Below are positions 1 through 39,533 of a DNA stretch of 39,533 bases, one piece after another. Made by a program: the position numbers and the translations under genes. The first letter of the stretch is position 1; the number at the start of each line of letters is the position of its first letter. This stretch comes from Hyphomicrobiales bacterium (GTDB lineage Bacteria > Pseudomonadota > Alphaproteobacteria > Rhizobiales > Xanthobacteraceae), in the NCBI GenBank assembly GCA_018335895.1, contig JAGXQU010000176.1, positions 1-39,533 of the forward strand, given 5' to 3'. The notes under the pieces were generated by a model, which saw nothing but the letters and a program-made list of their open reading frames with translations, did no database searches and was not told where the DNA came from.

Positions 1-2
1 GG

Positions 3-68
3 GCCGAAAAGCCGGTTCGGGAGGAGAAGCCCGCGCTTGAGCCGGAACCCGGCCCCCGCCGCGAATAA
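3..68 (+). CDS. Possible C-terminal end of an upstream gene (partial)
   Basis: The first 68 bases hold one frame that is open from the left edge to a TAA at 66-68. It reads as a short charged tail rich in proline, glutamate, lysine and arginine, as found at the end of many alphaproteobacterial proteins. The other two plus frames look less protein-like here. No function can be given from 21 codons, and it could be non-coding. Confidence 0.3.
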   Translation, partial: AEKPVREEKPALEPEPGPRRE

Positions 69-159
69 CCGCCCTGCTGCCGCTGCCATTGTTTCGCCGG
101 ACCCCCTCGGCTAGGAACTACAAAATCAAGAGAAATCGGCGCTGCCGAAGGAGAAAGAG

Positions 160-1449
160 TTGGACCGCATCCGGATCCACGGCGGCCGCGCCCTGAACGG
201 CACGATCCCCATTTCGGGGGCGAAGAATGCCGCCCTGCCGCTCATGATCGCGAGCCTGCTTAGCGAGGAGAAGCTGATCCTCGACAACGTGCCGCGCCTC
301 GCGGACGTCGGCCTCCTGCAATACATCCTTGGCAATCACGGCGTGGACATCATGGTTTCCGGCAAGCGCGCCGGCGACGACGAGCACGCCGGCCAGACCT
401 TCGAGCTTTCCGCGAAAAACATCGTCGATACCACCGCGCCCTATCATCTCGTTTCCAAGATGCGGGCGAGCTTCTGGGTGATCGGGCCGCTCTTGGCCCG
501 CATGGGCCAGGCGAAGGTCTCGCTGCCCGGCGGCTGCGCGATCGGAACCAGGCCGGTCGATTTCCATCTCGATGCGCTGCGCGCGCTCGGTGCCGATATC
601 GAGATCGAGGAAGGTTACGTGATCGCGAAGGCCAAAGGCGGCCTGCGCGGTGCGAAGATTTCCTTCCCCAAGGTTTCGGTCGGCGCGACCCACACCGCGC
701 TGCTCACCGCGGCCCTCGCGAAGGGCGAGACCGTGATCGAGAACGCCGCCCGCGAGCCGGAGGTGAAGGACGTCGCCGACTGTATCGCCGCGATGGGCGC
801 GAAGATCGAAGGTGCAGGCACATCCACGATCCGCATTCAGGGCTGCGACAAGCTCAAGGGCGCGCGTCACTCCGTGCTGCCGGACCGTATCGAGACCGGC
901 ACCTATGCGATGGCCGTCGCCATGACCGGCGGCGACGTGATGCTCGCGGGTGCCAGCGAGGAACTGCTTTCCGCAGCCCTCGAGGTCTTGCGGAAAACCG
1001 GGACCAAAATCACCGTCACCAACGAAGGACTGCGGGTCGCGCGCAACGGCGCGGGTATTGAGCCGGTCGATATTACGACCGAACCGTTCCCGGGCTTCCC
1101 GACCGACCTGCAGGCGCAGTTCATGGCGCTGATGTCGCGCGCCAAGGGCGTCTCGCATATCCGCGAAACGATCTTCGAGAACCGCTTCATGCACGTGCAG
1201 GAACTGGCGCGGCTCGGCGCGAAGATCGCGCTCGACGGCGATATCGCGACCGTGATGGGCGTGGAGCGGCTCAAGGGTGCCCCGGTCATGGCGACCGATC
1301 TGCGCGCTTCCGTGTCGCTCGTGATCGGCGGACTCGCGGCCGAGGGCGAAACCACCGTCCACCGCGTCTATCATCTCGACCGCGGTTTCGAGCGGCTGGA
1401 GCAGAAGCTCGCCCGCTGCGGCGCCCAGATCGAGCGCGTATCGGGCTAA
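160..1449 (+). CDS. murA: UDP-N-acetylglucosamine 1-carboxyvinyltransferase
   Basis: MurA carries out the first committed step of peptidoglycan synthesis in the cytoplasm, moving enolpyruvate from phosphoenolpyruvate to UDP-GlcNAc. The 429-residue length is normal. Visible landmarks are Lys22-Asn23 in the SGAKNAALP motif, the active-site loop [13 protein letters not shown] with Cys126 (the residue fosfomycin alkylates in the family) and a C-terminal [10 protein letters not shown] segment. The start is a TTG at 160, chosen because an AAGGAG ribosome site (148-153) sits at the right distance and the protein begins exactly at the family's N-terminus. It heads the plus-strand housekeeping run. 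A 418-codon antisense frame over it is a GC-rich shadow. Confidence 0.97.
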
Positions 1450-1520
1450 TCCTGTAAAGTCGCCTTCTTGCGGAACGGTGCTCCCGCCGTTATCTCGCGG
1501 GGGCGACGAGGCGAAACGCG

Positions 1521-1958
1521 ATGCCGGCGAACAACGATCTTCTGAAACTGGTTGCGATGGAGAGCGAGGATCTCGCGATCATCTCCGCGCATCTGCAGGA
1601 TGCCGTCGCCAAGGCAAGCGAGATGGTCTACCTGCCCGCCGAGAAGCGCTTCGCGATGGTCGTGAACCGCTTCGACTGGATCGCCGCGAGCGAGCAGGAA
1701 AAGGCCGTGCGCCGCCGCGCCGGGCTGCATTTCGAGCGGGTGCTTGCCGCACGCACGCGCAATCTCGACCTCAAGGACGAGAAAGCGGTCGTCAATCTTC
1801 TCGCGGTAGAATTCGCAGAGAAGGACGCGCCTTCCGGCACGATCACGCTTTATTTTTCCGGCGATGCCGCGGTCCAGCTCGATGTCGAATGCATCGAGAT
1901 GGCGATGCGCGATCTTGGGCCGGAGTGGGCGGCCAAAAAACGCCCGCAACACGACTGA
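1521..1958 (+). CDS. DUF2948 family protein
   Basis: A 145-residue soluble protein with no signal peptide or membrane segment. Its sequence (LLKLVAMESEDLAIISAHLQ near the start, then a KRFAMVVNRFDW motif around residues 40-50 and a conserved IEMAMRDLGPEWAA end) matches the DUF2948 family, which is essentially alphaproteobacterial and nearly always lies between murA and hisD. Function is unknown. It is 71 bases after murA and 15 before hisD, so co-transcription with both is likely. Confidence 0.9.
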   Translation: MPANNDLLKLVAMESEDLAIISAHLQDAVAKASEMVYLPAEKRFAMVVNRFDWIAASEQEKAVRRRAGLHFERVLAARTRNLDLKDEKAVVNLLAVEFAEKDAPSGTITLYFSGDAAVQLDVECIEMAMRDLGPEWAAKKRPQHD

Positions 1959-1973
1959 CGGAAGGCGCGCAGC

Positions 1974-3269
1974 ATGCCGATTACCCTGGATACGAGCGCT
2001 TCCGATTTCGCGGCGCGGTTCGAGACCTTCCTCGGCTCGAAGCGCGAGGCGTCCGAAGACGTAGACAGCGCCGCGCGCGAAATTCTGCGTGGCGTCGAAA
2101 CGCGAGGCGACGATGCGCTGATCGAATATTCAAAGAAGTTCGACCGCGTGGATCTGAAGCCCGAAACGATCCGGATTTCAGAGGCTGAAATCGAGAAGGC
2201 GTTCCGGAGCGCGGACAGAAAGACGCTGGACGCGCTTCACTTCGCGAAAGACCGTATCGAAGCGCATCACAGAAAACAGGTGCCGCAGGACCAGCGCTAC
2301 GTTGACCCTCTGGGCGTGGAACTCGGGTTTCGATGGAGCGCGCTGGAAAGCGTCGGCATCTATGTGCCCGGCGGCAAGGCCGCTTACCCGTCTTCGGTGT
2401 TAATGAATGCGGTGCCGGCAATGGTCGCAGGCGTGCCGCGTGTCGCCATGTGCGTGCCCGCGCCCGATGGCGCGATCAATCCGCTCGTGCTGGTCGCAGC
2501 GAAACTCGCGGGCGTCACCGAAATCTATCGCGTCGGCGGCGCGCAGGCGATTGCAGCACTCGCCTATGGCACGAAGACGATCGCGCCGGTCGCGAAGATC
2601 GTCGGTCCCGGCAACGCCTATGTTGCCGCCGCAAAGCGTCTCGTGTTCGGCCGCGTCGGTATCGACATGGTCGCGGGTCCTTCCGAAGTGCTTGTGATCG
2701 CGGACGGTAACGCGAACCCGGACTGGATCGCAGCCGACCTGCTCGCGCAGGCGGAGCACGACGAGGCGGCGCAATCGATTCTGATGACCGACAGCCGTTC
2801 GCTCGCTGCCGAGGTGATGAAGGCGGTCGGATCGCAGCTGAAAACCTTGCCGCGCGAGAAGATTGCGGGCGAGAGCTGGCAGAACTTCGGCGCGATCATT
2901 CTGCTCAAGGATTTCTCCGAAGCGCCCGCGCTCGCCGATCGTATCGCCGCCGAGCATCTCGAGATCATGACGGCGGACGCGGAAGGCCTGATGAAGAAGA
3001 TCCGCAATGCCGGCGCGTTTTTTCTCGGGCAATTCACGCCCGAAGCCATCGGCGACTATGTCGGCGGTTCGAACCACGTGCTGCCGACCGCGCGCGCCGC
3101 GCGCTATGCGTCGGGTCTCGGTGTGCTCGACTTCATGAAGCGCTCCTCGATCCTGAAATGCGAGGCGGATCAGCTTCGCGCACTTGGGGATGCCGCAATG
3201 GCACTCGGGGAAGCCGAGGGGTTGCAGGCGCATGCCCGCTCGATCTCCATTCGCATGAACCGGAACTGA
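1974..3269 (+). CDS. hisD: Histidinol dehydrogenase
   Basis: HisD performs the last two steps of histidine synthesis, oxidising L-histidinol to L-histidine with two NAD+ and a bound zinc. The 431-residue protein carries the family signature running from [18 protein letters not shown] to [15 protein letters not shown], the zinc/substrate region QAEHDEAAQ, and the catalytic Glu-His pair in AAEHLEIMT. Its length is normal. It lies 14 bases before the UPF0262 gene, away from other his genes, which is the usual alphaproteobacterial arrangement. Confidence 0.97.
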
Positions 3270-3283
3270 CCGGAGACGCGGGC

Positions 3284-3769
3284 ATGACCGAAAACGCCGA
3301 TCCCCGAAAGCGGCTCGTCTCGGTCAAGCTTGACGAGCAGTCGATCGGCCGTTCGAACCCGGATGTCGAACACGAGCGCGCGATTGCGATCTACGATCTG
3401 ATCGAGAGCAATCACTTCGAGCCCGCCGGCGACGACAGCGGCCCCTATGTACTCAATATCTCGCTGTCCGAGCAGCGGCTCGTGCTTGCGATTGCGCGCG
3501 AGGACGGCGGTGAAGTGATCACGCACCTGCTGTCGCTGACGCCGCTGCGCAAGGTGGTGCGCGACTATTTCATGATCTGCGATTCGTATTACTCGGCGAT
3601 CAAGACCGAGACGCCGCAGAAGATCGAGGCGATCGACATGGGCCGCCGCGGCCTGCACGACGAAGGCTCGCGGATACTGATGGAGCGTTTGACCGACAAG
3701 ATCGTCGTCGATTTCGACACCGCGCGGCGCCTGTTCACGTTAATCTGCGCCCTGCACTGGAAAGGCTGA
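3284..3769 (+). CDS. UPF0262 family protein
   Basis: A 161-residue protein of the UPF0262 family, unknown function, recognised by the N-terminal [22 protein letters not shown]-type segment, the middle [21 protein letters not shown] segment and the [11 protein letters not shown] motif followed by LCALHWKG at the C-terminus. The ATG at 3284, 14 bases past hisD, is preferred over an upstream in-frame start inside hisD because the family begins here. No membrane segments. It is followed after 7 bases by the phosphatase gene, implying one transcript. Confidence 0.92.
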
Positions 3770-3776
3770 CGCTTCG

Positions 3777-4232
3777 ATGGAAGACAGGCCCGGCCAGAAG
3801 CGCCCGCAAGCGGTGCTTTTTTTGTGCGGGCAGAATTCGATCCGCTCGCCCATGGCGGCGGCCATCACGAAGCACTACTTCGGCAAATCGATCTACACGA
3901 GCTCCGCCGGCGTCCGCAAAGGCGAGAGCGATCCCTTCGTCACCGCGGTGATGGAAGAAATCGGCATCGACCTTTCGAAACACAAGCCCGCGACTGTCGA
4001 GGAGCGCGAAGACGACGAAGGATTGAATTTCGATCTCGCGATCAGCCTTTCCCCGCAGGCGCACCACCGCGCCCTGGAGCTCACGCGCAAGCTGCCGATC
4101 GAAGTCGAATACTGGCCGACGACCGATCCGACCATCGAAGAAGGAAGCCGCCAGCAGAAGCTCGAGGCCTATCGCAACGTGCGCGACGAACTGGTCCGCA
4201 AGATCAAGCAGCGCTTCGACCCCAAGCTCTAG
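3777..4232 (+). CDS. Low-molecular-weight phosphatase family protein
   Basis: A 151-residue cytoplasmic protein of the low-molecular-weight tyrosine phosphatase/arsenate reductase fold. The phosphate-binding loop C-X5-R is visible as Cys17-GQNSI-Arg23 followed by SPMAAAI, and the general-acid aspartate is in the TTDP motif near residue 120. It could act on protein phosphotyrosine or a small phosphoester, or reduce arsenate; the sequence does not decide. Its place between UPF0262 and maf is conserved in Hyphomicrobiales and argues for a housekeeping role rather than an ars operon role. Confidence 0.88.
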   Translation: MEDRPGQKRPQAVLFLCGQNSIRSPMAAAITKHYFGKSIYTSSAGVRKGESDPFVTAVMEEIGIDLSKHKPATVEEREDDEGLNFDLAISLSPQAHHRALELTRKLPIEVEYWPTTDPTIEEGSRQQKLEAYRNVRDELVRKIKQRFDPKL

Positions 4233-4299
4233 CCCGCCGCTTCCCTGACGGCCCTCCGCCCGGTTATGCTCTCCTGCAAGCAAGAAGAATGCTGCCTGA

Positions 4300-4926
4300 A
4301 TGATCGCTCGTCCCAAACTCGTGCTGGCTTCCGGTTCGCCGCGCCGTCTCGCGCTGCTCGCGCAGATCGGCCTTGCGCCGGATTCGGTGTTCACCGCGGA
4401 AATGGATGAAACGCCGAAACGCAGCGAATTGCCTCGCGCGCTGGCGCAGAGGCTTGCAGGCGAGAAGGCCGAGAATGTGATCGAGCGTGTACGCGGCACC
4501 GAAGCGGTGCGCGACGCCTACATCCTTGCAGCGGACACGGTGGTCGCGGTCGGCCGCAGAATTCTGCCGAAGCCGGATCGCGAGGAAGAGGCTGCCGCCT
4601 GCCTGCGGCTGCTTTCGGGCAGGACGCATCGCGTCTACACCGGCGTTTGTCTCGTAACGCCGCGGAACGCGCTGAAGACGCGGCTCGTGGAGTCGCGCGT
4701 CCGGTTCAAGCGGCTATCTTCGCTTGAAACCGACTCGTACCTTGCTTCCGGCGAGTGGCGCGGCAAGGCGGGCGGTTACGCAATCCAGGGAATTGCCGGG
4801 AGTTTTGTCGTGAAACTCTCAGGCTCCTATCCGAATGTGGTCGGCATGCCGCTTTACGAAACGGCGTCCCTGCTGGCGGGCAATGGATTTCCCGTTCACT
4901 CCAACTGGGCGGGGCTGGATACATGA
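4300..4926 (+). CDS. maf: Maf family nucleotide pyrophosphatase
   Basis: Maf proteins hydrolyse non-canonical or excess nucleoside triphosphates to monophosphates; overexpression in other bacteria blocks septation. The 208-residue protein shows the N-terminal [17 protein letters not shown] loop, the [10 protein letters not shown] metal-site segment, and the family motif [13 protein letters not shown] followed by [12 protein letters not shown]. Its TGA overlaps the next gene's ATG as ATGA (4923-4926), so the downstream ligase is probably translationally coupled. In related genomes infA precedes maf; the 67 bases upstream here contain no infA. Confidence 0.95.
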
Positions 4927-6440
4927 ATCTCGCGCATTGGCTGGCAAGGGCAGGGCGCGCAATCCCGGATGCGCCGGCAATCGGCTTCGGCACGAGGATC
5001 GTCTACGACTATCGCGCGCTTTCGCTGCGCGCAGCGAAACTCGCGGGCGGGCTGCTCTCGTTCGGCCTCAAGCCGGGCGATCGCGTCGCGATCATCTCGA
5101 AGAACCAGCCCGACTATGTTGCGATCATGTTCGGCATCATGCACGCGGGGCTTTCCGGCGTGCCTGCGAATGCGAAGCTGCATGGCGCGGAGCTCGGCTA
5201 CATTCTCGAACACTCCGGCGCGCGGGTCTGCTTGGTTTCCGAAGACATGGAAGCGGAAGTTTCCGCGCACGCGCCGAAGACGCTGGAGAAACTGATCCGC
5301 ATCAAGAGCGCGGATTACGAGCGGCTGCTCGCGGCCGACCCCGTTCCCGTGACGGAAGTTCCGGGCGAGCATCTCGCGTGGCTCTTTTACACCTCGGGCA
5401 CCACGGGACGCCCGAAAGGCGCGATGCTCACACACCGCAATCTGAACTGGGCCTCGCACGCCTATTTGAGCGAGGTCGATGAAACCAATACCGGCGATCC
5501 GATCCTGCATGCGGCGCCCATGAGCCACGGCTCGGGCATGTACATCATGCCTCATATCGCGAAGGGCGGCGTGAACGTGGTGCCGGAATCGGGCGCGTTC
5601 GACCCGGAAGAGATTTTCGAGCTGATCGGGAAATGGCCGCGTCTGTCGATGTTCGCGGCACCGACCATGATCAAGCGGCTGGTCGACAGCAACGCCGACT
5701 GCAATGCCGGGAACATCCGCACTTTCGTCTGGGGCGGTGCGCCGATGTATGTCGAGGACGTGCGCCGTGCGCTCGATCGCTTCGGGCCGCGGCTCGCGCA
5801 GATCTACGGGCAGGGTGAAAGCCCGATGACGATCACGAAACTTTCGAAACGCGAAGTCGCGGACAGTTCTCACCCGCGCTGGATCGAACGAATCGGCTCG
5901 GCGGGCACGCCTTACTCGTGCCTCGAGGTGCGCGTGGGAAATGCGAATGACGAACCGCTTCCCGCGGGCGAGATCGGCGAAATACTTTGCCGCGGCGACG
6001 TCGTGATGGCGGGCTACTGGAAGAACGAGGAAGCGACCGCGAAGACGCTCACAAACGGCTGGCTTCATACCGGCGACGTCGGCGCCTTCGACGAGGACGG
6101 CTATCTGACGCTCAAAGACCGCTCGAAGGACATGATCATCTCCGGCGGCAGCAATATCTATCCGCGCGAAGTCGAGGAGATCTTGCTTAAGCACGACAAG
6201 GTGCGCGAAGTCTCCGTCATCGGCCGCCCGGATGCCGCGTGGGGCGAGATCGTCGTCGCCTATGTCGTCGGTGACGCGGGCGAGCAGGAACTCGACGCGC
6301 TCTGCCTTTCGAACATTGCGCGCTTCAAGCGGCCGAAACATTATGTATTCGTCGATGCGCTGCCGAAGAACAATTACGGAAAGATTCTGAAGACCGAACT
6401 GCGCGAACGCGATGCGGCAGGAAAAGCGCGAGGAAACTGA
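4923..6440 (+). CDS. Acyl-CoA synthetase (AMP-forming ligase)
   Basis: A 505-residue member of the ANL adenylating superfamily that would activate a carboxylic acid with ATP and CoA. The P-loop motif [15 protein letters not shown] is at about residues 155-170, the YGQGE adenylation motif is near 295-300, the hinge-region GWLHTGDVG...DEDGY and [16 protein letters not shown] motifs follow, and the C-terminal catalytic lysine lies in NNYGKILK. It is most like fatty-acid or aryl-acid CoA ligases; the substrate is not readable. The ATG at 4923 overlaps the maf stop and fits the family start. It is followed by a 1-base gap and a short-chain dehydrogenase, suggesting a small acid-degradation pair inserted into the maf-yacG operon. 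Confidence 0.92.
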
Positions 6441-6441
6441 A

Positions 6442-7248
6442 ATGGCTGGCCGTCTGAAAGACAAAGTCGCGCTCGTCGTCGGCGCGGGCTCCTCCGGTCC
6501 CGGCTGGGGCAACGGCAAAGCGACCGCGGTCGCATTTGCGCGCGAGGGTGCGAAAGTCGCCTGTGCCGATTATCGGCTGGAAGCCGCACAGGAAACGGTC
6601 GATCTCATCCAGAAGGAAGGCGGCGACGCGATCGCGATCAGAGCCGATGTCGCGAAAGGCGAGGACATCAAGCAGATGGTGAACGCTGCAGCGGAATTTT
6701 TCGGCCGCATCGATGTCCTGGATTACAATGTCGGTCTCGCCGAAGTCGGGAGCGTTGTCGAAATTTCCGAATCCGAATGGGACCGCATTTTCGACGTGAA
6801 CCTGAAAGGCGCGATGCTCTCGATGAAACACGTGATCCCGCTCATGGAAAAGCAGGGCGGCGGTTCGATCGTCAACATCTCGTCGATTGCTGGCATCCGC
6901 TATACCGGCGTCGATTATCCGACCTATTACGCGACCAAGGCCGCGCTCAATCATTTGACCCGTGCGACCGCCGCGCAATACGCGAAGAAGAATATCCGCG
7001 TGAACGCGATCCTGCCGGGTCTCATGAAGACGCCGATGGTCGAGCATTCTCCCGCGCTGAAGGCGGCCTATGGCAAGGGCGACGTCGAGAAGATGTGGGC
7101 TGCGCGCGCTGCACAGGTGCCGATGGGAAAGATGGGCGATGCCTGGGATGTCGCGAACGCGGCGGTGTTTCTGGCTTCCGACGAGAGCCGCTACATTACC
7201 GGTATCGAGCTTGTGGTCGATGGCGGGGTCACGCTGAAATATGCCTGA
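6442..7248 (+). CDS. Short-chain dehydrogenase/reductase (SDR)
   Basis: A 268-residue classical-length SDR oxidoreductase with a Rossmann fold, active-site Asn120, Ser148, Tyr162 and Lys166 (YYATK), and a C-terminal SRYITGIELVVDGG ending typical of SDRs. An acidic Asp43 after beta-2 (CADYR) suggests NAD(H) preference. Two departures from the usual pattern stand out: the glycine-rich loop is expanded to GAGSSGPGWGNGKA, and the usual NNAG is YNVG (95-98). The start ATG at 6442 follows a GAGGAAAC ribosome site. Its last codons overlap the yacG start (7241). Substrate unknown; the neighbouring ligase suggests a beta-oxidation-like or hydroxyacid role. Confidence 0.92.
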   Translation: MAGRLKDKVALVVGAGSSGPGWGNGKATAVAFAREGAKVACADYRLEAAQETVDLIQKEGGDAIAIRADVAKGEDIKQMVNAAAEFFGRIDVLDYNVGLAEVGSVVEISESEWDRIFDVNLKGAMLSMKHVIPLMEKQGGGSIVNISSIAGIRYTGVDYPTYYATKAALNHLTRATAAQYAKKNIRVNAILPGLMKTPMVEHSPALKAAYGKGDVEKMWAARAAQVPMGKMGDAWDVANAAVFLASDESRYITGIELVVDGGVTLKYA

Positions 7249-7480
7249 GAACGGAAATGGGTACCCGCGAAAAATCGGAGCACGAGGGCTCTGTCCGATC
7301 TGCGGCAGGATCGTCTCGGAGAAGTTCCGGCCCTTCTGCTCCAAGCGCTGCGCCGATGTCGATCTGCACCGCTGGCTCTCGGGCGGCTATGTGATTGCCG
7401 GCAGCGAGGATTCGGAGGAAGACGGAGCCGAAAGCGCTGAGCCTGCTGCACCTAAGCCCCGGAAAGACGAGGAGAATTAG
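7241..7480 (+). CDS. yacG: DNA gyrase inhibitor YacG
   Basis: A 79-residue zinc protein. The four zinc cysteines are Cys18, Cys21 (CPIC), Cys33 and Cys37 (FCSKRC), followed by the conserved DLHRWLSGGYVIAG. Family members bind the GyrB C-terminus and inhibit gyrase. The C-terminal 25 residues are acidic and low complexity. It starts inside the last codons of the SDR (8-base overlap), so its translation is probably coupled to that gene, although in relatives it is coupled to maf. Confidence 0.95.
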   Translation: MPENGNGYPRKIGARGLCPICGRIVSEKFRPFCSKRCADVDLHRWLSGGYVIAGSEDSEEDGAESAEPAAPKPRKDEEN

Positions 7481-7506
7481 GGTTTCCGGCCCTCCGTTTC
7501 TCCGTC

Positions 7507-7536
7507 TGGACAAGTCACGAGGTGAGACTCTATAAC
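7507..7536 (+). promoter_or_regulatory. Candidate promoter of tRNA-Phe
   Basis: TGGACA at 7507-7512 and TATAAC at 7531-7536 are separated by 18 bases (17 if the -10 is read as CTATAA), close to the housekeeping sigma consensus, about 40 bases before the tRNA. A perfect hairpin CGGGGCC-TC-GGCCCCG (7551-7566) lies between it and the tRNA, in the would-be leader. Confidence 0.5.
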
Positions 7537-7576
7537 CGCGCGGCTTTCGACGGGGCCTCGGCCCCGATCGCGAGAT

Positions 7577-7652
7577 GCCTAGGTAGCTCAGTTGGTAGAG
7601 CATGCGATTGAAAATCGCAGTGTCGGTGGTTCGATTCCGCCCCTAGGCACCA
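7577..7652 (+). tRNA. tRNA-Phe (GAA)
   Basis: Full cloverleaf by eye: acceptor GCCTAGG (7577-7583) pairs with CCTAGGC (7642-7648), the D arm holds AGCTCAGTTGGTAGAGC, the anticodon arm is TGCGA-TTGAAAA-TCGCA giving anticodon GAA, and the T arm is GGTGG-TTCGATT-CCGCC with one G-T wobble. Discriminator A is at 7649 and an encoded CCA at 7650-7652. It ends the housekeeping run; the glycan island begins just beyond it. Confidence 0.97.
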
Positions 7653-7657
7653 TCTCT

Positions 7658-7677
7658 TCTCTCGGCCTGAGAGATTT
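7658..7677 (+). terminator. Hairpin after tRNA-Phe
   Basis: TCTCTC-GGCCT-GAGAGA followed by TTT, six bases after the CCA. The stem is short and A/T-containing and the U-tract only three bases, so it is a weak candidate for the tRNA terminator or processing site. Confidence 0.4.
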
Positions 7678-7689
7678 CAATCCGATACA

Positions 7690-7722
7690 TGCCATCATGG
7701 CATTGCACTTGCCCGAGCGGGC
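7690..7722 (+). promoter_or_regulatory. Palindrome and GC hairpin upstream of rmlA
   Basis: The palindrome TGCCAT-C-ATGGCA (7690-7702) could be a protein-binding site, and GCCC-GAGC-GGGC (7711-7722), followed by GTTATTT, could be a terminator or the edge of the rmlA control region. The rest of the 116 bases between tRNA-Phe and rmlA shows no convincing promoter. Confidence 0.35.
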
Positions 7723-7768
7723 GTTATTTCAGTGTTAGAAGAATCCAAATTTTATTGAGGGCAGTGAA

Positions 7769-8647
7769 GTGAGCTGGAAAGGTCTCGTGCTGGCTGGCGG
7801 AACGGGGAGCAGACTTTTCCCGCTGACGCATCAATTCAACAAGCACCTGTTGCCCGTCTACGACAAGCCGATGATCTATTATCCGCTGACGACGCTCATG
7901 CTGGCGGGGATCACGGAATTCGTCATCGTATCCGATCCGGTTTCGCTGCCTCAGTTCGAGCGCTTTCTCGGCGACGGTTCGCAGTGGGGCCTCTCGATCG
8001 AATATGCCGAGCAGCTGAAACCCGGCGGTATCGCGGAGGGTTTGCTTGTCGCGGAGGAGAAACTGAGAGGCGCGCATATCGCGCTGATCCTCGGCGATAA
8101 TATTTTCTACGGCTCGGGGCTGCCGGCGGTGCTCCGCAAATCCTTGTCGGAAAGCAAAGGCGCCACGGTATTTTGCGTCGATGTCGCAGATCCGTCTTCC
8201 TTTGGCGTGGTGGAGCTCGCGCCGGACCTGAGGCCGGTGCGGATCGTCGAAAAGCCGAAGCAGTTTATTTCGCGGAATGCCGTTGTCGGTCTTTACCTGT
8301 ACCCCGCGGACGTCATGGGTATCGCCGCAAACCTCAAGCCGTCCGCGCGCGGCGAACTCGAAATCACCGACGTGAACCGGGCTTACCTCGAACAAGACCG
8401 CCTGACGGTAAGACCGCTCGGCCGTGGTGTCGCCTGGCTGGACGGCGGCACCACCGACAACCTTTTCAATGCCGCGCAGTACGTGAAACTGATCGAAGAA
8501 CGGATGGGCCTGAAAATCGGATGTCCGGAGGAAGTCGCCTGGCGCCTCGGCCTGATTACGCGCGAGCAAACCGAAAGCCTCGTTGGCCGCATGCCGAATT
8601 CGAGCTATCGCGCGTATCTGGACGGCCTGCTCGCGGGGGCGCAGTAG
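7769..8647 (+). CDS. rmlA: Glucose-1-phosphate thymidylyltransferase
   Basis: RmlA/RffH makes dTDP-glucose from dTTP and glucose 1-phosphate, the entry to dTDP-6-deoxysugars. The 292-residue length is standard. Motifs visible are LAGGTGSRLFPLT (nucleotide loop), KHLLPVYDKPMIYYPL, LGDNIFYG (metal-binding aspartate) and the VAWLDGGTTDNL segment. The start is a GTG at 7769 behind GAGGG (7757-7761); there is no better ATG, and the N-terminus matches the family. It is separated from rmlB (17.8 kb) by about 8 kb and lies on the opposite strand to rmlB and the aminotransferase, with which it must work. Confidence 0.94.
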   Translation: MSWKGLVLAGGTGSRLFPLTHQFNKHLLPVYDKPMIYYPLTTLMLAGITEFVIVSDPVSLPQFERFLGDGSQWGLSIEYAEQLKPGGIAEGLLVAEEKLRGAHIALILGDNIFYGSGLPAVLRKSLSESKGATVFCVDVADPSSFGVVELAPDLRPVRIVEKPKQFISRNAVVGLYLYPADVMGIAANLKPSARGELEITDVNRAYLEQDRLTVRPLGRGVAWLDGGTTDNLFNAAQYVKLIEERMGLKIGCPEEVAWRLGLITREQTESLVGRMPNSSYRAYLDGLLAGAQ

Positions 8648-8653
8648 CCCGCG

Positions 8654-9343
8654 CTATTGCGTGCGCCATAGCTGCCGGCAATCGGGGCCGGCGTTGAACA
8701 GCATGTCGAGCACGGAAACGGCAGGCTCGAATTCGCCCCACACCTGCGGGTAAGGCGGATAGGCTGGATACTCCATCCACTCGACCTTGATCCCCGCATC
8801 CGCAAAGAGGCTTTCGTCGAGATACGAGCGGGCGGAAGGTCCGCTCAGGTAATGGGTCGCGCCCGCTTTCCTGCAGATATCGAGCAGCCTTTCGCTTCGC
8901 GCGCCTTGCGGCTCGTAGCCGCGGTCGCGCGTGATCGCGGTGGAAATGCCGAGGATGCGCGAGATGCCCCGGAGAAAAATCTCGTTCGTTTCGGTGAGCA
9001 GGCTTTTCTCGCCGGCGAGGCGATAGAGCTGCTCGAACTGGGGTCCGAGTTCGGCGAAGAACGGCGCCCGCGCGTAGTTGGCGGCAAAGCTCCGCCAGTG
9101 CTTGTCGGCCCACGGCTCGCTGAACGACACCTCATCGATGGCCTGCTCGAACTTCGACTTCGTCGCGACCGGAATTGTAAGCCAGACCGGGCCGTTCGGC
9201 GTGACCAGCTTGTTCCTGTTGTGCCAGTGCCGCTTCGCGAACTGGACGGTATCGAAGATCACGTATTCGTCGCAGCGCGCGATCAGGTCAAAGAAACCGC
9301 GCCAGGGAATGTAAGCCGACTGGATGATGGCAATGCGTTTCAT
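8654..9343 (-). CDS. WbqC family protein
   Basis: A 229-residue soluble protein recognised as WbqC-like by the N-terminal IIQSAYIPWRGFFDLIARCDEYVI-type segment, the DTVQFAKRHWHNRNKL motif and the later THYLSGPSARSYLDE motif. WbqC proteins occur in O-antigen and natural-product clusters; the biochemical role is poorly defined, with an acyl- or aminoacyl-transfer step to amino sugars often suggested. Here it sits in a cluster predicted to make dTDP-Fuc4N, which fits an amino-sugar decorating step (inference). It converges on rmlA, with 6 bases between the stops, and diverges from the dioxygenase gene. Confidence 0.88.
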   Translation of the reverse strand: MKRIAIIQSAYIPWRGFFDLIARCDEYVIFDTVQFAKRHWHNRNKLVTPNGPVWLTIPVATKSKFEQAIDEVSFSEPWADKHWRSFAANYARAPFFAELGPQFEQLYRLAGEKSLLTETNEIFLRGISRILGISTAITRDRGYEPQGARSERLLDICRKAGATHYLSGPSARSYLDESLFADAGIKVEWMEYPAYPPYPQVWGEFEPAVSVLDMLFNAGPDCRQLWRTQ

Positions 9344-9423
9344 GGTTCAACTGGTACCAAGAAACTGCAGAGACAGTCACCTTCAACTTGGGCGGACACT
9401 TTGAAACACGGCAGTAGGCATTG

Positions 9424-9452
9424 TTGGCAAGGTATCGGTGGTGCATTATGCT
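9424..9452 (+). promoter_or_regulatory. Candidate promoter of the dioxygenase gene
   Basis: TTGGCA (9424-9429), a 17-base spacer and TATGCT (9447-9452) make a good match to a sigma-70-type promoter. Transcription would start near 9459, which rules out the GTG at 9438 as start of the following gene and favours the ATG at 9537. It lies in the 193-base region between the divergent WbqC and dioxygenase genes. Confidence 0.5.
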
Positions 9453-9536
9453 CGCCGCCTGCTCGACTTGGCGGGACATGATACCCGTTTCAGTCTGTCG
9501 AGCGCGTGTCTTGCTTCAGGCGGCGGCTCTCGAAAT

Positions 9537-10367
9537 ATGGAGATTGGCGTGAATATCCCCGCGGTCCAGCATTACGGCGTTCACGAGCGCAGGGTTAACG
9601 TCGACGAACTGGACTCGGCGGTTGAATATCTGCGCCGGTACGGATTTGCGATCGTGAAGTCCGGATTGAGGCCGGATGAAATCAAGGAAATCCGAGAGGC
9701 GTTCGATCGCGTAAATTCCGCTACAAAGAATACGTATGGGCTTGAGTCGCTGACGGCGATCGACGAACAGAATACAATTCGGCTTCCTTTGGCGCTGGAC
9801 GCGAGGTTTCTCAAGCTTGCGATGAATCCGATGATACTTTCCATCGGAAGGCGAATGATCGGAAAGAACATTCTGCTGAACCAGCAGAATGGCGTCATCA
9901 ATCCCGCCGGCAAGACCTACAATCAGGCGAAATGGCACCGCGACCTGCCCTATCAGCACTTCGTCAGTTCCCGGCCGCTGGCGATAAATGCGCTGTTTTG
10001 CGTAGACGATTTCACGATTGAAAACGGCGCAACTCTCGTAATTCCGAGTTCTCACCAGATCGAAGAATTTCCGTCAGACGAAGTCGTTCAGAAAGAGCAA
10101 AGGACTCTGGTGGCGGAGGCCGGCAACTTTCTGGTGCTTGATTGCATGGTCTATCACTCTGGCGGGCCGAACCGGACGAACACGGATCGCCGCGCGGTAA
10201 ACCACGTCTATACTACGCCGATCATTCGGCAGCAGATCGAGATATCTGGTTGTCTTGGCCCGGACTTCCCTGCGGACGCCGAGACCAAACAATTGTTGGG
10301 CTTCGGTTATGAGGGCATCCGTTCGGTCAAGGACTACCTTGAATCGAGACGGAAGAAAGCCAGCTAG
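9537..10367 (+). CDS. Phytanoyl-CoA dioxygenase (PhyH) family oxygenase
   Basis: A 276-residue protein of the PhyH family of Fe(II)/2-oxoglutarate oxygenases. The iron-binding triad is visible as His134-X-Asp136 (KWHRD) and distal His207 (VYHSGG), with Arg219 in NRTNTDRRAVNH positioned to hold 2-oxoglutarate. Such enzymes hydroxylate lipid, amino acid or sugar-linked substrates; in a glycan cluster it may hydroxylate the sugar or its acyl group (inference). The ATG at 9537 is preferred to GTG 9438 on promoter position. Base composition is more A/T-rich than flanking genes. Its TAG shares the CTAG tetranucleotide with the convergent gene's stop. Confidence 0.85.
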   Translation: MEIGVNIPAVQHYGVHERRVNVDELDSAVEYLRRYGFAIVKSGLRPDEIKEIREAFDRVNSATKNTYGLESLTAIDEQNTIRLPLALDARFLKLAMNPMILSIGRRMIGKNILLNQQNGVINPAGKTYNQAKWHRDLPYQHFVSSRPLAINALFCVDDFTIENGATLVIPSSHQIEEFPSDEVVQKEQRTLVAEAGNFLVLDCMVYHSGGPNRTNTDRRAVNHVYTTPIIRQQIEISGCLGPDFPADAETKQLLGFGYEGIRSVKDYLESRRKKAS

Positions 10368-11302
10368 CCGAGATTGAGCGAATCCGGATTTGTCAGTCTG
10401 GCTATTCCAAATCCGGTTAAACCGTAACCGCTTCCATTATAGAGCATGTAAAATTCGCCGCCTTGCTTGAAAACGCAAGGATAGGTGCGCGTGCCCTCCG
10501 TCCACGCATCGCTCTGTCCAAATTGAAGAGCGCTGTCGGCGCGGCGCCACGAACCGTCGTTGTGCTGCCAAGCGAAACCCAAACTGTAGTTCGGCGAGCG
10601 CCGTGCGTACCACATCAATAGTCTACCGTTGTGCGACAATACGGTAGGTCTCGAGATCGCGTACTCCTCGGGAGAAGTTGCGCGGTCCAGGCCTACGACA
10701 ATGGCCTTCTCGGGAGTCCAATGGATGCCGTCGTTTGACGCCGCCCTTTTCAGGACGTGCTCCATTTCCAGGCGCCTTTCTCCCCATAAAAGATGGGATC
10801 CGAACCACATCTGCCAGGCATCGCCAACGCGATAGACCCAAGGGTATCCGACGCAGATCGGGTTCTCGATCGTCCTGCCGACGATCGGCACGTTGGAAAG
10901 TTTTTCAAACTTTCCACTATCGCCTTTTGCGATTGCGAGCCCGATGAAGTTTGCGAAAGGAACGCTGTCGCCTTTGGTCCAGCCTAGATAGTAGGCGAAG
11001 AGATCGCCGCCTTCCCGAATAATGCAAGAAATGCTTGCGCCGTCGGCGTCGAACTCGCCGCGCGCGCCGGGAGAAATAAAAGGCCCCTGAACTTCGGAAG
11101 TCAGACGGACGTTGTCTCCCTGAATCTCGACATCGATCGCAGCAACATGCGAGCGTCCGAATTCATCGCGTGGCGAGAAGAAGATGGTGCCGCGCTGACC
11201 GGCGCGCTCCAGATATGTCGGATATGCGGCATGCGTTTTTGCCCACGGCAGATCTAGCGGCGCCTTCACGAGCTGCCCGAGCGGCTTCCAGTTCTGCTGC
11301 AT
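10364..11302 (-). CDS. Predicted beta-propeller protein of unknown function
   Basis: A 312-residue protein without signal peptide, so cytoplasmic. It shows repeated blocks of the type seen in five-bladed propellers of glycoside hydrolase clans (GH32/43/62/130-like): AYPTYLERAGQRGTIFFS, ASISCIIREGGDLFAYYLGW, YPWVYRVGDAWQMWFGSHL, ISRPTVLSHNGRLLMWYARR and TYPCVFKQGGEFYMLYNGSGYG, each pairing a short acidic/aromatic strand with a W/Y-rich strand. I cannot assign catalytic acids. It may be a sugar-binding or sugar-processing factor of the glycan pathway. The ATG at 11302 was chosen; an in-frame TTG at 11317 is possible. It follows the NeuD-like gene on the same strand by about 22 bases. Confidence 0.7.
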   Translation of the reverse strand: MQQNWKPLGQLVKAPLDLPWAKTHAAYPTYLERAGQRGTIFFSPRDEFGRSHVAAIDVEIQGDNVRLTSEVQGPFISPGARGEFDADGASISCIIREGGDLFAYYLGWTKGDSVPFANFIGLAIAKGDSGKFEKLSNVPIVGRTIENPICVGYPWVYRVGDAWQMWFGSHLLWGERRLEMEHVLKRAASNDGIHWTPEKAIVVGLDRATSPEEYAISRPTVLSHNGRLLMWYARRSPNYSLGFAWQHNDGSWRRADSALQFGQSDAWTEGTRTYPCVFKQGGEFYMLYNGSGYGLTGFGIARLTNPDSLNLG

Positions 11303-11324
11303 CGATATTTCTTTCAAGCCAATT

Positions 11325-11990
11325 TCAGATCTGCTTGATACGCCGGCTCGGTATCTTTCGCTTTTCGGTGAATCCGTTTGGAAGATAAACGGATTCAGGC
11401 TCCGTGCTTTCCCGGATCAGCGAACCGGCCGCGAGCAGCGAATAGGGCGCTATCTTTACATGGTCGACAATTGTGACGTTGACGCCGGCAAAGCTGTTGG
11501 CCCCGACCGTTACTCCGCCTGAAACGACGACATGCGAGGTAAGAAATACATTGTCTTCGATTGTCGAGTGATGTCCGATATGATTGCCGCTCCACAACGT
11601 GACATTGTTGCCTATGCGAACGAATGGCTGGAGCGTGTTGTCTTCAAGAATGAAACAATTCTCGCCGACGCTCGTGGCGAAGTTGGTTGCGTCCGGGCTC
11701 ACGTAAGTCGTGAGCGGATATCCCATATCGCGCATCGTTACGACCTTCTCTGTCCTGAGGTCGTTCATTCTCGTAAAGGAAAGCGCAACGAAACCGTAAT
11801 TTTCCGTAGGCGGAGCTGCACGTGCGATCTCCTCGACCGCGACAACAGGCGCGCCTTCGAACGTATCTTCTTTCACGTACTGCGCATCGACCGTAAATGC
11901 CGCAACCTTGCGGCCAATACGACGAAAGTAAAACGCTGCGACTTGAGCCATCTCGCCGGCCCCGAACAGGACAATTGGCAAATCCTTCAT
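11325..11990 (-). CDS. NeuD/PglD-like hexapeptide-repeat acyltransferase
   Basis: A 221-residue protein with an N-terminal small Rossmann-type domain (LPIVLFGAGEMAQVAAFYF, residues 3-22) and a C-terminal left-handed beta-helix of hexapeptide repeats (from about residue 110: VGENCFILEDN, VRIGNNVTLWSG, IEDNVFLTSHVVVSGG, VTVGANSFAGVNV). His in GNHIGHHS is the likely catalytic base. The family includes NeuD O-acetyltransferase and PglD, which N-acetylates UDP-4-amino-sugars, so acylation of the 4-amino group of a dTDP-4-amino-dideoxyhexose is a reasonable inference. ATG 11990 gives the family's normal length; an in-frame ATG at 12038 would add 16 residues with no match. Confidence 0.85.
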   Translation of the reverse strand: MKDLPIVLFGAGEMAQVAAFYFRRIGRKVAAFTVDAQYVKEDTFEGAPVVAVEEIARAAPPTENYGFVALSFTRMNDLRTEKVVTMRDMGYPLTTYVSPDATNFATSVGENCFILEDNTLQPFVRIGNNVTLWSGNHIGHHSTIEDNVFLTSHVVVSGGVTVGANSFAGVNVTIVDHVKIAPYSLLAAGSLIRESTEPESVYLPNGFTEKRKIPSRRIKQI

Positions 11991-12082
11991 AGCGGTCTCG
12001 TGAAAGAGTTCATCGGGGCGAAAGCGGGACATCGACATGCGATGCTTGCTGCTAACATACTGTAATGCTAGTGCTATTTAAA

Positions 12083-12098
12083 GGGCATTTTTGTGCCC
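12083..12098 (+). promoter_or_regulatory. Small hairpin between divergent genes
   Basis: GGGCA-TTTTTG-TGCCC lies in the short region between the NeuD-like gene and the methyltransferase gene, within the latter's probable leader. The surrounding bases are A/T-rich and should hold promoters for both directions, but I see no clear -35/-10 pair. Confidence 0.3.
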
Positions 12099-12121
12099 CA
12101 CGATACGTGCTGGGCGCGAAG

Positions 12122-13312
12122 ATGGTGCTACGCAATCTCAATTGCCCGATTTGCAGAAGCGTCCATGTTCTGCCCCTTACAAATCCAAATGCGCAGAGCT
12201 CCATGATCAGCGATGGTGCAATCGTTCCTCGCCCTTTAGGCAAGGCTTCCTGCAACGATTGCGGCCACGGCTTTCATGTCGAGCCGATACAGGACAATCA
12301 ACTGCGCGAACTCTACGGCGATGCGTACAGTTTGGGGTTACGGGATAAGAGCGCGGATGCGGATCGCGCCTCAGGTTACTGCGAACATATTTCCGAGCAT
12401 CTTGGTTCGTTGGACCGGCATATAGAGCGCGGGCATGTTGTCGTGGAGTTCGGTTGCGGAACTGGTCACCTTCTGCGGAAGATTTCGCAGAAGTGGCAAC
12501 CACGGAGACTCGTCGGAATCGAACCGGCGCCAAAGCTCGCGAACAAGGCGAGAGAACTCAACGGTAAATATGTCGAGATCATAGAATCCTACGCGGAATC
12601 GAGCGTGCCACTGGTGAAAGACGCTGATTTTGCAATTTCCGTGAACGTGATCGAGCATGCGCTGGACCCCGTCGCGTTCCTAAAGACATGCCGGGATTCG
12701 ATAAACGAGCGCGGCACAATTCTGGTTATCTGTCCTGACGGAAACTATCCTCACTCGGAGCTGCTCTTCTACGATCACGTGTCCTCGTTCTCCGTGACGT
12801 CTTTCGAGCGCGCGGCAAGTCAGGCGGGTCTCAAGATGCTGCACTCCGCTACGTTGGGAAACGGGCAAGAAGGCTTCCAGCTGTTTGTGCTTGCCCCGGA
12901 CGGTTCAGCACAGGAGCCGAGCGCTGGCTCGGCGGCTTCGTTTCAGGAGCTTTCGGAGGGGCGCGGCCGGTATCTCAAAGGGTGGGCCACGCTTGAGCAG
13001 GGCGTTCGAAATCAGATCGGCAGCGATCGATACGCCATTTTCGGAATCGGCGAGTATGCGGACTTGCTAAGCGCATACTGCCCGGGGATTATCGGCGCGG
13101 CTGAATGTTTCGTGGTAGATAATGCACCGCAGCCCGAATATCGCGGCAAGCCGCTTCTGTCGCTGGATGCGTTCAGGCAAGAGAAGCCAGATACAAGGAT
13201 TCTTGCTGCGGTAAATCCGCGAAGCTGGAAATACCTAATAGAAAGGCTGCGAAGCGGCAGCGTTGTGGCCAACCATCCTTACGAGTTTAGCGAATTGCGA
13301 AGCGCACTATGA
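12122..13312 (+). CDS. Class I SAM-dependent methyltransferase with zinc-finger N-terminus and Rossmann-like C-terminus
   Basis: A 396-residue, three-part protein: a zinc-ribbon-like start (Cys8, Cys11, Cys44, Cys47), a SAM-binding domain with motif I VVVEFGCGTGH (about 107-116) and motif IV region NVIEHALDPVAFL, and a C-terminal domain beginning YAIFGIGEYADLL that resembles a small nucleotide-binding fold. This architecture is that of sugar C-methyltransferases such as the TylC3/NovU group (zinc-binding, methyltransferase and C-terminal domains), so methylation of a deoxysugar is suggested but not proven. ATG 12122 is chosen because an upstream ATG (12065) adds 19 residues before the zinc finger. 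Its TGA overlaps the next gene's ATG (ATGA). Confidence 0.85.
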   Translation: MVLRNLNCPICRSVHVLPLTNPNAQSSMISDGAIVPRPLGKASCNDCGHGFHVEPIQDNQLRELYGDAYSLGLRDKSADADRASGYCEHISEHLGSLDRHIERGHVVVEFGCGTGHLLRKISQKWQPRRLVGIEPAPKLANKARELNGKYVEIIESYAESSVPLVKDADFAISVNVIEHALDPVAFLKTCRDSINERGTILVICPDGNYPHSELLFYDHVSSFSVTSFERAASQAGLKMLHSATLGNGQEGFQLFVLAPDGSAQEPSAGSAASFQELSEGRGRYLKGWATLEQGVRNQIGSDRYAIFGIGEYADLLSAYCPGIIGAAECFVVDNAPQPEYRGKPLLSLDAFRQEKPDTRILAAVNPRSWKYLIERLRSGSVVANHPYEFSELRSAL

Positions 13313-14265
13313 ATCAAGCTGAACGCCCGCCGGCCGAACGCGGCGAAACTCCTAGGTTGAGTATCGTCACCACGGCCTTTCGATCAGAGGACTGTATCCA
13401 GGAGTTTCTACGCCGCGCCTTGGCGGCTGCGTCTGCGATAGACGAAAGAGTGGAATTGATCGTAGTCGACGACGGCTCGCCTGATCGCTCCGCTGAAATT
13501 GTGCGTGACGCGGTTGATGGCGACAAGCGGATTGTGCTCGTCCAGCTAAGCAGGAACTTCGGTCACCACAAAGCACTGATCGCCGGCCTCGAAGTATCTC
13601 GTGGCGACATCATCTTCGTTATCGACAGCGACCTCGAAGAGGAGCCGGAAAACATCAAGGCCATGCACGACTTGATGAAAGCCGAGAACACCGACGTCGT
13701 ATTGAGCATCCAGAAAATGCGAAAAGGCGGACGGATCGAAAGGCTGACGGGCCGGCTGTTCTACTGGATCTTCAGCAAGCTGTCCGAGGTCAATCTGCCT
13801 CGAAACGTATCGACGATGCAGTTGATGACAAGAAGATATCTCAAGTCATTCTTGCTGTTTCGGGATCGCAATCCCGTCTTCGTGCCATTGGGTTTGCTGA
13901 CAGGTTACAAGCGGTCGCTGCACGAATTCGAGAAGGGAAGCAGAAAGCAGACGACGTACTCGTTTCGCAGGCGTTTGTCTTTGTTGATGCTGGCCGTGAC
14001 GAGCTTCACCGCGCGGCCTCTTTTTCTGGTGTTCTGGTTCAGCACGATTTTATCGCTGTCCGGCTTTCTATTCGGCGCGTTCGTGATCGTTCGTGCGCTG
14101 TTTGGTCCGGTGCAGGACGGCTGGACGTCGATCATCGCCGCTATCGTGTTCTTCTCGAGCGTGAATGCGTTCTTCACCGGCGTGTTGGGACTCTATATCA
14201 AGCTGATCCTGGACGAGGTGAAAGACCGGCCACGATCGATCGTTCAGGAAATTTACAGGCGCTGA
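13309..14265 (+). CDS. Polyprenyl-phosphate glycosyltransferase, family 2 (ArnC/GtrB-like)
   Basis: A 318-residue membrane-anchored GT2 enzyme. The GT-A domain shows VVDDGSPDRS (52-61), the NFGHHKALIAGL segment (83-94) and the metal-binding DSD (106-108) in VIDSDLEEEPENI. Two C-terminal membrane helices (about 238-262 and 274-300) follow, ending with the family's LGLYIKLILDEVKDRP motif. These features are those of ArnC, GtrB and dolichol-phosphate mannose synthase, which load a sugar from a nucleotide donor onto undecaprenyl phosphate on the inner face of the membrane. The likely donor here is the dTDP-amino-dideoxyhexose made by the surrounding genes (inference). It overlaps the upstream methyltransferase by 4 bases and precedes the small membrane protein by 10. 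Confidence 0.92.
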   Translation: MNQAERPPAERGETPRLSIVTTAFRSEDCIQEFLRRALAAASAIDERVELIVVDDGSPDRSAEIVRDAVDGDKRIVLVQLSRNFGHHKALIAGLEVSRGDIIFVIDSDLEEEPENIKAMHDLMKAENTDVVLSIQKMRKGGRIERLTGRLFYWIFSKLSEVNLPRNVSTMQLMTRRYLKSFLLFRDRNPVFVPLGLLTGYKRSLHEFEKGSRKQTTYSFRRRLSLLMLAVTSFTARPLFLVFWFSTILSLSGFLFGAFVIVRALFGPVQDGWTSIIAAIVFFSSVNAFFTGVLGLYIKLILDEVKDRPRSIVQEIYRR

Positions 14266-14275
14266 TGGCCCGGAC

Positions 14276-14641
14276 ATGACACCAGTTTTGCAATTGCTCG
14301 CAGCCATCGTTCTCGTCACCTACTCGAACGTCATCGTGAAAAGTAGGGTCGGCGCACTGGGTGGCGTCGATCAAAACGTAAGCTCTGTGAATTTACTGCT
14401 CCGGCTTGTTGCGGATCAGCTGATCTGGACAGCCGCGGTCGCGACAGTATTGGGCATGGGGCTTTACGTCTTATCCCTGCGGCATCTCAGTCTCAGCGTC
14501 GCGCAGCCGGCACTGGCGCTCGTCTTTGTCGCGGTTCCGCTCGCGGCCGCGCTGTTTCTCGGCGAGAATCTTTCCGCGTTGCGCCTTACGGGACTTTTCG
14601 TCATCGCGCTCGGCGTCCTGATCGTATTCCTCTCGGCATGA
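14276..14641 (+). CDS. EmrE/ArnE-like four-helix membrane protein, probable lipid-linked sugar flippase component
   Basis: A 121-residue protein almost entirely made of four hydrophobic helices (about 4-21, 47-67, 73-94, 100-120), with the DMT/SMR-type motif LSLSVAQPALALVFVAVPLAAALFLGE in the third helix and loop. This is the layout of ArnE/ArnF and related EamA-like proteins that flip undecaprenyl-phosphate-linked amino sugars across the inner membrane. Its position directly after the ArnC/GtrB-like gene supports that role over drug export. Its stop overlaps the next start (ATGA at 14638-14641). Confidence 0.85.
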   Translation: MTPVLQLLAAIVLVTYSNVIVKSRVGALGGVDQNVSSVNLLLRLVADQLIWTAAVATVLGMGLYVLSLRHLSLSVAQPALALVFVAVPLAAALFLGENLSALRLTGLFVIALGVLIVFLSA

Positions 14642-15555
14642 GCACCGGAGAGCGCCTCTGTCCGCATTGCAGTGCTGGTGAGACGATCGGCGCCGCGGAA
14701 AAAATCTGGCCGGATTCCTGGCGTTGCGGCTCGTGCAACCATCGCGTCGAATCCCGCGACGGGATTCCGATGTTCGCGCCCGCGCTTGCCGACACCGAAG
14801 TCGGGATGAATCCATTGGGTTTTGAGCCGCTGGCCGGCCGGGAAGCCGGCCATTTCTGGTTCGAACCGCGCAATCGGCTGCTGACTTCCCTCATCGGGAG
14901 ATATTTTCCGGCGTCGAGAGATTTTCTCGAGGTGGGCTGCGGCACCGGGTTCGTACTCTCCGCCGTCGCGAAATCGAAAAGCTGGTCCAGGATCGTCGGT
15001 TCGGAGCTGCATCCAGCCGGTCTCGCCTATGCGCGTAAGCGCGCCGACAGCTCCGCCGAATTCGTGCAGATGGATGCGACCCAAATTCCGGCGCGCAACG
15101 CCTTCGATGTCGTCGGCGCTTTCGATGTGCTCGAACACATCCCGGACGACGAAAAGGCGCTCGCCGAAATCTTCAGCGCGCTGAGACCCGGAGGCGGCGC
15201 GGTGCTCGCGGTTCCGCAGCATCCGTTCCTGTGGTCGCGCGAAGATGAAATCGCGCTCCACCAACGCCGCTACCGCAGGAACGAGTTGCAGGAGAAGGTG
15301 CGCCGCGCCGGTTTCGAAATCCTGTTCTCGAACTCCTACACATCGTTCCTGCTGCCGCTGATGGCGGCAAGCCGGCTTATGTCGCGCAACCGGGCGCCGA
15401 TCTCAAGCGAAGAATCGAACCCGGAGTTCAATTTGCCGCCCGCGCTGAATGCAATCCTGCGCGGTGCGTTACAGGCGGAAGTGACGTTGAGTTTGCTCGG
15501 GATGCCGCTGCCGGCGGGCGGTTCCAGAATTGTGGTCGCACGAAAGCCGCGCTAG
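14638..15555 (+). CDS. Class I SAM-dependent methyltransferase with N-terminal zinc ribbon
   Basis: A 305-residue protein: a zinc ribbon (Cys8, Cys11, Cys30, Cys33), then a methyltransferase domain with motif I FLEVGCGTGFVL (about 96-107) and an acidic post-I loop, DVVGAFDVLEHIPDDEKAL, and a C-terminal helical segment. It belongs to the Methyltransf_11/23 type often found in glycan clusters; the methyl acceptor could be the sugar, alone or lipid-linked. It is translationally coupled to the small membrane protein and converges on the aminotransferase gene with 10 bases between stops. Confidence 0.87.
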   Translation: MSTGERLCPHCSAGETIGAAEKIWPDSWRCGSCNHRVESRDGIPMFAPALADTEVGMNPLGFEPLAGREAGHFWFEPRNRLLTSLIGRYFPASRDFLEVGCGTGFVLSAVAKSKSWSRIVGSELHPAGLAYARKRADSSAEFVQMDATQIPARNAFDVVGAFDVLEHIPDDEKALAEIFSALRPGGGAVLAVPQHPFLWSREDEIALHQRRYRRNELQEKVRRAGFEILFSNSYTSFLLPLMAASRLMSRNRAPISSEESNPEFNLPPALNAILRGALQAEVTLSLLGMPLPAGGSRIVVARKPR

Positions 15556-15565
15556 CGCATTGCGG

Positions 15566-16705
15566 TCACGTGCGGCGGACGATGTCGTGCACGGCTTCGG
15601 CGACGATTTCCACCTGGTCCCCGATGCCTGTCCATAACGGCATCCGGACTAATCTGGCATGCATTTCTTCCGTAACGGGAAGCGTTCCGTGCACGCGGGT
15701 GTACTTTTTCCCGGCGGGCGAGTCGTGCAGCGGAACGTAATGAAAAACCGCGTTGATGCCGCGCGCGGCGAGTTCGCGGATTACCCGTGTCCGCTCCTCA
15801 ACGTCGGGCAGCAGAATGTAATAGATGTGCCCGTTGTGCGTGACGTTACCCGGGATCGTCGGACGCACGATCGCCCCGACCTGCTCGAGGGAAGCGAAGC
15901 GTTCGTGATAGGCGTTCCATGACGCCAGCCGGTCTTCGATAATCCGATCCGCGGAAGAAAGCTGCACGTGAAGAAACGCGGCGATCAGTTCGCTCGGCAG
16001 GAACGAAGATCCGTGATCGACCCAGGTGTATTTGTCGACGCGGCCGTCCTGAAACTCGCGCCGGTTGGTTCCCTTCTCCCACAACACATGCGCCTGTTCC
16101 GAGAAGTCCGGCCGGCTTGTGACAAAGGCGCCGCCTTCGCCGGAGACGACGTTCTTGGTTGCATGAAAGGAGATGCATCCGGCGTCGCCGATGGAGCCCG
16201 CGGGCTTTCCCTCGTATTCTGAGAGCAGTGCCTGCGCTGCATCCTCGACGACGACAAGGCCGTGCCGCTTCGCGATCTCCATGATCTTCTTCATTTCGCA
16301 GGGCACGCCGGCATAATGCACGACGAAGATCGCCTTCGTTCTCGGCGTGATCGCGGCTTCGATCAGGTTCTCGTCGAGGTTCAGGGTATCGCGCCGGATG
16401 TCCACGAATACGGGTGTTGCGCCGCGCAGGACGACCGCATTCGCGGTGGACACGAATGTGAAGGAGGGCATGATGACTTCGTCGCCGGGCACGAGATTAC
16501 AGAGGAGTGCTGCCATCTCGAGCGCGCCCGTGCAGGAATGCGTGAGCAGCGCCTCCGTCACATGAAGACGATCCTTGATCCACTGCTGGCAGAGTTGCGT
16601 GAAGTGGCCGTTTCCGGTGAGTTCCCGCCGCTCCAGCACGGAGCGCAAGGCATCGAGCTCTCCGCCGACGAGCGGGGGCCAGTTGAAGGGAATGCCTTTT
16701 TTCAT
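15566..16705 (-). CDS. rffA: dTDP-4-amino-4,6-dideoxygalactose transaminase
   Basis: RffA/WecE/FdtB converts dTDP-4-keto-6-deoxyglucose to dTDP-4-amino-4,6-dideoxygalactose (dTDP-Fuc4N) using PLP and glutamate. The 379-residue DegT/DnrJ/EryC1/StrS-fold protein has the PLP aspartate in EDAAQAL (Asp155) and the Schiff-base Lys184 in SFHATKN. The segment WEKGTNRREFQDGRVDKYTW followed by DHGSSFLPSELIAAFLHVQL is diagnostic for this subfamily. ATG 16705, 14 bases after the rmlB stop, matches the family start; an earlier in-frame start would overlap rmlB. It closes a three-gene minus-strand operon. Confidence 0.94.
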   Translation of the reverse strand: MKKGIPFNWPPLVGGELDALRSVLERRELTGNGHFTQLCQQWIKDRLHVTEALLTHSCTGALEMAALLCNLVPGDEVIMPSFTFVSTANAVVLRGATPVFVDIRRDTLNLDENLIEAAITPRTKAIFVVHYAGVPCEMKKIMEIAKRHGLVVVEDAAQALLSEYEGKPAGSIGDAGCISFHATKNVVSGEGGAFVTSRPDFSEQAHVLWEKGTNRREFQDGRVDKYTWVDHGSSFLPSELIAAFLHVQLSSADRIIEDRLASWNAYHERFASLEQVGAIVRPTIPGNVTHNGHIYYILLPDVEERTRVIRELAARGINAVFHYVPLHDSPAGKKYTRVHGTLPVTEEMHARLVRMPLWTGIGDQVEIVAEAVHDIVRRT

Positions 16706-16718
16706 CGGCGCTGCGGTT

Positions 16719-17807
16719 CTACTTTGCCGTCGCGGATGCCGCGAGACGGCCCAGACGCTCACCCTTGTAGCCGGTCGCCCGCAGGCGCTCCCACCATGCT
16801 CTGTTGTTCAGGTACCAAAGCACGGTGGATCGCAGGCCATCCGCAAGGCTGATGGCCGGGCGCCATTGCAGGTCGCGTTTCAGCTTGCTGGAATCGATGG
16901 CGTAGCGCGCGTCGTGTCCCGGGCGGTCGGTCACGAACTCGATCAGCGACGCATGTGAGCCGCGCCCGTTGTCCGGAAGCAGTTCGTCGAGAATTTTGCA
17001 GAGCGCGTGGATCAGATCGATGTTGGAGCGCTGGCAATCCGCCCCGACGTTGTAGGACGCGCCGGGCTCACCGCGCTCGGCGATCAGCGCGAGCGCGCGA
17101 GCATGATCTTCGACATGGATCCAGTCGCGCACATTGGTGCCGCGCCCGTAAACCGGGATTGGTTTTCTCCCCATGGCGTTGAAGATCACGGTCGGAATGA
17201 GTTTCTCGGGATACTGATAGGGACCGTAGTTGTTCGACGAATTTGAGAGAACCGCCGGCAGGCCGAACGTGACATGCCACGCATTCACGAGATGGTCGCT
17301 CGCAGCCTTGCTCGCCGCATAAGGAGAGTTCGGGCGATACGGACTTTCTTCCGTGAACAGCCCCTCGGCACCCAGGGAACCGAACACTTCGTCGGTCGAG
17401 ATGTGATGGAAGCGAAAGCTGTCGCGCTCGTTCGGGCCGAGCGTGCGCCAGTATTTCGTGGCAACCTCAAGCAGGACATAGGTGCCGACGATGTTGGTCT
17501 CGATGAACGGGGCCGGGGAATCAATCGAGCGGTCGACGTGGCTTTCCGCGGCCAGATGCATGACCGCGTGCGGCTTGAAGTCCTCGAAAACCCTCTGCAT
17601 CGATCCGGCATGGGCGATGTCGGCGTGCTCGAAACGATAACGGTTGCTGCGTGAAACCGGCTCAAGCGAATCGAGGTTTCCGGCATAGGTAAGTTTGTCG
17701 ACGACCAGTACCTGGTGCGGCGTGTGCTCGATCAGGTGGCGGACGACGGTGGCTCCGATAAAGCCGGCGCCGCCAGTCACCAGAAAACGCTTCGACTCAC
17801 TATTCAA
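16719..17807 (-). CDS. rmlB: dTDP-glucose 4,6-dehydratase
   Basis: RmlB dehydrates dTDP-glucose to dTDP-4-keto-6-deoxyglucose with tightly bound NAD+. The 362-residue extended-SDR protein shows [18 protein letters not shown] (8-25), [11 protein letters not shown], the active-site triad region STDEVFG (Thr138, Asp139, Glu140) and Tyr163-X3-Lys167, plus [14 protein letters not shown]. The start is taken as TTG 17807: it lies 8 bases inside the preceding gene's stop, has AAGG upstream, and gives the exact family N-terminus, whereas the longer frame adds 23 unrelated residues. Serves the amino-sugar branch because no rmlC or rmlD is present. Confidence 0.94.
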
Positions 17808-19785
17808 CGGGGCATACCTTCGCGTCGCCGGGCAGGCGCTCCAGCACGCGCCAGCCGTTCTTGTCCGGGCGAGCACAATAGCGAAACTGCAAGGCCGTCA
17901 ATAGCCGTTCCTCGGCTCTCCGTGTGGCCGCAGGCGGCACTCCGAACGAGCCGTCGCTATCCCGCAGGATGAACTGCGGCTTGAGACGGTCGATCCTCGC
18001 AGCCAGAAGCGAAAGCTCGGCATTGGTTTTCGCGGACGCGGACAGGCTCGGCGCGGGCAGGGAAGGGCTGATGCCCGTCATTCGGCGCATCGCCAAACTC
18101 ACATCCGAAAAGTAAATCAGCGACCCCTGCGCCGCGATCGACTTCAGGGCTTCCGCCTTGGCGAGAAACTGTTTGCAGTAGATGTCCGGCTTATCTATCG
18201 CCATGCCGTCGGCGCAGCCATGACGCCAGCCGATTGCGAATCTCGATGGCTGCAGCGGGTCGGCAAGATAGCGCGCGTTGAACTTTGCGCTGATGGGAAC
18301 GACAAGGACTCCGGCAACCGCGACGGCAAGAAGGGTCCGCGTTTGATCCGCGATGGCCGGCGCGAGAAACAGCATGAACAGCGCTGCTGCCGTCCACGAA
18401 TTTTCGTCGAGCGGACGGCTGACGTAGTAAATCATGATCAGCAGGATCATGGCCGCAATCGCGGCATCGGTCGAAGCGGCGCGCGCACTTCTTTCGCCGA
18501 AGATCGATCGCAGCGCCTCTACGAAGACGTATCCCGCGCAGCACAGGATAACGAGGATATGCGGGCGGAAGTGTATTCTTGCGCCGTTGAAGCCACCCGC
18601 GACAGCAAAGATGGCGGCGAGCAGGTCGCCTGCTTGTGTGGGGAACGGAGCCTTTCCGAAAACCGCGGAATAGATCAGCACATATAGTAAGAGCACCACG
18701 ATGCCCGCGGCAGCCCCGGCCGCGAGCGCGCGGAGATAGCCGGTAAGCGTTTCGCCGCGCATGCGGACGAGCCACGCAAGCGCCATGCCGCCGGTGACGA
18801 CAATTCCGACCTCAAGATTGGTGAGGAGCGCGCATGCCGCGCAGAAGCCAAAGCAAAAGCTGAAGAATGTTGCGGAGGTTCGCTCGGTCCAGCACAGCAC
18901 GAGGACCGAGACCGGCAGGAACAGGAACCGCACCGCGGATTGCGTGGGCTTGATGACCGACTCTCCCGCCGTCGAGAGCCACGGCGCAATGCACAAGCTC
19001 ACGAGCAGCAGCGCCAGCAGCCTGCCGGATACCGGGCTTTCTCGGGTTCGCATCCATGCCGCGCCGAGGAATAGCAGATAGCCCGCGATCTGAACGACCT
19101 GTACGAGCCTCCACTGGTCGAGAATGGAAAGCGCGTGGCCGGATTTCGCGAACATGCCGACAATCGTTGGAAACAGGAGGCCATAGTAAGGATAAATATC
19201 CTTGAAGAATTCCTGTCCGTTTGCGAGCCGGTCACCCTGCGAGAAGAAGGGTTCGTAGTGCTCGTTCTGTCCAAGAAACTCCGCAATGGTCAGCACGGGC
19301 GAGCCCGCGATGCCCGGGATCAGCGAGAGCAGAGCAACCGCGGCAACGAAGAGAGCAAGGATTACCTTGTAGCCGCGCTGCGCGAGATAGGCCGCGAGCG
19401 CGACCAAGAGGATATAGAGGTGCCCTTCATGCAGTCTCGCAAGACTGGCGAGACACGAAGCCGCGAGAGCGAGGAGAACAATCCGCACGGCGAGCTTGTG
19501 CCGATGATCGTCTTCTGACGGGAATAGGTTTCTCAGAAGCGGAAGCAGCAACGCGCCTACGATAAGGGCGCCGAGAAAAACGTAATAGGCGTAGCGCTGC
19601 GGCAAGCTGTCGAAAGACGACACCTGATGTTCGGGCAAGAGCCAGGACAGGCGTTCCGGATCGGGCCGGACGATCGTCAGAAACGCAATGCCGAGCAGCA
19701 GAGCGGCTGCGACGACTGTTCCTGAGATGATGTCGAAGCGACCGAGAAGCCGGTGCGAATTCTGCACAAAATTTCGAACGGACAT
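17800..19785 (-). CDS. Large multi-spanning membrane protein, probable GT-C type glycosyltransferase
   Basis: A 661-residue protein with about 11-13 hydrophobic helices over residues 20-500 and a soluble C-terminal domain of about 150 residues with several cysteines ([23 protein letters not shown]), probably periplasmic. The segment [27 protein letters not shown] (about 185-210) resembles the G-X-P-hydrophobic-RD-X-YGPL loop common in bacterial GT-C-like enzymes, although the exact acidic catalytic motif is not certain. Such proteins use polyprenyl-phosphate sugars as donors outside the membrane, which would complete the ArnC-like and ArnE-like pair. It heads the operon with rmlB and rffA. 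I cannot name a specific family. Confidence 0.65.
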
Positions 19786-19900
19786 TTATTTATAATCGCA
19801 ATCGGTTACGGCCTGAAAGCAATATACCCGAAATCCCAGCCCTGCTAACTCGGCCGGCCGAAGCTGCGCGGCTTAAAGGCCGCGGACGATCGCAGGCGGC

Positions 19901-19990
19901 GGCCTCTGAACCTATGGAACGAAACCCCTTCCGGGTGGGATTCTTCCGCTTTCTTGACGCTGATTCACCCCGGCCATAGGTTCGCCGGCC
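19901..19990. repeat. Inverted repeat flanking the right end of the glycan island
   Basis: GAACCTATGG (19908-19917) is repeated inverted as CCATAGGTTC (19974-19983), 56 bases apart. Extending outward, the arms 19901-19917 and 19974-19990 match at 14 of 17 positions (GGCC ends conserved). The right arm overlaps the -10 of the candidate catIJF promoter. It could be an operator pair or a long-loop hairpin; with no transposase nearby, insertion-sequence ends are unlikely. Confidence 0.55.
19954..19982 (+). promoter_or_regulatory. Candidate promoter of the catI-catJ-pcaF operon
   Basis: TTGACG (19954-19959), a 17-base spacer and TAGGTT (19977-19982) form a fair sigma-70-type promoter about 65 bases before catI. 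The -10 lies inside the right arm of the inverted repeat at 19974-19983, so a protein bound there would block transcription. Confidence 0.5.
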
Positions 19991-20046
19991 TAAAAAAATC
20001 AATGCGGGAGCGGTCGTGCTCCGCAGGCAATCGGTGGAAACTTTCA

Positions 20047-20895
20047 ATGGCTGAATTTCTCTCGCTCGCGCAGGCGATCGAAGCGAACGTGAAGGATGGC
20101 GACGCGGTTGCCATGGAAGGCTTCACGCATCTCATTCCCTTTGCGGCGGGGCATGAAATCATCCGCCAGAAACGCAAACGCCTCTCGCTGATCCGCATGA
20201 CGCCGGATCTGATTTACGACCAGCTGATCGGCATGGGCTGCGCCGAGCGCATGACGTTTTCCTGGGGCGGCAATCCGGGCGTCGGCTCGCTGCACCGTTT
20301 CCGGGACGCCTACCAGAACGGCTGGCCGAACCAGATCGAGATCGTCGAGCATTCGCACGCCGCGATGGCGAACGCTTACGATGCTGCGGCGGCAGGGCTG
20401 CCATTCGCGGTATTCCGCGGCTACCGCGGAGCGGAACTCCCGCGCGTAAATCCGAGCATCAAAGAAGTTATTTGCCCTTACACCGGCGAGAAGCTTGCGA
20501 CAGTGCCTGCGGTAAAGCTTGATGTCGCGATCATCCACGCGCAAAAAGCGGACAGGAAGGGCAACGTGTTGCTCGAAGGGATCGTCGGCGTGCAGAAGGA
20601 AGCGGTGCTGGCTGCAAGGCGCTCGGTCGTCACGGTCGAAGAGATCGTGGACGAACTCAATCCACCGTCGCCGAATTCGGTCGTGCTGCCGAGCTGGACT
20701 GTGAAGGCGGTGGTGCAGGTGCCGGGCGGCGCCCACCCTTCCTACACCCACGGCTACTACAAGCGCGACAACGCCTTCTATAAAGCGTGGGATGAGATCG
20801 CGCGCGAGCGCGATACTTTCACCGCGTGGATGGATGAGAACGTGCTCCGGAAAGGCCCCGAAGTGTTCGCGGCACACGCGAAGAAGGTGGCCTGA
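20047..20895 (+). CDS. catI: 3-oxoadipate CoA-transferase, alpha subunit
   Basis: With CatJ, it transfers CoA from succinyl-CoA to 3-oxoadipate in the beta-ketoadipate pathway for aromatic compounds. The 282-residue protein has the family-I transferase features GDAVAMEGFTHLIPFAAGHEIIR, the SWGGNPGVGSLHRFR loop, and DVAIIHAQKADRKGNVLLEG. Length and sequence resemble Pseudomonas CatI (glutaconate CoA-transferase-like branch) rather than the shorter PcaI. The ATG at 20047 follows a possible GGTGGAAAC ribosome site. It is followed by a 2-base gap and catJ. Other acyl substrates (e.g. branched oxo acids) cannot be excluded. Confidence 0.86.
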   Translation: MAEFLSLAQAIEANVKDGDAVAMEGFTHLIPFAAGHEIIRQKRKRLSLIRMTPDLIYDQLIGMGCAERMTFSWGGNPGVGSLHRFRDAYQNGWPNQIEIVEHSHAAMANAYDAAAAGLPFAVFRGYRGAELPRVNPSIKEVICPYTGEKLATVPAVKLDVAIIHAQKADRKGNVLLEGIVGVQKEAVLAARRSVVTVEEIVDELNPPSPNSVVLPSWTVKAVVQVPGGAHPSYTHGYYKRDNAFYKAWDEIARERDTFTAWMDENVLRKGPEVFAAHAKKVA

Positions 20896-20897
20896 CC

Positions 20898-21674
20898 ATG
20901 AGCCAGACCTTCACGCCGAATGAAATGATGACCGTTGCCGCCGCGCGTGCGCTCACGAACGACGACGTCTGCTTCGTCGGCATCGGCGCGCCCTCGGCGG
21001 CCTGTAATCTCGCGCGCCACACGCACGCCCCCGGCATTGTCCTGATCTACGAATCCGGTACGCTGGAAACGCGGCCGAACGTGCTGCCGCTCTCCATCGG
21101 CGACGGCGAGCTTTGCGAAACCGCGCTCACGACCGTCTCGGTGCCGGAGATGTTCCGCTACTGGCTGCAGGGCGGGCGTATCACCACGGGTTTTCTCGGC
21201 GGCGCGCAGATCGACCGCTATGCCAATCTCAACACCACCGTTGTTGGCCCTTATGAGAAGCCGAGCGTACGGCTTCCGGGCGGCGGCGGCGCGCCGGAGA
21301 TCGCGACAAGCTGCGGCCAGATCTTCATCACCATGGCGCATTCCAAACGCGCCTTCGTGGAGAAGATCGACTTCTTCACGTCGCTCGGCCACGGCGAGGG
21401 CGGCGACAGCCGCAAGAAACTCGGCGTCACGACCAAAGGCCCGACCAAGGTCATCACCGATCTGTGCGTGATGGAGCCGGACGACAAGACGAAGGAACTC
21501 ACGGTCGTCTCGCTGCACCCTGGGGTCACCAAGGATCAGGTGATCGCCGCGACCGGCTGGCAGATCAAGTTTGCGCCTGATGCCGGCGAAACACCGCCGC
21601 CGAACGAAACCGAACTGAAAGTTCTGCGCGAATTGCATGCGCGTACCAAAGCCGCCCACGGCGGCAACGCCTGA
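20898..21674 (+). CDS. catJ: 3-oxoadipate CoA-transferase, beta subunit
   Basis: A 258-residue partner of CatI carrying the catalytic glutamate (Glu52 in [12 protein letters not shown], where family members form the gamma-glutamyl-CoA thioester). Further family segments are the [20 protein letters not shown] motif and [15 protein letters not shown]. Length matches CatJ of Pseudomonas. It sits between catI and the thiolase with spacings of 2 and 8 bases, so all three form one operon. Confidence 0.87.
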
Positions 21675-21682
21675 AGGAGCGA

Positions 21683-22900
21683 ATGATGGCTGAACTGCGC
21701 GACGCTTATATCTGCGATTTCGTTCGCACCCCGATCGGCCGCTTCGGCGGCGCGCTTGCCAAGGTGCGTCCGGACGATCTCGCGGCGCATGTCATCAAGG
21801 CATTGATCGCGCGCAACCCGTCGCTGGACAAGAACAAGATCGAGGATGTGTTCTTCGGTTGCGCCAATCAGGCCGGCGAGGACAACCGCAACATCGCGCG
21901 CATGGGCCTTCTGCTCGCGGGGCTGCCGGTCGGCATCCCCGGCAATACGATCAATCGGCTTTGCGCCTCCGGTCTCGACGCGGTCGGCACCGCCGCGCGC
22001 GCGATCAAGACCGGAGAGATTTCGCTTGCGATCGCAGGCGGTGCGGAATCGATGTCGCGTGCGCCCTTCGTCATGGGCAAGGCGACCGAAGCATTTTCGC
22101 GCAACGCCGAAATCTACGACACCACCATCGGCTGGCGTTTCATCAATCCGTTGATGAAGGCGCAGTATGGCGTCGATTCGATGCCGGAGACCGGCGAGAA
22201 CGTCGCCGAGGAATATCAGGTGAAGCGCGAAGATCAGGACAAGTTCGCGCTCCGTTCGCAGCAGCGCGCGGTCGCCGCCCAGCAGCGCGGCTATTTCGGC
22301 GGTGAAATCGTGCCGGTCGAAGTGCCGGGCGGGAAAGCGGGTCCGGTGAAGGTGGACAAGGACGAGCATCCTCGCGGTGACACCACGCTTGAAGGTCTCG
22401 CAAAGCTGAAAACGCCGTTCCGCAATCCGGGCACGGTGACGGCCGGGAACGCATCGGGCGTGAACGACGGCGCTGCCGCGCTCATCATCGCCTCCGAGGA
22501 AGCGGCGAAGGCGAACGGCCTCAAGCCGCGCGCGCGCATTCTCGGCATGGCGTCTGCGGGCGTTCCGCCGCGCGTCATGGGTATCGGCCCGGTGCCGGCG
22601 GTCGAAAAGCTCGCCGCGCGTCTCGGCATTCCGGCGAGCAAGTTCGATGTGATTGAACTCAACGAAGCCTTCGCGAGCCAGGCGCTCGCCTGCATGCGTC
22701 AGTTCGGCGTCGCCGACGACGCGGCGCATGTGAACCCGAATGGTGGCGCGATCGCGCTCGGCCATCCGCTCGGGATGTCGGGTGCCCGGATCGCGGGTAC
22801 CGCGATGCGCGCACTGGAAGAGTCCGGCGGCAAATACGGCCTCGCCACGATGTGTGTGGGCGTGGGGCAGGGTGTCGCGCTCGCGATCGAACGGGTCTGA
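21683..22900 (+). CDS. pcaF: 3-oxoadipyl-CoA thiolase
   Basis: Cleaves 3-oxoadipyl-CoA with CoA into succinyl-CoA and acetyl-CoA, the last step of the beta-ketoadipate pathway. The 405-residue thiolase has nucleophile Cys94 ([10 protein letters not shown]), the NEAFA motif, His361 in [16 protein letters not shown], and Cys391 in CVGVGQG. The match to PcaF/CatF/PaaJ is stronger than to acetoacetyl-CoA thiolases (long middle loop with the WRFINP motif). A GAAGGAG ribosome site is 5-6 bases ahead. The gene order catI-catJ-catF fits its role; it could also serve phenylacetate degradation. Confidence 0.92.
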
Positions 22901-22973
22901 ACGCCGCGCTGCGCTCTCGTCACCGTTGCCGCCGATCCTGTAGTCTGCAACCGCAGGACGGATTCGCACGGGC

Positions 22974-24449
22974 ATGAAGGAATTCGACGTCGCGATCATC
23001 GGCGGCGGCATCAATGGCTGCGGAATCGCGCGCGATGCCGCGGGCCGCGGGCTCTCCGTGCTGCTCGTCGAGCAAGGCGATCTCGCTTCGGGGACGTCGT
23101 CTTACAGTTCCAAGCTCATTCACGGCGGCATCCGTTATCTCGAAAACTATGACTTCAGTCTCGTGCGCGAGTCGCTGCGCGAGCGCGAACGTTTGCTCAA
23201 GAACGCGCCGCATCTGGTGCGGCCAATGCGCTTCGTCATTCCGCATGTCGCTTCCATGCGTCCCGCATGGATGATGAAAATCGGCATCCGCCTTTACGAT
23301 GTTCTCGCGGGCCGCTCCGTGTTGCCGCGCTCGCGCGTACTCGATCTTGCCGGCGATCCTGCGGGCGCGCCCTTGCGCCTGACTTCCGGCATCGGTTTTG
23401 AGTATTCCGATTGCATTACGGACGACGCCCGGCTTGTGATCGCAAACGCGATCGATGCGCGCGAGCGCGGCGCCGACATCCGCCCGCGCACGCGGCTCGT
23501 TTCCGCGCGCCGCATCGGTAAGCGTTGGCAACTCGAAATCGAAGCAGGCGGGAGCCGCGAAACGCTGTTTGCCCGCGCGCTCGTCAATGCCACGGGTCCC
23601 TGGGCTGCGAATGTGATCGATACGCTGATCGGCGGCGCGGCGCCCGTCAAACTGCGGCTTGTGAAGGGAAGTCACGTCGTCTATCCGCGGCTTTACCCGG
23701 ATGACCGCGCTTATGTCTTGCAGAGCGACGATCGCCGCATCGTCTTCGTGGTTCCGTTCGGCGATCAATACACGCTGATCGGCACGACGGATGTGGAAAT
23801 CTCCGGCGATCCGGGCAAGGCTTCGGCAAGCGCGGAAGAAATTCAATATCTCTGCCGGCTTGCGGGCCAGTTCTTCAAGACGAAGATCGAGCCATCGCGC
23901 GTGGTCTGGACCTTCGCTGGCGTCCGCCCTCTGATCGACAGCGAAGGCTCTGCTTCGCGCGCGACAAGGGAGTATCAGATTGTGTCCGACGGCGGGGACG
24001 ACAGCGCACCTTTGCTGTCGCTGATCGGCGGCAAGCTCACGGCGTTCCGTTCCATGAGCGAGGATGTTGTGAACAGGCTGGGGCGGTGGTTTGCGATGCG
24101 CCCGGCCTGGACGGCAAACGAACCGCTTCCCGGCGGCGATCTCGGCGCACGCGGTATCGAGGGGCTGCTTTCCGATATCAAAATTCGGCACTCCTATCTG
24201 CCGGATCCAATGCTGCGGCGTATTGCAGCCGCCTACGGCAGCCGGGCCATGAATATGCTCGGGGATGCAAGGAAACTTGATGACCTCGGGCCACGTCTCG
24301 CCGGAGATCTTCACGCCCGGGAAATCGAATACCTGCGGAAATACGAATGGGCTGTTGCGCCGGACGATGTTCTGTTTCGCCGCACCAAGTTGGGCGTTGG
24401 TGCAGGCACCGCTGAAATCGAAGCCGTCAAAGCGGCCTTTGCGGGCTGA
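22974..24449 (+). CDS. glpD: Glycerol-3-phosphate dehydrogenase (FAD, aerobic)
   Basis: GlpD oxidises sn-glycerol 3-phosphate to dihydroxyacetone phosphate at the inner membrane, passing electrons to quinone. The 491-residue protein opens with the FAD-binding VAIIGGGINGCGIARDAAGRG followed by LVEQGDLASGTSSYSSKLIHGG and RYLENYDFSLVRE. Further matches are VNATGPWAANV, the VPFGDQYTLIGTTD segment and WTFAGVRPL. The C-terminal domain ends in RRTKLG as in GlpD. No glpF, glpK or glpR is nearby, so it is not in a glp operon here. Start ATG 22974 fits the family N-terminus. Confidence 0.95.
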   Translation: MKEFDVAIIGGGINGCGIARDAAGRGLSVLLVEQGDLASGTSSYSSKLIHGGIRYLENYDFSLVRESLRERERLLKNAPHLVRPMRFVIPHVASMRPAWMMKIGIRLYDVLAGRSVLPRSRVLDLAGDPAGAPLRLTSGIGFEYSDCITDDARLVIANAIDARERGADIRPRTRLVSARRIGKRWQLEIEAGGSRETLFARALVNATGPWAANVIDTLIGGAAPVKLRLVKGSHVVYPRLYPDDRAYVLQSDDRRIVFVVPFGDQYTLIGTTDVEISGDPGKASASAEEIQYLCRLAGQFFKTKIEPSRVVWTFAGVRPLIDSEGSASRATREYQIVSDGGDDSAPLLSLIGGKLTAFRSMSEDVVNRLGRWFAMRPAWTANEPLPGGDLGARGIEGLLSDIKIRHSYLPDPMLRRIAAAYGSRAMNMLGDARKLDDLGPRLAGDLHAREIEYLRKYEWAVAPDDVLFRRTKLGVGAGTAEIEAVKAAFAG

Positions 24450-24750
24450 GTCTTGCGGGCGCATCGATCCGCGCTCACCGGCTGCGCGCCTGCGCGCATT
24501 GACTTTCAGGTCTTTGGTCCTACCTTTGCCGTCATGACGATCCTGTTACGGCGCAATCGCAAGATTTTCCGCGCGGGCCAGCTGCAAGCGGGCACGTAAC
24601 CCGGATGGCTGCGTGCCGTCCGGGATCGCAGCCGTATTCCTAAAATCCAGAACAATTTTTTTCGCGGGGAGGCCGTTCGCCTCGCCGCATTCGCGCAAAG
24701 CCGTATCCTCGCAAAGCGGGAGCGTCTCCGCGCGGGAAAGCGAAAACAAA
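24450..24750. other. Intergenic region between glpD and rnk
   Basis: About 300 bases without a credible gene. It contains one imperfect hairpin, CCCGGATGG-CTGCGTG-CCGTCCGGG (24600-24624, one G-T pair), not followed by a T-tract. An in-frame upstream extension of rnk exists but has no family match. No promoter pair is convincing. Confidence 0.5.
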
Positions 24751-25152
24751 ATGGCCCGCTACTTCAACATCGACCTGCCGCCGATCGCGATTTCGCGCCG
24801 CGACGTCGAGCGTCTTTCGCGGCTTGCGGATATCGCAGGCGAGAAATTCCCTTCGGCTTCTGAATTTCTTGCCCGCGAGATCGAGCGGGCCCACGTCATC
24901 GAGGATTTCGAAACCTTGCCCGGACTCGTGGGCATGGGCTCGGAAGTCGAGTTTCGCGATGACATCACCGGCCAGATCCGGCGCGTGAAGCTCGTCTATC
25001 CGGAGGACGCCGGAAAGAACCCCGCTTCCGTGAGCGTGCTGACCCCGGCCGGAGCCGCGCTGATCGGTCTCTCCGTCAGTCAGTCGATCGAGTTCCGGAC
25101 GCCCTCCGGCGGCTGGCGCTCGCTGACGGTGCTGTCGGTGCGGAACGGCTGA
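24751..25152 (+). CDS. rnk: Rnk-like nucleoside diphosphate kinase regulator (GreA/GreB C-terminal domain)
   Basis: A 133-residue protein. Its C-terminal half (MGSEVEFRDDITGQIRRVKLVYPEDAG...VSVLTPAGAALIGLSVSQSIEF) is the GreA/GreB C-terminal fold, while the N-terminal half is a short helical region rather than the long coiled coil of GreA, the architecture of Rnk. Rnk binds RNA polymerase without GreA-type cleavage activity and influences nucleoside diphosphate kinase levels in other bacteria. ATG 24751 is adopted because the upstream extension is unmatched. The stop codon lies in the loop of a strong hairpin. Confidence 0.85.
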   Translation: MARYFNIDLPPIAISRRDVERLSRLADIAGEKFPSASEFLAREIERAHVIEDFETLPGLVGMGSEVEFRDDITGQIRRVKLVYPEDAGKNPASVSVLTPAGAALIGLSVSQSIEFRTPSGGWRSLTVLSVRNG

Positions 25153-25161
25153 TCGTTCCGC
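25140..25161 (+). terminator. Hairpin spanning the rnk stop codon
   Basis: GCGGAACG-GCTGAT-CGTTCCGC: a perfect 8-base stem with a 6-base loop that contains the TGA stop. No run of T follows, so it is either an unusual intrinsic terminator or an mRNA-end stabiliser before the transporter operon. Confidence 0.45.
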
Positions 25162-25223
25162 TTCAGTTGTGAACGGCTTGTTTCCCCGTTAAGCAGAAGC
25201 GAGGCCACTCGACCGGCACGATC

Positions 25224-26390
25224 ATGGAAATGGCAGCGAGCAAGACGCAGAAGCCGCAAAGCGTGCGGCGCAAATTCGAGCCCTGGGCGGATCCGGCGGC
25301 AGAGCCGCTGATTCGATTCGAGAACGTCGTGAAGCGCTACGGCGACGTGGTCGCAATCGATGGCGTATCGCTCGACATCTATGAGCGCGAGTTCTTCGCC
25401 CTGCTCGGACCTTCCGGCTGCGGCAAGACCACGCTGATGCGCATGCTCGCGGGCTTCGAGGAGGCGAGCGAAGGCAAAGTCGTGCTTGCCGGCAGCGATC
25501 TTTCGGGCGTGCCGCCCTATCGCCGCCCGGTCAACATGATGTTTCAGTCCTACGCGCTATTCCCGCACATGTCGGTCGCGGACAATATCGCTTTCGGCCT
25601 GAAGCAGGAGCGCATGCCGAGGGACGAGATCGCCGCGCGCGTCGACGAAATGCTGAAGCTGGTGAACCTGCGCGGCTTCGAAAAGCGAAAGCCGCACCAG
25701 CTTTCCGGCGGGCAGCGCCAGCGCGTGGCGCTCGCCCGTTCGCTCGCCAAGCGGCCGAAGGTGCTGCTCCTCGACGAGCCGATGGCGGCGCTCGACAAAA
25801 AGCTGCGCGAGCAGACGCAGTTCGAGCTGATGGACTTGCAGCAACGCATCGGCACCACCTTCATCATCGTGACCCACGATCAGGAAGAGGCGATGACGGT
25901 CGCCGACCGCATCGCCGTGATGGATCACGGCAAGCTTATACAGGTGGCGACGCCCGCCGAAATCTACGAGCAGCCGAACAGCCGCTACGTCGCGGAGTTC
26001 GTCGGCGACGTCAACATCATCGAAGCGGCGGTAACGCGCGTAACGACGTCCGACACCACGCTGCAAGCGGATATGCTGGACGCCGAACTTCGACTCACGC
26101 AACGCACCGATGCAAAGACCGGCGACCGCGTCGCGGTCGCGCTCAGGCCCGAGAAGATACGCATCGCCAAGGAGCCGCTCTCGGAAGTGCATGCGAATTG
26201 CGCGCAGGGTGTCGTTTACGACATCGCCTATCTGGGCGATCTTTCGATCTATCACGTGCATCTCGACAACGGCTTCGTGCTGAAGGCCGCGAAGACGAAT
26301 CTTTCACGCCAGATCGAGCCGCCGATCGATTGGGACGACCGCGTCAATCTCTCGTGGACGCCGGATGCCGGCGTGCTCCTGAAGAGCTGA
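25224..26390 (+). CDS. potG: Polyamine-type ABC transporter ATP-binding protein
   Basis: The energy subunit of a putrescine/spermidine-type importer. The 388-residue protein has Walker A GPSGCGKTT (62-70), Q-loop FQSYALFPHMSV, signature LSGGQRQRVALARSLA, Walker B LLLDEPMAALD and switch His in IIVTHDQEEA, then a C-terminal TOBE regulatory domain (about 290-385). The first 28 residues precede the nucleotide-binding domain, as in PotG. It begins the potG-H-I run. The usual periplasmic binding protein gene (potF) is absent in the window, so either the binding protein is encoded elsewhere or the substrate is different. Confidence 0.92.
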   Translation: MEMAASKTQKPQSVRRKFEPWADPAAEPLIRFENVVKRYGDVVAIDGVSLDIYEREFFALLGPSGCGKTTLMRMLAGFEEASEGKVVLAGSDLSGVPPYRRPVNMMFQSYALFPHMSVADNIAFGLKQERMPRDEIAARVDEMLKLVNLRGFEKRKPHQLSGGQRQRVALARSLAKRPKVLLLDEPMAALDKKLREQTQFELMDLQQRIGTTFIIVTHDQEEAMTVADRIAVMDHGKLIQVATPAEIYEQPNSRYVAEFVGDVNIIEAAVTRVTTSDTTLQADMLDAELRLTQRTDAKTGDRVAVALRPEKIRIAKEPLSEVHANCAQGVVYDIAYLGDLSIYHVHLDNGFVLKAAKTNLSRQIEPPIDWDDRVNLSWTPDAGVLLKS

Positions 26391-26392
26391 AG

Positions 26393-27301
26393 ATGAGCAT
26401 CGAACGGCGCAGCATGTTTTCGCGGTTCACGGTGGCGATGCCGTTTCTCTGGCTTGCTGCATTTTTTCTGCTGCCGTTTCTGATCGTGTTGAAGATCAGT
26501 CTTTCGGACGACGCGGTTGCCCAGCCGCCTTACGCGCCGGTTTTCAATTTCGGCGAAGGCTGGGCGGCGCTCCGCGAAAAACTTTCGATGCTGGATTTCG
26601 AGAACTACTCGTTCGTGCTCGGCGACTGGCTCTATGTATATTCATATATGCAAAGCCTGACGCTCGCGGCAGTCGCGACCGCATTGCTGATCGTCGTGGG
26701 TTACCCGGTCGCCTATGCGATCGCGCGATCGCCGCGCGGCTTGCGGCCGATCCTGCTTCTGCTGGTGATCCTGCCGTTCTTCACCTCGTTCTTGATCCGC
26801 GTTTACGCATGGATCGGCATCCTCTCGCGCGAGGGGCTGCTCAATCAGATGCTGCTTTCCCTCGGCGCGATTTCGCAGCCGATGGAGATTCTTGCGACCA
26901 ACGCCGCTGTCGTGATCGGCATGGTCTATTCCTATTTCCCGTTCATGGTGCTGCCGCTCTACGCGGCGCTGGAAAAGATGGACGACACGCTCTTGGAAGC
27001 GGCTGCGGATCTCGGCGCGACGCCCTCGCAGGCATTCTGGCGTGTTACCGTCCCGGTCTCCGCGCCGGGTATCGTCGCGGGCGCGCTGCTCTGCTTCATT
27101 CCCGCGGTCGGCGAGTTCGTTATTCCCGATCTGCTCGGCGGTTCGGAAACGCAGATGATCGGGCGCACCGTCTGGAATGAGTTTGCGGTGAACCGTTCCT
27201 GGTCGGTTGCTTCTGCACTTGCGGTTCTTATTCTGCTCGTGCTGCTTGTACCGATCCTGATCTATCAGCGCATGCAGTTGCGCGACCTGGAGAGGCGCTA
27301 G
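26393..27301 (+). CDS. potH: Polyamine-type ABC transporter permease
   Basis: A 302-residue inner-membrane permease with six predicted helices; the first (about 12-35) follows a short cytoplasmic N-terminus, and a large periplasmic loop follows. The EAA loop that contacts the ATPase reads EAAADLGATPSQAFWRVTVP. Gene order and length match PotH. ATG 26393 lies 2 bases after the potG stop; the longer upstream frame overlaps potG and is rejected. Confidence 0.93.
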   Translation: MSIERRSMFSRFTVAMPFLWLAAFFLLPFLIVLKISLSDDAVAQPPYAPVFNFGEGWAALREKLSMLDFENYSFVLGDWLYVYSYMQSLTLAAVATALLIVVGYPVAYAIARSPRGLRPILLLLVILPFFTSFLIRVYAWIGILSREGLLNQMLLSLGAISQPMEILATNAAVVIGMVYSYFPFMVLPLYAALEKMDDTLLEAAADLGATPSQAFWRVTVPVSAPGIVAGALLCFIPAVGEFVIPDLLGGSETQMIGRTVWNEFAVNRSWSVASALAVLILLVLLVPILIYQRMQLRDLERR

Positions 27302-27302
27302 G

Positions 27303-28109
27303 ATGGCGATGCGCAAGGGATTGTCGCCCGTCACGGTGACCGCGCTCGCGGGCGGGCTTGCCTTTCTCTATGTCCCGCTTTTCCTGCTCGTCATCTATTC
27401 CTTCAACGACTCCCGTCTCGTCACCGTGTGGGGCGGCTGGTCCACGCGCTGGTACCGGGGCTTGCTGCAGAATCAGGCGCTGATGGATGCCGCATGGGTC
27501 AGCCTGAAGGTTGCGGCGGTCGCGGCGACGCTCGCGACCGCTCTCGGCACGCTCGCCGCGCTCGCGCTCGTCCGCGCTGGGGCGTTCCGGGGCCGTACGC
27601 TTTTTGCGGGTCTGGTCTATGCGCCGCTCGTGATGCCGGAAGTGATTACGGGTCTCGCGCTGCTTTTGCTTTTCGTCGCCATCGACTTCGACCGGGGTTT
27701 CTGGACGGTCGCGCTCGCACACGTCACCTTCACGATGTGTTTCGTCGCGGTCATCGTACAGTCACGGCTGCTGACATTCGATCACAGCCTCGAGGAGGCG
27801 GCACTCGATCTCGGCGCGACGCCGCTGCGCGCTTTCTTTTCGGTCACCTTGCCGGTGATTCTGCCTGCCGTCGCCGCGGGCTGGCTGCTTGCCTTCACGC
27901 TTTCGCTCGACGACCTTGTGATCGCGAACTTCACCGCCGGGCCCGGGAACACGACGTTGCCGATGCGCATTTACAGCCAGGTCCGGCTCGGCGTGACCCC
28001 TGAGGTCAACGCGATCAGCACGGTGTTTATCGTGGTGATAACCGCCGTCGTGTTATCCGCCTCGCTCGCCATGAAGTGGCAGCAGGGCAAAGTCGAAGGC
28101 AGGCAATGA
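27303..28109 (+). CDS. potI: Polyamine-type ABC transporter permease
   Basis: A 268-residue six-helix permease partnering PotH. Its EAA loop is EEAALDLGATPLRAFFSVTLP. The start is one base after the potH stop, and its TGA overlaps the pgi ATG (ATGA at 28106-28109). The C-terminal periplasmic/cytoplasmic turns and LDDLVIANFTAGPG motif match PotI. Coupling to pgi is unusual and may be incidental. Confidence 0.92.
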   Translation: MAMRKGLSPVTVTALAGGLAFLYVPLFLLVIYSFNDSRLVTVWGGWSTRWYRGLLQNQALMDAAWVSLKVAAVAATLATALGTLAALALVRAGAFRGRTLFAGLVYAPLVMPEVITGLALLLLFVAIDFDRGFWTVALAHVTFTMCFVAVIVQSRLLTFDHSLEEAALDLGATPLRAFFSVTLPVILPAVAAGWLLAFTLSLDDLVIANFTAGPGNTTLPMRIYSQVRLGVTPEVNAISTVFIVVITAVVLSASLAMKWQQGKVEGRQ

Positions 28110-29410
28110 GCGGCATTCCGTTTTCGCATGACATCAGCCGCGCTTTCGCGGGCGGCATCACGCAAGGCGCGTTCGAGAATAATCTGAAGCGTCTTGCGGG
28201 CCCGCTCGCCGATATGCGCGCGGCCTACGAGAAGAGCTCGCTCGCACTCTTGCGCCTGCCCGAGCGCACCGCGGACCTGCGTGCGGTTGAAGCGCTAGCG
28301 GCTAAACTTCGGGAAGCGACCGATGTCGTATTTCTCGGCACGGGCGGATCGAGCCTAGGCGGCCAGACGCTCGCGCAACTCGGCGGATACAACGTGCCGG
28401 GTGTCGGCGATCTGCGCCGCATGCCGAAGCTGCATTTCCTCGACAATCTCGATGCCCTGAGCCTCGAAGAATTTCTGGCCGAGCTGCCGCTGGAAACGGC
28501 GCGGTTCGTCGCAATCTCGAAATCGGGCGGCACCGGGGAGACGCTGGTGCAAACGATCGCGGTGATCGGCGCGCTGAAAAAATCGAAGCTCGATGTAGCA
28601 AAATATCTGTATGGCATCTCCGAGCCGGAAAAGGCCGGCGGCAAAAACGGTCTCCGTGCGCTCCTCGGCAAATTCGGCTGCGAAGTACTGGACCACGATA
28701 CGGAAGTCGGCGGACGCTTCATCGCGCTCACGAATGTCGGCATGCTTCCCGCGCTGCTTGCGGACGTCGATATTCGTGCGTTGCGCGCGGGCGCGCGCGA
28801 GCTGCTCTCGCTCATTCTGCGCGGGGCTGCGCCGGCCGATGTCGCGCCGGCAGCGGGCGCGGCGCTCGCGGTCACCGCAAGCGAAGCCGGGTTGCCGATC
28901 TCCGTGCTGCTCGCCTATGGCGACCGCTTCGAGCGCCTCACGCGCTGGTGGATGCAGCTATGGGGCGAGAGTCTCGGCAAGAACGGCAAGGGTTCGACGC
29001 CGATTGCCTCCATCGGCCCGGTCGATCAGCACAGCCAGTTGCAGCTCTGGCTTGCGGGACCGAGGGACAAGTTTTTCACCGTGCTCACGCAGGGAATGAA
29101 GGAGCAGGGGCCGCAACTGGACGCGGAACTTGCAGCACTCGCGGGCGAGCCGGTGTTCGCGAGCCGCAAGGTCGGCGCGCTGGTCGCGGCCCAGTCGCGC
29201 GCGACGGCCGACACGCTTGCGAAGCATGCGCGGCCGTTGCGCTCGATCGAGGTGAAGAACCTCGACGCCTTCGCGCTTGGCGGGGTGCTCATGCATTTCA
29301 TGCTGGAGACGATTCTCGCGGGCGCATTGTACGACGTGAATCCTTACGATCAGCCCGCGGTCGAGGAAGGAAAAATTCTCGCCAAGAAATATCTCGCGGA
29401 AGACAAGTAA
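28106..29410 (+). CDS. pgi: Glucose-6-phosphate isomerase (short form)
   Basis: Interconverts glucose 6-phosphate and fructose 6-phosphate. At 434 residues it is about 110 shorter than the common 550-residue form, but the active-site set is present: LGTGGSSLGGQTL (78-90), SKSGGTGETLVQ, the QLWGESLGKNGKG segment with the QHSQLQL motif, and a Lys near the C-terminus (EEGKILAKKYL). It resembles the compact bacterial SIS-domain type. ATG 28106 is chosen over an upstream frame inside potI. Its last base is shared with the arfB ATG. It also supplies precursor for sugar-nucleotide synthesis. Confidence 0.9.
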   Translation: MSGIPFSHDISRAFAGGITQGAFENNLKRLAGPLADMRAAYEKSSLALLRLPERTADLRAVEALAAKLREATDVVFLGTGGSSLGGQTLAQLGGYNVPGVGDLRRMPKLHFLDNLDALSLEEFLAELPLETARFVAISKSGGTGETLVQTIAVIGALKKSKLDVAKYLYGISEPEKAGGKNGLRALLGKFGCEVLDHDTEVGGRFIALTNVGMLPALLADVDIRALRAGARELLSLILRGAAPADVAPAAGAALAVTASEAGLPISVLLAYGDRFERLTRWWMQLWGESLGKNGKGSTPIASIGPVDQHSQLQLWLAGPRDKFFTVLTQGMKEQGPQLDAELAALAGEPVFASRKVGALVAAQSRATADTLAKHARPLRSIEVKNLDAFALGGVLMHFMLETILAGALYDVNPYDQPAVEEGKILAKKYLAEDK

Positions 29411-29838
29411 TGCCGGAGATGATCTCGATCACACCGCACATCGCGATCGAGGAACGCGAACTCGAGGAGACTTTCGTGCGTGCGTCGGGTCCCGGCGGGC
29501 AGAACGTCAACAAGCTTTCGACTGCGGTGCAGCTTCGTTTCCATCTGCGCGGTTCCCCGAACATTCCTCCCGGCATGAAGCTGCGTGCGGAGAAGCTCGC
29601 CGGCCAGCGTCTCACGCGCGAGGGCGTGATTGTGATTTCCGCCGACCGCTTCCGGACGCAGGAGCAAAACCGCGAAGATGCCCGCGCGCGTTTGATCGAG
29701 TTGCTGCAGCGCGCTTCCGTTGTGCCGAAAGTGCGGCGCAAGACGCGGCCGACGCTCGCCTCGAAGAAGCGCCGGATCGAGGGCAAGAAGCACCGCTCGG
29801 CAGTGAAGAACCGCCGCGGCAGGCCGGACCTCGATTAG
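29410..29838 (+). CDS. arfB: Alternative ribosome-rescue factor B (release-factor-like peptidyl-tRNA hydrolase)
   Basis: ArfB (YaeJ) releases nascent chains from ribosomes stalled on mRNA ends. The 142-residue protein has the release-factor GGQ motif in GPGGQNVNKLST (about 28-39), with the upstream and downstream segments of domain 3 only, and a basic C-terminal tail (KKRRIEGKKHRS) that enters the empty mRNA channel in the family. The ATG overlaps the pgi stop (TAATG). It precedes mutL by 54 bases. Confidence 0.95.
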   Translation: MPEMISITPHIAIEERELEETFVRASGPGGQNVNKLSTAVQLRFHLRGSPNIPPGMKLRAEKLAGQRLTREGVIVISADRFRTQEQNREDARARLIELLQRASVVPKVRRKTRPTLASKKRRIEGKKHRSAVKNRRGRPDLD

Positions 29839-29892
29839 CCCCGCGGGCGTGCGGCCGGTACAATCCGCGGCGTTCCGAGTCGAGAGTTTCCG

Positions 29893-31686
29893 ATGCCCGT
29901 CCGCCAGCTTCCCGAAAATGTCGTGAACCGCATCGCCGCGGGTGAGGTGATCGAGCGGCCGGCGTCCGTCGTGAAGGAACTCGTCGAAAACGCGATCGAC
30001 GCGGGCGCAACCCGCATCGAGGTCGTGATTTCCGGCGGCGGACGCGAGCTGATCCGCGTTTCCGACAACGGTTCGGGCATGAGCGCCGAAGATCTTGCGC
30101 TTTCCGTCGAGCGCCACGCGACCTCAAAACTCGACAGCGAAGACCTGCTCAACATTTCGACGCTCGGTTTTCGCGGCGAGGCGCTGCCTTCGATCGGTGC
30201 TGCGGCGCGGCTTTCCATCGCGACCCGGGCGCGCGGGAGCGAGAACGCGATCGAAGTGCGTGTGGAAGGCGGGGAAAAGTCCGAGATTCGTCCCGCCGCG
30301 CTTGCCGAAGGGACCCGCGTGGAGGTCCGCGACCTCTTCTATGCGACTCCCGCCCGCCTCAAGTTTCTGAAGAGCGAGCAGGCTGAGACGAGCGCCGCAA
30401 TCGACGTCGTGCGCCGCCTTGCGCTGGCGCGGCCCGATGTTGCCTTCACGATCGCAGCGGGAGAGCGCGTGATTCAATACCCGCTGCGCGGTACCGATGC
30501 CGCAGGCCGAGCTGCGCGGCTTGCGGACGTGATCGGCGGTGACGCCCGCGCGAACACAGTGCCGATAGAAGCGGAGCGCGAAGGCGTGCGCGTGAGCGGC
30601 CTCGCCGGGCTTCCGACCTTCTCCAAGGCAAATTCGCTTTCGCAGTATCTTTTCGTGAACGGCCGTCCGGTGCGCGACAAGGTGCTCATGGGTGCGCTGC
30701 GCGGTGGCTACGCCGATCTTCTGCATTCCGGGCGCTATCCGGTCGCAGCTCTCTTCATCGAACTCGATCCGCACGAAGTCGATGTGAACGTGCACCCGGC
30801 GAAAGCGGAAGTTCGTTTCCGCGATCCTTCGCTCGTGCGCGGTCTGGTCGTGCGCGCCTTGCAGGATGCGCTTTCCGGCGGCGCGCGCAGAAGTGCGACG
30901 ACCGGTGCCGAGCGCCTCGTATCCTTCGCGCGGCCGCAGGGTTCCCCAAATGCCTCTTCCGGCTGGCGGGGAACTGGCGCGCCCTATCGCGCAACTCTTG
31001 AAAGAGGAGGTCTTGCCGAGGCGGCACAGGCGGCCTTCGAAACGATCGCGCAGCCGAGCGCGGATGCACGCGGCGATCTTGCACCGGTTTTGCAAGCCGA
31101 TCTCGAACGGCCGCTGGGCGCCGCCCGCGCGCAACTTCACGAAACCTATATCGTCGCGCAGACTACGGATGGTCTCGTCATCGTCGATCAGCATGCGGCG
31201 CACGAGCGCATCGTCTACGAAAAGCTGAAGCGCGCGCTTAACGAAAAGAGCGTGTCTACGCAGATGCTCCTCGTTCCCGCCGTGGTCGAAATGGACGCTT
31301 CCGATGCGGCCTCACTCGTTTCGCACGCCGAAGAACTTGCGAAGCTCGGCCTTGTCCTGGAGCCGTTCGGGCAGGGCGCGGTGCTTGTGCGCGAAACGCC
31401 GGCGCTGCTCGGCGAGACGAACGCGGACGATCTCGTACGCGATCTCGCGGAACACATCGCCGAATGGGACGACGCGCTGCCGCTCGAGCGGAATCTTCTT
31501 GCGGTCGCAAGCCGTGTTTCCTGTCACGGGTCGATCCGCGCCGGACGCCGCCTGAAACCCGAAGAGATGAATGCGCTCTTGCGCGAGATGGAGCGTACCG
31601 AGAATGCCGGTCAATGCAATCACGGCCGCCCGACTTATGTAGAGTTGAAGCTGTTCGATATCGAGAAGCTGTTCGGTCGCCGCTGA
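29893..31686 (+). CDS. mutL: DNA mismatch repair protein MutL
   Basis: MutL couples MutS mismatch recognition to strand removal. The 597-residue protein has the GHKL ATPase motifs [42 protein letters not shown] and [11 protein letters not shown], then a linker (about 330-400) and a C-terminal dimerisation domain. That domain holds the endonuclease metal motif DQHA-X2-E-X4-E ([12 protein letters not shown]) plus SCHGSIRAG and CNHGRP. So this is the nicking type found in bacteria without MutH, not the E. coli type. It ends the potG-mutL run. Confidence 0.97.
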
Positions 31687-31687
31687 T

Positions 31688-31727
31688 CGTCATTCTACAC
31701 GCCGTGTAGCTGCGATCCGGAATGACG
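31688..31727. repeat. REP-like palindromic element between convergent mutL and rsmD
   Basis: Outer arms CGTCATTC (31688-31695) and GAATGACG (31720-31727) enclose an inner stem TACAC-GCC-GTGTA (31696-31708). Intergenic CGTCATTC...GAATGACG palindromes are frequent repeats in Bradyrhizobiaceae genomes from general knowledge. Located between two converging stop codons, it could also terminate transcription from both sides. Confidence 0.6.
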
Positions 31728-31728
31728 G

Positions 31729-32283
31729 TTAACTGTTCCGCAAAAATACGATCTCCGTGTCGTCGTAGGCGCGCCGCTCCAGTTCCTTGAGGCCCGCTGG
31801 CGCCGCGAACTTCGCTTCAGCCGACTCTTCCACGACAAGCAGCGCACCGTTCGTGAGCCAGCCGCCCGCGTGCGCGGAAGCGATTGCCTTCTCCGCAAAT
31901 CCCTTCCCGTATGGCGGATCGCAGAACACGAGCGAGAAGGGCTCGAACGCGCCGCGGGGCCCGAGCTTCGTCGCGTCGCGCCGGAAGATTTTGGTGACGC
32001 CCGTCAGCGCGAGCGCTTCGACATTCGCGCGGATCAAGGCGCGGGATTCCGCGGCTTCCTCGACGAACAGCGTGAAAACGGCGCCGCGGGAAAGCGCCTC
32101 GATCCCGAGTGCGCCTGTACCTGCGAAAAGATCGAGTACGCGTGCGCCGGAGGCGGGATCGCCGTAAGCATGCGCGAGGATATTGAAGATCGCCTGCCGC
32201 AGCTTGTCGGTGGTCGGACGGATTCTGTTGGAAGCAGGGCTCTTCAGCGTGCGGCCGCCGAAATTGCCGCCGGTCACGCGCAT
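31729..32283 (-). CDS. rsmD: 16S rRNA (guanine966-N2)-methyltransferase
   Basis: RsmD methylates G966 of 16S rRNA in the small ribosomal subunit. The 184-residue protein starts with MRVTGGNFGGRTLKSP, carries RPTTDKLRQAIFNIL, the SAM-binding VLDLFAGTGALGIEALSRGA (about 48-67) and the catalytic DPPY in LVFCDPPYGKGF. The start codon immediately follows the rluB stop with no spacer, so rluB-rsmD is one operon. Confidence 0.95.
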   Translation of the reverse strand: MRVTGGNFGGRTLKSPASNRIRPTTDKLRQAIFNILAHAYGDPASGARVLDLFAGTGALGIEALSRGAVFTLFVEEAAESRALIRANVEALALTGVTKIFRRDATKLGPRGAFEPFSLVFCDPPYGKGFAEKAIASAHAGGWLTNGALLVVEESAEAKFAAPAGLKELERRAYDDTEIVFLRNS

Positions 32284-33318
32284 CTATCGCTTGCCCTTGG
32301 GCGCGCGGAAGGGCGTGCGCTTGCCGCCGCGCCGAACGTTGCGGCCGCTGCGCGTCTGCGCGGGTTTGCGCGTATCGTCGCGCTTTCCTTCAGGTTTGCG
32401 CTCGCCAAATTCGCGGCGTTTATCTTTGCCTTCGAGCGGACGCGGTTTCGCCCGCCCGGAATCTTCCGGCTTCGTATCGCGCTTCGCGCGCGTATCGGGC
32501 AAAGGCTTGTTCGGTTTCTGCATCAACTGTGCTTCGCGAAGCGGCGCCTCGAAATCGCTTTGCGAGAGTTGCTCGAGTTCGGCGCCGAGCTGCTCGCGCA
32601 AGACATGTGTCGGGACTTCCTCGACCGTCCCTTCCTTCAGCGAGCCAAGCTCGAAAGGACCGAAGGAAACGCGGATCAGCCGGTTCACTTTCAGACCAAT
32701 GTGTTCGAGCACCTTGCGCACCTCGCGATTCTTGCCTTCGCGAATGCCGACGGTCAGCCATTGGTTTGCGCCCTTTTCGCTGTCCAAGGTCGCTTCTATT
32801 GCGCCGTAGCGGACGCCTTCGACGCTCACGCCCTTTTTCAGGGAGTTCAGCCGCGCCTGGTCGGTTCTGCCGTTCGCACGCACGCGATAGCTGCGGAGCC
32901 ATCCGGTCGATGGAAGTTCGAGCGTGCGCGAGAGTCCGCCGTCGTTCGTGAGCAAAAGCAGCCCTTCGGAGTTGATGTCGAGCCGTCCGACGCTGACCAC
33001 GCGCGGCAGATCCTTCGGGAGGCTTTGGAAGATCGTCGGCCGCCCTTCGGGGTCGCTGTTCGTCGTCACCAGCCCGCGCGGCTTGTAGTAGAGAAAGAGA
33101 CGCGTCCGCTCGCGCGTGGGCAGCAAGACGCCGTCGACTTCGATGCGGTCGCGCTTCGAGACGGCAAGGGCGGGTGTCTTCAGGACCTCGCCGTTTACCT
33201 TCACGCGGCCCGCTTCGATCCAGGTTTCCGCTTCCCTGCGCGAAGCGAGGCCCGCGCGCGCGATCACCTTGGCGATACGTTCGCGATCTTCGTCGTTCAT
33301 GTCGGGCTTGCGGGTCAT
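32284..33318 (-). CDS. rluB: Ribosomal large subunit pseudouridine synthase B-type with long basic tail
   Basis: The 344-residue protein has an S4 RNA-binding domain (about 10-60, [21 protein letters not shown]) and an RsuA/RluB-type catalytic domain with the active-site aspartate in [18 protein letters not shown] (about 102-119). It is likely to modify U2605 of 23S rRNA, by family analogy. The last 80 or so residues are a lysine/arginine-rich low-complexity tail ([19 protein letters not shown] onward), typical of alphaproteobacterial versions. A second in-frame ATG five codons in is possible. It diverges from tadA across 55 bases. Confidence 0.9.
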
Positions 33319-33373
33319 GATGCTTCGTGCGAATTCGCTGGCTAGCTAGCACGAGTTCAGTCCGGAGACGAAA

Positions 33374-33820
33374 TTGCCCGCACCCGATTTCATGGGAACA
33401 GCACTTGCCCAGGCGAAAGTCGCGGCGGAAGCCGGCGAAGTCCCGGTCGGCTGCGTGATCGTGCGCGACGGCGAAGTGCTGGCGCAAGCCGGGAATCGCA
33501 CGCTCCGGGACCGCGATCCGACCGCGCACGCGGAGATACTGGCGCTGCGCGCCGCCGCCGCGAAGCTCGGCAGCGAACGCCTCATCGGCTGCGATCTCTA
33601 CGTGACACTGGAGCCCTGCACCATGTGCGCGGCGGCGATTTCGTTTGCGCGTATTCGCAGGCTTTATTTCGGCGCCGGCGATCCGAAGGGAGGGGCCGTC
33701 GAATCCGGTGTACGTTTTTTCAGTTCGCCGACCTGCCATCACAAGCCCGAAGTCTATGGCGCGATCCGGGAGGCGGAAGCAGCGGCGGTGCTGAAGGAAT
33801 TTTTCGCGCCGAAGCGTTGA
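33374..33820 (+). CDS. tadA: tRNA-specific adenosine deaminase
   Basis: TadA deaminates wobble adenosine to inosine in tRNA-Arg(ACG); essential in most bacteria. The 148-residue protein shows the zinc/catalytic HAE (His52, Glu54) and PCTMC (Cys82, Cys85) motifs and the conserved FGAGDPKGGAVES region. The start is taken as TTG 33374 because a GGAG (33364-33367) precedes it at proper spacing; an ATG six codons later is the alternative. The TGA is immediately followed, with no spacer, by the stop of the convergent patatin gene. Confidence 0.94.
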   Translation: MPAPDFMGTALAQAKVAAEAGEVPVGCVIVRDGEVLAQAGNRTLRDRDPTAHAEILALRAAAAKLGSERLIGCDLYVTLEPCTMCAAAISFARIRRLYFGAGDPKGGAVESGVRFFSSPTCHHKPEVYGAIREAEAAAVLKEFFAPKR

Positions 33821-34687
33821 TTACGCGCCGAGCAACGCCCCGAGTTTCCGTTTCAGTTCTTCCTTGATCGGCTCCGCCGCCTTCAGGATCGGCAGCACGC
33901 GCGGAAAATCGAGCGCGCCGAAAGCGCTGACGTTCGGACGAAGCAGAATATCCGGCGCAGCCGACTTCAGCTTCTCCAGTACGATGGAGTGGGTCATGAT
34001 GTCGGTCGCCATGAACAGGATCTGGATCGGATCAGGTATTCCGCCCGGCACGTCGCGAAGCCGCGTGATATCGACCGCGACCACGATATCGGCATCGTGA
34101 CGCAGAAGGTCGAAGGGCAGCGGGTTCACCGCGCCGCCATCGATCAGTAGGCGGCCCTCGAACTCGACCGGCCGCAACATGCCGGGGATCGCCATCGAAC
34201 CCGCGACCGCGGGCCGGAGCAGACCGGAGCGATAGACCACCTCGCTGCGCGCGTGAAAATCGGTCGCGACGACCGCGAGCGGAATGCGCAGTTCCTCGAA
34301 GGTCTGCGGCAGCGCCGCGGGCAGAAACTCCTGCGCGATGCCTGCGGCCTCGACCTGCATCGAGAACGCGCCGAGCGAGCGCTTCTCGCGCCAGCGCTCG
34401 CGCAGGCTTTCCCATTGCATGGATAGCAGCCTGCGCGCGAAGCCGCCCTGCTTGCGCAGGGACTCCACCGCGAAGGCGCGGATTTCCCTGCCGCTCATGC
34501 CGGCGGCATAACCGGCACCCACCACCGCGCCCATGGAGCAGCCGGCGATCGCAGACGGTTTGATGCCGAGTTCGTCGAAGGCCTCTAACACGGGAATATG
34601 TGCGAGCCCGCGTGCACCGCCGGAGCCGAGCGCGAGGGCGACGCGCGCAGGCTTCTTGCCGGTCAGTCGTCTGAAGAAATCGAGCAC
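33821..34687 (-). CDS. Patatin-like phospholipase (RssA type)
   Basis: A 288-residue predicted serine acyl hydrolase. The oxyanion-hole glycines are in GSGGARGLAH (21-30), the nucleophile Ser51 is in GCSMG, and the dyad aspartate Asp183 is in IDGGAVNPL. These are the features of bacterial RssA/YlbK-like patatins that act on membrane phospholipids or lysophospholipids. No signal peptide; cytoplasmic or membrane-associated. It lies 21 bases downstream of the phosphotransferase gene on the same strand, suggesting co-transcription. Confidence 0.92.
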   Translation of the reverse strand: MLDFFRRLTGKKPARVALALGSGGARGLAHIPVLEAFDELGIKPSAIAGCSMGAVVGAGYAAGMSGREIRAFAVESLRKQGGFARRLLSMQWESLRERWREKRSLGAFSMQVEAAGIAQEFLPAALPQTFEELRIPLAVVATDFHARSEVVYRSGLLRPAVAGSMAIPGMLRPVEFEGRLLIDGGAVNPLPFDLLRHDADIVVAVDITRLRDVPGGIPDPIQILFMATDIMTHSIVLEKLKSAAPDILLRPNVSAFGALDFPRVLPILKAAEPIKEELKRKLGALLGA

Positions 34688-34708
34688 GCGCCGATTATAG
34701 CGCGAAGT

Positions 34709-35794
34709 CTACGCCCCCGCGCGCTCCGCGAAATGCCAGGCCGCCGCGGCAAGCGGCTGTACCTGGCGCGACATGGTCGAGGCGTTGGCGTTCGCAGCCG
34801 TGCCGTCGCGCACGCGGCCGAGAATTCCTTGCAGAATCCCGGCGATACGGAAGAAGTTATAGGCCATATAGACGTCGATATCGCGCCCGCGCGGATCGAA
34901 GCCGGTGCGCTTCGCGTAAAGCGCTGCGTAATCTTCCGCCGAAGGAATCCCGAGCGCCTTGAGGTCGCGGTCTTTCAGGGAGCCCGTGCCGGTGCCCGAC
35001 TTCGCGCTCGGCATGTGCCAGCCCATCATGTGATAGGTAAAATCGGCAAGCGGGTCTCCGAGCGTGGAGAGTTCCCAGTCGATCACCGCCATCACTTCGT
35101 TCTTCGTGGGATGGATGATCATGTTGTCGAGGCGGTAGTCGCCGTGGACGACGCGCACGGCCTGCTGTTTCGGCAGGTGCTCCGGCAGCCAGCGCATCAA
35201 CTTATCCATTTCCGGGATGTCGTCGGTTTTTGAGGCGACATATTGCTTCGACCAGCGCGCGACCTGACGCGCGACATAGTCCTCGCCTTTGCCGTAATCG
35301 GAGAGGCCAATCTTCTCGGGCTCCAGCGAATGAAGCTGCGCGATCGTCGCGTTCTGCGCGTCCCAGATTGCTGCGCGCTCGGCCGGGTTCGAATCCGGCA
35401 TGTGCAATTCCCAGAAGATGCGGCCTTCCTCGAACGACATCACGTAGAACGCGGTGCCGACCACGCTCTCGTCGTCGCAGTAGAGCAGCGCCTTCGGCAC
35501 GGGAAATTTCTGCGCGCCCAGGGCCGCCATCACTTTGTATTCGCGGTCGACCGCATGGGCGGAGGGCAGGAGCTTACCCGGCGGCTTCCGGCGCAGCACA
35601 TATTTGCGTGACGGGGTCTCCAGCATGTAGGTCGGGTTCGACTGCCCGCCCTTGAACTGCTTGACCGTGAGGGGTCCCTGAAAGCCGGGGATGTTTTTCG
35701 ACAGATATTCTTCGAGCCGCGCGGCATCAAAGGCGAGTGCCTGCACGACATCCTTGGTGCCGGAAAAAGCTTCCTGGCGATTGAATTCGGTCAT
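34709..35794 (-). CDS. APH-family phosphotransferase
   Basis: A 361-residue protein of the aminoglycoside-phosphotransferase/choline-kinase fold. The catalytic loop VVHGDYRLDNMIIHP and metal-binding DWELSTLGDPLADFTY are present, along with the ATP-lysine region KYVLRRKPPGKLL. It resembles the N-terminal kinase domain of ACAD10/11, whose bacterial homologues accompany acyl-CoA dehydrogenases and phosphorylate 4-hydroxy acids or acyl substrates. Antibiotic resistance is not implied. ATG 35794 is preferred to an upstream in-frame start at 35896 that adds 34 unmatched residues. No acyl-CoA dehydrogenase is seen nearby. Confidence 0.88.
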   Translation of the reverse strand: MTEFNRQEAFSGTKDVVQALAFDAARLEEYLSKNIPGFQGPLTVKQFKGGQSNPTYMLETPSRKYVLRRKPPGKLLPSAHAVDREYKVMAALGAQKFPVPKALLYCDDESVVGTAFYVMSFEEGRIFWELHMPDSNPAERAAIWDAQNATIAQLHSLEPEKIGLSDYGKGEDYVARQVARWSKQYVASKTDDIPEMDKLMRWLPEHLPKQQAVRVVHGDYRLDNMIIHPTKNEVMAVIDWELSTLGDPLADFTYHMMGWHMPSAKSGTGTGSLKDRDLKALGIPSAEDYAALYAKRTGFDPRGRDIDVYMAYNFFRIAGILQGILGRVRDGTAANANASTMSRQVQPLAAAAWHFAERAGA

Positions 35795-35859
35795 TTCCTG
35801 CCCAGCAGATTCTTGCGTTTCTGAGGGCAGGTTATAGCGGCCCGCGCTTTGCCGATACA

Positions 35860-35870
35860 CCCCTTCGGGG
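35860..35870 (-). terminator. Small hairpin after the DUF2147 gene
   Basis: CCCC-TTC-GGGG in the 103 bases between the DUF2147 stop and the phosphotransferase start, on the side where the minus-strand transcript would end. Stem of four only and no T-tract, so weak. Confidence 0.25.
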
Positions 35871-35897
35871 AAGGTCGCAGGGCGGAACGGCGACACG

Positions 35898-36275
35898 TTA
35901 CTTGACGCGGGTCCAGTTCATGCTCTTGCACAGCATCCCCGCAAGCACGCAGCCGCGTGTGGTCATCCGGTCGCCGCTGATCGAAACCGTTGCCGAGAGA
36001 TTGAGTTTCCGCTGCGGATCGTAGGCAGAGCCCGCGAGCACTGCGCCGCTCTGCGGCTTCACGTTCATCACGAGCACGTCGCCGACTTTCTCGCCAGCGG
36101 TTCCGTCCCGGATCCAGATGTTGGTGGCGCAGTAGGACTGCCCGCATCTGACCACGGAAACACGCGCGTTGCCGTCGCCGCGCGACCACGTGCCCATGAT
36201 GTCCTGTGCTGCGGCGGCGTTCTGGCTCGCAATGGTCAGCGGCAGGAAAAGCGCTATGACCGATAATATTCGCAT
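35898..36275 (-). CDS. Exported DUF2147 family protein
   Basis: A 125-residue secreted protein. The first 23 or so residues are a signal peptide (MRILSVIALFLPLTIASQNA then AAA before QDIMGTW), giving a small periplasmic domain. The IMGTWSRGDGNARVSVVRCGQSYCATNIWIR and the Gly/Asp-rich middle match DUF2147, a small beta-barrel family of unknown function. Four cysteines (CGQSYC and CVLAGMLC) could form two disulfides. The ATG at 36275 was chosen because it begins the signal peptide. Confidence 0.85.
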   Translation of the reverse strand: MRILSVIALFLPLTIASQNAAAAQDIMGTWSRGDGNARVSVVRCGQSYCATNIWIRDGTAGEKVGDVLVMNVKPQSGAVLAGSAYDPQRKLNLSATVSISGDRMTTRGCVLAGMLCKSMNWTRVK

Positions 36276-36341
36276 TCTTCGCCCGCAAATTTCCGGATCG
36301 CCGGGAAACACGCGGAACCGTCGAACGGATGCAGGCGGAAG

Positions 36342-37244
36342 CTAGGCGCGCGTGAAAAATTCGAGGAGCGCTTCGGCGGTTTCTTCCGGCCTTTCTTCAG
36401 GCAGAAAATGCCCGCAATCGATGGCGCGGCCTTCGATCCTGGTGCCCCATTGCTGCCAGATCGTAAGCGGGTCGCCGCCCGAGTTCGGGATACCCCGCGT
36501 GCCCCAGAGCGCGAGCGTCGGGCAGGTGATCTTCTTTCCCGCCTTGAAGTCCTCTTCGTCGAACTGCACGTCGGTCGACTGTCCTGCGCGGTAATCCTCG
36601 CAGCAGGCATGGATGCGCAAAGGATCCGAGAAGAAGGCGCGATAGTGCTCCATCGCGCGAGGATCGAACTTCTTCAACCCGTCCGGCGACCAGCTGCCGA
36701 GCGTCCATTCGAGATATTCGAGCGGCGCTTTCGAGATCAACATTTCCGGCAGCGGCTCTCGCTGCGCGAGGAACGGCCAGTGATAGACGACCATGGCGCG
36801 CTTGGCGTCCATGCCGCGCCACATGTCGAGCGTCGGAATGATGTCGAGCACCGCAAGCTTCGAGATGCGGCCCGGATGATCGAGCGCCATGCGGTAACCG
36901 ACACGGCCGCCGCGGTCGTGCCCGATGACGGCGAACTGCACATGACCGAGCTTCTGCATCACTTCGATCAGCGCGTTCGCCATCGCGCGCTTGGTGTAGG
37001 GCGCGTGGCTTGCATCGGACTTCGGCGCTTCGCTCCAGCCATAGCCGGGAAGGTCGGGCAGAATGAGCTTGAACTTCTTCGCAAGCGCGGGCGCGATGCG
37101 ATGATACTCGACATGCGTCTGCGGGAAGCCGTGGATGAGAAGCAGCGGCGGACCTTCGCCGCCGGAACGCGCAAATAGCCTTCCTGCCGAGGTATCGATC
37201 CAGTGCGATTCAAATCCGGGGAAAAGGTCAGCCAAGTCTTTCAT
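36342..37244 (-). CDS. Alpha/beta hydrolase, probable fluoroacetate dehalogenase
   Basis: A 300-residue alpha/beta hydrolase that I recognise as closely resembling R. palustris fluoroacetate dehalogenase. That enzyme's key residues are present at equal or nearly equal positions: nucleophile Asp110, carboxylate-binding Arg111 and Arg114 (GHDRGGR), acid Asp134, fluoride-binding His155-Trp156 (YHWPF) and Tyr218, Trp185, and base His279 (CGHFLPEE). The predicted reaction is hydrolytic cleavage of the C-F (or C-Cl) bond of haloacetates to glycolate. ATG 37244, 13 bases after the purD stop, gives the matching N-terminus (MKDLADLFPGF). It is probably co-transcribed with purD. No haloacetate transporter is visible nearby, and related epoxide hydrolase activity cannot be excluded. 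Confidence 0.88.
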   Translation of the reverse strand: MKDLADLFPGFESHWIDTSAGRLFARSGGEGPPLLLIHGFPQTHVEYHRIAPALAKKFKLILPDLPGYGWSEAPKSDASHAPYTKRAMANALIEVMQKLGHVQFAVIGHDRGGRVGYRMALDHPGRISKLAVLDIIPTLDMWRGMDAKRAMVVYHWPFLAQREPLPEMLISKAPLEYLEWTLGSWSPDGLKKFDPRAMEHYRAFFSDPLRIHACCEDYRAGQSTDVQFDEEDFKAGKKITCPTLALWGTRGIPNSGGDPLTIWQQWGTRIEGRAIDCGHFLPEERPEETAEALLEFFTRA

Positions 37245-37257
37245 GAGGCCGATACTT

Positions 37258-38541
37258 TCACTTCGCCTTCTCTCGCGCAATCGCCCGCCAGCCGATATCG
37301 CTGCGATAGAAGCCTTCCGGCCATTCGATCAAGGCGATCGCCTTATAGGCTCGCTCGCGCGCTTCCGTGACGGTTTTGCCGAGTGCCGTGACGTTCAGCA
37401 CGCGGCCGCCGTTTGAGAGAAGTTTATCGCCGTCGCGCCTGGTGCCGGCATGGAACACCGTGACGCCCTCGACCGCATTCGCTTTTTCAAGGCCGCGAAT
37501 AACCGCGCCGCTTTGATATGCGCCCGGGTAACCCTGGTTTGCGAATACGACGGTGATCGCGACCTCGTCGCGCCAGCGCACGGAGGATTTTTCGAGTTCG
37601 CCGTTCGCCGTTGCCAGCATGAGCGTGAGCAGGTCGTCCTTCATGCGCGGCATCAGCACCTGACATTCGGGATCGCCGAAGCGGACGTTGTATTCGATCA
37701 GCTTCGGTCCATCCTTCGTGATCATGAGGCCGATATAGAGAACGCCCGAGTAAGGCGTTCCCGCTTTCGCGAGCGCACGCGCGGTCGGCCGCACGATTTT
37801 CTCGAGCACTTCCTGTTCGATGGCTTTCGTGAACACGGGTGCCGGCGAATAGGCGCCCATGCCGCCGGTGTTCGGCCCCTGGTCGTTGTCGAAGACGCGC
37901 TTGTGATCCTGCGCACTCGCGAGCGGCAGCACCTGCTCGCCATGCACGAAACAGAAATAGCTCGCCTCTTCGCCTTCGAGAAATTCCTCGATCACGACCG
38001 GCGCATCGCCACCCGGATTGCTGCTCATGGCGAACACCTGATCGACCGCCATCAGGGCTTCGGCTTTATCCATCGCGACGATCACGCCTTTGCCGGCGTG
38101 CAGTCCGTCGGCTTTGAGCACGATCGGCGCGCCATGCTTCTCGATATAGACGCGCGCTTCTTCGCGGCTTTTCGTTTCGATGAAGGCTGCTGTCGGAATG
38201 TTGTGGCCGGCGCAGAGGCGCTTGGTGAAAGATTTCGAACCTTCGAGCGTCGCCGGAATTTTCTGCGGGCCGAATACCTTGATCTTTTCCGCGAGCAGCG
38301 CATCGGCAAGCCCTGCCGTAAGCGGCGCTTCCGGCCCGATCACGACAAGGCCGATCCGCATCTCCTTGCAGAAGCGGATCACCGCGGCGTGGTCTTCGAT
38401 CTTGAGCGGAACGATCTCGGCGTCTTCGGCGATCCCCGGATTTCCCGGCGCGGCATAGAGCTTGGTGAGCAGCGGACTCGCCGCGAGTTTCCAGGATAGC
38501 GCGTGTTCGCGGCCGCCGGAGCCGATCAGGAGGACATTCAT
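37258..38541 (-). CDS. purD: Phosphoribosylamine-glycine ligase (GAR synthetase)
   Basis: PurD joins glycine to 5-phosphoribosylamine with ATP in purine synthesis. The 427-residue ATP-grasp protein begins [20 protein letters not shown] and contains [14 protein letters not shown], the ATP-grasp segments [16 protein letters not shown] and [37 protein letters not shown] and the [10 protein letters not shown] metal motif. Length is normal. It diverges from xseA and lies upstream of the dehalogenase gene on the same strand. Confidence 0.97.
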
Positions 38542-38586
38542 TTGCCGCGACCAGAGGTGAGCATCGGATTTCCGCCTGATGTATCA

Positions 38587-38596
38587 TGGCATGCCA
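38587..38596. promoter_or_regulatory. Palindrome between divergent purD and xseA
   Basis: TGGCATGCCA is a perfect 10-base palindrome within the 71 bases between the purD and xseA start codons, a possible regulator site. No clear -35/-10 pairs could be assigned for either direction. Confidence 0.35.
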
Positions 38597-38612
38597 CCCA
38601 ATTAGAGTCGCG

Positions 38613-39533
38613 AATGCCCGCATCCACAGCGCCGACCAATCTGCCGGAAATCTCCGTTTCCGAACTTTCTCAGTCCCTGAAGCGGACGGTGGAGGAGGCG
38701 TTCCCGTATGTGCGGCTGCGCGGCGAAGTCTCGGGCTATCGCGGGCCGCATTCCTCGGGCCACGTCTATTTCAGCCTCAAAGACGAGAGCGCCAAGATCG
38801 ACGCCATCATCTGGAAGGGCGCCTTCGCGCGGATGCGCTTCAAACCAGAGGAGGGCATGGAAGTGGTTGCGACCGGCAAGGTCACGACCTATCCGGGCAA
38901 ATCCAGCTACCAGATCGTAATCGATGTAATCGAACCCGCGGGCGCCGGGGCCCTGATGGCGCTGCTCGAGGAACGCCGGAAGAAACTCGCGGCCGAAGGA
39001 TTGTTCGACGAGGCGCGGAAAAAGCCGCTGCCTTATCTCCCGCGTGTCATCGGCGTGATCACCTCGCCGACCGGTGCCGTGATCCGCGACATTCTGCATC
39101 GTCTTTCCGACCGCTTCCCGCGGCATGTGCTGGTGTGGCCCGTGCGCGTGCAGGGCGAAACCTGCGGGCCGGAAGTGGCAAGCGCGATCGAGGGCTTCAA
39201 CGCGATGAAAGAGGGCGGGACCATGCCGCGCCCCGATGTCCTGATCGTCGCGCGCGGCGGCGGCTCGCTGGAAGACCTCTGGGGCTTCAACGATGAAGTG
39301 GTAGTGCGCGCAGTAAGCGCAAGCGAGATCCCGCTGATCTCCGCGGTCGGCCACGAGACGGATTTCACGCTGATCGATTTCGTTGCGGACAGGCGTGCGC
39401 CGACCCCGACCGCCGCCGCAGAAATGGCGGTGCCGGTACGCTCGGAGCTGATCGCGCTCGCGCGCGACCGCGCGGCGAGACTCGTCTCCGCCTGGTCGCG
39501 CATGATCGAACGCCTCAAGACGGAACTGCGCGG
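38613..39533 (+). CDS. xseA: Exodeoxyribonuclease VII large subunit (partial, runs off the right edge)
   Basis: XseA with XseB degrades single-stranded DNA from both ends. The frame is open from ATG 38613 to the window end (307 codons; family about 450-530). The N-terminal OB-fold domain ([41 protein letters not shown], then [16 protein letters not shown]) is followed by the catalytic-domain motifs [63 protein letters not shown]. The coiled-coil region and C-terminus are missing only because of the window edge. Confidence 0.95.

Follow-up and report, generated by a model that had tools for sequence, protein, structure and literature searches.

The window, by which we mean the whole stretch of DNA analyzed, is an entire alphaproteobacterial contig of 39,533 bp, and gene neighborhood could therefore be read only inside that contig. 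It contains an island of about 12 kb (positions 7769 to 19785) which carries putative amino-sugar glycosylation genes. The features of the island and of its left border are as follows.

7577 to 7652, plus strand: tRNA-Phe(GAA), found with ARAGORN; left border of the island and likely integration site
7769 to 8647, plus strand: RmlA, glucose-1-phosphate thymidylyltransferase (NTP_transferase, E=1.4e-56)
8654 to 9343, minus strand: WbqC-family protein (PF08889, E=2.8e-73)
9438 to 10367, plus strand: PhyH-type dioxygenase (PF05721, E=5.7e-26) with a putative tailoring role
10364 to 11317, minus strand: GH130-like protein, predicted beta-propeller (weak GH130 match)
11325 to 12038, minus strand: NeuD/PglD-like sugar N-acyltransferase (Hexapep, E=3.2e-17)
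12065 to 13312, plus strand: MT1, SAM methyltransferase with a Cys-rich N-terminus (Methyltransf_23, E=8e-16)
13309 to 14265, plus strand: GtrB/ArnC-class polyprenyl-phosphate glycosyltransferase (GT2) with C-terminal membrane helices
14276 to 14641, plus strand: small four-helix EamA/ArnF-like flippase candidate (EamA, E=6.7e-6, slightly below the cut-off)
14638 to 15555, plus strand: MT2, SAM methyltransferase (Methyltransf_11, E=2.3e-19)
15566 to 16762, minus strand: WecE/RffA-class aminotransferase (NCBIfam NF008687, 539.6 bits against a cut-off of 375)
16719 to 17876, minus strand: RmlB, dTDP-glucose 4,6-dehydratase class (GDP_Man_Dehyd, E=5.6e-83; Epimerase, E=1.8e-64)
17800 to 19785, minus strand: 661-aa multi-spanning protein with a C-terminal soluble domain; candidate GT-C transferase

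Every gene listed in the initial annotation was recovered at its coordinates from the open reading frames and the Pfam and NCBIfam searches. The listed starts of the RmlB and aminotransferase genes overlap neighboring genes, and the real starts are probably near 17804 and 16705, respectively. On the right, still inside the contig, the island is bordered by CoA-transferase/thiolase genes, and the tRNA-Phe gene stands on the other side. No Wzx/Wzy locus lies next to the island within this contig. The G+C content of the island is 0.585, versus 0.628 and 0.633 in the flanks. The tRNA-Phe gene is an insertion hotspot within the genus: a different block comes after it in four genus mates, and an integrase in a fifth. 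A Pfam scan of the island genes found no integrase, and fragments of the tRNA sought within positions 7701 to 22000 were not found. Copies of the cassette described below occur on plasmids as well, which together with the tRNA-Phe site suggests that the island is mobile.

Putative functions of the island genes

The island aminotransferase passes NF008687, a curated model of dTDP-4-amino-4,6-dideoxygalactose transaminase, and its closest solved structure is WecE (PDB 6blg, E=4.3e-121, with the next class at E=1.6e-46). RmlA scored 355.7 bits against TIGR01207, slightly below the cut-off of 360.65. From these families the predicted product of RmlA, RmlB, and WecE is dTDP-Fuc4N, a proposal of the initial annotation to which both the identity of the aminotransferase and conserved gene neighborhoods lend support. 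The GT2 enzyme aligns over nearly its full length with sll0501 (PDB 5ekp, residues 13 to 316, E=7.1e-41) and with ArnC (PDB 9hwj, residues 15 to 317, E=2e-34) and keeps the DxD motif in these alignments, as would be expected of a polyprenyl-phosphate monosaccharide synthase of the GT2 type. Its phage relatives comprise 117 records, including annotated GtrB genes adjoining GtrA. The small membrane protein matched the ArnF model at E=1.7e-6, under the cut-off, and a cassette profile made without the window's protein at E=1.1e-18; it matched neither the cassette GtrA profile nor GtrA in Pfam. Its sequence thus places it among putative small flippases of the SMR/EamA or GtrA type.

The initial annotation took WbqC, the NeuD-like protein, PhyH, the two methyltransferases, and the beta-propeller protein as candidates for tailoring. 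The NeuD-like protein scored 135.1 bits against TIGR03570 (cut-off, 160.8), and the GH130 match is well below cut-off in both Pfam (E=0.065) and NCBIfam (E=0.0028). WbqC retains most of the residues conserved in its family alignment and has no relative in the PDB; we would guess that it acts on the 4-amino group of the sugar. WbqC proteins are termed functionally uncharacterized in a study of an exopolysaccharide locus (PMC5532660).

Recurrence of the gene set in other bacteria

Gene neighborhoods were compared in the best 80 of 552 confirmed GT2 relatives listed, ranked by GT2 similarity; the scan profile was built from relatives whose neighbors had already been examined. These 80 loci span 16 named phyla (NCBI names, with many metagenome bins), and gene calls in them were mechanical. 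Five partners were scored: WbqC was present in 67 of the 80 loci, WecE in 53, a small flippase of either family in 51 (with a profile that included the window's own protein), and the NeuD-like and GH130-like proteins in 50 each. All five partners occurred in 26 of these best-ranked loci, four in 16, three in 17, two in 10, one in 6, and none in 5, and at least three were therefore present in 59/80. Among the 48 of the 80 that exceed 20 kb, the corresponding numbers were 19, 9, 11, 6, 1, and 2. The 42 loci of the 80 with four or five partners come from eight named phyla, with 32 in Pseudomonadota. Control GT2 loci had no partner in 16/20 cases and one in 4/20; these stretches measure 7 to 18 kb, most test loci being longer and reaching 21 kb, and were hand-picked among weaker GT2 matches from the window's own family, two of them from its genome. 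The recurrence of much of the set in distant bacteria, and not in the control loci, indicates that the grouping of the island genes goes beyond chance.

Gene order is partly retained among the best 80 of the 552: WbqC immediately precedes GT2 in 40 of 79 loci, and a NeuD-like gene followed by an adjoining GH130-like gene occurs 30 times. Of the genes outside the five partners, PhyH is found in 21 of these 80 loci, among them all 8 that have MT1, and an MT2 homolog in 23 at the profile threshold used; RmlA or RmlB stands alongside WecE in only 15 at the thresholds used. A search of open-license papers yielded no recognized description of this cassette.

Candidate small flippase and candidate final transferase

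At a looser threshold, again with the window's own protein in the profile, the flippase slot of the best 80 of 552 loci held an EamA/ArnF-type protein only in 27, a GtrA-type protein only in 24, both in 1, and neither in 28, some of which are not truncated. Pfam placed 5/5 tested slot proteins of the one type in EamA and 5/5 of the other in GtrA (PF04138), all above cut-off, and no similarity between the two types was detectable in the cassette proteins. The two tend to exclude each other (Fisher P=4e-5, computed ignoring kinship of the loci), and a quick tree of GT2 shows at least 10 switches of type. The named relatives closest to the window (L049 to L051; GT2 identity, 57 to 58%) have the GtrA type instead of the window's EamA/ArnF type. 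GtrA-type proteins were also present in 4/20 control loci. That the two types replace each other naturally in a single slot is independent genetic evidence for a shared function, and with the conserved neighborhoods this replacement strengthens the initial proposal of a dedicated small flippase.

Cassette loci vary in their large membrane proteins, in keeping with a changing acceptor. The 661-aa protein of the window is predicted to have between 11 and 15 helices, the number varying with the threshold, and it had no match in NCBIfam or, at E up to 0.1, in Pfam, the ArnT-like families PMT and PMT_2 included. AlphaFold models were poor (pLDDT of 45 from a single sequence and 37 from three). A three-row profile of the family found no match in the PDB, a ten-row profile gave a single unconvincing match (E=0.23), and profile comparison with four other membrane protein clusters of the cassette found no relation. 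In the family a near-invariant Asp (at least 9 of 10 sequences) is Asn174 in the window, and two Cys in the C-terminal part are invariant, which would suit an extracytoplasmic domain.

No homolog of the 661-aa protein was found among 148 other genomes of the taxonomic family, in a peptide scan of named genomes, or in plasmids, and in a phylum sample of 398 genomes a two-row profile matched the window alone. Apart from the window itself, a class sample of 337 genomes contained a single full-length relative (E=1.2e-22) plus four matches that were short and weak. Within one order, 12 of 25 genomes had the protein family, which adjoins the cassette in some. In two other genomes a relative lies next to the WecE gene of the cassette, and in a third one lies near its WbqC gene; among the ten relatives whose surroundings were inspected, six were in a different locus and one was in neither. 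Equivalent positions elsewhere hold proteins that match transferase families: WecE is followed by a GtrII protein (E=5.7e-16) in L080, a locus with all five partners, and a conjugative plasmid of Rhizobium has, after RffA, a PMT_2 protein that scores below cut-off (21.2 versus 26.1 bits). Position and slot equivalence make the 661-aa protein a candidate GT-C transferase.

Proposed pathway, alternatives, and known systems

We consider it probable that the island was acquired horizontally and encodes a three-component system for glycosylation outside the cytoplasm with a tailored 4-amino-4,6-dideoxy sugar, best read as an N-acylated, methylated sugar of the Fuc4N type. RmlA, RmlB, and WecE would make dTDP-Fuc4N; acylation of its 4-amino group may fall to the NeuD-like protein and WbqC, while the methyltransferases and PhyH may modify either the sugar itself or the acyl group. 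The GT2 enzyme, as predicted from its class, would place the sugar on polyprenyl phosphate at the cytoplasmic side, the EamA/ArnF-like protein would flip the lipid-linked sugar, a role for which replacement offers genetic support, and the 661-aa protein, judged by its position, would transfer the sugar to an extracytoplasmic acceptor, in the manner of the Gtr and Arn systems. The parts for donor synthesis, loading, and flipping make up a cassette kept across several phyla. Of the initial annotation's overall reading, donor synthesis, loading, flipping, and the single sugar stood, on conserved neighborhoods (which also back loading by the GtrB/ArnC-class enzyme) and on the searches for RmlC and PF13440 described below; the final transferase stays at the level of a candidate.

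It is possible, though quite unlikely, that the island instead serves an ordinary Wzx/Wzy locus for O antigen or exopolysaccharide as its sugar-supply and branch module, the remainder of that locus lying elsewhere in the genome. In that case the GT2 enzyme would add Fuc4N, in the cytoplasm, to a lipid-linked unit that is still growing. The 18-gene EPS273 locus of Pseudomonas stutzeri 273 brings together WbqC, a GT2 of 309 aa, and an aminotransferase resembling WecE, along with further glycosyltransferases and proteins similar to Wzx and to a ligase (PMC5532660). The window's genome also has one Wzy_C protein, on contig C166, and Wzx families occur among 84 large membrane proteins of cassette loci (Polysacc_synt_3, 4; Polysacc_synt, 3; the set is 82 of 87 listed plus the window's and that of L052, counted from the 25 commonest of 30 families). 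However, the 93%-complete assembly has no match to RmlC, present in 11/14 control genomes, or to the Wzx family PF13440, present in 14/14, and Pfam found no Wzx, Wzy, or initiating transferase among the island genes, as a Wzx/Wzy or enterobacterial common antigen locus would have. Around complete cassettes, 106 other genes (taken from 136 listed non-cassette genes; figures from the 25 commonest of 132 families) include 20 matches to methyltransferases and only 3 to Glycos_transf_2. These results agree with the initial preference for single-sugar decoration over a polymer, as do the C-terminal helices of the nearly full-length GtrB/ArnC homolog and the frequency of a small flippase in the cassette loci.

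It is unlikely that donor synthesis, loading, and flipping proceed as proposed but another GT-C enzyme, such as the single PMT_2 protein on contig C178 of this genome, performs the last step, with the 661-aa protein as an accessory. The lack of a GT-C sequence match or a usable fold and the Asn at the near-invariant Asp position would fit such a role, whereas the gene directly precedes RmlB and WecE on the same strand, the family adjoins cassette genes in other genomes, its invariant Cys would suit an extracytoplasmic domain, and the equivalent slot elsewhere holds the GtrII or weak PMT_2 protein. Given the Wzy_C and PMT_2 proteins elsewhere in the genome, we regard the three-component system as likely, and not certain, to be complete. 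It is most improbable that the sugar genes of the island form a chimeric or decaying assemblage and do not work together in this strain: the island's genes use both strands and include no integrase where a genus mate has one at the site, but the reading frames are full length, most residues conserved at 90% or more in six aligned families are kept, two same-strand pairs overlap by 4 bases (13309 to 13312 and 14638 to 14641), and the gene set matches the cassette in other phyla.

The proposed single-sugar system can be placed among known ones. Three-component systems are established for glucose, Ara4N, and pentofuranoses. The Gtr systems for O-antigen glucosylation of Shigella and Salmonella phages share with the cassette the GtrB-class loading enzyme, the GtrA-type flippase (in 25 of the best 80 of 552 loci), and large membrane proteins that vary (in one case a GtrII protein); however, they carry glucose, whereas the predicted sugar of the cassette is an amino-dideoxy one, derived from dTDP-glucose and tailored by acylation and methylation, the cassette is larger, and the window itself lacks GtrA. 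The Arn system, which modifies lipid A, carries an amino sugar (Ara4N) on undecaprenyl phosphate, and the island has an ArnC-class enzyme and an ArnF-like flippase, but it uses the WecE branch of dTDP sugars and not UDP-Ara4N, its genes include no match to ArnA or ArnD (Pfam, NCBIfam), and its last protein is unlike ArnT by sequence. In enterobacterial common antigen synthesis (wec), WecE, the closest solved relative of the island aminotransferase, makes dTDP-Fuc4N, and the sugar is polymerized via Wzx/Wzy; we know of no GtrB-class enzyme or small flippase in the wec locus. Pentofuranose systems have a lipid-linked monosaccharide, an ArnE-similar flippase, an auxiliary epimerase in the locus, and a GT-C enzyme founding the new family GT136, but unlike the island they derive the donor from PRPP and involve no amino sugar (Kelly et al. 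2024, PMC11127046). The term Fuc4N is absent from the main text of that paper (PMC11127046).

A broader reading, rather doubtful and offered tentatively, is that a phylum-crossing class of mobile cassettes takes a methylated and N-aminoacylated Fuc4N from polyprenyl phosphate and passes it to acceptors that differ by locus. The enzyme adding the aminoacyl group (e.g., N-acetylglycyl) would be WbqC. As part of the same tentative claim, the flippase would alternate between two families with no relation to each other, and the final transferase would be exchanged among unrelated proteins, some of them from new GT-C families, of which that of the 661-aa protein would be one. For the role of WbqC we take the O antigens of Shigella dysenteriae 7 and Escherichia coli O121 to correspond. 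One study ties the WbqC domain to an O-antigen cluster, citing work on S. dysenteriae 7 (PMC5532660), and another reports N-acetylglycyl-Qui4N, citing work on the "Shigella-like" E. coli O121 (PMC3210612). Together these links suggest the aminoacyl role. Apart from this broader reading, a conserved cassette for such a sugar would add an acylated, methylated class of amino-dideoxy sugars to the three-component systems and would point toward surface modifications that have so far not been looked for. It suggests a testable role for WbqC proteins, and it provides a handle on GT-C families missed by sequence search.

Content and setting of the sugar island

The assembly comprises 3.1 Mb in 191 contigs and is 93% complete, and the window is one entire contig of 39,533 bases. 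The features considered here are the following.

7577-7652: tRNA-Phe
7769-19785: sugar island
12065-13312: methyltransferase MT1
13309-14265: GT2 glycosyltransferase
14638-15555: methyltransferase MT2
17800-19785, reverse strand: 661-aa membrane protein

The island lies between tRNA-Phe on one side and CoA-transferase/thiolase genes on the other, and these flanks are higher in G+C. The initial annotation had placed RmlA, RmlB, RffA/WecE, three membrane parts, and a group of tailoring genes in this one island, and family searches bore this out by recovering RmlA, WbqC, PhyH, a GH130-like protein (weakly), a NeuD-like protein, both methyltransferases, GT2, a small membrane protein, a WecE-class aminotransferase, and RmlB. 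The 661-aa protein was without a match in these searches, and no integrase was found among the island genes scanned.

The tRNA-Phe site was compared in seven genus mates. In four of them (G023, G063, G104, and G121) a block encoding two ABC ATPases comes after the tRNA, and beyond it lie the same CoA-transferase/thiolase genes as in the window; in the one mate checked, the block also holds a periplasmic binding protein. The sugar island stands where these mates have that block. In G085, integrase and tricarboxylate-transporter genes follow the tRNA, and about 64 bases 3' of it match the window, whereas the other mates match only as far as the tRNA. The sequence of G861 ends shortly after the tRNA, and G137 gave no match. 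With the ABC ATPase block in four mates, the integrase and transporter genes in one, and the sugar island in the window, the site (window 7577-7768 and locus L185) looks like an island hotspot in the genus.

The aminotransferase exceeds the NCBI curated cutoff for Fuc4N transaminase and, in a PDB comparison, is much more similar to WecE of known structure than to the other classes. Judged by family, RmlA, RmlB, and WecE would together produce dTDP-Fuc4N. Rhamnose supply by RmlA and RmlB is unlikely, because RmlC, a family present in 11 of 14 control genomes, has no match in the assembly.

A recurrent cassette and exchange in its proposed flippase slot

Within the window's own family, several of the closest GT2 genes already show the same neighbors. 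A scan of named genomes with a five-row profile yielded 80 loci bearing 16 phylum names, the best 80 of at least 552 confirmed GT2 relatives. In these best 80, WbqC was found in 67 loci, WecE in 53, a small flippase in 51, and NeuD-like and GH130-like proteins in 50 each; the tailoring genes were less frequent (MT2 in 23, PhyH in 21, MT1 in 8). All five main partners were held by 26 of the 80, four by 16, three by 17, two by 10, one by 6, and none by 5. The 42 best-80 loci with four or five partners fall in eight named phyla, with one unassigned, and 32 are from Pseudomonadota. Of 20 control loci of GT2 paralogues, 27 to 33% identical to the query, none showed WbqC, WecE, NeuD-like, GH130-like, or MT2, and four had a small flippase of the GtrA type. 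Gene order is often fixed: within the best 80, WbqC immediately precedes GT2 in 40 of 79 loci, NeuD-like is followed by GH130-like 30 times, and GH130-like is followed by the flippase 19 times. Annotated plasmid copies keep this order, and the copy from Rhizobium sp. Q54, whose plasmid is conjugative, carries a GtrA-type protein where that of Peteryoungia has an EamA-type one.

The GtrB/ArnC class puts single sugars onto polyprenyl phosphate, as is established for GtrB and ArnC. Residues 13 to 316 of GT2 align with sll0501 and residues 15 to 317 with ArnC (PDB), the DxD motif included, and among its phage relatives are GtrB genes annotated as such and adjoining GtrA. The assignment to this class was upheld by these nearly full-length alignments, and GT2 would be predicted to load its sugar in the same way. 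Elsewhere in the genome (locus L129, 2817-5323, on contig C145), another GtrB-like GT2 adjoins a 10-helix, 556-aa protein that lacks a Pfam match; these two are perhaps a second system of the same kind.

In the best 80 loci, the flippase slot holds an EamA/ArnF-type protein only in 27, a GtrA-type protein only in 24, both in 1, and neither in 28. All of ten slot proteins checked in Pfam exceeded the cutoff, five of five of one kind as GtrA (PF04138) and five of five of the other as EamA, and profile comparison detected no similarity between the two families. On a rapid GT2 tree covering the labeled loci, the slot state switches at least 10 times. Among the matches listed, the nearest named relatives of the window's GT2 (L049 to L051) have the GtrA type where the window has the EamA/ArnF type. 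The window's small protein matches a cassette EamA/ArnF-type profile made without it at E=1.1e-18, and the genome's own SMR protein matches the same profile at E=4.7e-6. By sequence, the protein annotated as an ArnE/EmrE-like flippase candidate belongs with the cassette's EamA/ArnF-type family. Because the two families that repeatedly exchange are both proposed flippases of polyprenyl-phosphate sugars, the exchange gives good support to a role in flipping, and the small protein would flip the lipid-linked sugar.

A candidate final transferase and the question of a polymer

The 661-aa protein is the least secure part of the three-component reading. Among 25 genomes of one order, 12 carry its family, and elsewhere in the genome samples no other strong match was found apart from the member of that order. 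Two of ten relatives directly adjoin a cassette WecE, one is near WbqC, six are in another conserved locus, and one is in neither. Glu52, His176, and two Cys residues in the C-terminal part are invariant in the ten aligned sequences, and a near-invariant Asp is Asn174 in the window. AlphaFold predictions for the protein and family gave no usable fold (pLDDT, 45 and 37). The other conserved locus (L045, L164, L166, L167, L168, and L171, in the order of Sneathiella) encodes a 246-aa GT2, an SIS isomerase, and an epimerase, together with a TPP enzyme and an LPG_synthase_TM protein (Pfam check in L045).

Locus L080, with all five partners, has a GtrII protein after WecE (E=5.7e-16), and one plasmid cassette has in the final-transferase slot a PMT_2 protein that falls under the cutoff (21.2 versus 26.1 bits). 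Because these occupy the same slot, we infer that the 661-aa protein is a candidate final transferase, which would perform the last step. Among the families listed for 84 large membrane proteins scanned were Polysacc_synt_3 (4 proteins), PMT_2 and Polysacc_synt (3 each), GT87 and YfhO (2 each), and GtrII, PMT, and DUF6044 (1 each); several of the 84 were unrelated transporters, and at least 38 were without any family match. Five of the 84 matched a DCC1-like thiol-disulfide oxidoreductase family, a domain carried by a large membrane protein near the L050 cassette (4314-6365).

Less probably, the island might instead contribute to polymer synthesis. In a published exopolysaccharide locus of Pseudomonas stutzeri, a Wzx-like protein accompanies WbqC, a GT2, and a WecE-like protein (PMC5532660), which counts against a single-sugar reading. 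The Wzx family PF13440 has no match in the assembly and has one in 14 of 14 control genomes. One Wzy_C protein is encoded elsewhere in the genome, as is one PMT_2 protein. Around the 26 complete cassettes of the best 80 loci, 106 of 136 noncassette genes were scanned; the families listed include methyltransferases (20 genes), short-chain dehydrogenases (7), AMP-ligases (5), GNAT (4), and Glycos_transf_2 (3), a tally of the 25 commonest of 132 families in which rarer ones may hide scattered glycosyltransferases of other types.

Tailoring and the proposed three-component system

NeuD/PglD-like proteins N-acylate amino sugars. AMP-ligase and short-chain dehydrogenase clusters occur together in eleven loci (L055, L058, L061, L063, L067, L076, L084, L109, L117, L122, and L125), four of which (L061, L076, L084, and L109) also have an acyl carrier protein cluster. 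The AMP-ligase and acyl carrier protein clusters, for which Pfam checks covered one to a few members apiece, suggest the supply of an acyl chain dedicated to the sugar. MT1 and PhyH co-occur in all eight MT1 loci of the best 80. One paper ties the WbqC domain to an O-antigen cluster, citing work on Shigella dysenteriae 7 (PMC5532660), and a review notes N-acetylglycyl-Qui4N, citing 'Shigella-like' Escherichia coli O121 (PMC3210612). Taken together, these passages suggest an aminoacyl role for WbqC, which we regard as a lead.

No description of the cassette was found in the open-licence literature searched. Three-component systems described in 2024 transfer pentofuranoses, in contrast to the amino-dideoxy sugar predicted here, and Fuc4N goes unmentioned in the main text of that paper (PMC11127046). 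Two of the three components, the loading GT2 and the small flippase, are recognizable by sequence, and the 661-aa protein is a candidate for the third. The best reading is that the cassette works in a manner analogous to the Gtr or Arn three-component systems and would serve an amino-dideoxy sugar.
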